From contig JAJYXU010000015.1 of the NCBI GenBank assembly GCA_021801605.1, positions 1 to 49,028 on the forward strand: a stretch of DNA of 49,028 nucleotides. Reading direction: 5' to 3'. The stretch comes from Bacteroidota bacterium. GTDB lineage: Bacteria; Bacteroidota; Ignavibacteria; Ignavibacteriales; Melioribacteraceae. A program made the translations under genes and the position numbers. Below are positions 1 to 49,028 of this stretch, piece by piece. Under the pieces are notes generated by a model that worked only from the letters and a program-made list of their open reading frames with translations, did no database searches and was not told the origin of the DNA. How positions within the stretch are numbered: the stretch's first letter is position 1; every line of letters begins with the position of its first letter.

Positions 1-222
1 GGATTTTCTTCTGGCAACAGTATTCTTATGCATTCTTCCTTTTGAAACTGTCTTATCAAGAAATGCAACTGTTTCCTTTAGTATGGTTTGAGCTTTAACC
101 GGATCTTTTTCATCCACCACTTTTTTAGTAAGTGTTTTTACTTTAGATAGAGCAATTTTATTTCTTTCGGCTCTTTTTTTGGTCGATCGTACTCTCTTTT
201 TTGCTGATTTGTGCTGCGCCAT
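1..222 (-). CDS. rpsT: 30S ribosomal protein S20, 3' end cut by the window edge
   Basis: S20 binds 16S rRNA early in small-subunit assembly. The reverse-strand translation starts MAQHKSAKKRVRSTKKRAER and continues through IALSKVKTL and a KGRMHKNTVARRKS stretch, the classic helical, Lys/Arg-rich S20 pattern with the KRxRxxxKR start and the RxHKNxxARRKS end. The 74 codons seen are nearly the full ~85-residue protein; the last residues and stop lie left of base 1. The gene diverges from queE, leaving about 140 bases for two promoters. No other protein family fits this composition and motif order. Confidence 0.93.
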   Translation of the reverse strand, partial: MAQHKSAKKRVRSTKKRAERNKIALSKVKTLTKKVVDEKDPVKAQTILKETVAFLDKTVSKGRMHKNTVARRKS

Positions 223-254
223 TAATAAAACCTTATTTTGTTAAAAAACGTGCG

Positions 255-262
255 TAAATATA
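255..262 (-). promoter_or_regulatory. Possible -7 element of the rpsT promoter
   Basis: On the minus strand the bases read TATATTTA, one mismatch from the Bacteroidota -7 consensus TAnnTTTG, with a TTTG about 20 bases upstream as a -33 candidate. It would give a leader of roughly 25 bases before the rpsT ATG. Inference from motif and spacing only. Confidence 0.35.
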
Positions 263-327
263 GCATACGAGGGATTACAAATCAAACCGAAGTATGATAT
301 TAACTTTATTCTCAAACTGGTTGTTGT

Positions 328-335
328 TATCTTTG
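328..335 (+). promoter_or_regulatory. Bacteroidota-type -7 element (TATCTTTG) for queE
   Basis: TATCTTTG is an exact match to the TAnnTTTG -7 box of Bacteroidota/Ignavibacteria primary sigma factors. A T-rich TTTA block lies near the -33 position. The start codon of queE is 31 bases downstream, a normal leader. The same octamer stands before the DUF4139 gene and before aconitase, which strengthens the call. Confidence 0.6.
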
Positions 336-365
336 CGCCACTTTTGAAGGGCTTTATTTCCAATT

Positions 366-1025
366 ATGATTAAGATTAACGAAATATATTACTCAATTCA
401 AGGTGAAAGCTCCAGATCGGGGCTTCCTACGGTCTTTGTAAGGTTGACCTATTGCAATCTTCGCTGCTCGTATTGCGATTCTGAATACGCTTTTAATGAC
501 GGCGCGGAGATGACAATTGATGAAATTGTGAATGAGGTGAAAAAATATAATTGCAACTTAGTTGAAATTACAGGCGGAGAGCCGTTATTTCAAAATGAAG
601 CTCTTGATCTGATGAAACAATTATGTGACGGTGGATTTGAAGTGATGCTCGAAACCGGGGGAAGTCTTCCAATAAAAGATATTGATAAACGCGTAATGAT
701 AATAATGGATTTGAAATGCCCTTCGAGCAATATGATGAAAAAAAATCTCTACGAAAATTTGAATTTTATTAAACCGACGGATGAAATTAAATTTGTCGTT
801 GGAAATCGTGATGATTATGAATGGTCGAAAGAAATTATTGGTAAATATAACTTGCTGGAAAAATGCACAATTTTGTTTTCTGTGATTTTTGGTCGGTTGG
901 AACCGGTAAAACTTGTTGAATGGATTTTGGAAGATAAAACATGGTCATCCGTTCCTCCGGGAAAAATTAGATATCAGTTGCAGATACATAAATATATTTG
1001 GGAACCAACAGCTAAAGGCGTTTAA
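366..1025 (+). CDS. queE: 7-carboxy-7-deazaguanine synthase (radical SAM)
   Basis: QueE converts 6-carboxy-tetrahydropterin to 7-carboxy-7-deazaguanine in the cytoplasm, the ring-contraction step towards queuosine. Seen in the 219 residues: an opening EIYYSIQGESSRSG typical of QueE substrate binding, a radical-SAM cluster motif C30-x3-C34-x2-C37, and the SAM-binding GGEP at 70-73. Length is normal for the family. The stop codon TAA overlaps the ATG of queD by one base, so the two are translationally coupled and together supply consecutive pathway steps. No GTP cyclohydrolase or queC/queF is seen in the window. Confidence 0.95.
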   Translation: MIKINEIYYSIQGESSRSGLPTVFVRLTYCNLRCSYCDSEYAFNDGAEMTIDEIVNEVKKYNCNLVEITGGEPLFQNEALDLMKQLCDGGFEVMLETGGSLPIKDIDKRVMIIMDLKCPSSNMMKKNLYENLNFIKPTDEIKFVVGNRDDYEWSKEIIGKYNLLEKCTILFSVIFGRLEPVKLVEWILEDKTWSSVPPGKIRYQLQIHKYIWEPTAKGV

Positions 1026-1438
1026 TGAAAATTGCAAAAGAATTTCATTGGGAAATGGGGCACCGTCTTCCTTTTCATTTAGGTAAATGTAAAAACTTGC
1101 ACGGGCATTCTTATAAATGTATGGTTGAACTGACCGGGGACACGGATTCTAACGGAATGGTTGTAGATTATTTTGACGTGAAGAAAATAATCGGTCCTAT
1201 AATAGAAGAACTTGATCATTCATTTATGGTTTCTAAGAATGATAAAGAAGTAATTGAAGCACTCGACAAATTAAACTCGCAAAAAGTTATTGTTGATTTC
1301 GAATCCACTGCGGAAAATATTTGTCTCTATCTGCTAGAAAAAATCAAATTGTCTAATCTTCCCAAGAATATTCATTCAATAAAAGTGCGTGTTTTTGAAA
1401 CAGAGAATAGTTATGCAGAAGAGGAAACAAGAATATAA
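1025..1438 (+). CDS. queD: 6-carboxy-5,6,7,8-tetrahydropterin synthase
   Basis: QueD makes 6-carboxy-tetrahydropterin from dihydroneopterin triphosphate, the substrate of QueE encoded just upstream. The 137-residue protein shows the PTPS fold signature: zinc ligands H13, H26 and H28 (the latter two in NLHGHSY), the catalytic Cys22 just before, LDHSFM around residue 63, and the pterin-anchoring Glu in VRVFETE near the C-terminus. Length matches the bacterial QueD family (about 120-140). It overlaps queE by one base at its start and a small ORF by 26 bases at its end. Confidence 0.94.
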   Translation: MKIAKEFHWEMGHRLPFHLGKCKNLHGHSYKCMVELTGDTDSNGMVVDYFDVKKIIGPIIEELDHSFMVSKNDKEVIEALDKLNSQKVIVDFESTAENICLYLLEKIKLSNLPKNIHSIKVRVFETENSYAEEETRI

Positions 1439-1616
1439 CTTCGATTACCGCAAATCAAAACCGAATCGGTTTGCAAAAACAGAAAAACAAGTTGTGGTTC
1501 AAATTGACGAAGATGTTGCAAAGGTTTTTTCTTCTTCTAAAGATGTCAACAATGCGCTCCGCACACTTATCCGTATTTATCCTAAAAGAAGAAAAACCCC
1601 CAAAATCAACTCTTAA
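1413..1616 (+). CDS. Small basic protein, possible ribbon-helix-helix (BrnA-like) fold
   Basis: I do not recognise a named family. From the ATG at 1413 it encodes 67 residues, MQKRKQEYNFDYRKSKPNRF followed by KQVVVQIDEDVAKVF and a helix. An acidic-aromatic-basic start followed by a beta strand VVVQIDEDVAKVF resembles BrnA/CopG-type antitoxins (FDYS..KRNPYA..LDEDV), but no toxin gene is adjacent. It begins inside the last 26 bases of queD, so it is probably the third gene of that operon, and its end overlaps the end of the convergent sirtuin gene by 11 bases. The 1389 start gives an N-terminal extension entirely inside queD and is less likely. Confidence 0.6.
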   Translation: MQKRKQEYNFDYRKSKPNRFAKTEKQVVVQIDEDVAKVFSSSKDVNNALRTLIRIYPKRRKTPKINS

Positions 1617-2358
1617 ATTTCTTTACTTCTTCTAAAATTTTCGGTAAAATTTCTCCCGCTTTACCAAACAATGAATAATCAGCGTAGCTCGATAATTCGG
1701 TCGGTTCGATATTTACTTCTACAAGATAGGAATCGCCCCGCTTCGCACTCATTGGTATATAAGCCGCAGGATAAACAACCGCGGATGTTCCAACGACAAA
1801 ACAGATATCGCTCCATTCAGCAGCTTTTTCGCCTTCGCTGAATTCATCCTGAGGAAGCATTTCTCCAAACCAAACTACATCCGGACGAACCAGCCCTCCG
1901 CACTTAGAACATTTTGGTACCGTATTGGATAATTCAATTTCGAGAGAATTATAAAATGTGTGGCAGTTGATGCAGAAATTTCTTTCGATATTGCCGTGAA
2001 GTTCAAAAATTTTTTTAGAGCCGGCGCTGCGGTGCAGGTTATCAATATTTTGTGTTACGACCGATACATCAAAAAATTTTTCAAATTCAGCAATGGCAGT
2101 ATGTCCTGCATTCGGTTGAGCTTTATTAACTATATCCCTTCTGTGCTGATACCATTCCCAAACTAAATCCGGGTTACGCATAAAGGCATCGAAGCTGGCA
2201 AGCTCTTCCGGTTTCATTTTATTCCAGATTCCATCTTTACCGCGGAATGTTGAGATTCCGCTTTCTGCAGAGATTCCCGCACCGGTAAAGAATACAATTT
2301 TTTTTGCGGATTGTAATTTTTGTAGAAACTCTTTCTTGAATTCCATTATGATTTGCAT
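1606..2358 (-). CDS. cobB: NAD-dependent protein deacylase, sirtuin (class III-like)
   Basis: Sirtuins remove acyl groups from lysines using NAD. The 250-residue sequence has GAGIS at 26-30, FRG at 38-40, TQNID at 102-106, catalytic H121 (ELHGN), and a zinc site C129/C132/C150/C153. The helix WEWYQHRRDIV contains Y70-x2-R73, the pair that in SIRT5 and CobB binds negatively charged acyl groups, so desuccinylase/demalonylase activity is inferred. M5 is an alternative start, giving the tighter MEFKKEF beginning. The gene converges on the queD operon; a 110-bp palindromic repeat separates it from the upstream TPR gene. Confidence 0.92.
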   Translation of the reverse strand: MQIIMEFKKEFLQKLQSAKKIVFFTGAGISAESGISTFRGKDGIWNKMKPEELASFDAFMRNPDLVWEWYQHRRDIVNKAQPNAGHTAIAEFEKFFDVSVVTQNIDNLHRSAGSKKIFELHGNIERNFCINCHTFYNSLEIELSNTVPKCSKCGGLVRPDVVWFGEMLPQDEFSEGEKAAEWSDICFVVGTSAVVYPAAYIPMSAKRGDSYLVEVNIEPTELSSYADYSLFGKAGEILPKILEEVKKFKS

Positions 2359-2363
2359 GTAGA

Positions 2364-2385
2364 GCAGATTTTTAATCTGTTCAGA
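2364..2385. repeat. Short CAGATT/AATCTG hairpin
   Basis: CAGATTTTTAATCTG is a six-base stem with a three-base loop directly upstream of the sirtuin start. The same AGATT/AATCTG vocabulary recurs inside the longer palindromic repeats of this window, so this may be a short relative of them. It has no T-run and is not an obvious terminator. Confidence 0.4.
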
Positions 2386-2399
2386 TAGTCAGAAAGAAA

Positions 2400-2509
2400 A
2401 GAGGTTGTCTCATAAGTAATTATTCAAATAAAAAATCTGCGAAAATCTGTTTAATCTGTGTTTATCAGCGGTCTATTATTTAAAAAATTTTACTTATGAG
2501 ACAACCTCT
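2400..2509. repeat. 110-bp palindromic element, copy 1 (20-bp perfect terminal inverted repeats)
   Basis: The left end AGAGGTTGTCTCATAAGTAA (2400-2419) is the exact reverse complement of the right end (2490-2509). The interior carries AATCTGCGAAAATCTG and TTATCAGCGG, the vocabulary of other repeats in this window. A second copy at 45253-45362 differs by one base (A to G after ATAAA). There is no ORF inside and no clear target-site duplication. It lies 12 bases from the TPR gene's stop codon. It resembles a MITE or REP-type element and would fold into a long hairpin in RNA. Confidence 0.9.
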
Positions 2510-2521
2510 ACGAAATAAAAA

Positions 2522-3307
2522 TTATTCGTCTTTAATATCATTTAAAAGTTTTTTTGCTTCAGCTAAACGTTTCTCATCATCTTGATGCTGAAACTGACAC
2601 GTAAGAGCTTTGTTTAACATTTCGCGTGCGGTTTTGTAATCATCTTCGCGAATAAGTGAGAGTGCATAATCAACATAGAACATCATATAGCCCGGATAAA
2701 TCTCAATAGCTTTCTTATATTCCGTTAAAGCTATTTCGTTATCTGCCCAGCCCAATCCAAGAATAGAACGTGCTGGTTTCCATTTTTCGCTCGTCCTTGC
2801 ATGTGTTCTTGCTAAAACGTAATGGGCTACACCTTGAATAAAATTTCCACCGTTGCCGAGCTGAATTGCTTTTTCTACATCTGTTCTAACACTATTTACA
2901 ACTCCAGCAACCGAAAAGACTCCTTTAAACAAAGCGATCTTTCCATTGGCAATAGCACGGCGCAAAAATCCTGCCGATAGTTCAGGTTTTAATTTAACTG
3001 ATTTATCTGCATAATCAAGTGCCTTTTGAAAAACAGCAAGCTGTGCGGTTTCTTGTTCGCTTGTGCTGGCAGGCATCCGGTCTGCAATATCAACGTAAGT
3101 GCGTGATAAATGCCAGAGCACTTCATAATTATTAGGTTCTATTTTTTCAGCTTTCTTAAAAGCATCAAGAGCTTTTTCATTATTGAATTCTTTGTAATAT
3201 TTCTCCCCTTCATCCATTAGAGCATCTAGTGATTGGGCATTTATTCTCCCAAAAGATGTTAAAACAAAGATGACAAGTAAAATGAAAGATCTGTTTGTTC
3301 TTTCCAT
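2522..3307 (-). CDS. Secreted tetratricopeptide-repeat protein
   Basis: Function unknown beyond TPR-mediated protein binding. From the ATG at 3307 (preceded by AAGGA) it encodes 261 residues: a signal peptide (RSFILLVIFVLTSFGRINAQ), then TPR units beginning DALMDEGEKYYKEFNNEKAL, and further helical pairs including ALDYADKSVKLKPELSAGF and ALTEYKKAIEIYPGYMMFYV. Export to the periplasm is inferred from the signal peptide. A longer in-frame extension to 3538 exists but it runs antiparallel to nothing and overlaps the upstream HD gene in another frame, and it would bury the signal peptide, so I reject it. Followed by the 110-bp repeat. Confidence 0.85.
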   Translation of the reverse strand: MERTNRSFILLVIFVLTSFGRINAQSLDALMDEGEKYYKEFNNEKALDAFKKAEKIEPNNYEVLWHLSRTYVDIADRMPASTSEQETAQLAVFQKALDYADKSVKLKPELSAGFLRRAIANGKIALFKGVFSVAGVVNSVRTDVEKAIQLGNGGNFIQGVAHYVLARTHARTSEKWKPARSILGLGWADNEIALTEYKKAIEIYPGYMMFYVDYALSLIREDDYKTAREMLNKALTCQFQHQDDEKRLAEAKKLLNDIKDE

Positions 3308-3344
3308 AATGCATTCCTTAATTAGTTTGATGATAGATTTACCC

Positions 3345-4316
3345 TTAATCTGTTTTGTCTGAGTTATTATCTGGAATGAATAAAGAAGTCTCTGCAAGCG
3401 GAAGAAATCTTGTCCACCTGCCTCCTTTATTCTTATCTGCCTCGATTGCATACTTATACGCATTTGTCTTTGCGCTAAGTTCATCTGCCTGATAAAGTGC
3501 GATTGCTTCCAAAGTTTTCGGTTCAACAGGAGATGCAAATTCCAACTTGCCTTGATGACTTAGAACTAAATGTATCAAATGAGTTTTTAATTCTTCCGGA
3601 AAGTTTGGTATTGATGAGGCAGTTTTATCAACTGTAATTGCACCAATCATTATATGCCCGATCAACTTTCCTTTATCTGAATAATCGAAAACAGAATCGT
3701 AAGTAAGCTCTTCTGTTTTGCCAAAATCATGAAGCAGAGCGCCGGAGATTAATAGATCATGGTTAAGATCGGAGTGAATTGAACACATCAGCTTGCAGAT
3801 GCGAACTATCTCGAGAGTATGTTCCAGTAAACCATGAATATAAGCATGATGCCATCCTTTACCAGCCGGTGTACGCGCATATTTATCAAGATTTTCTCCG
3901 GAGAGAATTATTCTTAATAGTTTATTCAAATATTGGTTATTAACAGATTCAATAACTTGATTCAGTTCATCTATCATTTCATTAAGCGGGCGTTTGGATC
4001 TTGGCAAAAAATCTTCCGGTTTAACATTATCACTTTCCTGCGCCGGGCGAATTTTATCAATCTTAATTTGCGGTGCGCCGTTAAAATCTTCTATCAGTCC
4101 TGCAACTTTTACAACAGTACCTTCTTTTAATTTTTTCGCGTACTCTTCCGCATTGTCCCAAACTTTAGAAGGAAGAGCAGTTGATTTGTCGCGCAATTCC
4201 AGATTGAGAAATAACTTTCCGTTTTTAGAGGTTTTAACTTCACATTTGCTAACGATAAGAAAAATTAGAAGTTCGTCGCCAATAGAAAATTCATTAAGTG
4301 CTTTTTGATCTAACAT
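3345..4316 (-). CDS. YhaM-like 3'-5' exoribonuclease (OB fold plus HD domain)
   Basis: YhaM/Cbf1 proteins combine an N-terminal OB fold with an HD phosphohydrolase domain and trim RNA and DNA from the 3' end. In these 323 residues the OB fold covers about 10-95 (VSKCEVKTSKNGKLFLNLEL, VKVAGLIEDFNG), and the HD domain about 155-300, with H161 and H166 in GWHHAYIHGLLEHT and the HD pair at 196-197 in LLHDFGK. Length and domain order match YhaM (about 310-320). It sits upstream of the TPR gene on the same strand with a 37-base gap. The exact substrate is inferred from the family. Confidence 0.85.
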   Translation of the reverse strand: MLDQKALNEFSIGDELLIFLIVSKCEVKTSKNGKLFLNLELRDKSTALPSKVWDNAEEYAKKLKEGTVVKVAGLIEDFNGAPQIKIDKIRPAQESDNVKPEDFLPRSKRPLNEMIDELNQVIESVNNQYLNKLLRIILSGENLDKYARTPAGKGWHHAYIHGLLEHTLEIVRICKLMCSIHSDLNHDLLISGALLHDFGKTEELTYDSVFDYSDKGKLIGHIMIGAITVDKTASSIPNFPEELKTHLIHLVLSHQGKLEFASPVEPKTLEAIALYQADELSAKTNAYKYAIEADKNKGGRWTRFLPLAETSLFIPDNNSDKTD

Positions 4317-4380
4317 ATTAAAGGTGTGTCCTTAGTTCTATTTCAATTTACTAAAAAATATCTGGAAGGAGAAAACTACT

Positions 4381-4902
4381 TTAAGGAAATTTGAGAACGC
4401 TTTCCTTTGGGAGCCGAACCTTAACTGAACATCTTAACAGGTCAATTGAAACTGAAAGCCATTTGTCCTCTTGAGCGCCCGTTACAACTCCAATTACATC
4501 TTTGAATGGACCATCAACTATTTTTACTTTTGTGCCCACTTCAATTTTATTGGTAACAAATACTTCCGGAGATTCAATCAGCATTTTTTTAATATTCTCA
4601 ATCTGCCAATCGGGAATAACGGATGGCTTACCGTTAAAAGAAACTGTTTTCACAATTGCTTTTTGAAAAACAGCCAGCATCCTCTCTTTTTCAGCAACGT
4701 GAATAAAAATATAACTGCGGAAGAGCGGCTCGATAATTTTTTTCTTCCGATCACTCCATTTTTTCATCGCTGTAAAAGTAGGAAGGTAATACTCGATTGA
4801 AACACTTTCCAACTGAATTGCCGCTTTGAATTCTTGACGGGGTTTTGTATAAAGTGCGAGCCAATGTTTTACAGCAATGTCATTCACAGCAGCCATTTTC
4901 AC
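4381..4902 (-). CDS. UpxY-type NusG paralogue, transcription antiterminator
   Basis: NusG/RfaH-like proteins bind RNA polymerase and suppress pausing; UpxY members act on surface-polysaccharide operons in Bacteroidota. The 173 residues begin after a short leader with HWLALYTKPRQEFKAA, the NGN-domain hallmark, followed by IIEPLFRSYIFIHV, and end with a KOW motif, VGTKVKIVDGPFKDVIGVV. It is too short and divergent to be housekeeping NusG. No polysaccharide gene is adjacent; the nearest such operon lies about 7 kb away at 11-19 kb, so its target here is not evident. MKMAAVND and AAVND-less starts are both possible. Confidence 0.85.
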   Translation of the reverse strand: MKMAAVNDIAVKHWLALYTKPRQEFKAAIQLESVSIEYYLPTFTAMKKWSDRKKKIIEPLFRSYIFIHVAEKERMLAVFQKAIVKTVSFNGKPSVIPDWQIENIKKMLIESPEVFVTNKIEVGTKVKIVDGPFKDVIGVVTGAQEDKWLSVSIDLLRCSVKVRLPKESVLKFP

Positions 4903-4936
4903 CTGTTTTTTCAGAATGGGAGGATTGTGATTGTTG

Positions 4937-6427
4937 TTAAAAAAGACATTCTTTAATCTGGCTTACCAACAAATCATGTTCTACCGGTTTAGAAATTATT
5001 CTGTCAACACCAAGGCGTAAATATTTTTTGGAGATTTCATCGTTAAGTTTAGCAGAGACAACAATAATTGGTACCGTTCTATTCGCCTCTTTTTTCTGAA
5101 TAGCTTCAACCAATTGAATCCCGTTCATCAGCGGCATATCATGGTCGGTAATTATTATTGTAGGAAGCAGATCCCGGTACATTCCAATTGCCTCGTAACC
5201 GTTGTCTGCAAATTTCACTTCAAAATTAGGAAGCGCCTGCTCTATTATTTTTTTGTAGAGAGTTCTAATTCCCTTGTCATCTTCAACTAATAAAACAAGG
5301 TTTTTAGCTTCGGGAATGGTGCAATGAAACTCGCTTCCTTCTCCAACTTGAGAATAGAACCAAACCTGCCCGCCGTGTTTTTCAATAATTTCTTTGACTA
5401 ATGTTAGTCCAAGTCCGCTCCCTTTTTCTCCATTGGTTCCAACGAGAGAAAACTTTTGATCTATCTTGAAAAGTTTTGACTGATTCTCTTCGGAAATTCC
5501 AAGTCCTTCATCGCGAACAACAATTTCAATCATACCTTCCTTAAATCTGCTTGCCGAAAGATGGACTTCTTTTCCTTCCGGAGTAAACTTGATTGCATTT
5601 GTAGTTAAATTAACAATAGCTTGACTTATCAATCGTTCGTCTGCATTTATATGAAGATCGGATGGGATTTCAATTTTAACATCAATGTTTTTTCTAACTG
5701 CATCGCCGGTGAGTGGGGTAATTGCGGTTGAAACAACAGCTTTAACATTTAGACGAACCGGTTCCACCTTTATTCTGCCTGTCTGTAATCGCGACCAGTC
5801 TAGAAGGCAATTAATCAGGTTAAGTTGCGATTTCGATGCATCATAAATATACCGGATATATTCATTCCGCTCATCTTCGGAAACATCTTGTTCGTTTAGA
5901 AGAATTTCTGAAAATCCGAGAAGAGTCGTGAAAGGTGCACGCAGATCATGCGACACAATAGAAATAAATTTATCTTTCGATATATTCAATTCCTTAAGAG
6001 AGTCGCAAGATCTCCGAAGTTCTGTTTCGTTGAGTTTAATTTCGGAGATGTTTAGAACTGTGCTTTTTTTTTGAATAATATCTATTCCGGTTTCTGCGCG
6101 TACCACACTTAAAAATTCCTTTACCCAGACTTGATTACCGGATTTGGAATTAATTCTGTAAGTGAGTTCGATTGAATTTTTATCGGGATCGTTTTCAAAT
6201 TCGATCAGACTATTTTTAACGGCACTTAAATCTTCTTCAAAAATAATCGAGTAGTAGTTTTCCGGCAAACTATTTATCTCGGCAGGGGTATAACCGGTAA
6301 TTTGTTCAACAGAATCTGATACAAAATTTTTTGAGGAACCGTTTAAATATTTTATCGAAAAGAAAATATTACTAAATCTGCTGTTAAATTCTTTTAAGAC
6401 TTCAAAATTGATTTTATCTTTTTCCAT
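4937..6427 (-). CDS. Hybrid sensor histidine kinase (PAS-HisKA-HATPase-REC)
   Basis: A cytoplasmic two-component kinase with no membrane segment. Domains in the 496 residues: PAS about 15-130 (SVEQITGYTPAEINSLPENY), HisKA with phospho-acceptor H160 in FISIVSHDLRAPF, HATPase_c with N box NLTTNAIKFTPEG (273-285), G1 VRDEGLGI and G2 GSGLGLTLVKEI, then a C-terminal receiver from about 377 (LVLLVEDDKG) with phospho-acceptor D428 in IITDHDMPLMNG and the conserved K in IISKPVE. No DNA-binding output domain follows, so it must signal to another protein, perhaps through phosphorelay. It is adjacent to, but 89 bases from, the NtrC-type pair. Confidence 0.9.
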   Translation of the reverse strand: MEKDKINFEVLKEFNSRFSNIFFSIKYLNGSSKNFVSDSVEQITGYTPAEINSLPENYYSIIFEEDLSAVKNSLIEFENDPDKNSIELTYRINSKSGNQVWVKEFLSVVRAETGIDIIQKKSTVLNISEIKLNETELRRSCDSLKELNISKDKFISIVSHDLRAPFTTLLGFSEILLNEQDVSEDERNEYIRYIYDASKSQLNLINCLLDWSRLQTGRIKVEPVRLNVKAVVSTAITPLTGDAVRKNIDVKIEIPSDLHINADERLISQAIVNLTTNAIKFTPEGKEVHLSASRFKEGMIEIVVRDEGLGISEENQSKLFKIDQKFSLVGTNGEKGSGLGLTLVKEIIEKHGGQVWFYSQVGEGSEFHCTIPEAKNLVLLVEDDKGIRTLYKKIIEQALPNFEVKFADNGYEAIGMYRDLLPTIIITDHDMPLMNGIQLVEAIQKKEANRTVPIIVVSAKLNDEISKKYLRLGVDRIISKPVEHDLLVSQIKECLF

Positions 6428-6516
6428 ACCCTTCGATACACAATGAGAACTAAAACTAATATAATAAAATTAATTCTAATCTTGCATTGTTTCTAAATCC
6501 CGGCAAAGAATAAACT

Positions 6517-7884
6517 TTAGTCTTCGTTGATGGATTTTGTTGGAATTCCAAGTTCATCCATTTTTCTATAAAGAGAGGAAAGACCAATATCTAAAGCTTT
6601 GGCGGCTTCTTCTTTGTTATAATTATATTTTTTGATTGTCTTTAATATATGTTCTTTTTCAAAATCTTTAATAGCATCTTTCAATATATCGGGAAAACTT
6701 TCTTGAATGTTTTTTCCACGAAAATGTTCTGCAAGATTGTCAATGGTTATGTAATCTTTTGAAGCAAAAATCATTGCGCGCTCAATAACATTTTCTAACT
6801 CGCGCACACCGCCGCGCCAATCGTGGGCTAAAAGTATTTTCATTGTTTCGTTATCAACACCAATGATTTTTTTCCCCATCTCTTTAGAAAATTTATCTAT
6901 AAAGTAGTTGACAAGAAGCGGAATGTCTTCAGAACGCTCGTTTAATGTAGGCAGTTTTATTTCGATAACATTGAGCCGATAATAAAGGTCTTCACGAAAT
7001 TCATTTGTCTTCGTTTTTTCGTAAAGGTCTTGATTCGATGCTGCGATAATTCTTACATCGGTGCTGACGGCTTTAATACCGCCAACAGGAATAAATTCCC
7101 GGTCTTCAATTGCCCGTAAAAGTTTTACTTGAAGATTTATCGGCAGTTCGCCAATTTCATCGAGAAAAAGTGTTCCGCCATCTGCTACTTTAAAAAGTCC
7201 GACCTTATCATCAGAGGCGCCTGTAAAGGATCCTTTTTTATGTCCAAACAATTCGCTCTCAATTAAATTTTCCGAAATTGCGCCGCAATTAATGGGGAGA
7301 AAAATTTTGTCTTTACGGAGACTGTTGTAGTGAATTGCTTTTGCGACAAGTTCTTTACCCGTTCCACTTTTTCCCAAAATCAAAACATTACTGTTTGTAG
7401 GCGACACCTGAGAAATAACATCAAAAACCTTTTTCATCGGTTCACTTTTGCCAATTAGATTGGTATATCCTGAATCGGAAGAAATTCTCTGGCGCAATGA
7501 TTTATTCTCTGCGGCAAGCTTTTTATACTCAATCAATCTTCTTACTCTGATGATAACATCTTCAAACTCAACCGGTTTGATCAAATAATCAAATGCGCCA
7601 TTACGAAGCGCATCAATTGCTGTTTTCACCGATGCATAAGCTGTCATTATAATAAAAAATGTTTCCGGTGAAATTTTTGTAGCAGATTCTAAAAGCTGCA
7701 TACCGTCAAGTTTCGGCATTTTTATGTCGGAGATAACAACGTCGTAATTATTGTCCTTAATTTTGAGAAGTGCTTCCTCGCCATCAGCCGCTGAATCGGT
7801 TGCAAATCCTTCCTCCGCCAAAACCATTTTAAGAGAATCCCGGATTGATTTTTCATCATCAACAATCAAAATTTTTGCTGGCAT
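6517..7884 (-). CDS. NtrC-family sigma-54-dependent response regulator
   Basis: A DNA-binding enhancer protein that activates sigma-54 RNA polymerase. In 455 residues: receiver domain with D53 in VISDIKMPKLDG and K in LIKPVEF; AAA+ domain with Walker A GKSGTGKE (171-178), the sigma-54 contact loop as GSFTGA (218-223, Ser in place of the usual Ala), Walker B LFLDEIGE (239-246); and a Fis-type helix-turn-helix at the C-terminus (NKEEAAKALDIGLSSLYRKM). It starts only 10 bases after the stop of the kinase gene upstream (7895-9394), its probable partner. Its regulon cannot be told from the window. Confidence 0.94.
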   Translation of the reverse strand: MPAKILIVDDEKSIRDSLKMVLAEEGFATDSAADGEEALLKIKDNNYDVVISDIKMPKLDGMQLLESATKISPETFFIIMTAYASVKTAIDALRNGAFDYLIKPVEFEDVIIRVRRLIEYKKLAAENKSLRQRISSDSGYTNLIGKSEPMKKVFDVISQVSPTNSNVLILGKSGTGKELVAKAIHYNSLRKDKIFLPINCGAISENLIESELFGHKKGSFTGASDDKVGLFKVADGGTLFLDEIGELPINLQVKLLRAIEDREFIPVGGIKAVSTDVRIIAASNQDLYEKTKTNEFREDLYYRLNVIEIKLPTLNERSEDIPLLVNYFIDKFSKEMGKKIIGVDNETMKILLAHDWRGGVRELENVIERAMIFASKDYITIDNLAEHFRGKNIQESFPDILKDAIKDFEKEHILKTIKKYNYNKEEAAKALDIGLSSLYRKMDELGIPTKSINED

Positions 7885-7894
7885 TATTTCTCCG

Positions 7895-9394
7895 TTAATT
7901 ATTATCTATAGGAAGAGTAATTGTAAACATACTTCCTTCTTTTAATTTACTTTTTACTTTAATCTCACCGTTGAATCGCCTGATGATTCCATAACTGACG
8001 GAAAGACCGAGTCCGGTCCCTTTTCCGACCTCTTTTGTAGTGAAGAACGGATCAAAAATCTGTGCTAAAGTTATTTCATCCATTCCGCAGCCGTCATCAT
8101 TTATTTCTATGTAAACATTTTTATTATCAAAATCCGATTTTAGAAAAATTGTTCCGTTGCCTTCAATTGCATCTAAAGCATTGATGAGTATATTTATAAA
8201 TACCTGAAGAAGTTGGTCTGCTGCAACGCGAACTGCTGGTAAAGTATTTTTTAAATCTGTTTCGAAATTTACTTTGCGAATGCGTTTATCATACTTAACT
8301 ATTCCAAGAGCCGTCTTCAAAACATCTGTAATATCTTGAACTGCGGTTTCATAGCTTGGTAGACGGGAAAAATCCACAAGTTCCCTAACAATTTTCGTTA
8401 TACGGTCAATGTTCTCTTTTATATTTACAAGCTGTTCGCTGATAAATTGATCTTGACTTCTACGCTGCAAAATTTGAACAAGTGAAGAAATTGAAGTAAG
8501 CGGATTGCCGATTTCATGTGCTACACCTGCGGCTAGTTGACCGATTACAGCGAGTTTTTCGGATTGATCAATCTGTGCCTGCAGACGCTTAAACTCTGTA
8601 TAATCCTTAAAAATAATTGACCTGCCCTTATATTCTCCATTACTACTGTGTAATTGAGAAACGCTGAGCCGGACCGTTATTATTTCACCATTTTTTTTCT
8701 TACGCTCCGATTCAATAATGCTAGTATAACCGATTTTTTTAGCATCTTCTTTAATTCTCTCTAGTTCTTTAACATATTTTTCTCCATCCGGAAAGAGAAG
8801 AGAAGAAGGTTTACCAAGAACTTCATCTTCCGTATAACCGAAAATTCTTTCCGCGCCTTTGTTCCATGTGATAAATTTTTCGTTTTGATCAACCATCATA
8901 ATAGCTTGATCAGAAGAATGGAGAATATTTTTTAAGTACTGCTGGCTCAATTCAAGTTTTGAAGCGAGCCGGTCGCGGTTCAATTCTAATTCTTTCAGCT
9001 TTGTTTCTTGATAAAGGATTGAATAACGGGCATAAATTTGTTCTATCAGTTCGTCAAAAAATCCAAGAAGAATTACAGGATCAATATTTCCCATGGCATC
9101 ATTTTCAACAAAATTAAAGACAGCAAACCTGCCTTGACTGAAAAACTGGCTCACTTCAAGCAGATTTAGATTCGCTTCTGAAAACAGTGTGTAGGTATCT
9201 ACCAGATATTGATCGGCGGATTTGTAATCGCCGGTTTCGATCACTTCGATAAAAGTATTTACACTGCTCTCTGCAAAAGTGCGAAGCTGCTGTGCAGAAA
9301 GTTTGCTGTTGCAAATAGGTAAAAGTTTTGCTTTCCAATTTTCTGCAATTGTATCAAAATATTTTTTAAGGAGTTCGAGTAATAATTTTTTCAT
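7895..9394 (-). CDS. PAS-domain sensor histidine kinase, partner of the NtrC-type regulator
   Basis: Cytosolic kinase of 499 residues. The N-terminal about 1-130 is an all-helical RsbRD-like sensory domain (LLKKYFDTIAENWKAKLLP), then a short coiled coil (about 128-155), a PAS domain at about 158-265 (AIMMVDQNEKFITWNKGAER, IFGYTEDEVLG), HisKA with H293 in GVAHEIGNPLTSI, and HATPase_c with a G2 box GKGTGLGLSVSYGII. The H-box HEIGNPL is typical of NtrB-like kinases. The 10-base spacing to the NtrC-type gene indicates one operon. The signal it senses is unknown. Confidence 0.92.
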   Translation of the reverse strand: MKKLLLELLKKYFDTIAENWKAKLLPICNSKLSAQQLRTFAESSVNTFIEVIETGDYKSADQYLVDTYTLFSEANLNLLEVSQFFSQGRFAVFNFVENDAMGNIDPVILLGFFDELIEQIYARYSILYQETKLKELELNRDRLASKLELSQQYLKNILHSSDQAIMMVDQNEKFITWNKGAERIFGYTEDEVLGKPSSLLFPDGEKYVKELERIKEDAKKIGYTSIIESERKKKNGEIITVRLSVSQLHSSNGEYKGRSIIFKDYTEFKRLQAQIDQSEKLAVIGQLAAGVAHEIGNPLTSISSLVQILQRRSQDQFISEQLVNIKENIDRITKIVRELVDFSRLPSYETAVQDITDVLKTALGIVKYDKRIRKVNFETDLKNTLPAVRVAADQLLQVFINILINALDAIEGNGTIFLKSDFDNKNVYIEINDDGCGMDEITLAQIFDPFFTTKEVGKGTGLGLSVSYGIIRRFNGEIKVKSKLKEGSMFTITLPIDNN

Positions 9395-9551
9395 TAAGGT
9401 ATTTTAAAATGGAATGAAATATATCCTTAATTAAGTGCTTCGAAAAATAAAGAAAGCCGGTTTAGAATGAAAGATGATTAAGTCAGCCGGTTAATCTTGT
9501 ACACATAGTGGAACCGGCAATTTTCTGTTTATGTATAAGAAACAGTTTCAT

Positions 9552-9559
9552 TATCTTTG
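9552..9559 (+). promoter_or_regulatory. TATCTTTG -7 element before the DUF4139 gene
   Basis: Exact TAnnTTTG match with a TTTATG block ending about 19 bases upstream as the -33 region. The start codon at 9581 lies 22 bases downstream. The longer reading-frame start at 9557 would overlap this box, which supports 9581 as the true start. Confidence 0.6.
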
Positions 9560-9580
9560 AACAAACAGAGAGAGAGACAT

Positions 9581-11185
9581 ATGAAAAAAATTATTATTGC
9601 TCTTTTGGCAGCGGTTTCCTTTTCTTCAATTTCATTTGCATCGGAGGAAATTGTTGTAAAACCATCCTTTTCAAATGTAAAAGTATTTTTGAGAGGCGCA
9701 CAATTGAATTATTGGGCAAAAGCTAAAGTTGAGATGGGAATGAACGATGTTGTCTTAACTGGATTGGCTTCGAACATTGATCGAAACAGTATCAATGTTT
9801 CGGCAAAAGGAGATGCGATTATAATGTCGGTAGTTCAACGCTTTGATTATTTGGGACAAGTTGAAAAGACACCACAGATAAAAAAGCTTGAGGATTCTCT
9901 CGAAGTGCAGAACAGAATACTCTCATCTAATCAAAACGAAAATGATGTTCTCAGATCTGAAATTGATCTGATCCTTGCAAATAAAAATATTGGGAATGAA
10001 AAAATTGGCGTTTCCATTTCGGAATTACAAAAGATGGGTGAATATTACCGTAAACGGCTGACCGAAATAAAAAATAAAATGTATGAAGTTTCTTTGAGCA
10101 TCAAAAAAAATCAAAAAAATATTGAGCGGATTCAAAATCAATTAAACGAATTAAATAACCAGTTGAACAAGCCGGTAAATGAAATTGTTGTAACAGTTTC
10201 GGCAAAATCTAAAGGAGCTTTAGAAGTTGATTTATCATACTTGATTTATGATGCGGGATGGCAGCCGGCTTACGATGTCCGTGTGGATAAAATAAATTCA
10301 GATGCACAGTTGAGTTACAAAGCAAACGTTTGGCAGAACAGCGGATTTGATTGGAAAGATGTTGAGATTATTCTGTCAACAAGAAATCCGGTTGCTAATA
10401 ATAATAAGCCGGAACTCAATCCATGGTTCTTAGATTTTGAACGACCGGTAGTTTATAGAGAAATGAAATTGGGCGCTCAAAAATCTATTGCTAAAGACGC
10501 ATTGCAAGTTGTATCCGAAGCAGCGGTAGCGCCTCAAGCTGAAACAATGGCAAATTATATTGATGTTGTTGAGACACAGCTTTCCGTTGAATTCACTCCG
10601 ACGATTAAATACTCCATTCCCTCGGACGGTAAACCGCATTCGGTTGCTCTTCAAGAATTTTCCGTTCCAGCGAAATATGAATACTATGCCGCACCAAAAC
10701 TTGATAACAATGCTTTTCTTGTAGCACGGCTAACAGATTGGAGTAATTATAATTTACTGCCCGGTCAGGCAAATATCTATTTCGAAAATTCTTATGTAGG
10801 ACAATCTTCAATTAATCCGACAACAACAAAAGATACTCTTACATTATCGCTCGGGCGCGATCAAAATATTTCCGTTTCCCGCGATGTGCTAAAAGATTTT
10901 TCAGAAGATAAGTTCTTGAGCAGTAATGTTGAAAGAACATTTGCTTTCGAGATCAAAGTTAAAAACAATAAAAAGGGATTGGCAAAAATTTTAGTAGAAG
11001 ATCAAATTCCAATTTCAAAGCAGGAAGATATAGTTGTAAATCTGGTTGATTCATCAGGCGCAGTTTACGATTCCGAATCCGGTAAATTGAAATGGATGAT
11101 TGATGTCGACGGCGGTAAATCTGTTGTGAGGAAATTAGTTTATTCGGTAAAATATCCAAAAGAAAAAAGAATTCAAGGATTGTAA
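9581..11185 (+). CDS. Secreted DUF4139 (MuiA-like) protein
   Basis: Family of mucoidy-inhibitor-A-like proteins, function not established. The 534 residues start with a signal peptide (IIIALLAAVSFSSISFASEE), then an N-terminal DUF4140-like beta domain with the phrase VFLRGAQLNYWAKAKVEMG, a coiled-coil from about 110 to 200 rich in Asn, Gln and Lys (IERIQNQLNELNNQLN), and the DUF4139 domain with SYLIYDAGWQPAYDVRVD and VEIILSTRNP. ATG at 9581 is chosen because it gives the signal peptide and lies just downstream of a promoter. Monocistronic, ending in a 13-bp perfect stem. Confidence 0.85.
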   Translation: MKKIIIALLAAVSFSSISFASEEIVVKPSFSNVKVFLRGAQLNYWAKAKVEMGMNDVVLTGLASNIDRNSINVSAKGDAIIMSVVQRFDYLGQVEKTPQIKKLEDSLEVQNRILSSNQNENDVLRSEIDLILANKNIGNEKIGVSISELQKMGEYYRKRLTEIKNKMYEVSLSIKKNQKNIERIQNQLNELNNQLNKPVNEIVVTVSAKSKGALEVDLSYLIYDAGWQPAYDVRVDKINSDAQLSYKANVWQNSGFDWKDVEIILSTRNPVANNNKPELNPWFLDFERPVVYREMKLGAQKSIAKDALQVVSEAAVAPQAETMANYIDVVETQLSVEFTPTIKYSIPSDGKPHSVALQEFSVPAKYEYYAAPKLDNNAFLVARLTDWSNYNLLPGQANIYFENSYVGQSSINPTTTKDTLTLSLGRDQNISVSRDVLKDFSEDKFLSSNVERTFAFEIKVKNNKKGLAKILVEDQIPISKQEDIVVNLVDSSGAVYDSESGKLKWMIDVDGGKSVVRKLVYSVKYPKEKRIQGL

Positions 11186-11203
11186 AAAGTTTTATTTTCA
11201 ATG

Positions 11204-11234
11204 GAGTGAAGAATCTATTTGAGATTCTTCACTC
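11204..11234. repeat. 13-bp perfect hairpin between convergent genes (terminator-like repeat)
   Basis: GAGTGAAGAATCT at 11204-11216 and AGATTCTTCACTC at 11222-11234 form a perfect stem with an ATTTG loop. It lies between the converging DUF4139 and hydroxylase genes, so it may end transcription from both sides, but no T-run follows on either strand. The downstream bases (TTCGCTTCC.. GAATGACGG) look like a diverged form of the dispersed AGATTCTTCACTC.. GAATGAC repeat that I associate with genomes of this group; that association is from memory. Confidence 0.65.
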
Positions 11235-11266
11235 ATGTTCGCTTCCATATCAATTTGAATGACGGA

Positions 11267-12058
11267 TCAATTTTTCTTAAAGTTTCTAAATGCAAAAGTA
11301 AATTGTTTGAAAAAATTATCCGGGAAGAATGTTTTTAATCCATATTCGGCTGCACGATCTTCCGGCATATATCCCGTTTCAAAAATCCAATCCCAAATCG
11401 CCAGCTTGGTTGCAAAATTTCGGTTGCGTCCTTTGCCGGTTGTATGATGAATCCTGTGCATCTCGGGACCATTAATGATTTTTTGCAGCCATCCTGTCTT
11501 CACACTTAAATTGGAATGAATATACATTCCCCAGACCGCGCTGATTACTCCTTTGTAAGCTATAACTTCCGGCGGCGAACCAAGCAACACAATGGGAAGA
11601 AATTCAATAGTCTGATTGATCAAAATTTCAAATGCGTGAGAACGAGAACCTGAAAGCCAGTCAACTTTTTTTGGTGAGTGATGTGCTTCGTGCAATCGCC
11701 ATAAATATTTGTTGCTGTGCTGCCATCGGTGCATCCAGTAGATATATAGATCATGCGTTATAGTGAAGAATACGAGTTGAATCCAAATTGGAATTCCGGC
11801 AAACAAATGAAAACGGGAAAGTCCGGTCGAGTTATCAATTATTCTTATGATGAATGTGAATATGATTATTCCGAGAATGTAACTCTGAGCTATTGTATAG
11901 AGAGCCAGATCGTTGAAAAAACCTTCCCTCAAAATTTTCTGATCTTTGTTATACGGGAAAATTCGTTCAAGAATTATAAACAGAAGAGCCGCGGAGATAA
12001 TAACCACGTATGAAATAATTTCAAACGGTTGAAAGCTTGCTAATAAATTATGAAACAT
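11267..12058 (-). CDS. Sterol desaturase / fatty acid hydroxylase family membrane protein
   Basis: Integral membrane di-iron hydroxylase. The 263 residues have hydrophobic segments near 12-32, 55-75, 90-105 and 150-175, and the histidine boxes of the family: H102, H110-RWQ-H114, H123-EA-H126H127 (RLHEAHHSPK) and H201-RI-H204H205 (MHRIHHTTGKG). It follows neuB by three bases on the same strand, so it is probably co-transcribed with the sugar operon and may modify a lipid carrier or lipid A; that role is inference. Substrate unknown. Confidence 0.85.
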   Translation of the reverse strand: MFHNLLASFQPFEIISYVVIISAALLFIILERIFPYNKDQKILREGFFNDLALYTIAQSYILGIIIFTFIIRIIDNSTGLSRFHLFAGIPIWIQLVFFTITHDLYIYWMHRWQHSNKYLWRLHEAHHSPKKVDWLSGSRSHAFEILINQTIEFLPIVLLGSPPEVIAYKGVISAVWGMYIHSNLSVKTGWLQKIINGPEMHRIHHTTGKGRNRNFATKLAIWDWIFETGYMPEDRAAEYGLKTFFPDNFFKQFTFAFRNFKKN

Positions 12059-12061
12059 AAT

Positions 12062-12961
12062 TTAAGCGGTGATGTTAGGTTTTACTCTTCTGAGTTTTTC
12101 TATGTTGTGATACTCACTCTTGTACACTATTTTTATTCCGTCACCGAGTGCTTTTTCAATATCACGTATATCTTGAACCATCTTCAGCATTCCATTTACT
12201 TCAACGGAAGCCGCCTGATCGGTTCCCCACATTGCGCGGTCGAGTGTGATGTGTCTTTCGATGAATGAGGCGCCGAGTGCAACCGCAGCTAATGTTGGTG
12301 CTAAGCCGGTTTCATGTCCGGAGTAACCAATTGGTACCTCGGGAAATTTTTCTTTGTATGTTCTAATCATATTAAGGTTCAGCTCTTCCAGATTGCATGG
12401 ATAATTAGAAGTCGCTTGAGCGATCATCAAATAATCGGTTCCTAAAATTTGCACAGCATCTTCAACTTCTTCGATTGTTGACATGCCCGTTGAAAGAATG
12501 ACCGGTCTGCCCGTGGTTTTAATTTTATTCAACAGTTTATGATTGGTTAAACAAGCAGATGCAACTTTGTGAATAACCGGTTTGAATTTTTCCATAAAGC
12601 TCAACGCCTCTTCATCCCATGGCGATGCAAACCAATCAATTCCTTTTTGTTTGCAGTAGCCGTCAATCTCTAAATATTCTTCAAAGCCGAACTCAACTTT
12701 ACGGCGGTATTCGATATAAGTTATTCTTCCCCATGGAGTGTCGCGTTTCATATTCCATTGATTTTTTGGAACGCAAAGTTCTGGTGTCCGCTTCTGAAAT
12801 TTAACGGCATCACAGCCCGCAAAGACAGCGCCATCAATTAATTTTTTTGCCAGTTCGACTGAACCGTTGTGATTGATTCCAATTTCCGCGATGATGTAAA
12901 CCGGTTCTCCTTCACCTATCAATCTATTGCCGACCTTAACTTTGTTTGATTTCATCATCAT
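12062..12961 (-). CDS. NeuB-like ulosonic acid synthase lacking the SAF domain
   Basis: NeuB enzymes condense phosphoenolpyruvate with an N-acyl-hexosamine-type sugar to make nine-carbon ulosonic acids. The 299 residues form the TIM barrel: IIAEIGINHNGS, AVKFQKRTPE, SPWDEEALSFM, VASACLTNHKLL, VILSTGMSTIEEV, IGYSGHETGLAPTLAAVALG and IERHITLD. Normal NeuB is about 340-350 residues with a C-terminal antifreeze-like SAF domain; here the protein stops at KLRRVKPNITA, just where SAF would begin. It overlaps the HAD phosphatase gene by 26 bases. Any of three tandem ATG codons could be the start. The substrate is probably non-standard given the neighbours. Confidence 0.85.
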   Translation of the reverse strand: MMMKSNKVKVGNRLIGEGEPVYIIAEIGINHNGSVELAKKLIDGAVFAGCDAVKFQKRTPELCVPKNQWNMKRDTPWGRITYIEYRRKVEFGFEEYLEIDGYCKQKGIDWFASPWDEEALSFMEKFKPVIHKVASACLTNHKLLNKIKTTGRPVILSTGMSTIEEVEDAVQILGTDYLMIAQATSNYPCNLEELNLNMIRTYKEKFPEVPIGYSGHETGLAPTLAAVALGASFIERHITLDRAMWGTDQAASVEVNGMLKMVQDIRDIEKALGDGIKIVYKSEYHNIEKLRRVKPNITA

Positions 12962-13505
12962 CCTTTCTATATAATTTCTTCTTTGTCTTTGCTTCGATAA
13001 TTATTTCCGCGAAGTCGCGGAAAGCGCCGTAACCACCTTTGCTTTCTACAATCAGATCCACAACGTCTTTAGCAAACTTTGTTGCATCTATAGGACAAGC
13101 GGATAAACCAACACTTTTTAAAATTTCGATATCGTTTGTATCATCGCCAATAAAAGCAATTTCTTCCGGTTTGAGATTTTTTCTTAAAAGAATTTTTTCA
13201 AGAGTTTTTTCTTTTTCATAAACGCCCATGTGCAGTTCGTCAATCTTTAATTTCTGCGCTCTGGTTTTCACTATTAATGTTTTTTCACGGGTTATTATTC
13301 CGGTTTCTACATTAACAAGTTTTCTTAAGCGCTCAACACCCATTCCGTCGCGTATAGAAAAGCGTTTCATCAATTCACCCTGCTCGGAATAATAAACGCC
13401 TGTATCAGTAAAAACGCCGTCAACGTCAGTTAAAAGCAATTTTATTTTAGAAGCGCGTTTCAGCAGTTGGTTCTTAGTCAATTTTTTTTTCATATAAAAA
13501 ACCAT
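12936..13505 (-). CDS. KdsC-like HAD phosphatase (ulosonate phosphate phosphatase)
   Basis: KdsC hydrolyses 3-deoxy-manno-octulosonate 8-phosphate; paralogues serve sialic and other ulosonic acids. The 189 residues contain the HAD nucleophile motif LLLTDVDGVFTDTG, the catalytic Lys/Thr region GIITREKT, and GDDTNDIEILK for Mg binding. Length fits KdsC (about 180). M5 is an equally good start (MKKKLTKNQ). It overlaps neuB at its 3' end and follows the SDR gene by 48 bases. Dephosphorylating the NeuB product is the natural role here; the precise substrate is inference. Confidence 0.87.
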   Translation of the reverse strand: MVFYMKKKLTKNQLLKRASKIKLLLTDVDGVFTDTGVYYSEQGELMKRFSIRDGMGVERLRKLVNVETGIITREKTLIVKTRAQKLKIDELHMGVYEKEKTLEKILLRKNLKPEEIAFIGDDTNDIEILKSVGLSACPIDATKFAKDVVDLIVESKGGYGAFRDFAEIIIEAKTKKKLYRKDDDEIKQS

Positions 13506-13553
13506 TCAATTGTTTTAAAGGTTTTAAATTTTCTCTTTCCTTCTTTCCTTTCT

Positions 13554-14357
13554 TCACCAACACGTCCATCCGCCATCCACAATAAGATTGGCGCCGGTCA
13601 TATAACTTGATGCATCACTGGCAAGAAAGATTAACGCGCCTTTATAATCTGAAGGATTAGCCATTCTTCCCAAAGGTGTTTTAGCTGAATATTTTCCAAT
13701 AAAAAATTCATCCTGATTATTTTCTACACCGCCGGGAGTTAAAGTATTAACGCGCACTCCATCCTTTCCCCAGTAAGCAGCAAGATATTTAGTAAACATT
13801 ATCACAGCGCCTTTTGTGGCGGAATAAGCCGGGGGTTTGAAGAATGACTGCGTTCCATCTTGTTTGATGTAAAGAGATTGATCAGGCGCGGTTATTCCGT
13901 AAGTTGAAGCAATATTAATAATGCTTCCTGATCTCTGTTTCGCCATTTCAATTCCAAAAATCTGTGAAGATAAAAATACTCCGGTCAAGTTTACATCAAC
14001 CGATTTTTGCCACAGTTCCAAAGGATAATTTTCAAACTTTGATTGTTCGCTTGCTGCTTTTGGATTTTCGAACATATCATTAATTGCCGCATTGTTCACC
14101 AGAATGTCGATATGTCCAAATTTCTCCAAAATTTTATTGCGCAGATTTTTTATTGATTCGGGATTAGTAACATCAAGTGCGGCACCGATCGATTCAGTTG
14201 GAAGTGTTCCGGCAAACTCAGTGCATTTAATTTCGTCAACATCAGCAACTACAACATTGGCACCGGCTTCACTCAATGCCTTGCAATGTTCTTTGCCGAT
14301 TAATCCAAGCGCACCGGTTACTATCGCTGTTCTATTTTTCAGACTAAACATTTCCAT
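13554..14357 (-). CDS. Short-chain dehydrogenase/reductase of the sugar operon
   Basis: NAD(P)-dependent oxidoreductase of 267 residues. Seen: Rossmann motif TGALGLIG at 15-22, acidic residues after VVVAD that favour NAD, NNAAIND, and the catalytic YSATKGA with Ser in SIINIAST. The C-terminus GANLIVDGGWTCW is typical of classical SDRs. Its position between a class III aminotransferase and NeuB suggests it oxidises a sugar hydroxyl to a ketone or reduces one before or after amination; that is inference. Confidence 0.88.
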   Translation of the reverse strand: MEMFSLKNRTAIVTGALGLIGKEHCKALSEAGANVVVADVDEIKCTEFAGTLPTESIGAALDVTNPESIKNLRNKILEKFGHIDILVNNAAINDMFENPKAASEQSKFENYPLELWQKSVDVNLTGVFLSSQIFGIEMAKQRSGSIINIASTYGITAPDQSLYIKQDGTQSFFKPPAYSATKGAVIMFTKYLAAYWGKDGVRVNTLTPGGVENNQDEFFIGKYSAKTPLGRMANPSDYKGALIFLASDASSYMTGANLIVDGGWTCW

Positions 14358-14371
14358 TAAAAATCCTTTTT

Positions 14372-14403
14372 ATTCTTCACTCTACACTCTTCGTTCTTCA
14401 CCC
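14372..14403. repeat. TTCTTCACTC-type low-complexity element
   Basis: Tandem variants of TTCTTCACTC, ACACTCTTCG and TTCTTCACCC fill the gap between the aminotransferase stop codon (14408) and the SDR start. It resembles other pyrimidine-rich, repeat-like spacers in this window. Whether it is a dispersed element needs a genome search. Confidence 0.4.
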
Positions 14404-14407
14404 ATAA

Positions 14408-15742
14408 CTATTTCTTCACCGGTTTCATATTGAAGTTATCAACTTTTCTGAATACGGGCTGAACCGGTTCACCCCGAAGAATTTCTATTAAATTATTTTT
14501 TTGAACAGCATTTTTCAAAACGGCAAGTGATTCTTCCATGGCTTGAAGTGTGTATTCAACATCGGCATCGCTATGAGAGAATGACATATTATGAAATCCC
14601 TGCCATAGAATACCGCGTTTAATCATCTCCTGCTGCATCAAAGATTTTTGAACAAGCGGATCGCCGGCTTTTTCTTCAAATGTTGCCATAGAACGCCAGT
14701 TGTATCCGATCGCTTTTGTATAATCCATTCCATGATTCTGAGCGATTGTGTTATATCCATTTTTTAATTTCTCCCCTCGATCGTTCAGAAATTTCGGAAC
14801 ATTTTTGTCGCGCAGTTCTTCAATAGTAGCTTTAGTAGCCGCGAGAGAAAGCGCTTCGCCTCCGAATGTTGTATAGAAGAAAATATCTTCATCGGCAAGA
14901 TCCATAATTTTTCTTTTGCCTGTAAGAATTGAAATAGGCATCCCATTGGCAACTGCTTTTGAGTACGTCGCCAGATCCGGAGTAATTCCGAAATATTCCT
15001 GGGCGCCGCCAAGTGCCATTCTGAATCCTGTCCACATCTCATCAAATATTAAAACGACATTCTTTTCTTTACAGAGATCTGCGAGCTTGTGAAGAAAATC
15101 ATCTTTCGGTTCGATGAACACAACCGGTTCAAGAATTACAGCAGCAACATCGTCATCAATAGAATTTTTTACAGAATCAATATCGTTATAGTTGAATGTA
15201 TAAGAGATTGCCTGAACGGCTTCCGGAATTCCATGATTGCGCGCTGTGACAGCGATGTACCAATCATGCCAGCCGTGATAGCCGCAACATAAAATTTTAT
15301 TCTTGTCGGTATAAGCGCGTGCAAGACGAACCGCTGCGCTTGTTGCATCAGCGCCGGTTTTGCTATATCGGACAGCTTCTGCATTCGGCACAATTTGTCT
15401 AATCATTTCGGCAACTTCAACTTCAAGCGGGTGCATCATTGAAAAAGTAATTCCGTCTTCCAATTGCTTCTTGATTGCGTCATCAACCTTTTGATAAGCA
15501 TAACCAAGCGAAAGGGGACCAACGCCCATCATGTAATCAATATATTCGTTGCCATCAACATCCCACACATGAGAACCTTTTCCTTTAACTAAATACTTCG
15601 GTGCCACTCCCTTTACCCATTGTCCCGGTCCTTTAGCAAGTGTCTGCGTTACTGATGGAATTAAACCTAGAGCGCGATTGTAGAGTTCGTCTGATTTTGT
15701 GATTGTTGGGTAATCGTTTTGTAATGAAATTTTATTTGCCAT
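14408..15742 (-). CDS. Class III (glutamate-1-semialdehyde-type) aminotransferase of the sugar operon
   Basis: PLP enzyme of 444 residues. Features: HVWDVDGNEYIDYMMGVGPL, YSKTGADATSAAVRLARA, the PLP-phosphate and Asp region VVLIFDEMWTGFR, and the Schiff-base lysine in ATYSKAVANGMPIS, as in HemL. It is not a housekeeping HemL: it sits in a sugar operon and is about 20 residues longer. Members of this subclass occur in surface-polysaccharide clusters. Amination of a keto sugar made by the transketolase and SDR is inferred. It is followed by a repeat-like spacer. Confidence 0.87.
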   Translation of the reverse strand: MANKISLQNDYPTITKSDELYNRALGLIPSVTQTLAKGPGQWVKGVAPKYLVKGKGSHVWDVDGNEYIDYMMGVGPLSLGYAYQKVDDAIKKQLEDGITFSMMHPLEVEVAEMIRQIVPNAEAVRYSKTGADATSAAVRLARAYTDKNKILCCGYHGWHDWYIAVTARNHGIPEAVQAISYTFNYNDIDSVKNSIDDDVAAVILEPVVFIEPKDDFLHKLADLCKEKNVVLIFDEMWTGFRMALGGAQEYFGITPDLATYSKAVANGMPISILTGKRKIMDLADEDIFFYTTFGGEALSLAATKATIEELRDKNVPKFLNDRGEKLKNGYNTIAQNHGMDYTKAIGYNWRSMATFEEKAGDPLVQKSLMQQEMIKRGILWQGFHNMSFSHSDADVEYTLQAMEESLAVLKNAVQKNNLIEILRGEPVQPVFRKVDNFNMKPVKK

Positions 15743-15757
15743 AGTTTCCTCTTTAAT

Positions 15758-15839
15758 GGAACGCAGATGACACAGATTTAACGGATCTTCACAGATAAAT
15801 CTGCGTGAATCTGTGTTATCAGCGTCATCCGTGTGCTAT
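15758..15839. repeat. Imperfect palindromic repeat overlapping the transketolase stop codon
   Basis: GGAACGCAGATGACACAGAT on the left and ATCTGTGTTATCAGCGTCAT on the right pair imperfectly around a central CAGATAAATCTG. The right arm (CATCCGTGTGCTATT) matches the inner arms of the elements at 20800 and 26245. It overlaps the last codons of the transketolase C-terminal gene, so the residues IAHG and the stop codon are encoded by repeat sequence. Confidence 0.8.
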
Positions 15840-16733
15840 TGTTTCTAATATTCTTTTTGCCATTAATTCGCCAGCAAATCTTTCATACTGAAGAACATCA
15901 TTAAGCAACGCCGGCTTAAACCATTTATTCATCAAAGCAAAGGGAAGAACGTTCGCAGTTTTTCTGTTCCGTAAAAGAACTTCAGCAAGAATTGTATAAA
16001 GTCCTCCGGTGATGAAATGATCTTCGACAGTAACTATTAACTTGCATTCATCAACTGCTTTCAAAATTGTTTCTTCGTCAACCGGTTTTGGTGTGCGGAT
16101 ATTTATCAATCGTACAGAAATAGCTTTTGATTCCAAAATTTCTTTTGCTTTGAATGCTTCTCCGAATAAAAACCCATAAACAAGAATTGCCACATCAGTC
16201 CCTTCGCCAAAAACTTCAGCTTTCCCTATTTCAAATTTGCTGTGTTCGACAAGCGCTTCTGTAGGATTGTAACGAATATAAAACGGTGCGGGGTGAGTGA
16301 AGACGCTCTTCAATCCTTTCAGCATATCTTCTTCATCAGCCGGGCAAAAGACATTCATCGGAGGAATGCCGCGCATGATCGAAACATCCTCTAATGCCTG
16401 ATGAGTAGGACCATTCCCATCCGATAAAAATCCCGGTACGGCGCCAACAATTTTTACCGGAAGATTAGCAATGCCAACATCTGAGCGGATGAACTCAAAT
16501 GCTCGCATTGTTAAAAATGTAGCCAGCGCGTGAACGATTGGTGTTCTTCCGCGTAATGCCAATCCTGCCGCCATTCCGATCATAGTTTGTTCAGTAATGC
16601 CGGTATCAATAAAATTATTTTTGATCAGCGGGGGAAGATTTCTGAATGCCGCTCTGTTCTCCGATGTCATAATCATGTAGCGGTCATCTTTATTTATAAG
16701 ATCGAGTAAAATATCTGCGTATGTCATTTTCAT
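15825..16733 (-). CDS. Transketolase, C-terminal (pyrimidine/TPP-activating) subunit
   Basis: Split transketolases carry the pyrimidine-binding half as a separate chain. The 302 residues show the catalytic Glu in IDTGITEQTMIGMAAGLALRG, VKIVGAVPGFLSDGNGPTHQ and a C-terminal Rossmann-like domain (VAILVYGFLFGEA, IRTPKPVDEETI). Its start overlaps the stop of the N-terminal subunit gene by four bases, so both chains are made together. The final IAHG plus stop come from a palindromic repeat, a sign that the original 3' end was altered. Its place in a ulosonic-acid operon implies two-carbon transfer to build an unusual sugar. Confidence 0.9.
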   Translation of the reverse strand: MKMTYADILLDLINKDDRYMIMTSENRAAFRNLPPLIKNNFIDTGITEQTMIGMAAGLALRGRTPIVHALATFLTMRAFEFIRSDVGIANLPVKIVGAVPGFLSDGNGPTHQALEDVSIMRGIPPMNVFCPADEEDMLKGLKSVFTHPAPFYIRYNPTEALVEHSKFEIGKAEVFGEGTDVAILVYGFLFGEAFKAKEILESKAISVRLINIRTPKPVDEETILKAVDECKLIVTVEDHFITGGLYTILAEVLLRNRKTANVLPFALMNKWFKPALLNDVLQYERFAGELMAKRILETIAHG

Positions 16734-17587
16734 CTTACCACAATTGTTTCTGAAGTTAATTTAGTCTTTTTAGCGCCGTGCAGTTCTTTTAGAAGTTGTT
16801 CTATCTCTTCCTCTTTGAAATTTACAAACCAGCGGTCGGCGCGTTTTTCAATACTAGGTAATCCTTTGCCACGTACAGTTTCAGCGATTACTACGGAGAC
16901 TTTTCCTTTCTCGAACGGAAATTTTTTAAATATCTCATCCATCTTTTCAAAATTATGACCGTTCACTTTTTTAGCTTTGCATCCAAACGTCTCAAATTTT
17001 TTGGCGAGCGGTTTTAAAGGAATCAAATCTTCCGTTTGTATGTTAGCTTGAAACTGATTGCGGTCAACAACGATCAGCAAATTATCCAATTTATAAGCTG
17101 AAGCGACAAGTAGCGCCTCCCACATCGACCCTTCGTTGAGTTCGCCATCGCCTACAACAACAACAATTTTATTCTTTTGCTTTCGCAGTTTGCAATCCAT
17201 CGCCACACCCATTGCAACAGAAAGATTATGACCAAGCGAACCGGAATGAAACTCAATGCCCGGGATATTTCTGTTAGGATGCCAGTAGATGAAATCGTTT
17301 GTCTTAAGATGGTTTTTCAAACGTTCTTCTTCAAGCCAGCCAAGTTCAACATAAGTTCCATAAAGCGCTGGCACATCGTGCCCCTTTGATAAGAAAAAAT
17401 AATCACGTTTAGGATCTTTCAAGTTCTCTTTAGAAACATTAAGAAACTCTTTGTAGAGATAGACAATTAAATCCGCGCAGGAAAGAGAGGCGCCAATAAA
17501 ACAGCCGCCGTTACCGCTCAAACGGATAATATGCTCGCGGACTCGCAGGGAAGTTTGTCCCAATTCTAGTAATTTTTGCTTTTTCAT
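16730..17587 (-). CDS. Transketolase, N-terminal (thiamine-diphosphate-binding) subunit
   Basis: The 285 residues hold the ThDP/Mg site VVVVGDGELNEGSMWEALLVAS with LLIVVDRNQFQ (GDG...N motif), plus SKGHDVPALYG and SLGHNLSVAMGVAMD, all classic transketolase signatures. Forms a heterotetramer with the C-terminal chain encoded next. It overlaps the cytidylyltransferase gene by four bases upstream and the C-terminal subunit gene by four bases downstream. A central-metabolism transketolase would normally be a single chain, so a dedicated biosynthetic role is inferred from context. Confidence 0.92.
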   Translation of the reverse strand: MKKQKLLELGQTSLRVREHIIRLSGNGGCFIGASLSCADLIVYLYKEFLNVSKENLKDPKRDYFFLSKGHDVPALYGTYVELGWLEEERLKNHLKTNDFIYWHPNRNIPGIEFHSGSLGHNLSVAMGVAMDCKLRKQKNKIVVVVGDGELNEGSMWEALLVASAYKLDNLLIVVDRNQFQANIQTEDLIPLKPLAKKFETFGCKAKKVNGHNFEKMDEIFKKFPFEKGKVSVVIAETVRGKGLPSIEKRADRWFVNFKEEEIEQLLKELHGAKKTKLTSETIVVR

Positions 17588-18387
17588 TTTAGTGAGATTT
17601 TGTTTTTGTATTCGTCAATGTGTTTTAGTTCATTCAGATGATCTTCATACCAATAATTGCCCAGGTATTTCCGGTTGATCTCTGCAATTTCCGGTTTTCG
17701 CTTAAGCAAATCTAATATTTCGTCGAGACTAAAAATAGAATTGTTTGGATAAAGTTCTTCATAAATATTCTTGATCAGCTGGTAGTCTTCCTCGAAATCA
17801 ATTGTCCACCGGTGGGAAGTTGAATAATCCAAACCAGTTTCCCACTCAATATTCGTAATACGAAATTTATCCGGATTCTCCCATATAAATGGAGTAGTGT
17901 GTTCACGTTCGAAATTTTTATCCGCTTCTTGCCAGGTCTGTTCAAGTGCTTCGAAAGAAATCACTTCAACATCATTTCCATCCGGATAGGTTGCGGGATG
18001 CAGATTGCTTACGAAATCATATTTGTCTGAGTTGTTGATATAAAACCGCAAAACTCTATCAATTACTTTTGGATCTATCAGCGGGCAATCGGATGGAATT
18101 TTTACGATCGCATCAGCGTCAAGTAATTTACCTACTTGATAATGCCGGTCAAGAAGATCTGTTAAATGTCCCCGGAAACATTTAATTTTTTCTTGCATAC
18201 ACAATTTTTCAATTTCATCATCATCTTTATTTGTTGATGTAGCAATAACAATTTCTCCAGCCAGTTCCGATGCGGCTACGCGCTCAACCATTCGAATTAG
18301 CAGCGGCTTACCAAGAATTGGCAACATAACTTTGCCCGGCAATCGGGTGGAAGACATTCGTGCTTGTATGACGGTTACAATTTTCAT
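17584..18387 (-). CDS. SpsF-like cytidylyltransferase
   Basis: Nucleotidyltransferase of the acylneuraminate cytidylyltransferase/SpsF group, expected to activate an acidic sugar with CTP. In the 267 residues: VTVIQARMSSTRLPGKVMLP (the nucleotide-binding start), DAIVKIPSDCPLIDPKVIDR (metal and sugar site), and DYSTSHRWTIDFEEDYQLI typical of SpsF. Cytoplasmic. Together with NeuB and KdsC-like genes it completes condensation, dephosphorylation and CMP activation. It overlaps the transketolase gene by four bases. SpsF-type rather than NeuA-type sequence is another hint that the sugar is unusual. Confidence 0.88.
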   Translation of the reverse strand: MKIVTVIQARMSSTRLPGKVMLPILGKPLLIRMVERVAASELAGEIVIATSTNKDDDEIEKLCMQEKIKCFRGHLTDLLDRHYQVGKLLDADAIVKIPSDCPLIDPKVIDRVLRFYINNSDKYDFVSNLHPATYPDGNDVEVISFEALEQTWQEADKNFEREHTTPFIWENPDKFRITNIEWETGLDYSTSHRWTIDFEEDYQLIKNIYEELYPNNSIFSLDEILDLLKRKPEIAEINRKYLGNYWYEDHLNELKHIDEYKNKISLK

Positions 18388-18398
18388 TTTTAATTGTA

Positions 18399-18480
18399 AT
18401 GGAACGCAGATTTTTTATGATAGTTATGATGGTTTATGATCTTAACTAATCATAAGCAATCATAATGATCAGCGTTCCAT
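18399..18480. repeat. Palindromic element with ATGGAACGC ends
   Basis: ATGGAACGC (18399-18407) pairs perfectly with GCGTTCCAT (18472-18480). The interior TATGATAGTTATGATGG pairs imperfectly with CTAATCATAAGCAATCATA. It ends three bases from the stop codon of the glycosyltransferase gene (18484) on the minus strand. The GGAACGCAGAT end is shared with the element at 15758. Confidence 0.75.
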
Positions 18481-18483
18481 TCC

Positions 18484-19494
18484 TTACTCTATTTTTAAAT
18501 CAAACTTCTGATGAATTTCTTCTAAAGTTGCTTCAGGTACTTCAACTAAGTGATTACCAATTCTCGCAATTTGTTCGGCAGATGTTCCGTTGTTCTGAAT
18601 CGGCATCAACCGTTTTAATTCTTCAATATCAAAAGCGGAGTGCACTTCTTTGCCAAAAGCGATTCCTACATACACCGTAGATGAGAACTGAGTGATCAAA
18701 GCATCGCAGTTAGCAACCATGTAATTAATGTTTCCGCTTGTATAAACCAATGCACCGGGAGCGAATTTCTTAATTTCTCGTGTTGCACGTTCAATATTTT
18801 CGTTAGGATGCAGTTTGAAAATAAGCTGTCGTCCGTTTGCAATTCTAACACAATCTTGAATTAATCTTTTTCTGTTTTCGATTTTATAAGTCTCGCGTGC
18901 ATCCGAAGTTGCAACGAGAACAAAATTCTTATGCGGGAAATCGCTATTTAAAAATTGCTGTAAGTTGTCAAAATTTGGAATTCCTGTAACTATAATCTTT
19001 TCCGCTTTTACGCCTTTGCGAATGAAAAAATCTTTATATCCATTCGAAGCCACGCAGAACAGAGTATATTTATTTGATATACCCATAGCTGATGTACTTG
19101 CGAGCCAGCGGGAAAGTTTAAGATACTTGACCAGATAGAACATTAAATTTTCCGGATCAGTCATTCCTTCTTGAACGAGGATCACCTTCTTTTTGCGAAT
19201 GTTCTTCGGCATTATTAGATCGGCGCATGTGTAAACCAAATCGTAATTGTTGTTTATGCCGCGGTAATCTATTTGAAGATTATGTTCCTTTAAATACTTC
19301 TCAGTGTTCCATCTAAAAGTACCATTTAAAATCGAGAATTTTAAATAACCTTTGTCGACAAGGAACTTGATATATCCGTCGCCGTAATATGGCGTAAAGA
19401 AGCAATCATAATCTTCCAGATGTTTAGAGATCTGATGCATCATTGAAGTCTGGTTCAGCGAACCGCATATAAAAAGAATTTTTTTCTTAGACAT
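18484..19494 (-). CDS. GT-B-like glycosyl/glycerophosphotransferase
   Basis: Not assigned to a named enzyme. The 336 residues begin with a beta strand KKILFICGSLNQTSMMHQI and contain QLIFKLHPNENIERA and ALITQFSSTVYVGIAFGKEV, a pair of motifs found in CDP-glycerol glycerophosphotransferases, KpsS-like Kdo transferases and related GT-B enzymes that use CMP/CDP-linked donors. It is the first gene of the sugar operon, 96 bases upstream of the cytidylyltransferase, so it probably transfers the sugar made by the operon. A TAAATTTG promoter box lies 24 bases upstream. Confidence 0.7.
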   Translation of the reverse strand: MSKKKILFICGSLNQTSMMHQISKHLEDYDCFFTPYYGDGYIKFLVDKGYLKFSILNGTFRWNTEKYLKEHNLQIDYRGINNNYDLVYTCADLIMPKNIRKKKVILVQEGMTDPENLMFYLVKYLKLSRWLASTSAMGISNKYTLFCVASNGYKDFFIRKGVKAEKIIVTGIPNFDNLQQFLNSDFPHKNFVLVATSDARETYKIENRKRLIQDCVRIANGRQLIFKLHPNENIERATREIKKFAPGALVYTSGNINYMVANCDALITQFSSTVYVGIAFGKEVHSAFDIEELKRLMPIQNNGTSAEQIARIGNHLVEVPEATLEEIHQKFDLKIE

Positions 19495-19517
19495 AAAAGG
19501 AAATATTTATTCTTCTT

Positions 19518-19525
19518 CAAATTTA
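19518..19525 (-). promoter_or_regulatory. Possible -7 element (TAAATTTG) of the sugar operon
   Basis: On the minus strand TAAATTTG matches TAnnTTTG exactly, 24 bases before the first gene of the sugar operon, with a T-rich stretch around -33. Inference from consensus only. Confidence 0.45.
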
Positions 19526-19622
19526 GGTATTTCTTTTCTAAAATGAATGAAACCTTTGAACAGTTTGGAAGAATGAGCTCTATTAATTATTATCGCAGCA
19601 ACTAAACTGATTGAGAAATGAA

Positions 19623-20681
19623 ATGAATACTTCAATTCCTCTTTTGATGATTTATGGCGCAAACGGATATTCCGCACAACTTATAATTAAAGAACTCCTT
19701 TTACGGAAAATCAGGCCGGTTCTTGCCGGAAGAAATGAAACGGCTTTGAAACACCTTGCTCAGAAATATAATTGCGAATACAAAGCGTTTGATCTTTTTG
19801 ATGAGGAAAAAGTTGATGCTGAACTCAAAGAAATTCATACGGTAATAAATTGTGCTGGTCCTTTCATACAAACCGCCAAAGATTTAATGGAAGCGTGCCT
19901 GCGTACAAAAACAAATTACTTAGACATCACTGGCGAGATGCCGGTTATGCACCTCGCGTTTTCGTTGGATGGCAAAGCTAAAGAGAGTGGTATTGTTATT
20001 TTGCCCAGTGTCGGTTTCGATATTATTCCAACCGATTGCCTTGCCAAACGTTTGAGCGAAAAGATGCCCGATGCAATTCACCTTAAACTTGGTTTTTTGA
20101 ACAAGCGTGGAAAAATTTCTCGTGGCACATTGCTTACTTCTCTTGGATTTCTTGGAGGAACCGGAAGAATTAGACGCGATGGTAAATTGATAGAATCCAA
20201 AATTGGAGAGTTTGTTGTAGATCTCAAATGGAAAAATTTTTCTTTTTCCGGTATCTCAATTCCATGGGGAGATGTGTATTCATCTTTTCACTCAACAAAA
20301 ATTCCTAATGTAGAAGTTTATCTTGCTATGCCGGGCATCGTTATTAAATTTAGAAAACTGTTTCTGTTCCTTCTAAAAATTTTAAAAATGAAATTGGTAA
20401 AAAACCTTATTTCGGGGTACATCAAGAAATATTTAACCGGACCAACTAAATCCGAACGTGATTCTGCGGCAACATATATTTGGGGACGCGTCGAAAATGC
20501 AAAAGGGAAGATGATAGAAGAAGTTTATCAGGTGATGGAAGGTTACAATCTAACAGCAAAAGGCGCAGCGGAGTGTGCCGTAAGAGTTTCAAAGAATGAA
20601 ATATTGCCGGGTACGTATACTCCATCGCTTGCATTCGGAAGTGAGTTTATGGATTTGTTTGTGATAAGGAAAATAGATTAA
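19623..20681 (+). CDS. Saccharopine dehydrogenase-like (trans-acting enoyl reductase type) protein
   Basis: An NAD(P)-binding protein of 352 residues. The N-terminus MIYGANGYSAQLIIKELLLR is a Rossmann motif, followed by RPVLAGRNE, VINCAGPF and LDITGEMPV, hallmarks of the saccharopine dehydrogenase-like/trans-enoyl-reductase group. Substrate unknown. I chose the ATG at 19623; a TTG at 19611 is in frame but adds only four residues. It diverges from the sugar operon and converges on the MORN gene. A hydrophobic stretch near 240-260 (KLFLFLLKILK) may touch the membrane. Confidence 0.82.
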   Translation: MNTSIPLLMIYGANGYSAQLIIKELLLRKIRPVLAGRNETALKHLAQKYNCEYKAFDLFDEEKVDAELKEIHTVINCAGPFIQTAKDLMEACLRTKTNYLDITGEMPVMHLAFSLDGKAKESGIVILPSVGFDIIPTDCLAKRLSEKMPDAIHLKLGFLNKRGKISRGTLLTSLGFLGGTGRIRRDGKLIESKIGEFVVDLKWKNFSFSGISIPWGDVYSSFHSTKIPNVEVYLAMPGIVIKFRKLFLFLLKILKMKLVKNLISGYIKKYLTGPTKSERDSAATYIWGRVENAKGKMIEEVYQVMEGYNLTAKGAAECAVRVSKNEILPGTYTPSLAFGSEFMDLFVIRKID

Positions 20682-20709
20682 ACATTGCTCACGATTTAAA
20701 TAGGGGCTA

Positions 20710-20771
20710 TGAATGATGAACAAAAATAAAAAACCGTTCCGCCCGCATTCGGCGAACAGGTTCAACGGTTT
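20710..20771 (-). terminator. Intrinsic terminator, minus strand, for the MORN-repeat gene
   Basis: Read on the minus strand, AAACCGTT (20764-20771) pairs with AACGGTTT (20731-20738), with inner CGCC/GGCG pairing, followed by TTTTATTTTTG. A GC-rich stem and T-run is a textbook rho-independent terminator. The palindromic element at 20780-20920 lies between the gene's stop codon and this terminator, so it would be transcribed. Confidence 0.7.
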
Positions 20772-20779
20772 ATTCTAAA

Positions 20780-20920
20780 GAGACCTCTGAAAAATTAAGA
20801 ATAGCACACGGATGACACAGATTAACACAGATTTAATCCGCGAAAATCCGTCAAATCCGCGTCATCTGTGTGCTATTAAAAATGTTGTAGTTCTGTACAA
20901 TTCTACTTTTCAGAGGTCTC
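20780..20920. repeat. Nested palindromic element with GAGACCTCTGAAAA ends
   Basis: Outer arms GAGACCTCTGAAAA (20780-20793) and TTTTCAGAGGTCTC (20907-20920) are perfect complements. Inner arms AATAGCACACGGATGAC (20800-20816) and GTCATCTGTGTGCTATT (20861-20877) pair with one mismatch. The right outer arm supplies the last residues GDL and the TGA stop of the MORN gene. Same architecture as the element at 26202-26365. Confidence 0.88.
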
Positions 20921-22199
20921 CTAAAATTAATTCTCCGTCTTTATATTCAACCTCGCGAATGATCTTTCCGCCTTCATCATACGAATAACATTTTCCATCT
21001 AACAGATTGCTTTTGTACGAAAGTAAATCCGATAGTCTTCCGTTTTGATAATATCTTCTTACAATCCCATCCCTTAAACCATTGCGATAATCTTCTTCTG
21101 CAGCAAGTAAACCATTCTTAAAATATATTTTTACCATCCCGTTCAATTTATCGTTACTGTAATTTTGCTCGGATTCAATTTCACCGGAAAGGTAAAAAGT
21201 TTTTGCGCTGCCATCAAGTATATCATTTACGTAATTCTGCTCTGCTATTTTTACTCCGTCTTTATTGAATTTAATAGAGAGATCATTCTTCATCCCGGCA
21301 CTAAAGTTCGCAAGTTCTGAAAGTGTGCCGCCATCGTGATAAAATTTATTCTCGCCTTCAATCAATCCATTTTTATATTTTAACTCTGCTTTCAAAAAGC
21401 CGCTGATATAATATTCTTTTATCAATCCGTCCAACTTTCCATCTCGGAAATTTACGTGGCGTTTCAATGTTCCTTCATCATAGTATTCATCAAAATTTTC
21501 TTCAACTTTTCCTACTTTGGCACCGTAATCGTAGCGTTCGCGCTTGATGATCTGACCGTTCTCGTATGTATCAATGACTTTTATTTTGCCGTCGGGATAG
21601 TAGAAGTATGATGTTCCGTCCAGCTGATCATTTTTATATTTGGCTTCGAGTGCGAGTGTTCCGAAATCAGTATAGACTTTACTAATGCCTTCAAGCTTAT
21701 CGTTTATGTAATTTCGTTCGACTTCAACTTTGCCATTCTCAAAAAATATTTTTGAAATTCCGTTTAGTTTTCCGTTGTTGTAATTCCATATTGCCTGGAG
21801 TTTTCCGCTTTTGTAATAAGTTTGACTTGGTCCTTCTTGAATATTATTCAGATAAACCGGTTCTGCCCAAAGCTCTCCGCTTTCATAGTACCATTTTGAT
21901 TTGCCTTCAAGTTTTCCGTTCCGGTAATTCCACTCCATGCTTTTTGTGCCATCTTCAAAGTACCAGGTGGAAATCCCTTCTTCTTTTCCGTTTACGTAAT
22001 TCCATTCCTTCCAAAGTTTACCTGTTTCGTAATATTCTTTATAAATGCCGTTGCGTAACCCCTCGATGTAAACACCTTCCGATTTCAATTTGCCGCTGGA
22101 GTAATACTCTTTTTTAATTTCGGATTGCTGTCCTGAAATATTGTTTAATGAAAAAATGAACAGAGCGATGAAAAAAATGTAGCAATATTTTGCGGTCAA
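20910..22199 (-). CDS. Secreted MORN-repeat protein (YwqK-like)
   Basis: The 429 residues consist of a signal peptide (YIFFIALFIFSLNNISGQQ) and about 16 copies of a ~23-residue unit with consensus YYxxGKLxxExxYxNGKxxG, e.g. YYETGKLWKEWNYVNGKEEG. MORN variants of this kind are beta-hairpin scaffolds; function unknown. No ATG is available upstream of the signal peptide before a stop codon, so the TTG at 22199 is the likely start. Its C-terminal GDL and stop codon lie in a palindromic repeat. Convergent with the saccharopine dehydrogenase-like gene. Confidence 0.85.
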   Translation of the reverse strand: MTAKYCYIFFIALFIFSLNNISGQQSEIKKEYYSSGKLKSEGVYIEGLRNGIYKEYYETGKLWKEWNYVNGKEEGISTWYFEDGTKSMEWNYRNGKLEGKSKWYYESGELWAEPVYLNNIQEGPSQTYYKSGKLQAIWNYNNGKLNGISKIFFENGKVEVERNYINDKLEGISKVYTDFGTLALEAKYKNDQLDGTSYFYYPDGKIKVIDTYENGQIIKRERYDYGAKVGKVEENFDEYYDEGTLKRHVNFRDGKLDGLIKEYYISGFLKAELKYKNGLIEGENKFYHDGGTLSELANFSAGMKNDLSIKFNKDGVKIAEQNYVNDILDGSAKTFYLSGEIESEQNYSNDKLNGMVKIYFKNGLLAAEEDYRNGLRDGIVRRYYQNGRLSDLLSYKSNLLDGKCYSYDEGGKIIREVEYKDGELILGDL

Positions 22200-22269
22200 G
22201 GTTTTTTCTTTTTTTGTTTATAATAAAATTAAACACAAAAAAGTTAATGTGAAATGGAGAAGAGTTGAT

Positions 22270-22277
22270 TAAATTTG
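22270..22277 (+). promoter_or_regulatory. Possible -7 element (TAAATTTG) for the thioesterase gene
   Basis: TAAATTTG fits TAnnTTTG, 22 bases upstream of the start codon; the start is preceded by a strong AAGGAGAGGG ribosome binding site. Confidence 0.45.
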
Positions 22278-22299
22278 TTCTTAGAAAAGGAGAGGGATT

Positions 22300-22701
22300 A
22301 TGTTTACTACTAAAGTTAAAGTTTATTTCTATGATGCCGATCCAGCCGGAATTATTTTTTATGCCAGTTTATTCAAATTTGTTCACGCCGCCTATGAGGA
22401 TTTCTTGAGAAGTCTGCATACAGAAAGAGATTATTTCTTTGATAAAGATTTTATTCTGCCGATCATTCATGCGGAAGCAGATTATGTTAGACCCATTAAA
22501 GTCGGAGACGAACTTCGTGTTGATGTGGTTGTCAGTCTATTGAAAAATTCCTCTTTTGAATTGAGCTACAAGTTTTATAAAACAGACGGTCAGTTTACTG
22601 CCATTGCAAAGACAGTGCACGTCTGCGTTCTTAAAGATGCATTTAAGAAGATAGAATTACCAAAAGAGTTTTATGAAAAAATGAAGACTAATCTAAGTTA
22701 A
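22300..22701 (+). CDS. Hot-dog acyl-CoA thioesterase, candidate DHNA-CoA hydrolase
   Basis: 4-hydroxybenzoyl-CoA thioesterase-like protein of 133 residues. The active-site phrase YFYDADPAGIIFYASLFKFV near residues 9-28 matches the D-x-DxxGhhxH/Y pattern of the YbgC/DHNA-CoA thioesterase group. Hydrolysis of 1,4-dihydroxy-2-naphthoyl-CoA is needed between MenB and MenA, and this gene converges on menE with a 14-base overlap, so it is the best candidate for that missing step. The assignment rests on context; a general thioesterase is the alternative. Confidence 0.8.
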   Translation: MFTTKVKVYFYDADPAGIIFYASLFKFVHAAYEDFLRSLHTERDYFFDKDFILPIIHAEADYVRPIKVGDELRVDVVVSLLKNSSFELSYKFYKTDGQFTAIAKTVHVCVLKDAFKKIELPKEFYEKMKTNLS

Positions 22702-24145
22702 GTTGTTTAAAAATAGCAGCGCGCGTTACTTTTCCTAATTCGTTTCTTGGAATCTTTTCCATGGAAAAAAAAAGCTTCGGAATCTTATATCCGGCAATTT
22801 TCGTTTTTAGAAAATTTTTAATTTCATCTTCACTAAAATTGTCCGTTACTATTACCGCACAAACTATTTGTCCCCAATTTTTATCTTGAAGCGCGAAGAC
22901 AAAGGCGTCTTTAATTAACGGATGAGATTTAATGGCGGTTTCAACTTCATGTGCGCTAACATTTTCTCCGCCGGTGATTATTAAATCTTCTCTCCGTGAT
23001 GCAATGTAAAGATATCCTTCTCTATCAAGCCAACCATAATCGCCGGTGTGATACCATCCGTCTTTCAGTTCGTTGTTTGTTGTTAGTTGATCGTTGTAAT
23101 ATTCCTTAAAAAGTGATTTTGAAAATACCGCAACTTCACCTAAATCATTCTTGCTCTTGCTCATGATCTTGATCTTATTCTCGCCAAGAGGTATTCCGAC
23201 CGAATCCGGTTTAGATTTTATTTCTTTTGGAAGAAGAGCAGTTACCATCGAACACGTTTCAGTAGACCCATAAACTTTTACAATAAGCCATCCTTGATTG
23301 ACTGCACTTAAAATGAATTCTTTTTCCGACGGTCCGCCGCCGAGAAAAACGAATTTCAAATTGGTATTTGGAGAAACATTATCATTTAATAAACGAAGAA
23401 GGGTCGTGGGGACAATTGAAATATGAGACGGCGGAAATTTATGAATTGCAAGGAGGATGTCTTTATATTCAAGCGAATCCGGGAACACAACTGAAGAGCC
23501 GGTAATTAATGAGCGGACAAGAATCATAAATCCGCCAATATGATATAGTGGAAGAGAAGCAAGCCAAACATCTTCGGCTGATAAATCCGCGAACGAATCG
23601 GTTGCTTTTACGCTTTCGAGAAGCGAGTTAAATGTGTGCACAACTGCTTTCGGTTTTCCGGCGCTTCCTGAGGTAAACATGATTAAAGCGGAATGTTGAG
23701 TGCAGAATGCAGAATGCAAAATGTTGAATTTCGTACTTCGTACTTCGTACTTCGTAACTTTATTTAGGTATGTTTTATTCTGAAATATCAATGACGCGAA
23801 TTGTGATTTAAGAGTTTCATCTATGATTAAAAACTTAATGTCTGCTTGGCGAAGTTGATTCTGAATCTCCTTGGTGGTGTGACGGGTATTGAGCGGAACG
23901 GGAACCGTGCCGATGAGCCAGAGTGCATTTACAATTACAAAAAATTCGTAGTTGTGTCCAAACAATATTCCAACGTGATCTTTTTCTTTGATGCCAAGTT
24001 GATCGAAATAACTTTGTACGCCAAGACATTCTTCGTAAAATTCAGAGTAGGTAAAAGTTTTTTCTGATGTGATTATAGCTTGGTTGTTTGGCTGCATGGT
24101 CGCTTGTTCACTTAACCAGTGATTTGTATTGCCGATGCTGATCAT
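22688..24145 (-). CDS. menE: o-Succinylbenzoate-CoA ligase with repeat-derived linker insertions
   Basis: Activates o-succinylbenzoate with ATP and CoA. In the 485 residues: P-loop ALIMFTSGSAGKPKAVVHT at 153-171, adenylation core VYGSTETCSMV and WYHTGDYGWLDREGYLYIASRREDLIITGGENVSAHEVE, and catalytic Lys region AGYKIPKLFFSMEKIPRNELGKV. Residues 131-153 (TKYEVRSTKFNILHSAFCTQ and on) are translated from tandem ACGAAGT and TGCATTCTGC repeats, and residues about 322-334 (KIKIMSKSKND) from a CTTGCTCATGATCTTGATC repeat also found between genes. Both fall at variable linkers, so the enzyme is probably active. Last gene of the men operon; overlaps menC by four bases. Confidence 0.93.
   Translation of the reverse strand: MISIGNTNHWLSEQATMQPNNQAIITSEKTFTYSEFYEECLGVQSYFDQLGIKEKDHVGILFGHNYEFFVIVNALWLIGTVPVPLNTRHTTKEIQNQLRQADIKFLIIDETLKSQFASLIFQNKTYLNKVTKYEVRSTKFNILHSAFCTQHSALIMFTSGSAGKPKAVVHTFNSLLESVKATDSFADLSAEDVWLASLPLYHIGGFMILVRSLITGSSVVFPDSLEYKDILLAIHKFPPSHISIVPTTLLRLLNDNVSPNTNLKFVFLGGGPSEKEFILSAVNQGWLIVKVYGSTETCSMVTALLPKEIKSKPDSVGIPLGENKIKIMSKSKNDLGEVAVFSKSLFKEYYNDQLTTNNELKDGWYHTGDYGWLDREGYLYIASRREDLIITGGENVSAHEVETAIKSHPLIKDAFVFALQDKNWGQIVCAVIVTDNFSEDEIKNFLKTKIAGYKIPKLFFSMEKIPRNELGKVTRAAIFKQLNLD
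23145..23182. repeat. CTTGCTCATGATCTTGATC-type repeat inside menE
   Basis: The bases CTTGCTCATGATCTTGATCT plus TATTCT match, with one difference, a block at about 41317-41342 in the gap downstream of the OPT transporter start, and resemble the repeat at 35778-35865. Here it is coding (MSKSKND region). Confidence 0.65.
23691..23757. repeat. Tandem TTCGTAC / TGCAGAA repeat inside menE
   Basis: Three and a half copies of TTCGTAC (about 23730-23757) adjoin GAATGTTGAGTGCAGAATGC and AGAATGCAAAATGTTGAA. Its reading frame is kept open through menE. I recognise both sequence words as common dispersed repeats in genomes of this group, which is memory and not a search. Confidence 0.75.
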
Positions 24146-25209
24146 GAGAGTGATAAATCAAAGTGTGGTGGAAAGTTGTTATGATCAAAAAAAATCTTTC
24201 CGTTATTCACTTCATAAAGATCTCTGCAAATGTCTTGCTTGAAGTATTCCGAAGTATCGAGTCCATGAGCGAATGAATGATTTACTAAAGTTGCCAACAA
24301 AACCAAAGCACTTTTACCAACTGCACTTTCAAATGATGAAGAGATAATTACATTTTTATTTTTCTTCCAGGCTTCTTGAATTATTTGTAAAGAAGAAATA
24401 ATTCCTCCATAGATCATTGGCTTCAAGATGATAAAATTGATATAACCATCACTTATGACCTTGTGAACATCTTCGATCGAGGAGAGCGATTCATCTAAAG
24501 CGATTGGTACGGTAGAAGTTTGCGCAAGTTGCAGATTGTCATATAAGTTGCTGCATGGTTCTTCAATGTATTCAATACCGAAAATTGCAAGTCGTTCTAT
24601 AAAAGATTTTGCATTTTCAAAACTCCATTTCCGATTGGCGTCTAAACGTATTTTAATTTTGTCTCCAAATTTTTCATGTACGCTTTGAATTATTCTATAA
24701 TCCAAATCAAAATCATCTCTTCCAATTTTTATCTTGAATGTACTGTAGCTCTCATTGAATTTTTCGTTAATTCGATCCAGAATATTTTCTTCTTCGCCAA
24801 AACCGATTACAGCATTGACCCCAAATTCCGATTTTACGGTTGCAAAAGAGTCTTTAATAAAATTCTTGTTGCGCTTAATTATCAAACCTATGACGGCTTG
24901 TTCAAGTGCGAATTGAAGAGAAGGAACAAGATGAAATTCTGAGAGCAAAGCAGCGACCGAATTAAGATTTTCTTCAGCACTAAAACCGACTATCTGATAT
25001 TGCAATCCCCTTAAAATTCTTTCCGCATCTTCAATGGTTTCTAAACTAAATCCCGGAAGGGGAGAACATTCGCCGAATAAGGTATTTTCTAATTCGTCTG
25101 ATATTGAAATAATAAATCCATTTCGTTCGGTGATTGTTTGGGATGATGTTTGAAATGGGTTTTTGAGTTTGAGTGAGAAAGGGAAGTATTTGAAATTATT
25201 TATGGTCAT
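24142..25209 (-). CDS. menC: o-Succinylbenzoate synthase
   Basis: Enolase-superfamily dehydratase converting SHCHC to o-succinylbenzoate. The 355 residues have the catalytic KxK in TFKIKIGRDDFD, metal ligands in IRLDANRKWS, YIEEPCSN and ALDESLSSIED, and the second catalytic Lys in FIILKPMIYGG. Length is normal. It overlaps both menE and menA by four bases, so the three are translationally coupled. Confidence 0.95.
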   Translation of the reverse strand: MTINNFKYFPFSLKLKNPFQTSSQTITERNGFIISISDELENTLFGECSPLPGFSLETIEDAERILRGLQYQIVGFSAEENLNSVAALLSEFHLVPSLQFALEQAVIGLIIKRNKNFIKDSFATVKSEFGVNAVIGFGEEENILDRINEKFNESYSTFKIKIGRDDFDLDYRIIQSVHEKFGDKIKIRLDANRKWSFENAKSFIERLAIFGIEYIEEPCSNLYDNLQLAQTSTVPIALDESLSSIEDVHKVISDGYINFIILKPMIYGGIISSLQIIQEAWKKNKNVIISSSFESAVGKSALVLLATLVNHSFAHGLDTSEYFKQDICRDLYEVNNGKIFFDHNNFPPHFDLSLS

Positions 25210-26129
25210 AAAAGAATTCCGGCTGCAAATAGCAAACCGTACAAAGCGGAAAGTTTTGCGGTAAGCTCTAATGTTTTGTTCAATTCACTTCCGCGCAAAG
25301 TATAAATCATCTTGATCAGTTTTATTGCAAGAGGCAAACTTAAAAGTGGTAGGAAGACAAAGATTTCTTTCTTGAATGTGAAGTAAACAATAAAAAGTAT
25401 TGCATAGGATATGATCATGAAAAAAACATATTGAATACGACCGAATCGCTCACCAAAAATAACAATTAAAGTATTTTTTCCGTTTGAACGGTCTTCTTCG
25501 CGGTCACGGTAATTATTCACAACTAAAATATTTGTTATTAATGCGCCAACGGGAACCGAGGACCAAAACGCCATGGTAGTTATTTGATTCGCTTGAACGT
25601 AGTATGTTCCAACAGTTCCAATAAAACCGAAAAACAAAAATACGGCAATATCACCAAGACCATTGTATGCAAGCGGAAACGGACCCGCTGTGTAAGCAAT
25701 ACCGGCAAGGATTGAAAGCACACCTATAATTAAAATAAACCAACCGCCGAGATAAATCAGATAGAGTCCAAAGATAATACTCAATCCAAAAGAAAAATAA
25801 ATTCCGAGTTTCATTTCAAAAATAGAAAGAATACCGGAAGCAGTCGCACGCTGCGGTCCGATCCGGTCTTTTTTATCCGTTCCGTGAAGAAAATCGAAAA
25901 GATCATTTACAAAATTTGTTCCTACTTGAATAAGCAGAGCGCAGAGAAGTGCAACCAAAGCTGCGAGCGGTTTAAATTTTTCGTCATGAATTGTTATTGC
26001 AGTGCCTACAAGAACCGGAACAACAGCAGCTGCCAAAGTTCTTGGTCGGCTTGCAAGGATCCATGCATCGAATTTTGTAATTGTATTTGAAGCTGATGAT
26101 ATCATTATTTTTCTGTTAGACATAGACAA
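25206..26129 (-). CDS. menA: 1,4-Dihydroxy-2-naphthoate polyprenyltransferase
   Basis: UbiA-family membrane prenyltransferase that attaches the isoprenoid tail to DHNA. The 307 residues have about eight membrane helices, the prenyl-diphosphate motif NDLFDFLHGTDKKDR near 75-90, and a second Asp motif NNYRDREEDRSNGKNTL near 205-220. It starts after a 447-base gap that interrupts the men operon, so it may be driven by a separate promoter or by read-through. The start MSMSN could also be the third codon. Confidence 0.95.
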   Translation of the reverse strand: MSMSNRKIMISSASNTITKFDAWILASRPRTLAAAVVPVLVGTAITIHDEKFKPLAALVALLCALLIQVGTNFVNDLFDFLHGTDKKDRIGPQRATASGILSIFEMKLGIYFSFGLSIIFGLYLIYLGGWFILIIGVLSILAGIAYTAGPFPLAYNGLGDIAVFLFFGFIGTVGTYYVQANQITTMAFWSSVPVGALITNILVVNNYRDREEDRSNGKNTLIVIFGERFGRIQYVFFMIISYAILFIVYFTFKKEIFVFLPLLSLPLAIKLIKMIYTLRGSELNKTLELTAKLSALYGLLFAAGILL

Positions 26130-26201
26130 TTTCTAGTTTGATGAACTCATACATTCTTTTTTTCAAAGCACCTTTGGAAACCAAATCAACTTTATGATTT
26201 A

Positions 26202-26365
26202 GAGACTTCTGAAAAATAAGATTATACAGAATGGTAACATTTTTAATAGCACACGGATGACGCGGATTTAACGGATTTTGATCTGCGTAAATCTGCTTAA
26301 TCAGTGTTCATCTGCGTGCCATTCTCCCGAAGGGATGCCTTCGGCAATAATTTTTCAGAAGTCTC
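26202..26365. repeat. Nested palindromic element with GAGACTTCTGAAAAA ends, splitting the men operon
   Basis: Outer arms GAGACTTCTGAAAAA (26202-26216) and TTTTTCAGAAGTCTC (26351-26365) are perfect complements. Inner arms AATAGCACACGGATGAC (26245-26261) and GTTCATCTGCGTGCCATT (26306-26323) pair imperfectly, and a third hairpin CCGAAGG/CCTTCGG (26327-26344, loop GATG) sits beside the right arm. The element ends the reading frame of a nucleotidyltransferase remnant. Confidence 0.88.
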
Positions 26366-26575
26366 ATTTAATAACTCTTCCAATTCATCCGAAAGATCGA
26401 TGAACTCTAAACCAATTGGTTTTCTATACGAAACCAATAGGTCAATATCGCTTTTTCTGTTTTGTTCACCTCTGCTATAGGATCCGAATATTCCTATCTC
26501 ATCAATAAAATACTTTTTTTGAAGATAGGATTTGTTCTTCTTAAAATATTTTTTGCTTTTGATAAAGTAATCATA
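26297..26575 (-). pseudogene. MNT-type nucleotidyltransferase remnant, truncated at both ends
   Basis: The minus-strand frame reads YDYFIKSKKYFKKNKSYLQK, then IGIFGSYSRGEQNRKSDIDL and SYRKPIGLEFIDLSDELEEL: the minimal-nucleotidyltransferase (MntA-like antitoxin) core with GSYxRG and SDIDL. No ATG in this frame is available before menB ends, and the C-terminal half is replaced: from LLNE onwards the frame runs through the palindromic element (ETSEKLLPKASLRENGTQ) and stops at TAA 26297-26299. No HEPN partner is nearby. Most likely a decayed accessory gene caught inside the men operon. Confidence 0.7.
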
Positions 26576-26576
26576 A

Positions 26577-27410
26577 TTATGGTACTCTTGGAAATTTTTT
26601 GAAATCCGGTTTTCGTTTTTCGTTGTAAGCGTTCTTACCTTCTTGAGCTTCTTCGCTCATATAATAAAGGAGTGTTGCATTACCGGCAAGTTCTTGAATT
26701 CCAGCTTGTCCATCTAATTCTGCATTGAATGCCGATTTGATTAAACGTAATGAAAGAGGACTCATTTCTAAAATTTCTTTTGCCCACTTAATGCCCTCTG
26801 CTTCAAGTTGATTAATTGGAACAACTTTATTGACTAATCCCATTGCAAGAGCATCCTCTGCATTATATTGATGGCAAAGAAACCAAATTTCCCGCGCCTT
26901 CTTTTGACCAATAATTCTAGCTAAATAACTTGAACCAAATCCTCCGTCGAAGCTGCCTACTTTTGGACCTGTCTGACCGAAAATTGCATTCTCTGCGGCA
27001 ATTGTCAAATCACATACAACGTGCAACACGTGACCGCCTCCAATTGCATATCCGGCAACCAATGCTATTACAGGCTTGGGAATACTTCGGATCTGTTTTT
27101 GTACATCGAGTATATTCAATCGTGGAACGCCGTCTTTGCCAACGTAACCTTTATTACCTCGGATTGATTGATCTCCACCGGAACAGAAAGCATACTTTCC
27201 ATCTTTAGCGGGACCTTTTCCGGTTAATAAGATCACGCCGATATTTGTATCTTCACGCGCATCTGCAAATGCATCATAAAGTTCAAGTGTTGTTTCCGGT
27301 CGGAATGCATTTCTCTTTTCAGGACGGTTGATTGTAATTTTAGCAATTCCGTCCATCTTTTCATAAATGATGTCTGTATAATCTTTGGCTTTGATCCAAT
27401 TTAAACTCAT
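26577..27410 (-). CDS. menB: 1,4-Dihydroxy-2-naphthoyl-CoA synthase
   Basis: Crotonase-fold enzyme closing the naphthoate ring. In 277 residues: [20 protein letters not shown], oxyanion-hole [37 protein letters not shown], and [20 protein letters not shown], the bicarbonate-dependent (type I) active-site form. C-terminus [15 protein letters not shown] is typical. It overlaps menH by four bases. After it comes the 447-base gap with the nucleotidyltransferase remnant. Confidence 0.97.
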
Positions 27411-28237
27411 TTCTTCCTTTCAATAGAATCTAAAAAATCCACAACTAATTTAGTAAAAAGCTCCGGCTTTTCTATGTGAACATTATGACCGCATTCCGAA
27501 ATTGTCTTCTGTTTAGCATCCGGAAATTTAGACTTCATTGCTTTGTTGATTTTAGTGTATTTGTTATCCAGCTCACCGCTGATCAGTAGAACCGGAAAAT
27601 TAAGAGAATTAAGCTTGTCCCAATAACTCATCATCAATCCGGTACTGAAACTTAAAAGACTGTTAGTTAAACCGGTCGTATTATTCTCCAATCTTTTTTT
27701 CTTAATTTTTTCGAAGTCGGGTAAACTTTTTAGCGATTTGAACAAGGGAGTCTCAAACCAAAAATTAATAAATGGTTCAACACCTTCATTTTTGATTTTT
27801 TCGGCTAAGAGGAAATCAAATTCAACGCGTTCTTTTTTCAAACAAATATCTTCTATCCCGGGAGTGGCACTTTCAAAAATAGCTGCTCTAATTTGTTGAG
27901 TATGTTTTAAGCAATATGAAAGAGCTGCCCGCCCGCCCATGGAATATCCGGCAAGAATAATATTCTGAAAATTTAGTTGCGAAAAAATTGAATTGAGTTG
28001 GTGGACAATTGCTGTACAAGTATAATGTCTTGGTTCAGTTGGAGAGCCTGATTTGCCGTGACCTACAAGGTCAATTGCAACAGGTAATAAATTATCGGGA
28101 AGTTTATCGAGAAGGAATTGCCAATCGCTTGAATCACCGGTAAAACCGTGAAGAAAAACAATTGGCGTTTTGTCTCTGTTTAGATTGGATTCGTTTAAGA
28201 GAAGGTTAAACTCAATATCGTCAACTTTTAATATCAT
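27407..28237 (-). CDS. menH: SHCHC synthase, alpha/beta hydrolase
   Basis: Eliminates pyruvate from the MenD product. The 276 residues have the oxyanion loop [12 protein letters not shown], nucleophile elbow [11 protein letters not shown], the catalytic Asp in [11 protein letters not shown] and His in [12 protein letters not shown]. These and the location between menD and menB support MenH rather than another hydrolase. It overlaps menD by 17 bases and menB by four. Confidence 0.93.
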
Positions 28238-29993
28238 GGATGAATTTTACAATTCTATTAGAAACTGCGTTCCAATATTCCTGACGCTGAATCTTTGATT
28301 CTTTTGCGTCGGTTTGAATCTCAAGAACGGTAAGTTTTTTATTCCTCGAAGATAATATCACTTTTTCTTTCAAATCTTTCCAGTTTTTTATTTTGTGATG
28401 AGTTGCACCGTAGGCTTCAACAATTTTTTTAAAATCTATTTTCAGCGGTGTTGAAAAATTCTCTGTGAAAAATTCTTTGTATTCAGAAATTGGTAAGGAT
28501 TCAAATATCCCTCCGCCGCTGTTGTTTATTAAAACTATTGTCATGGCAATATTGTATTTGATTGCGTTGTGAAGACCGTTAAGGTCATGGTAAAATGCAA
28601 GGTCGCCGATAAGGAGATAATTTTTTTCTTTTGATGTTTTCGCAATTCCAAGCGCAGTAGAGTTGATTCCATCAATTCCGCTTGCGCCGCGGTTTGTGAA
28701 AATGTTTATCTGTTTTTTACTCGAAGAGGCAAAAAAATCAATATCGCGGATTGGAGAAGAGTTCGATATCATAAAATTCGATTTGTTAGGTATTGTTTTT
28801 AATAACTCAATGGCTATTTTACCTTCGAATGGAAATTTTGATTTCTTGAAATATTCATTTTTTATCTCTTCGGAAAAATTGTTCATTGTATGAAAATCAA
28901 TTAACCAACAGCTATCACGGTTACTTCTGTTGTTAGCTGCTTGAAGTAAAGAATCACAAAACTCGGAAGGATTAGCAAGTAAAACAGTTTTTACCGTAAG
29001 TGAAGGATCGTTTTTATCACCAAACTCGTTCACTAAAATTTTTTCCGCTTTAGAGTTCTTAAAGAAATGTTGTACAATATTTGATGTAGGTGTGCCGCCA
29101 AATTGTATAATTATCTCAGGATCAAAATATTTCTGAAAATCTTTCGCTCGGATAATTGCAGTTAAGTTATCAATTAAATTTTCTTTTGAATGATTACCGA
29201 ATCTAAGGGACGAAGAACCATCCACGTAAATCGGGTAACCAAACTTTTCAGAAAAGCGGATGGCTAGTTTTGCAAAGTCATTCTGATAGTGTCCAAAACC
29301 AATTAATATTATACCGCGTTCTTTGTAGTAAAAGTTCTTAGTTAGTGCATTAAAATTTATTTTATTCTTAGTTCGCGGCGTTATTTCAAGAGATGAATTA
29401 AAAAACACTTTCTCAATTGCCCCGACTTTAATTTTGTCGGTAAAACTCTGGGGTTCAAAAGGTTTTTCAAATGGAAAGTTTACATGAACCGGACCTAAAT
29501 CATCTATTGAAGAATAGTGTATTGCTTTTTCCGCAATCTGTTTGATCGTCGAAAGTTTTTTAACATCCGGCAAACCGGCATCAAGAAATAATCGAATATG
29601 ATTTTTATAAATATTTTCTTGATTGATGGTTTGATTTGCACCTCGGTTTCGTAAAAAAGGAGGGCGGTCGGCAGTACAAATTATCAATGGCACTCTTTGA
29701 TAATAAGCTTCAATGATTGCCGGATACAACTCGGCAACAGCGGTTCCTGATGTTGTAACAAGGGCAACAGGCGTATTAGTCTTCTTAGCTAGCCCCAGTG
29801 CAAAAAATGCAGATGATCGTTCATCTACGACCGGGAAAACTTCAATAATTTTATTTGATGCAAATGCTAAAGTTAAAGGAGTACTTCTGGAACCAGGCGA
29901 TATACATGCATAACGCACCCCAAGTTGTGCAAGACGATTCACAAAAATATCACTCCAAATAATATTACGATTTATAGACAGTTTCATTGGCAA
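28221..29993 (-). CDS. menD: SEPHCHC synthase, ThDP-dependent
   Basis: Adds succinic semialdehyde-ThDP to isochorismate. The 590 residues include ACISPGSRSTPLTLAFA, catalytic Glu region VVDERSSAFFALGLAK, VTTSGTAVAELYPAIIEA, RPPFLRNRGANQTINQ, and the ThDP/Mg half NRGASGIDGINSTALGIA and LIGDLAFYHDLNGLHNAI. Length is normal for MenD. It overlaps menF by 29 bases and menH by 17. M1 and M3 are alternative starts. Confidence 0.96.
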   Translation of the reverse strand: MPMKLSINRNIIWSDIFVNRLAQLGVRYACISPGSRSTPLTLAFASNKIIEVFPVVDERSSAFFALGLAKKTNTPVALVTTSGTAVAELYPAIIEAYYQRVPLIICTADRPPFLRNRGANQTINQENIYKNHIRLFLDAGLPDVKKLSTIKQIAEKAIHYSSIDDLGPVHVNFPFEKPFEPQSFTDKIKVGAIEKVFFNSSLEITPRTKNKINFNALTKNFYYKERGIILIGFGHYQNDFAKLAIRFSEKFGYPIYVDGSSSLRFGNHSKENLIDNLTAIIRAKDFQKYFDPEIIIQFGGTPTSNIVQHFFKNSKAEKILVNEFGDKNDPSLTVKTVLLANPSEFCDSLLQAANNRSNRDSCWLIDFHTMNNFSEEIKNEYFKKSKFPFEGKIAIELLKTIPNKSNFMISNSSPIRDIDFFASSSKKQINIFTNRGASGIDGINSTALGIAKTSKEKNYLLIGDLAFYHDLNGLHNAIKYNIAMTIVLINNSGGGIFESLPISEYKEFFTENFSTPLKIDFKKIVEAYGATHHKIKNWKDLKEKVILSSRNKKLTVLEIQTDAKESKIQRQEYWNAVSNRIVKFIHDIKS

Positions 29994-31371
29994 AGAGATT
30001 AAGGATTGGTTTTAGTTTTAATTCTGTTTCATTGAATTCCGAAAGCGGATCAGAACCGCTAACAATACCGCAGCCTGCAAAGGCATGTAAAATATTTCCG
30101 CATAAAAGTGCAGAACGAATTCCAACTGCGAATTCCGAACCGCCATTTAAATTAAACCAGCCAACTATGCCGGAATAAAGACCACGGTCAAAAGTTTCCA
30201 GTTCATTGATAGTTTTTAATGCATCTTCGCCTGGAAACCCGCAAACGGCAGGCGTTGGATATAATTTCTCTAACAGCGAAAAAATGGCTACATCTGTTTT
30301 TAATTTTCCACGTATTTGAGAATAAAGATGCTGAATGTTAGAATATTTCTTAATAGTTGGTTGTAAATCAAAAAGTATTTTCTCTGTAAAAGGAGTTAAC
30401 CGATCAAGAAGAAAATCTACAACACTTTTATGCTCAGTTAAATTTTTGTTGTCTTCAAGAAGTCTTAATTCCAAAGCGCGGTCTTCGTTAGTGTCAATGC
30501 CTCTTTGAATTGAGCCTGCGAGTGCGTCGGTCTCTACAAAACCATCTTTGACTTTGAAAAGTTTTTCCGGAGTAGTTCCGAAGAAAATTGATGTTCCCGA
30601 CTTATACGCAAAAGTAATGCAGTTTTCGTAACTAAATTCCAGTTGTTGCAACTGCTTAAAAATATTTGGGGTTACGTTGAATTCAATTTCATTGAAACGT
30701 GCAAGTACAACTTTTTGTAATTTTTGAGGAGACAACTTTTCAAGTGCAGATTCAACCTGAACAGACCATTGAGTAAAATCAGAATTTGATTTATTAGAGA
30801 GAATTTTAATTTGACCCTCTCCCTCTTGCGTAATTTCTATTTCAGATTGATATTCTTTTGAAAGGACTTTCTCTATATTATTCCATATGATTTTCTCATT
30901 AATTTCATTTCCAAAAATATTAATAACAATTTTATAATCTGTTCCTTGTTTGAGTAAAAGGATTTGCGGCAGACTCCATTTAGCAAATTCAAAATCTTTC
31001 CATAAATTCTTGGTTTTTCCGGAAGGGAATTTTATCCCTCCAACGAACAAGGGATATGCCGAATCGCTAATATCTTTTGTGTTAGAAATAATTTTAAACG
31101 GGAGGTTTTTTAATAAATCGTCAAATTTCGATAAATTCTTAAATTCTTTTCTGCTTATAGAATAGATATCTCCATAAGCTATAAAAGAGAAATTTTCAGA
31201 CGGACTGCTCCAGTAGAACAAAAAATTATTATTGCTCAGTAATTTTTTTTTGAGCTCTTGATATTCCTTCTCGTCAATTGTTTGGGAATGGGAAAATAAA
31301 TGGGATTCTTCAAATTGCTCCCAATTATTGCCAGAACCTTTATCTAAAAATATTTGTTTATTTAGTATCAA
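29965..31371 (-). CDS. menF: Isochorismate synthase
   Basis: First committed step of menaquinone synthesis from chorismate. The 468 residues carry a divergent N-terminal half and the conserved C-terminal chorismate-binding domain: KVVLARFNEIEF, TPEKLFKVKDGFVETDALAG, LYPTPAVCGFPGEDAL, YSGIVGWFNLNGGSEFAVGI and AGCGIVSGSDPLSEFNETEL. First gene of the men operon, overlapping menD by 29 bases. Divergent from a MarR regulator across a 277-base gap. Confidence 0.95.
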   Translation of the reverse strand: MILNKQIFLDKGSGNNWEQFEESHLFSHSQTIDEKEYQELKKKLLSNNNFLFYWSSPSENFSFIAYGDIYSISRKEFKNLSKFDDLLKNLPFKIISNTKDISDSAYPLFVGGIKFPSGKTKNLWKDFEFAKWSLPQILLLKQGTDYKIVINIFGNEINEKIIWNNIEKVLSKEYQSEIEITQEGEGQIKILSNKSNSDFTQWSVQVESALEKLSPQKLQKVVLARFNEIEFNVTPNIFKQLQQLEFSYENCITFAYKSGTSIFFGTTPEKLFKVKDGFVETDALAGSIQRGIDTNEDRALELRLLEDNKNLTEHKSVVDFLLDRLTPFTEKILFDLQPTIKKYSNIQHLYSQIRGKLKTDVAIFSLLEKLYPTPAVCGFPGEDALKTINELETFDRGLYSGIVGWFNLNGGSEFAVGIRSALLCGNILHAFAGCGIVSGSDPLSEFNETELKLKPILNLFANETVYKS

Positions 31372-31421
31372 GTTTGAGATTAGAAAAGTTGTTATTCCTT
31401 CAGATAATATAATTTATCCAT

Positions 31422-31440
31422 ACTTAGTTTCAAACTATGT
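31422..31440. promoter_or_regulatory. Near-perfect palindrome ACTTAGTTTCAAACTATGT between menF and marR
   Basis: Two nine-base arms around a central C pair with one mismatch. It lies in the divergent 277-base region between menF and a MarR-family gene, where an autoregulatory MarR operator would be expected. It could equally be chance in an AT-rich spacer. The rest of the spacer is AT-rich with no clear -7 box. Confidence 0.35.
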
Positions 31441-31648
31441 TTAAATTTTATAGCGAAAAAGGAGGAAGAAAAAGAAGAATAACTCAAAAAAACAGAAAAA
31501 TAATAAAATACCTTTTTTTTCAAGTAAGAAAAATTTATTTTAACTACAGTTATATTGAATAATAAAAAATGATAGACCTAAATAACTATTATAGCTAAAA
31601 AAGTTTTCTGATTTATACATTAAATTAATTAAAAGAAGGAATGAAAAT

Positions 31649-32074
31649 ATGGCCAGCGAAAAAAAACAAATGGCATTAGATCTATTTGAAAAATTATCTA
31701 AAGCTTACGACAAGTACCACAAGGTTCAAGCTAAGCAGATGTTTTCAGAAAACTTGACATCTCCTCAATTTGGAGTTTTAGAAATTCTTTATAAAACCGG
31801 ACCTGTACCATTAAAAAGGTTGAGTGAAGAAATGATGGTTACCGGCGCTAATATTACATGTGTGATGGACAATTTGGAAAAGGAAGGATTTGTAAAACGA
31901 ATTTTTTCGAAGGAAGACAGAAGAGTTATACTAGCTGATTTGACTGCGAGCGGGAAAGCAAAAATCGGTTCTATCATGCCGAGATATTCAGATAACATTG
32001 CATCGCTTACTTCTGTTTTGAGTGACCACGAGCAAAAGGAATTGGCAAAATTATTGAGCAAGTTCGAAGCTTAA
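31649..32074 (+). CDS. MarR-family transcriptional regulator
   Basis: Winged-helix regulator of 141 residues: helices around LTSPQFGVLEILYKTGPVPL, recognition helix VPLKRLSEEMMVTGANITCV, and the wing VKRIFSKEDRRVILADLT. MarR proteins bind palindromes as dimers and usually respond to small ligands. It diverges from the men operon, so control of menaquinone synthesis is possible but only inferred. A good AGAAGGA ribosome binding site precedes the ATG. It converges on prmA with a four-base gap. Confidence 0.92.
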   Translation: MASEKKQMALDLFEKLSKAYDKYHKVQAKQMFSENLTSPQFGVLEILYKTGPVPLKRLSEEMMVTGANITCVMDNLEKEGFVKRIFSKEDRRVILADLTASGKAKIGSIMPRYSDNIASLTSVLSDHEQKELAKLLSKFEA

Positions 32075-32078
32075 TTTT

Positions 32079-32927
32079 TTAGTCCAATTGAAGGACGAGC
32101 GCACACCATTCATCCATCTCGTTCTTATCTTTAAGCACGAATCCTATTGAGGTAAATTTTTCTACTATATCTTTCTCGTCAATTATTAAGAGACCGGACA
32201 GTATCAATGTTCCGGTCTTATTTATTTTTAGTTTGATCTCATCTGCAATTTCAAGAAGAATATGCTTGTTGATATTCGCAACTATCAAATCAAAATTATT
32301 TTCTTTGATCTGTTGAATCTCAGCTAAACGAATTTCAACTTTGTTTTCAAGATGGTTCGCCTTCACATTTTCATCTCCGTTTAAGAAACACCATTCATCG
32401 TTGTCAATACAAATAGCAGATTCCGCTCCAAGCATAACCGAGCAAATACCCAGCACGCCTGTTCCGGAGCCAACATCCAAAACTTTTTCTCCCCCATGCA
32501 CATATTCTTCAATCAGTTGAAGAACAAGTTTAGTGGTCGCATGTTCTCCGGTACCAAAAGACATTTTAGGATCAATAGTAATTATGATTTGATCTTTCTC
32601 TGGCGTGTAATCTTTGAATGATGGTTTAATAACGATCCGATCCGTTACTTTAATCACGCGCACGTTTTTTTCATATTCTTCGTTCCAATTTTTATCTTCA
32701 AGCGTTTCTTCTTCAATGGTGAATGACTGAATCTGCTCATCATCAACAAGCCGATCTAAAATATTTTCAAGGTCGCCTTGAGAAATATTTTTTGCTGAAC
32801 CGGCAAAAACAATTAAACCGCTATCCGTTTCGTTGATGCCGTCAAGATCAAGCTGCCAGAGTAACCCGCTGACAAGTTCAACATTTACAGGTTCTGTTTG
32901 GATTCTGAATTGTTTATAAGTTTTCAT
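32079..32927 (-). CDS. prmA: Ribosomal protein L11 methyltransferase
   Basis: SAM-dependent trimethylation of ribosomal protein L11. The 282 residues have the N-terminal substrate-recognition part and the methyltransferase core: IDPKMSFGTGEHATTKL, KVLDVGSGTGVLGICSVMLG, AICIDNDEW and DLIVANINKHILLEIA (the NxNI/H variant of the family's catalytic loop). Length fits PrmA. Followed leftwards by no other co-oriented gene, and 15 bases downstream of dacB. Confidence 0.94.
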   Translation of the reverse strand: MKTYKQFRIQTEPVNVELVSGLLWQLDLDGINETDSGLIVFAGSAKNISQGDLENILDRLVDDEQIQSFTIEEETLEDKNWNEEYEKNVRVIKVTDRIVIKPSFKDYTPEKDQIIITIDPKMSFGTGEHATTKLVLQLIEEYVHGGEKVLDVGSGTGVLGICSVMLGAESAICIDNDEWCFLNGDENVKANHLENKVEIRLAEIQQIKENNFDLIVANINKHILLEIADEIKLKINKTGTLILSGLLIIDEKDIVEKFTSIGFVLKDKNEMDEWCALVLQLD

Positions 32928-32942
32928 TGCTCACCATTTTTA

Positions 32943-34382
32943 TTAATTCGTTTCAAAAATAATTTTACAGATATTATCTTGAATTGCACGTGCTTGATTT
33001 GAACTGCCGCTGTAATTTTGAATCAAAATTGAAAAAGCAATCAAGTGATCATTTCTACTCATCAAATAACCGGATAAATTGCTTACACCGCGAAGAGAGC
33101 CGGTTTTGGCAAATACATGTTTGTATGTAGAAGCTTCTTTCATGCGGTTTTTCAGTGTTCCATCATAACCGGAAATGGGAAAAGAATTAAAAAGTTTTTT
33201 AAAAATTATTGGTCGTTTGTAATAAAAATATTTTAGCACTTTAGTAAGTAATTCAGCTGAGAGTAAATCATAAAATGATAATCCGGAACCGTCAACGATT
33301 ATATAATCTTTAGGACTTAATCCGGCAAGAGTTATTAAACTATCTACCATGACAATTCCTTTTTTAGCCGAAGCGTGTTTATTGGCTAAACTTAACGAAA
33401 GTGCTCTCAGCAATAGTTCAGCGCTCAAGTTATCGCTGGTTTTGTTTGTATTTACAATAACCGGGTCAATGCTGCGTTCATATGAAGAAATGATAACTGC
33501 GTTCTTGTTCAATTTTAGCGTATCAACTTTTCCACTGAATAAAATTCCGTTCCTTTCAAAACTTTCTCTCATTAAATTCAGGAAATAAAAAGCAGGATTG
33601 AAAACATTAAGTGAAACAGTATCAGGTTTTGCAGATTTTAAAAGATTTCCACTGATAAGAATTTTATTCTTCCGGTTTATCCAATCGCGTGTGACTTTTA
33701 AAGTGGTTTTACCGGTATCAACTGTTGTAGAGGAATTCTCAAGCATAAAAGAATTTGTACTTGGAATTAATTCAGCAATTACCGGTTTACCAACGCTGTT
33801 TGGTCTGGTTACAACACGAACACTGTTTTTGTTAATGGTGAGCGGCGTTAGATATGCGGCAAAAGATTCCGGGTCGTCATCCCACATCCAACCTTCACCC
33901 CAGAAAAGTGAATCCATGGCAGAAACATCGGCATAAATATTTCCTGTAATCCCGTTTATCCCGAAAAGTTTGATTTTTCTAACGAGCGAATCTAAATCGG
34001 TTGATTTGAAATCCGGATCGAACCCGCCAACTATATAAATGTCGCCATTGCATAGGGAATCCTTTATTTCTCCGGTATGATAAACAGAAGTCTTGAAATT
34101 GTAATCGTCACCAAGAAAAAGATAAGCCGCACCGGTTGTTAATATTTTTTGATTGGATGCCGGACGGAGTAAAAGTTTTTCATTGTGTTGATAGATTGAT
34201 TCATTCTCTGTTAGATCATAAACAGAAATTGCAGCTTGAGATGATTTAAAAAAATCTGAAGTGAGTAGACTATCAATTCCATTTTGTTTTAAAACTGTTT
34301 CTTGTTTGAATGTTACACAAGCCTGAAGGAATAACGAGACAACGAACAAAAGAATGAACAAGTTTTTTTTCTGAGTTATCAT
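32943..34382 (-). CDS. dacB: D-alanyl-D-alanine carboxypeptidase, PBP4 type, lipoprotein
   Basis: Trims or cuts cross-links of peptidoglycan in the periplasm. From the ATG at 34382 it has 479 residues with a lipoprotein signal ending LFLQAC (Cys22), so it is membrane-anchored. PBP4 motifs: SxxK as S76-NQ-K79 in LLRPASNQKILT, the SxN box in TSDNLSAELLLRAL, and KTG in VFAKTGSLRGVSNLSGY. The longer start at 34427 overlaps the upstream gene and would bury the signal, so I shortened it. Confidence 0.93.
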   Translation of the reverse strand: MITQKKNLFILLFVVSLFLQACVTFKQETVLKQNGIDSLLTSDFFKSSQAAISVYDLTENESIYQHNEKLLLRPASNQKILTTGAAYLFLGDDYNFKTSVYHTGEIKDSLCNGDIYIVGGFDPDFKSTDLDSLVRKIKLFGINGITGNIYADVSAMDSLFWGEGWMWDDDPESFAAYLTPLTINKNSVRVVTRPNSVGKPVIAELIPSTNSFMLENSSTTVDTGKTTLKVTRDWINRKNKILISGNLLKSAKPDTVSLNVFNPAFYFLNLMRESFERNGILFSGKVDTLKLNKNAVIISSYERSIDPVIVNTNKTSDNLSAELLLRALSLSLANKHASAKKGIVMVDSLITLAGLSPKDYIIVDGSGLSFYDLLSAELLTKVLKYFYYKRPIIFKKLFNSFPISGYDGTLKNRMKEASTYKHVFAKTGSLRGVSNLSGYLMSRNDHLIAFSILIQNYSGSSNQARAIQDNICKIIFETN

Positions 34383-34395
34383 ATATAGAGATAAG

Positions 34396-35754
34396 TTAAA
34401 AATATTCGCGCTCGCGGAAATCAACACCGATTTCTTCGGTTACAAATTTTTTCGCAGCTTCCGAATCAACTTCGCTTAATCCAACGATGGATAAAACAAC
34501 ATTGGTGTAATTTTTTGCTTTCCTGGCAAAGTCTAACATTTCGCTATGCATCGAAGGGTTTACACGCATTAATTTTCCGTATTGCTCTGCATCAATGGAA
34601 TTTAAGCTTATTGAAACGGTATCAATCAACCCTTCTAGTTCCGGAGTAATATCTCGTTTGTTGATGAAGCTTCCGTGACCATCGCTGTTCATACGTGTAG
34701 AGCCGCCGTTATCTTTTATGTATCTGGCAACATCTTTGACTACATCCCAGCGAATTGTCGGTTCTCCGTAGCCGCAGAATACGATTTCTTTGTAATTCTT
34801 AGGATCACCAATTTCTTTGATATAAACTTCTGCATCCGGTTCTTCGGATTTTGTCATCTTAAGGCTATAACCATTGATGACTGCTTCACCTTTGCGGTCG
34901 CAAAAAATGCAATCTGCATTACACCGGTTTGTAACATTGATGTAAAGCGATTGCCCGATTTGATAAGTATAACTTAAACTTGGTTTCATTCCAATTCCAA
35001 AAAGTTTAAACGCATTGTAAGATGTTGTTTTGCCAACATCCTCTGTTGTTAAGTGATGAATCTCTGCAATTTTCTCAGCGATCAAATTTATATAAGCCGG
35101 TTCATTCCGCTGCCCGCGATGAGAAATGGGAGTCATGAATGGTGAATCGGTTTCGAGCAGTAAATTTTCAATTGCAACCCTGCTTAAAACTTTACGAATA
35201 CTTTCAGCATTTTTAAATGTTACATTTCCCGGGAAAGAGATGTAATGATGCATCTCTATAAGTTCGCGTACGTCTGCAACCGAGCCTGCAAAACAATGAA
35301 ACTGTGCACGCAATCCGGAGTTCTTATATTTGCGGGCGATATTCATAATATCATCATTCGACTCGCGGTTGTGCACAATAATTGGAAGATTGAGTTTAAG
35401 CGCCGATTGAATTTGTTCTTCGAATGCTTTTATCTGTATTTCGCGCGGAGAAAAATCATAGTAATAATCCAGACCGATTTCACCTATTGCAACAACCTTT
35501 TTGTTTTTTGCAAGTTCTTCAAGTTCACTTATGATTGAGCTATTCCAATCTTTTGAATCATGAGGATGAACGCCGACTGTTGCATAAACACAATCATATT
35601 TTTTTGCAAGTTCAACTGCTTGAAGAGATGTTGCAAGATCGGTTCCGGGAACGATAATAAAATCAACACCGGCTCGATTAGCCCGCTCAATTATTTGATC
35701 AACTTCACCTTCGAAATTTTTATAAAACAGATGTGCGTGTGTATCTATAAACAT
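34396..35754 (-). CDS. TatD nuclease fused to a TatD-associated radical SAM domain
   Basis: Two-domain protein of 452 residues. The first about 255 are a TatD metal-dependent DNase/hydrolase: H6/H8 in DTHAHLF, E92 in AIGEIGLDYYYD, H128, H153 and D203 (LLLETDSPFM). The remainder is a radical SAM domain with C278-x3-C282-x2-C285 in TNRCNADCIFCDRKG and a SAM-binding GYGEPTIRWD. A family of radical SAM proteins linked to TatD, sometimes fused, is known; its reaction is not. Next gene is dacB, 13 bases downstream. Confidence 0.9.
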   Translation of the reverse strand: MFIDTHAHLFYKNFEGEVDQIIERANRAGVDFIIVPGTDLATSLQAVELAKKYDCVYATVGVHPHDSKDWNSSIISELEELAKNKKVVAIGEIGLDYYYDFSPREIQIKAFEEQIQSALKLNLPIIVHNRESNDDIMNIARKYKNSGLRAQFHCFAGSVADVRELIEMHHYISFPGNVTFKNAESIRKVLSRVAIENLLLETDSPFMTPISHRGQRNEPAYINLIAEKIAEIHHLTTEDVGKTTSYNAFKLFGIGMKPSLSYTYQIGQSLYINVTNRCNADCIFCDRKGEAVINGYSLKMTKSEEPDAEVYIKEIGDPKNYKEIVFCGYGEPTIRWDVVKDVARYIKDNGGSTRMNSDGHGSFINKRDITPELEGLIDTVSISLNSIDAEQYGKLMRVNPSMHSEMLDFARKAKNYTNVVLSIVGLSEVDSEAAKKFVTEEIGVDFREREYF

Positions 35755-35777
35755 ATTTAATTCTTTCCAAATTTTTT

Positions 35778-35865
35778 TCTTGATCTTGCTCTTAATCTTA
35801 TTCTTACTCTTTAGTACATCATAGAGATCACGATTAAGAACATGATCATGATCAAGATAAATGAT
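35778..35865. repeat. Inverted CTTGATCTTGCTC-type repeat between purM and tatD
   Basis: CTTGATCTTGCTCTTAATCT and TATTCTTACTCTT on the left pair imperfectly with CACGATTAAGAACATGATCA and TGATCAAGA on the right. The CTTATTCTTACTCTT word is shared with the gap at 41307-41348. It lies immediately downstream of purM's stop codon (35875) on the minus strand. Confidence 0.65.
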
Positions 35866-35874
35866 TTGATTTAT

Positions 35875-36870
35875 TTAAGAAATTTCCCCAATGATAATTC
35901 CGGGTTCATCTATTTTATTTGAGAAGGCAAGAGTTTTATCAACGTCATTTTTATCAACAACAGCAATCAATCCAATTCCCATATTGAAAACCTGTCTCAT
36001 CTCATCATCTGCAACTTCACCGGTTTCCTTAATCAGTTGGAATATTGGTGGCACCTTCCAGGAACTCCAATCAATCTTTATTTGCAGATTTTTAGGAACA
36101 ACGCGTTTGGTATTGCCAATAATTCCGCCGCCGGTAATGTGCGAAAAAGCATGAATGGAAATTTTTTCATTTAGTTCTTTAATCAAATTCAAATATGATT
36201 TATGCACTTTCAGTAATTCTTCACCGAGTGTTCCTTTAAGTGAATCATGTTTATCATTCACCGAAAAATTTTCTAATAAAACTTTTCTTGCAAGAGAATA
36301 TCCATTTGTATGAAGCCCGTTTGAAGCATAGCTAACCAGCACGTCGCCTGCTTTAACAGTTCGTCCGTCAATGATTTTATCGCGTTCAACAATTCCAACA
36401 ATCGTCCCGGACATATCATATTCATTCTCATCATAAAGTCCGGGCATCTCTGCAGTCTCTCCGCCAATTAATGCAATGCCATTTTCTCTACATGCAATCG
36501 AAAATCCTTTTATAATTTGCTCAGTTTTTTCCGGCACAAGTTTTCCGAAAGCAAGATAATCCATAAAGTATTGCGGCTCGGCGCCGCAAACCGCAATATC
36601 ATTAACACAATGGTTTACCAAATCTTGACTAACGGTATCATGTTTATCCATTGCGAATGCAATTTTTAATTTTGTGCCGACTCCGTCAACACTAGATACG
36701 AGCACAGGATTTTTCCATCTGTTCAGATCAACTTCATAAAATGCACCGAAGTGACCAATGCCGGATAAAACATTTTTATTAAATGTTGATTTAGCGAGTG
36801 ATTTTATCTTTTCAACGGTTTCGTCACCTGCTTGAATATTAACGCCGGATTCTTTATAAGTAATTGCCAA
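35875..36870 (-). CDS. purM: Phosphoribosylformylglycinamidine cyclo-ligase (AIR synthase)
   Basis: Fifth step of purine synthesis, ATP-dependent ring closure of FGAM. The 331 residues contain ITYKESGVNIQAGDETVEKI, VSSVDGVGTKLKIA (nucleotide-binding DGVGTK), VNHCVNDIAVCGAEPQYFMDY, IALIGGETAEMPGLY and HITGGGIIGNTKRVVP, all standard PurM signatures. Length is normal. A repeat follows its stop codon and separates it from the TatD fusion gene. Confidence 0.97.
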   Translation of the reverse strand: MAITYKESGVNIQAGDETVEKIKSLAKSTFNKNVLSGIGHFGAFYEVDLNRWKNPVLVSSVDGVGTKLKIAFAMDKHDTVSQDLVNHCVNDIAVCGAEPQYFMDYLAFGKLVPEKTEQIIKGFSIACRENGIALIGGETAEMPGLYDENEYDMSGTIVGIVERDKIIDGRTVKAGDVLVSYASNGLHTNGYSLARKVLLENFSVNDKHDSLKGTLGEELLKVHKSYLNLIKELNEKISIHAFSHITGGGIIGNTKRVVPKNLQIKIDWSSWKVPPIFQLIKETGEVADDEMRQVFNMGIGLIAVVDKNDVDKTLAFSNKIDEPGIIIGEIS

Positions 36871-36949
36871 GATGCCCTCAAAAAAATTCTTTCGAAATAT
36901 AACTATAAACCTGATAGTTTTTAATACTTGGCTTTTTGAAATAAATAAA

Positions 36950-38833
36950 TTATTTCTTCTTATTCAAAATCTCTTCCATCTGATCCATAACTTTATTCAT
37001 CTTCGCCATAGTTAGATCAAATGCTTCCGATGAGAGAGGATTGAGCCCGGCTTTCTTAATCAATTCAATCGGGTAATCAGAAGAGCCGCCGTTTAAGATA
37101 TTATAGAACTTGTCAACTGCTGGTTGTCCCTCTTTAATAATTTTTTCTGCGAATGCAGTTGCGTAGATTAAAGAAGTTGAATACTGATAGACATAATAAG
37201 TATAATTCACAAAGTGAGGAATATATGCCCACTCATAAGCTACATAATCATCAACTACGCATGCGCCATCGTCATTACCATAATACTTTTTAGCAATGTC
37301 ATAATAGATTTTACTCATTTCTTCACCTGTAAGCGGACTTCCATTTTCAATTCGTTTATGCAGTTCCAGTTCGAACTCTGCAAAAGAAGTTTGACGGAAT
37401 ATTGTTGTGCGGAGAAGATCAAGATATGAACCGAGCAAGAAAAGTTTTTCTTGATCGTTTTTAACTTTATTTACCATATAATCGTTCAAAAGAGTCTCGT
37501 TGATTGTAGAAGCGATCTCGGCAACGAATGTTGCATATTGAGCATCTACGAATGACTGATGTTTATTAGAAAAGTAACTATGCATTGTGTGTCCCAACTC
37601 GTGTGTAAGAGTAGAAACGGAACCGTAATCATCAGTCCAGTTGGTTAATATGTATGGATGATTATCGTATTGAGCACCGGAAGAATAAGCTCCGCTGCGT
37701 TTGCCGGTTGTTGGCATATAATCAATCCATCTTTCGTTAAATGCCTTCTTAACAGTGGCAACATATTCACTGCCCATTGGTTTGAAAACATCCAGCAGAA
37801 GATTTTGTCCTTCCTCAATTGTGTATTTAAAATCAACCGATTTTACAAGCGGCGTATAAAGGTCATAATAATGAAGCTGATCTACACCGAGCATTTTGGC
37901 TTTCAACTTTAGAAAGCGATGGAGTGTTGGAAGATTTTTATGAATTTGATCAATCAGATTTTCGTAAACAGAAATTGGAATTTTATTTCCATTAAGAGAA
38001 CTTTCAAGAACCGTTTTATAATTTCTATTTTTTGCGTAGAAGTAATCAGCCCGGATTTTACCTGCTAAGTTTGCTCCAATGGTATTCTGAAATTTTTTGT
38101 AATTCTCAAAAGTTGATCTCATAACCAGTTCACGGTCGGCACGGTTTTCAACGGTTCTATATTTAGTATACGCTGAAGAGCTGAGTTCAACTTCTTCACC
38201 TGTTGATAGTTTTACTTTGGCATTAGGTTTTTCTGCATTGTCAAAGATTCCATAAACTTCATCCGGAGTTGAAGTTATTAGTCCTGCACTTGCAAGAATT
38301 TCTTCTTCGCGCGTGTTTAATGTATGTTCCCGCAGACGTAGAATATCATTAACAAAAAATTTGAATTCACTTAATTCTTTTTTATCGTCAAAAAAATTTT
38401 TGATCTTTTCAGGTTCGATTTTCAGAATCTCCGGATTTATAAAAGCGGAGATCTCTCCAAGTTTGGTCCCGAGTATTGTTGCCTGCTGATTTAACGATTG
38501 ATTGGAGCTTATACGAAGATCCTCATCGGCAATACGCGCAGAGTAATCGGAAAGTTTATAGTAGCTTTTGTAAATATCAAAAAACAAGCGAAGAGTAGAA
38601 TAAAAATTATCTGCATTTTCCCCCATTTTGCCTTGATAAGTTTTTAATCTATCAACTTGTTTTTCAATTGATTCATGATCTTTCTGCCATTCATCAATAT
38701 TTTTGTAGAGAATGGAATTGTCCCACTTAAATTTATCGGGGACATCTTTGCGTTCTAAATTTTGAGCAACGGTAATTACTGTAGTCATTATAAATGCCGT
38801 AAAGATTAGTGAAAAAGTCGTTTTGATTTTCAT
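36950..38833 (-). CDS. pepF: Exported oligoendopeptidase F (M3 family)
   Basis: Zinc metallopeptidase degrading short peptides. The 627 residues begin with a signal peptide (FSLIFTAFIMTTVITVAQN), unusual for PepF, which is normally cytosolic, so a periplasmic enzyme is inferred. Catalytic HELGH at 411-415 (LTHELGHTMHSYFSN), third ligand about E439 in FVAEIASTINE. The remaining length matches PepF (about 600). It is next to an OPT-family oligopeptide transporter, consistent with peptide scavenging. A repeat and a terminator lie between the two. Confidence 0.93.
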   Translation of the reverse strand: MKIKTTFSLIFTAFIMTTVITVAQNLERKDVPDKFKWDNSILYKNIDEWQKDHESIEKQVDRLKTYQGKMGENADNFYSTLRLFFDIYKSYYKLSDYSARIADEDLRISSNQSLNQQATILGTKLGEISAFINPEILKIEPEKIKNFFDDKKELSEFKFFVNDILRLREHTLNTREEEILASAGLITSTPDEVYGIFDNAEKPNAKVKLSTGEEVELSSSAYTKYRTVENRADRELVMRSTFENYKKFQNTIGANLAGKIRADYFYAKNRNYKTVLESSLNGNKIPISVYENLIDQIHKNLPTLHRFLKLKAKMLGVDQLHYYDLYTPLVKSVDFKYTIEEGQNLLLDVFKPMGSEYVATVKKAFNERWIDYMPTTGKRSGAYSSGAQYDNHPYILTNWTDDYGSVSTLTHELGHTMHSYFSNKHQSFVDAQYATFVAEIASTINETLLNDYMVNKVKNDQEKLFLLGSYLDLLRTTIFRQTSFAEFELELHKRIENGSPLTGEEMSKIYYDIAKKYYGNDDGACVVDDYVAYEWAYIPHFVNYTYYVYQYSTSLIYATAFAEKIIKEGQPAVDKFYNILNGGSSDYPIELIKKAGLNPLSSEAFDLTMAKMNKVMDQMEEILNKKK

Positions 38834-38918
38834 TTTATCCCCAACTTAAAGTTGTGAGGGTAAAAATTATGAAATAAGTATAGCACACTTCCACTGATAA
38901 AGATGAAAATTTTAGTAC

Positions 38919-38945
38919 AAAAAAGAACTCCGGATAATTCCGGGG
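38919..38945 (-). terminator. Intrinsic terminator, minus strand, downstream of the OPT transporter
   Basis: On the minus strand CCCCGGA and TCCGGAG form a stem with an ATTA loop, followed by TTCTTTTTTG. It follows the nested palindromic element at 38962-39120, so that element sits between the transporter's stop codon and its terminator. Confidence 0.65.
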
Positions 38946-38961
38946 CGTTTAAGGTAACTTT

Positions 38962-39120
38962 AGGGTATCTCTAAAAACTATTATTTTAAAAATAGAACAG
39001 ATAAAACGGATCCACCCCGTGGAATAAATTAAGAATCAAATTGTTTCAAAAACACAAATGCTATTCCACGGGGTAAACGGATTAACGCAGATTAGCTTTT
39101 GAAGTTATTAGAGATACCCT
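38962..39120. repeat. Nested palindromic element with AGGGTATCTCTAA ends and inserted CCCCGTGGAATA hairpin
   Basis: Outer arms AGGGTATCTCTAA (38962-38974) and TTAGAGATACCCT (39108-39120) are perfect complements. The centre carries a second perfect pair, CCCCGTGGAATA (39015-39026) and TATTCCACGGGG (39062-39073), which interrupts an ACAGATAAAACGGAT..AACGGATTAACGCAGATT pairing in mid-arm. This looks like one element inserted into another. It occupies most of the 330-base gap between pepF and the OPT gene; the rest holds the terminator and promoter-length spacer. Confidence 0.85.
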
Positions 39121-39163
39121 TGAGAAACTAATTCTGATTTTCCCACAATTCATACCTATTGAA

Positions 39164-41146
39164 TTATTCTTCCTTCTTTGCTCTCAAGGAATCCCATATC
39201 ATATAAAACGAAATCAAACAGAACATTATAAGCGCAAGCATTTCTGCAGAGTGAGAATCTTGCCATTCTGTGTTAACCCAATTAAATCCGCTATAACGAA
39301 GTATTGCACTGAAAACACCGAACAAAGCGCCGCCAGCAATAAAACCGGATGCGATAAGAGTTCCTCTTTCTCTTCTTGCTGTATTTAGTTTTTCATCACC
39401 CTTCTTTCTGGTTGAGACATAAAGTGAAATCAACCCGCCAACAAGAAGCGGTGTGTTTAGTTCCATCGGAATATACATTCCAAGCGCAAAGGCAAGAGCA
39501 GGAACTCTAAGCATTGTAAGTATCAGAGCTAATATTGCACCGGCGAGATAAAGCATCCATGGTGCAGGTTGATTTGACATCAATGGTTGTATTACCGCCG
39601 CCATTGCATTAGCCTGCGGAGCTACGAGTGCGTTGTCGCCAACAAATCCGTAAGTTTGATTTAATACCATCATAATCCATGCAACGGTTGCCGCAGAAAC
39701 TATTGTTCCAACAAATTTCCACTTCTCTTGTTTGTAAGGAGATGAACCGAGCCAATAACCAATTTTCAAATCCGTAATGAAAGCGCCTGCTTGCGAAAGT
39801 GCAGTGCAGACAACGCCGCCGATTATTAATGCCGAAATCATTCCTGCCGGACCGCTCAGTCCAACTGAGACCAATACTGCCGATGATAAAATCAAAGTCA
39901 TCAATGTCATTCCAGAAACAGGATTAGTTCCAACTATTGCAATTGCAGTTGCAGCAACTGTTGTAAATAGAAATGCGATGACAAGTACGATCAATAAACC
40001 GACTAACGCTTGAAATATATTAGTAACAACTCCGAACAAGAAGAAGACAAAAATCAAAACCGCTGTTAAAAGAATTCCAATAAAAATAATTTTCATTGCT
40101 AGATCGCGCTGAGTGCGCAAACTTTCTATGTTTATTTTCTTACCTAATAATTCATGGAATCCAAGTGTGAACGCTTTTTTTATAATTCCAGACGAACGAA
40201 TAATCCCGATCAAGCCAGCCATAGCAATTCCGCCGATTCCGATGTGGCGGACGTATGCTTTAAATATTTGTTCGGCGGACATATCTTTAATTAACAAAGT
40301 TACATTTGCACCAAGTGGAGTAGTGATGTAAGCACCAAAATATGCAATGATCGGAAGGATAACGAACCAGGACAAAAACGAGCCTGCAACCATGATAGCA
40401 GAATATTTAGGACCGATGATATAACCAAGTCCTAAAATTGCGGAACTTACACTAAGCCGAAATTCAAGTTTTATTTTTTCAGCAATCACTTGACCGGCAG
40501 GAATAACTTTTGTTGTAAAAATTTCACTCCACGAGCCAAAACTTGCTACAACAAAATCATAAATACCGCCGATCAAACCGCTTACAACTAGAACCATCGC
40601 TTGCTTTCCGCCTTTCTCGCCTGCAATTAGAACTTCGGTAGTTGCTGTGGCTTCCGGAAATGGAAATTGTCCATGCATTTCTGCAACAAAATATTTTCTG
40701 AAAGGAATCAAGAAGAGAATTCCCAAAAATCCACCCAGTAGAGATGCAAGAAAAGTTTGATAGAACTGCACTTCTAATTTCAAAATGTAAATTGCAGGAA
40801 GTGTAAAGATTGCACCGGCAACGACTGCGCCTGAAGTTGCACCAATTGATTGTATAATTACATTCTGTCCGAGTGCGCCCTTCTTTTTAAGACCGGATGA
40901 TATACCAACGGCGAGGATTGCAATTGGGATTGCGGCTTCAAAAACCTGGCCGATTTTTAATCCGAGGTATGCTGCAGCGGCAGAAAAGATTACAGCCATT
41001 ACGAGTCCGGTGATTACCGAATAAGGTGTTACTTCAGGAAATGTAATATGGGGCGACATAATTGGGACATACTCTTCGCCGGATTTTAATTCTGTGTAGG
41101 CGTTGGCAGGCAGTCCGCCATTGGTTGATTTTTCGTTAGAACTCAT
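39164..41146 (-). CDS. OPT-family oligopeptide transporter
   Basis: Integral membrane protein of 660 residues with about 14-16 hydrophobic helices. The sequence ITFPEVTPYSVITGLVMAVI at the start, AEMHGQFPFPEATATTEVLI, GYIIGPKYSAIMVAGSFLSW and LRVPALAFALGMYIPMELNT are typical of bacterial OPT proteins, which import oligopeptides or metal-chelates. The adjacent exported peptidase PepF suggests peptide use. Substrate not determinable from sequence. Confidence 0.92.
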   Translation of the reverse strand: MSSNEKSTNGGLPANAYTELKSGEEYVPIMSPHITFPEVTPYSVITGLVMAVIFSAAAAYLGLKIGQVFEAAIPIAILAVGISSGLKKKGALGQNVIIQSIGATSGAVVAGAIFTLPAIYILKLEVQFYQTFLASLLGGFLGILFLIPFRKYFVAEMHGQFPFPEATATTEVLIAGEKGGKQAMVLVVSGLIGGIYDFVVASFGSWSEIFTTKVIPAGQVIAEKIKLEFRLSVSSAILGLGYIIGPKYSAIMVAGSFLSWFVILPIIAYFGAYITTPLGANVTLLIKDMSAEQIFKAYVRHIGIGGIAMAGLIGIIRSSGIIKKAFTLGFHELLGKKINIESLRTQRDLAMKIIFIGILLTAVLIFVFFLFGVVTNIFQALVGLLIVLVIAFLFTTVAATAIAIVGTNPVSGMTLMTLILSSAVLVSVGLSGPAGMISALIIGGVVCTALSQAGAFITDLKIGYWLGSSPYKQEKWKFVGTIVSAATVAWIMMVLNQTYGFVGDNALVAPQANAMAAVIQPLMSNQPAPWMLYLAGAILALILTMLRVPALAFALGMYIPMELNTPLLVGGLISLYVSTRKKGDEKLNTARRERGTLIASGFIAGGALFGVFSAILRYSGFNWVNTEWQDSHSAEMLALIMFCLISFYMIWDSLRAKKEE

Positions 41147-41192
41147 CTATTTACTCCTTATGAAGAAAATTCTTCTAAATTTTTACGTTTAT

Positions 41193-41348
41193 AAGAAGAT
41201 CAAGTGCAAGAGCATGATCAAGTTAGATTCTTAGAGAATATTTGATATACCTTCAGTTTTTCATGATCAAAAAAATATTTCTCAGTCTCTTCCATTTTTA
41301 ACTCTTGTTCTTTTTCTTGCTCATGCTCTTGATCTTATTCTTACTCTT
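41193..41348. repeat. CTTGCTCATGCTCTTGATC-type inverted repeat region
   Basis: AGAAGATCAAGTGCAAGAGC and ATGATCAAG on the left (41193-41221) face TTTCTTGCTCATGCTCTTGA and TCTTATTCTTACTCTT on the right (41309-41348). The right block shares about 26 bases, one mismatch, with a coding segment of menE. It occupies the gap between the OPT gene start and the stop codon of the membrane protein gene, ending two bases before that stop. Confidence 0.65.
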
Positions 41349-41350
41349 AA

Positions 41351-42115
41351 TTATACACTATGCGGAATCATATAAACCGCAAGCATAATAATTGCGGCGA
41401 GAAGCGCAGCAAGTTTAGCATTCTTCTTTTGTTTGATAAAATAGAATGCAATAAGCCATGCAATAAATGCAATCTGAGTTTTATTATCGGTTACATCATT
41501 TCCAAAAGGCCAGCCGCCCCACATCTCTCCGAATGCAAATCCGTTCATTGCAAACCCAAGTGCAAATCCGCCGATGAATAAAACAATTATAGTCCAAAGA
41601 CCAAGTTTTTCAAACCGTGGTTCTTTATTAAAAAATTCCAGCCCTGTCCGAGTAGATAACAACATAGCAAAAAACATTGCAAAGATGTGAGGAATTAAAA
41701 CCACTAATGGAACGTCATCTTTGAAACGGATAATGATATTTTCTTCGGCAGGTATTTGAACTGAAGACTGATCTTTAAATAACCTTATATAATACTCCAG
41801 CTTTTCTAATCTTTGTTGTGCCGGAAGTTCTGCTCTCAAAATTTCTCCTCCGGTCATGTTCACTTCCGAAAATTCATTTTGAGTATTAAACTTTCTAAAA
41901 TATAATTTTCCATGGATTGAGTTGCCGTCGGTTTTAATTTCGATAAGATAATTGGAGCTTGAACTGTGGCTTCGTTCAAGTTTATATGCAATTTCTTTTC
42001 CATCCAAAATTATTTTGCCTGATAGCTCGTATGTTGGACCTGTTACACGTTGATAAAATGCAGAGACTAATGTTATTACTATTGCTAGAATCCAAAAAAG
42101 AGTTGTTCTTTTCAT
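41351..42115 (-). CDS. Membrane protein of unknown function
   Basis: I do not recognise the family. The 254 residues have an N-terminal signal anchor (TTLFWILAIVITLVSAFY), a soluble beta-rich part about 25-125 with YELSGKIILDGKEIAYKLER, then four or five membrane helices: VPLVVLIPHIFAMFFAMLLS, LWTIIVLFIGGFALGFAMNG, IAFIAWLIAFYFI and LAALLAAIIMLAVYMIPHSV. It lies upstream of the OPT transporter on the same strand, so the two may be co-transcribed. A TAAGTTTG promoter box lies 34 bases upstream. Confidence 0.72.
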   Translation of the reverse strand: MKRTTLFWILAIVITLVSAFYQRVTGPTYELSGKIILDGKEIAYKLERSHSSSSNYLIEIKTDGNSIHGKLYFRKFNTQNEFSEVNMTGGEILRAELPAQQRLEKLEYYIRLFKDQSSVQIPAEENIIIRFKDDVPLVVLIPHIFAMFFAMLLSTRTGLEFFNKEPRFEKLGLWTIIVLFIGGFALGFAMNGFAFGEMWGGWPFGNDVTDNKTQIAFIAWLIAFYFIKQKKNAKLAALLAAIIMLAVYMIPHSV

Positions 42116-42148
42116 CCGTTGCTCTTCTGTCTTTTGGAAAGTTTAGAG

Positions 42149-42156
42149 CAAACTTA
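42149..42156 (-). promoter_or_regulatory. Possible -7 element (TAAGTTTG) for the membrane-protein gene
   Basis: Minus strand TAAGTTTG matches TAnnTTTG; a TTG lies about 20 bases upstream. Leader to the ATG at 42115 is about 30 bases. Consensus match only. Confidence 0.4.
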
Positions 42157-42315
42157 GTGAATGTAGGTTTTAGGAACAATTGAAATTTGCCGACAATTGA
42201 CCGCGACTGTTTTTAGTCAACAGCAAAATCCTTGCGGACGTTTTGCGTCATGCGTTTAATTTCTTCCTTGCCAACGCAAATTTTGAGAGAATGATATTAA
42301 ACTTTGCTATTTTAG

Positions 42316-42921
42316 ATGCGCAATTCGAAAGAGGAAATTTTGGATAAAGAAAAATTCATTGCCGATTCGCTTAAGGAAAGCAGCGAAGTTAAATTAAAAA
42401 TGGAATCTGCATGCAAAGCGGAAATTCTGGTTGCAGTTCAAAGTATAGCAGATGCTTTTAGAAACGGGAAGAAATTATTGTTATGCGGCAACGGCGGAAG
42501 CGCAGCAGATAGCCAGCACATTGCAGCAGAGTTTATGATTCGATTAAGTCACAACGTGCAGCGACCTGCATTACCGGCTATCGCACTAACAACCGATACA
42601 TCAAATCTTACTGCCGGAGGTAATGATATCGGTTTTGAAAATGTTTTTGCGCGTAACGTTGAAGGTCTTGGTAACGAAGGAGATGTTTTACTTGCTATCT
42701 CCACAAGCGGTAACTCGCCCAATATTATTAAAGCCGTAAATAAAGCTCACGAGAAAAAAATGTTTGTCGTCGGTTTTCTCGGCGGAACCGGCGGAAAGTT
42801 GAAAGACATTGTTGATCTACCGATTATAATTCCTTCATTAAATATACAGCGCATTCAGGAAGGTCATATTACAGTTGCGCATATAATTTGTGAGCTAGTT
42901 GAGCAAGAATTGTATGGTTAA
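42316..42921 (+). CDS. gmhA: Sedoheptulose 7-phosphate isomerase
   Basis: Makes D-glycero-manno-heptose 7-phosphate for lipopolysaccharide core or glycan heptoses. The 201 residues form a SIS domain with LLLCGNGGSAADSQHIAAEF (phosphate and catalytic Glu), AIALTTDTSNLTAGGNDIGF, LLAISTSGNSPNIIKA, and the C-terminal catalytic His in EGHITVAHIICELVE. Length matches GmhA. Other heptose genes are not seen nearby. A repeat-like CTCTGCGTCTCTGTGCC tract begins directly after the stop codon. Confidence 0.94.
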   Translation: MRNSKEEILDKEKFIADSLKESSEVKLKMESACKAEILVAVQSIADAFRNGKKLLLCGNGGSAADSQHIAAEFMIRLSHNVQRPALPAIALTTDTSNLTAGGNDIGFENVFARNVEGLGNEGDVLLAISTSGNSPNIIKAVNKAHEKKMFVVGFLGGTGGKLKDIVDLPIIIPSLNIQRIQEGHITVAHIICELVEQELYG

Positions 42922-42922
42922 A

Positions 42923-42950
42923 CTCTGCGTCTCTGTGCCTCTGCGGTTGA
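42923..42950. repeat. CTCTGCGTCTCTGTGCCTCT-type element after gmhA
   Basis: A run of CTCTGCG-like words starts one base after the gmhA stop codon. From memory, such words form dispersed repeats in many environmental genomes; here only one short copy is visible, so the call is tentative. The remaining spacer to tex shows nothing else clear. Confidence 0.4.
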
Positions 42951-43078
42951 TGTTTTTCTCAGCTTAGATGCAAAGAAAAATTCAGTTCTATATCTCTGTA
43001 TGAATATCTCATCTTTGTCAAGTAGATATTTTCAATTATATCCGCTTGATTTACACCTCAAATTAATCAGGTTATGAA

Positions 43079-45253
43079 ATGAACATTCCTCTCGTTATTG
43101 CAAAAGAATTAAACGTACAAGAGAAACAAGTTACATCTGTAATAAATTTATTTAGTGAAGGCGCCACAGTCCCTTTTATCGCACGGTACCGTAAAGAACA
43201 TACCGGCGGATTGGATGAAGATTATCTACGCCAAATTGAAGACCGCCTAAGTTATTTAACAATTCTTGAAGAAAGAAAGCTGACCGTTCTAAAAAGTATA
43301 GAAGAGCAAGGCAAACTAAATGATGAACTACGCGATAAGATATTAGCAGCTCTTAAACTTCAGGAAGTGGAGGATCTTTATCTTCCATACAAACCGAAAC
43401 GAAAAACACGCGGAACAATTGCAAAAGCCAAAGGTCTTGAACCGCTCGCATTATTCATTCTTGAAAATCCAAAGTTCAAAAGCGATTTTGATGAAGTGCT
43501 CGCTCAATATATAAATCCGGAATTGGGCGTTAATAGTGCAGAAGAGGCATTGCAAGGCGCAAAAGATATAATTGCAGAGATGGTAAGCGAAACTGCCGAA
43601 GTCCGCCAGGCGGCGCGCGAGTTCTTGTTTAATGATGCATCTATTGTCTCTTCAAAAGCGGATACAAAGAAAGAGGAACTGCGCGCAAACAAAAAAGATG
43701 TTTACGAAGTCTATCATAATTTTTCCTGCCCGTTAAACAAAATCAAACCTTATCAGCTTCTAGCGGTTAACCGCGGTGAAAAAGAATTTTTTCTAAAAGT
43801 AATTTTGAGTTACGATAAACCGGGAATTCTCAATACGATTTTTGATAAATATTTTTCTTATGACGAATCCGTCTTTGACGAAATACTGAATGAGATAGTA
43901 GAAGATTCATTCTCGCGACTAATCTATCCTTCAATCGAAAGAGATGTGAGAAATCAGTTGAGTGAAGAAGCAGATTTACATGCGATTGAAATTTTTGCCG
44001 CGAACCTGCGTCAATTGCTTCTTCAGCCGCCGATCAATAGTAAAAACATTTTGGGAATTGATCCCGGTTTTTACTCGGGTTCAAAACTCGCTGTGATTGA
44101 CACTACCGGAAAATATATCGAAGGAACAACTATCTATCCTCATCCGCCACAGAACAGATCTGCGGATGCAAAAAAAGTTCTTCTTGATTTAGTAAAAAGA
44201 TACGGCGTGAATCTTATTGCTATCGGAAATGGAACTGCAAGCAGAGAAACAGAATTATTAATTGCTGATCTGATAAAAGAGAACAAACTTGATTGTCATT
44301 ATTTAATTGTGAATGAAGCCGGCGCATCAGTTTATTCAGCAAGTCCGCTCGCAAAAGAAGAGTTTCCGGAACTGGAAGCAAGTCAAAGAGGAAATATCTC
44401 CATAGCGCGGCGCGTGCTCGATCCGCTTGCCGAACTGGTGAAGATCGATCCTAAATCCATTGGAGTTGGACTTTATCAGCACGATGTTGATCAGAAATTA
44501 CTTCTGAAAAAATTGGATGATGTAGTTGTAAGCTGCGTGAATTATGTGGGTGTTGATGTTAATACCGCTTCCGCATCACTGCTAAATTATGTTTCCGGAC
44601 TGAACAAGAGAATTGCAAATAATGTTGTAAAGTACAGGGAGAAATTGGGAAGATTCTCCAACCGCAAAGAGCTAATGGAAGTCAGCGGAATGGGAGAAAA
44701 AGCGTTTGAGCAGTGTGCCGGTTTTTTAAAGATTCCGAACGGCGAGAATCCTCTTGATAATACATTTATCCATCCGGAGTCTTATGAAGCAACAATAAAA
44801 CTTTTGAAACTTTGTGAACTTTCCACAACTCACATAAACGAAAAAGGGAATCTTGTAGAGCTGTTCGTAAAAAACAAAGGAACGCAAAAAGTTGCCGAAC
44901 AGATAGGAATTGGAGAACCAACATTAATAGACATTCTTGATAATCTAAAAAAACCGGGACGCGATCCGCGCGAGGAGATGCCAAAACCAATCCTTAGAAG
45001 TGACGTTTTGAAAATTGAAGATCTTGAGAAAGGAATGAAATTAAAAGGAACTGTTAGAAATGTGGTTGACTTTGGCGCTTTTGTGGATATTGGAGTTAAG
45101 CAGGATGGGCTTCTTCACATTTCTCAGATCGCGAATAAATATGTTAAGAATCCTTTAGAACTGTTAAAGGTTGGAGACATAATTGAGGTAACGGTTCTCT
45201 CTGTAGATATTCCAAAGCAGAGAATTGCACTTAGTATGATATCACATATGTAA
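43079..45253 (+). CDS. tex: Tex-family RNA-binding transcription accessory protein
   Basis: Tex binds RNA and influences transcription. Domains in the 724 residues: N-terminal helical part with VPFIARYRKEHTGGLDEDYL, YqgF/RNase-H-like fold with NILGIDPGFYSGSKLAVID, helix-hairpin-helix pair around ASLLNYVSGLNKRIANNVVK and GRFSNRKELMEVSGMGEKAF, and a C-terminal S1 domain GTVRNVVDFGAFVDIGVKQD. Length is slightly short of the usual 750-780. The last base of its TAA stop is the first base of the second 110-bp repeat. Confidence 0.95.
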   Translation: MNIPLVIAKELNVQEKQVTSVINLFSEGATVPFIARYRKEHTGGLDEDYLRQIEDRLSYLTILEERKLTVLKSIEEQGKLNDELRDKILAALKLQEVEDLYLPYKPKRKTRGTIAKAKGLEPLALFILENPKFKSDFDEVLAQYINPELGVNSAEEALQGAKDIIAEMVSETAEVRQAAREFLFNDASIVSSKADTKKEELRANKKDVYEVYHNFSCPLNKIKPYQLLAVNRGEKEFFLKVILSYDKPGILNTIFDKYFSYDESVFDEILNEIVEDSFSRLIYPSIERDVRNQLSEEADLHAIEIFAANLRQLLLQPPINSKNILGIDPGFYSGSKLAVIDTTGKYIEGTTIYPHPPQNRSADAKKVLLDLVKRYGVNLIAIGNGTASRETELLIADLIKENKLDCHYLIVNEAGASVYSASPLAKEEFPELEASQRGNISIARRVLDPLAELVKIDPKSIGVGLYQHDVDQKLLLKKLDDVVVSCVNYVGVDVNTASASLLNYVSGLNKRIANNVVKYREKLGRFSNRKELMEVSGMGEKAFEQCAGFLKIPNGENPLDNTFIHPESYEATIKLLKLCELSTTHINEKGNLVELFVKNKGTQKVAEQIGIGEPTLIDILDNLKKPGRDPREEMPKPILRSDVLKIEDLEKGMKLKGTVRNVVDFGAFVDIGVKQDGLLHISQIANKYVKNPLELLKVGDIIEVTVLSVDIPKQRIALSMISHM

Positions 45254-45362
45254 GAGGTTGTCTCATAAGTAATTATTCAAATAAAGAATCTGCGAAAATC
45301 TGTTTAATCTGTGTTTATCAGCGGTCTATTATTTAAAAAATTTTACTTATGAGACAACCTCT
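45253..45362. repeat. 110-bp palindromic element, copy 2 (20-bp perfect terminal inverted repeats)
   Basis: Same ends as copy 1 (AGAGGTTGTCTCATAAGTAA and its reverse complement at 45343-45362), 109 of 110 bases identical to 2400-2509. It starts exactly on the last base of the tex stop codon. The right arm is followed by TTTTG, so in RNA it could act as a terminator for tex. Such identity between copies 43 kb apart suggests recent spread or gene conversion. Confidence 0.92.
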
Positions 45363-45459
45363 TTTGTAATTTGCATATCTATAGCCAGAATTTTACTCTA
45401 CTCTATCTTCTCTTTTCTCTTATCGGTATTCATATTTTATATCCAATCCGAATTTTTTT

Positions 45460-45467
45460 TATCTTTG
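45460..45467 (+). promoter_or_regulatory. TATCTTTG -7 element for aconitase
   Basis: Exact TAnnTTTG match with TTTTAT centred about 20 bases upstream as the -33 region, 31 bases before the ATG, which has an AGAGG ribosome binding site eight bases upstream. Third identical octamer in the window. Confidence 0.6.
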
Positions 45468-45497
45468 TAATGATTATTAAAAACAAGAGGAATTAAA

Positions 45498-47996
45498 ATG
45501 ACTGCAAACATTGACATGATCAAAAAAGTCTATGCTGGTTTTAATGATAAAGTTAATCATGCGCGAAAAGTAGTTGGAAGACCAATGACTTACGCAGAAA
45601 AAATTCTTTATGTACATCTTTGGAATAAAGCATCAAGCCCGCTTCAACGCGGAAAAGATTTTGCGGATTTTGCACCGGACCGCGTAGCAATGCAAGATGC
45701 AACCGCTCAAATGGCTCTTCTTCAATTCATGCATGCGGGTAGAAAATCTGCTGCTGTTCCGGCAACAGCGCATGCAGATCACTTGATAGTTGCTCAAAGT
45801 GGTTCTGAAGAAGATCTTGCACGAGCAATAGATGAGAACCGAGAAGTGTATGAATTTCTTGAAAGCATCTGTCAAAAATATGGGGTTGGTTTCTGGAGAC
45901 CCGGCGCAGGAATTATTCATCAAGTGATTTTAGAAAACTACGCATTCCCCGGCGGAATGATGATTGGTTCCGATTCCCATACTCCAAATGCGGGTGGACT
46001 TGGAATGATTGCAATTGGAGTTGGCGGTGCAGATGTGGTTGACGTTATGGCAGGTATGCCGTGGGAATTGAAATGGCCTAAACTTATTGGTATAAAACTA
46101 ACCGGAAAACTTTCCGGGTGGGTTTCTCCTAAAGATGTAATTTTGAAAGTCGCAGGCATCTTAACAGTTAAAGGAGGAACCGGTGCTATTGTTGAATATT
46201 TTGGCGAAGGCGCCAATTCAATTTCTTGTACCGGCAAAGCAACAATTTGCAACATGGGCGCAGAGATCGGCGCTACTACTTCCCTATTTGCGTTTGATGA
46301 AAAGATGGCGGCTTATTTAGAAAAAACAGACCGTGCAGACGTTGCAAACCTTGCAAGAAAGAATGCCGATCTTTTAAAAGCCGATAATGAAGTTTATTCC
46401 GAGCCGGAAAAATATTTTGATGAACTGATTGAAATAAATCTTAGCGAACTTGAAATGCATATCAACGGTCCTTTCACACCGGATCTTGCTCATCCTATTT
46501 CAAAAATGAAAGAAGCAGTTGTAGAAAATAATTATCCAGATAAAATCAGCGTTGCATTAATTGGAAGCTGTACAAATTCCAGTTATGAAGATATTGACCG
46601 TTCTGCCAACATTGCTCGTCAAGCTCTTTCAAAAGGACTCAAAGCAAAATCTGAATTCAAAATTACTCCCGGTTCCGAACAAGTACGCGCAACTATTGAA
46701 CGCGATGGACAGCTGCAAACACTTACAGAGTTCGGCGGACAAGTATTAGCTAATGCTTGCGGTCCATGTATTGGAATGTGGAAAAGAATGGATATCAAAA
46801 CCGGCGATAGAAATACAATTGTAAATTCATTCAATAGAAATTTTGCCAAGAGAAACGATAACAATCCGGAAACTCTTTCTTTTGTTGCAAGTCCTGAATT
46901 GATTACAGCTCTTGCCATTTCAGGAAGTCTTTCTTTCAATCCCGAAACAGATTATTTGGTAAATGAAAACGGCGAACAGGTCAAACTCGATCCTCCATTT
47001 GGCGATGAACTTCCAAGCAGAGGATTTGAGAGAGATACAAAAGGATTTCTCGCACCAACACCTAATGGATTTAAAACCGAAGTGAAGATAAATTTGGGAA
47101 GCAGCCGTTTACAATTCTTGGAACCTTTCAAACCGTGGGACGGAAAAGATTATATTGATCTCCCCATCTTGTTGAAGGCGAAAGGCAAATGCACAACAGA
47201 TCATATTTCTCCTGCGGGCGCATGGTTAAAATTCCGCGGACACCTTGATAATATTTCGAAGAACATGTTCCTTGGTGCTATCAATGCTTATACAGGAAAC
47301 CCCGGCGAAGCAAAAAATCAATTCACCGGCGAGTATAAACAAGTGCATGAAGTAGCGCGCGATTATAAAGCTCAAGGTATTGGATGGATTGTTGTAGGAG
47401 ACGAAAATTACGGCGAAGGTTCATCACGTGAACACGCCGCAATGGAACCGCGCTTCCTCGGCGGCAAAGCGATCATAACCAAAAGTTTCGCACGTATTCA
47501 CGAAACAAACTTGAAGAAACAAGGAATGCTTCCGTTAACATTTGCAGACCCGGCTGATTACAACAAAATACTTGAAGACGATAAATTGAGTCTGGTTGGG
47601 TTGAATGAGTTCGCTCCGGAAAAACAATTCAAGCTGATTGTAAAACACAATGATGGCTCAGTTGATGAAATCTTGTTAAATCATTCATTCAACACCGGAC
47701 AGATAGCATGGTTCAAAGCAGGCAGCGCGCTTAATCTTATAGCTTCAAGGCAAAAGGTACAAGCTGCAAGTAAGAAGAAAGTTGTGAGCAAAAAAGTAAA
47801 GAAGGAAAAAAGAAAAGAAGTAAAGACCGTTTCGAAAAAAACTACACCGAAAAAAGTTGCTGTGAAAAAAGTTAAACCGGCAGCTAAGAAGAAAACTGTT
47901 AAAGCGGTGGCGAAGAAAATCGTAAAAGGTAAAAAGTCATTAGTAAAAAAGATCGTCAAAAAATCAACAAAGAAGATTGTTCGAAAGAAAAAATAA
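45498..47996 (+). CDS. acnA: Aconitate hydratase with an 80-residue lysine-rich histone-like tail
   Basis: Isomerises citrate to isocitrate with a 4Fe-4S cluster in the TCA cycle. The 832 residues match the mitochondrial-type aconitase: cluster ligands C358 ([11 protein letters not shown]), C421 and C424 ([10 protein letters not shown]) with the same 63/3 spacing as the mitochondrial enzyme, [12 protein letters not shown], and the swivel-domain active site [19 protein letters not shown]. The catalytic part ends near residue 752. Residues 753-832 are a basic tail with 36 Lys in 80 and repeated KKV/AKK units, like histone H1 or AlgP tails, ending [14 protein letters not shown]. Tail function is unknown; nucleic acid binding is inference. 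Confidence 0.94.
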
Positions 47997-48012
47997 CAAA
48001 CACTTCTCAAAA

Positions 48013-48039
48013 GGGTCGATTTATATCGACCCTCTTTTT
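48013..48039 (+). terminator. Rho-independent terminator of the aconitase gene
   Basis: GGGTCGAT (48013-48020), loop TTAT, ATCGACCC (48025-48032), then TCTTTTTG: a perfect eight-base stem and T-run, 17 bases after the stop codon. It works best for the plus strand. Confidence 0.9.
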
Positions 48040-48040
48040 G

Positions 48041-48205
48041 CCCAGCAATTCATTCTTCAAATACGAAAACTTTTTATGGTATAATGAAATTACCGTTGCG
48101 CTTAGATTGTTTATTTTAGATTTTAAATATGGAATAATTGTTGTCGGAAGTATAGATCCTTTCTTTTGGGAAACCATCAATGAAATCAATAGATTGTCTT
48201 CTTAA
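48041..48205 (+). pseudogene. Possible C-terminal remnant of an unrecognised protein
   Basis: A plus-strand frame without a start codon reads NSFFKYENFLWYNEITVALR, then LFILDFKYGIIVVGSIDPFF and WETINEINRLSS before a stop codon. The composition is protein-like, but no family is recognised, and it starts inside the region just after a terminator. It could be the tail of a gene whose beginning was lost, or a chance frame. Confidence 0.25.
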
Positions 48206-48240
48206 CACAGTAAAAAAATCCTCAACTACAACATATTATA

Positions 48241-48411
48241 AAGATTTACGACATGCTCGGACGCAAAGTTGCAACACTCGTCAACGAAGAAAAACAGCCC
48301 GGGAATTACGAAGTAAAATTTAATGGAGCTAATCTAACAAGCGGAGTTTATTTATATCGATTACAAAGTGGTTCATTCAGCCTGACGAAAAAGTTTGTAC
48401 TGTTAAAGTGA
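48241..48411 (+). pseudogene. Decapitated T9SS type A C-terminal sorting domain
   Basis: The frame KIYDMLGRKVATLVNEEKQP, GNYEVKFNGANLTSGVYLYR and LQSGSFSLTKKFVLLK, ending in TGA at 48409-48411, is an almost canonical type IX secretion C-terminal domain (GRKVATLVNE, GVYxYRL, KKxxLLK). The frame upstream is closed by a stop codon at 48211-48213, and there is no passenger or signal peptide. It is therefore the 3' remnant of a gene for a large secreted protein. A group II intron seems to begin at its last codon. It implies that the organism has a T9SS. Confidence 0.85.
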
Positions 48412-49028
48412 GTGCCAAGCTAAGCTTGGACTAATCTAATTGGGTGCGGTGGAAATTTGCGAAGTCACTAAGTCCCAATCGTGGTAAAACTCTAAAGCCA
48501 CGTAGCGAGAAGCCGGATAGTAATTGGAAACGAATACTATCTAAGCGGCATGACAAAGTAACCTTTTAGGGTGCAACGCAAAAGACCGGGTTGTAATTTG
48601 AATGAACACAGAGGTAGCCCCGTAAAGATCAAAACAGAAGTTGGCGAGTCTTTATTTTATAGACGAAGTCAATATTATAAACTAAGAATTAGAGAGCGGT
48701 TTATGAACTTCCGGGGTATTAGAGATGACACGGTCAGAAAGATAGTTCAGGAACTTGGGAAGCCTTCGCCTGACAAGAAGGTTCTTTCTATAAGGAAACG
48801 AAGTGAAAGAAAGCAGGCAAGGTGGGGAATGAGATCGTAGTACCGATTAATGGCAATTCAGCAAAACATTGTCGTAGGAAAGGGTCTCTGCTGAATAAAG
48901 AGCAACCAAAGAAACAAAGGAATGTGTATTGCAGAAGCTAACAAACATAGTTGGAATCCAGGAATTTCAGAGGAAGCTATACGATAAGGCAAAAAGTGGT
49001 CGAGTCTCTACCTTAGATCATCAATCCA
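48408..49028 (+). mobile_element. 5' part of a probable group II intron, running off the window
   Basis: From GTGAG at 48408 the sequence has the look of group II domain I: a CCAAGC-TAA-GCTTGG stem, a TTGGG (48441-48445) that can pair with a later CCCAA, blocks such as GCGAGAAGCCGGATAG and CTAAGCGGCATGACAAAG, and then a reading frame with reverse-transcriptase N-terminal features (48929 on). The 5' end could instead be GTGCG at 48444, closer to the GUGYG consensus, though its GGG seems to be paired. Domain V and the 3' end lie outside. The stretch 48444-48928 has no convincing protein. Confidence 0.6.
48929..49028 (+). CDS. Start of a group II intron reverse transcriptase/maturase, partial
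   Basis: An open frame from about 48899 contains a TTG at 48929 and reads LQKLTNIVGIQEFQRKLYDK followed by AKSGRVSTLDHQS to the window end. QEFQRKLYDKAKS is characteristic of the N-terminus of intron-encoded proteins that precede the RT fingers. After KAKS the usual FYALYDK-like continuation is not seen, so the copy may be divergent or frameshifted. The start codon is uncertain. Confidence 0.5.
   Translation, partial: MQKLTNIVGIQEFQRKLYDKAKSGRVSTLDHQS

Follow-up and report, generated by a model that had tools for sequence, protein, structure and literature searches.

The locus lies within a 49,028-nucleotide stretch of DNA (hereafter the window) and consists of nine codirectional open reading frames on the minus strand, running from 19494 to 11267. 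Starting from the first gene, these encode a GT-B glycosyltransferase (GTx, 18484-19494), an SpsF-like cytidylyltransferase of the CMP-ulosonate synthetase type (17584-18387; PF02348, 108.5 bits), the N-terminal chain (TK-N, 16730-17587; PF00456, 89.4 bits) and the C-terminal chain (TK-C, 15825-16733; PF02779 and PF02780) of a transketolase, a class III PLP aminotransferase (14408-15742), an SDR oxidoreductase (13554-14357; PF13561, 167.9 bits), a KdsC-like HAD phosphatase (12936-13505), a short NeuB synthase (12062-12961; PF03102, 264 bits) and, as a tail gene, an OlsE-like membrane protein of the fatty acid hydroxylase family (11267-12058; PF04116, 107.2 bits). The gaps between the genes range only from -26 to +96 bases, and we therefore read the nine genes as one operon; the flanking frames (9557-11185 and 19611-20681) are on the opposite strand. 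Promoter-like sites were at chance level in a promoter scan (24 against 24.7 expected), and a terminator scan gave three terminator-like sites, below the 7.6 of shuffled sequences. All genes named in the original prediction were found open and in the same direction, with families assigned by Pfam and NCBIfam, and the hydroxylase gene, which falls inside the same interval, had not been mentioned there.

NeuB, predicted to perform a condensation with PEP, has 299 amino acids, and PF03102 was the only domain found. In an alignment, the C-terminal SAF part was missing compared to the PseI-type NeuB of the same genome and to human NANS. Identities to these two proteins hardly differed (38% to NANS, 35% to PseI), and the operon NeuB has motifs in common with the phosphosugar, NANS-like branch. 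For KdsC, the best NCBIfam model was that of KDN-9-phosphate phosphatase (162.2 bits, not reaching the cut-off of 180), and the best solved structural match was 3e81, which we take to be the KDN-9-phosphate phosphatase of Bacteroides; the solved structure nearest to SpsF was 6oew. In these comparisons NeuB and KdsC resemble the phosphosugar branch, and a NeuB-type synthase, a HAD phosphatase and a CMP synthetase together in an operon form the gene set of a phosphosugar pathway. This route, known from animal NANS and from KDN-9-phosphate synthesis in Bacteroides, starts from hexose 6-phosphates and proceeds without NeuC, PseB or DegT enzymes. The operon shares with it PEP condensation of the NeuB type, the HAD phosphatase, CMP transfer and the dispensability of NeuC and DegT, but adds an SDR, a class III aminotransferase and a transketolase, its NeuB is devoid of SAF and its KdsC scores under the curated phosphatase cut-off.

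The original prediction had argued from the absence of NeuC, PseB, PseC and DegT enzymes that the locus is unusual. The absence itself was reproduced, since no DegT and no NeuC-, PseB-, PseC- or PseG-type enzyme exceeded the Pfam or NCBIfam cut-offs among the nine genes; the argument built on it is weak, because the phosphosugar branch needs neither NeuC nor DegT. With the pseudaminic and legionaminic acid pathways the operon has the NeuB and SpsF/PseF families in common; a dehydratase, a DegT aminotransferase and a hydrolase of the PseG type are all absent from its nine genes, and a phosphatase is found instead. A separate pseudaminic-acid-type locus, assigned by eye, is located on contig C32 of the genome and carries its own NeuB and SpsF; the idea that a NeuC/DegT pair elsewhere serves the operon NeuB therefore receives no support from this locus.

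Related loci were collected via the aminotransferase, so that loci without this gene would be missed, and all locus and genome counts include close relatives and are not independent. Among 58 loci with enough flank, SpsF was kept in all, GTx, SDR and NeuB in 57 each, TK-N and TK-C in 56 each and KdsC in 46 (it was not found in the other 12). The search for the same neighbourhood in other genomes, proposed with the prediction, thus yielded the complete eight-gene core in 43/58 loci. Several members were fused: KdsC and NeuB formed one frame in 13 of 80 loci, SpsF and TK-N in two (L060 and L072) and TK-C and the aminotransferase in one (L106). Two further candidates were discarded, an aminotransferase-SDR "fusion" in L015 as an artefact caused by a run of N and a "KdsC fusion" in L098 in which a second core domain was not found. 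The block is present in loci titled with distant phyla and, with NeuB ahead of the phosphatase, on a plasmid of the gammaproteobacterium Methylomagnum; its recurrence is far beyond chance.

The preserved eight-gene core, the fusions of its members and the near-strict co-occurrence of the aminotransferase with one of two transketolases (see below) are the basis on which we read the operon, with medium confidence, as a single dedicated pathway to a CMP-activated ulosonic acid that most likely bears an amine. The conserved gene order and the fused members likewise sustain the earlier view that the genes act together. A division into two linked branches was also considered, in which NeuB, KdsC and SpsF would provide a CMP-sugar, the SDR, aminotransferase and transketolase an amino-polyol or amino-ketose acceptor or head group, and GTx would join both. 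The KdsC-NeuB and TKC-aminotransferase fusions as well as the lipid-type tail genes would fit such a division; however, the SpsF-TKN fusion bridges the two branches and the core genes are passed on together as a single block, and we consider this arrangement quite unlikely.

The involvement of transketolase was studied in 96 genomes including that of the window, 54 with and 42 without an operon-type aminotransferase. Besides the two-chain transketolase of the operon (TK-A), a transketolase unlinked to the operon (TK-B) was recorded. Among the 54 aminotransferase-bearing genomes, 25 had TK-A, 25 had TK-B, none had both and four had neither; in the 42 others, TK-B was found in none and TK-A in one. 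This exclusivity makes it very probable that the pathway includes a transketolase step, as had been predicted. In L041 and L049, a TK-B-type enzyme occupies the operon slot itself. The four genomes with neither enzyme include one that is 99% complete (G041), and one of eight loci lacking transketolase genes (G099) was also devoid of TK-B. In G096, TK-B was the sole transketolase-like match apart from weak ones and may for that reason double as a housekeeping enzyme.

These distributions bear on an explanation that starts from the KDN-type features of the NeuB and KdsC proteins. According to it, NeuB would use mannose 6-phosphate, which requires no additional enzymes, to synthesize KDN-9-phosphate or a closely related compound; KdsC would dephosphorylate this product, the SDR and aminotransferase would aminate the resulting free ulosonic acid before SpsF acts, and transketolase would only tune the sugar-phosphate supply. 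The close tracking of the aminotransferase by a non-canonical transketolase is left unexplained by such a scheme, and an ordinary full-length transketolase (on contig C148) already exists in the genome of the window. We regard it as unlikely, despite the KDN-9-phosphate phosphatase as nearest relative of KdsC and the motifs that NeuB shares with NANS.

TK-A contains PF00456, PF02779 and PF02780 and a ThDP-binding motif, as canonical transketolases do, its GDG motif was invariant across 58 sequences, and the solved structure nearest to TK-N is a split transketolase (6yak). The canonical active-site residues were not found at the positions aligned with His30, His263 and Asp477 (yeast numbering): TK-N has F30 in 58/58 and F254 in 56/58 sequences, and TK-C has N107 in 61/61, where the ordinary transketolase of the genome has Asp. 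H111 and R154 of TK-C were retained in all 61. The Asp is missing in both TK-A and TK-B, with Asn or Pro instead, which fits an unusual substrate. TK-B keeps the two His that TK-A has lost; thus, the chemistry of both enzymes may differ, or TK-A may not use ketose phosphates. The exchange between TK-A and TK-B represents a natural replacement and makes the role of transketolase directly testable.

The aminotransferase is HemL-like, with PRK06209 as its best NCBIfam match (389.7 bits, below the cut-off of 486). An identity as HemL, the glutamate-1-semialdehyde aminomutase, was rejected (TIGR00713, 255.9 bits against a cut-off of 527.3); the protein lacks a nine-residue loop found in the presumed HemL of the genome, which is encoded separately on contig C99. 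FumI and HemL tied as fold matches, so that the fold gives no substrate.

GTx was modelled with AF2 (pLDDT 93.8), and the model reached VIA-align Z scores of up to 18.2 to NeuC/UDP-GlcNAc 2-epimerases, about 15 to TagF/TarL and 14.1 to the polysialyltransferase 5wcn. In an alignment of the window protein with 43 of 63 orthologs (44 sequences), QEG 108-110, K227 and H229-P-N-E232 were invariant. Polysialyltransferase-like GT-B CMP-ulosonate transferases carry D/E-D/E-G and HP motifs; in GTx H-P is invariant and QEG replaces the former. A NeuC-type epimerase is unlikely although the fold is closest to these enzymes: by eye, Gln108 appears to stand at the position of the epimerase Glu117, the similarity to Epimerase_2 was sub-threshold (21.4 bits, cut-off 30.6) and H-P is a motif consistent with transferases that use CMP/CDP donors. 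GTx is probably a CMP-ulosonate transferase, and the invariant H-P and the structural matches agree with the donor features ascribed to it before.

For the single pathway, we infer substrates, step order, product and acceptor as follows. The SDR would oxidise a hydroxyl on a sugar phosphate, the HemL-like aminotransferase would convert the ketone to an amine, and transketolase would shorten (or extend) the chain by two carbons, yielding an amino aldose phosphate. NeuB would condense the latter with PEP, KdsC would take off the phosphate, SpsF would attach CMP and GTx would pass the sugar to an acceptor, perhaps a membrane lipid. Such a route would join an aminoshikimate-like front end to a sialic-acid-type back end. 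In the rif cluster, the aminoshikimate (AHBA) front end comprises an oxidoreductase, a PLP aminotransferase and a transketolase (orf15), followed by PEP condensation, and orf15A and orf15B are listed (PMC8788734); we take these two to be separate transketolase chains. The likeness to that scheme is one of families only, with an oxidoreductase, an aminotransferase, a transketolase and a PEP-condensing enzyme together in an operon. Unlike the AHBA route, which leads from UDP-glucose via a kinase and RifH to an aromatic ring (PMC8788734), the operon continues with NeuB, KdsC and SpsF and has no kinase among its nine genes; neither aminoDAHP synthase (RifH) nor kanosamine kinase (RifN) was detected there with Pfam and NCBIfam.

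Oxidation followed by amination ahead of CMP activation is also found in the Kdo8N pathway, where KdnA and KdnB act on the ulosonic acid; KdnA, however, is a DegT-family enzyme and no transketolase is known to take part. To our knowledge, none of the known ulosonic-acid routes contains a transketolase step. In an octulosonate variant, transketolase, which naturally yields pentose and tetrose phosphates, would supply a pentose phosphate from which NeuB makes an amino-Kdo-like eight-carbon acid. Of the matches of KdsC and SpsF to Kdo-type models, that to TIGR01670 passed its cut-off (139.5 bits, cut-off 106.95) and the others stayed below theirs; yet NeuB matches the sialic-acid synthase family (PF03102) and Pfam and NCBIfam gave no hit to a Kdo8P synthase model for the nine genes, and we judge this variant very improbable.

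Tail genes sharing the strand of the core were counted in the 61 loci that had 6 kb of downstream sequence. A fatty acid hydroxylase homologue was present in 44, an SMR gene in 34, an Ols-type gene in six and a GNAT gene in two; any lipid-type tail gene occurred in 49/61 and none in 12/61. Homologues of the ornithine-lipid enzymes OlsF, OlsB/OlsA and OlsE directly follow the core in several lineages but do not belong to it. The hydroxylase of the window matched the OlsE model with 115 bits (cut-off 475), the L036 protein was the sole OlsF among those tested to pass its cut-off (722.5 against 620), and the Methylomagnum tail contained LplT over the cut-off and OlsB/OlsA-like genes below it. Of 21 genomes with both an OlsF-type gene and the aminotransferase, 13 had the two no more than 8 kb apart; in the genome of the window, the OlsF-type gene was unlinked (contig C9). 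OlsF-type genes were not enriched with the aminotransferase (21/54 against 11/42 genomes, p 0.28), and these counts rule out OlsF as a universal partner. The recurrence of lipid-type genes downstream is the reason for proposing a membrane lipid as acceptor, which the variable tail genes would modify or move; this is weakly supported given the lacking enrichment and the 12 loci without such a tail. As a tentative and rather speculative extension, the product may belong to a new class of amino-ulosonic acids, formed along aminoshikimate-like lines with a specialised two-chain transketolase acting on an amino ketose phosphate, and displayed on membrane lipids in Bacteroidota, Ignavibacteria, Chloroflexota and others, sometimes beside ornithine-lipid genes.

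Literature searches, which left most subscription papers outside their coverage, gave no described counterpart, in provisional agreement with the prediction of an undescribed ulosonic-acid pathway. If the proposed route is true, a sialic-acid-like sugar can rely on a transketolase for its carbon skeleton, and environmental bacteria may commonly carry a surface sugar or lipid that has gone unseen, as the aminotransferase occurred in 53/395 sampled genomes of the phylum. On plasmids, 38 records matched the aminotransferase at E <= 1e-60. Four plasmids were examined among the 15 matches listed, and the block was found only in that of Methylomagnum; in the plasmid loci L110-L112, other core genes were not found except for one weak SDR match. 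Fourteen phage records matched the aminotransferase at 29.7-35.9%. A comparison with PHROGs returned one aminotransferase family and one unknown.

Nine codirectional genes occupy the minus strand of the window from 19494 to 11267, with intergenic gaps of -26 to +96 bases. By Pfam and NCBIfam, the product of the first gene (GTx) is weakly similar to Epimerase_2 and to CDP-glycerol transferases; it is followed by an SpsF-like cytidylyltransferase, a transketolase split into two chains (TK-N and TK-C, together TK-A), a class III aminotransferase, an SDR, a KdsC-like phosphatase, NeuB and, at the tail, a fatty-acid-hydroxylase family protein nearest to OlsE. Both flanking ORFs lie on the opposite strand; thus, the operon is self-standing and not a piece of a large polysaccharide cluster. 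No description of it was found in the literature covered, which was mainly open-access papers, most of them judged from search listings. Elsewhere in the window, four codirectional genes (22688-27410) resemble by eye menaquinone biosynthesis genes (MenE, MenC, MenA, MenB-like).

An aminotransferase scan of genome contigs returned at least 588 stretches, of which the best 80 were retained. In most of these 80 loci the gene order around the aminotransferase was the same; L043 and L103 had few or no other operon genes nearby. By record title, the 80 originate from Ignavibacteria, other Bacteroidota, Chloroflexota, Holophagales and one Nannocystis bin. Gene content was counted in the 58 of these 80 loci whose sequence extends 4.5 kb or more upstream of the aminotransferase and 3.5 kb or more beyond it downstream, using thresholds that also admit the full-length transketolase of L049. 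The original prediction of one pathway suggested looking for the neighbourhood in other genomes, and the block does recur: all eight core genes (the operon without the hydroxylase) were present in 43 of 58 loci, with SpsF in 58, GTx, SDR and NeuB in 57 each, TK-N and TK-C in 56 each and KdsC in 46. On a Methylomagnum plasmid the same block is present, but NeuB precedes the phosphatase. At E <= 1e-120, the aminotransferase was detected in 53 of 395 genomes sampled within the phylum, the window's genome being one of them. In L053 (11341-18744), the aminotransferase and SDR-KdsC-NeuB stand about 7 kb apart, with other ORFs in between; TK-N and TK-C of L077 are set apart by a similar gap.

Gene fusions tie the back-end to the front-end enzymes. 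Among the best 80 loci, KdsC and NeuB formed a single ORF of 473-490 aa in 13, SpsF and TK-N were joined in two (L060, L072), and TK-C and the aminotransferase shared one 802-aa frame in one (L106).

Eight loci (L029, L031, L033, L035, L040, L047, L068, L105) had no TK-A between SpsF and the aminotransferase. In seven of the eight genomes, G099 being the exception, a different, unlinked transketolase was found elsewhere (TK-B; 28-30% identity to TK-A, with complete copies of about 660-685 aa). The window's own genome (G000) and G104, G105 and G106 hold TK-A and no TK-B; G107 holds TK-A plus a second transketolase half (122 bits). Two Bacteroidales loci (L041, L049) have, in the operon slot itself, a transketolase of 662-666 aa that shares 53-58% identity with TK-B. 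A survey of the window's genome and 95 relatives (96 in all), several of them already part of the smaller check above, detected the aminotransferase (at least 400 bits) in 54, in two pieces in G092 and partial in G085. Among these 54, TK-A was found in 25, TK-B in 25, both in none and neither in four (G007, G019, G041, G095). The 42 genomes lacking the aminotransferase had no TK-B and one TK-A (G011, 72% complete). TK-B calls in G047, G089 and G055 were partial or broken matches; a fragment of the broken G055 gene aside, no non-called match exceeded 187 bits. At genus level, the aminotransferase occurred in 32 of 61 genera, with TK-A in 16, TK-B in 15, both in none and neither in one. TK-B presence followed aminotransferase presence (Fisher p 3e-8 for genomes, 9e-6 for genera, shared ancestry ignored). 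The TK-A/TK-B distribution among aminotransferase-bearing genomes is most simply read as a sign that the operon's pathway includes a transketolase step. In most TK-B genomes of the smaller check a weaker ordinary-type match accompanied TK-B; in G096 it did not, and there TK-B may double as the housekeeping enzyme.

TK-A retains the ThDP motif and several ligands. Two canonical transketolase His positions are Phe (58/58 and 56/58 sequences), and at a third position, Asp in the ordinary transketolase of the genome, TK-A has Asn (61/61); TK-B retains both His and has Pro at the Asp position. These positions presumably correspond to the active-site residues His30, His263 and Asp477 of the yeast enzyme (E. 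coli Asp469). Loss of the Asp in both types would fit a substrate whose hydroxyl groups depart from the usual pattern, e.g. an amino ketose.

In the aminoshikimate front end, as outlined in PMC8788734, imino-erythrose 4-phosphate is formed by way of oxidoreductase, aminotransferase and transketolase (orf15) enzymes and then condensed with PEP; the rif cluster list there gives orf15A and orf15B, probably two chains of one transketolase. The same set of enzyme kinds recurs in the operon. NeuB would then condense the product with PEP, KdsC remove the phosphate, SpsF activate the sugar with CMP and GTx transfer it; step order, chain length and an amine in the product are presumed.

The operon NeuB has no SAF domain and shares the motifs KFQK, WG.(.)TY, IGYSGHETG and ERHITLD with human NANS. 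As it is 38% identical to NANS versus 35% to the genome's own PseI-type NeuB, its branch assignment rests on the motifs and the KdsC partner, not on identity. That PseI-type NeuB belongs to a separate locus, by eye of pseudaminic-acid type (contig C32, 1707-7538, L108), with a dehydratase, a DegT-type aminotransferase, a PseG-like protein with a GNAT-like end and SpsF. A second short NeuB (contig C176, 8179-9078, L107), 68% identical to the window's and close to the contig end, adjoins a family 2-like glycosyltransferase, with no other operon genes in the 9.6 kb read.

HemL was ruled out for the operon aminotransferase, which scored far under the HemL cut-off and is without the loop of the genome's presumed HemL. 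More distant aminotransferases (38-41%) occur without the operon on Sinorhizobium and Rhizobium megaplasmids (L111, L112), in L111 near ORFs resembling glycosyltransferases by eye. Phage-collection records H20, H21 and H23, possibly host DNA, carry annotated HemL-type aminotransferases.

The predicted GTx structure adopts a GT-B fold. Its best structural matches are NeuC/UDP-GlcNAc 2-epimerases (Z up to 18.2), ahead of TagF/TarL (Z about 15) and a polysialyltransferase (14.1). QEG (108-110), K227 and HPNE (229-232) were invariant over 44 sequences. These motifs resemble those of CMP/CDP-donor transferases and may favour such a role for GTx.

Downstream genes are variable and lean to lipids. 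Of the best 80 (of at least 588) loci, 61 extend 6 kb downstream, and 44 of these have an FA hydroxylase gene on the same strand; same-strand counts were 34 for an SMR-type small transporter, six for an Ols-type acyltransferase and two for a 371-aa GNAT, and 12 loci had no lipid-type tail gene. With strand ignored, SMR rose to 35 and GNAT to three, and loci with none fell to 11. A downstream protein of L036 exceeded the OlsF cut-off (722.5 v 620); in Methylomagnum, LplT (552 v 297 cut-off) was accompanied by OlsB-like and OlsA-like genes, both below cut-off. OlsF-type genes were not enriched with the aminotransferase (21/54 bearing versus 11/42 other genomes); 13 of the 21 genomes holding both had them at most 8 kb apart. 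A lipid is our best guess for the acceptor, held with low confidence. In L029, a GH97 glycosidase gene (13605-15554) lies between NeuB and the hydroxylase.
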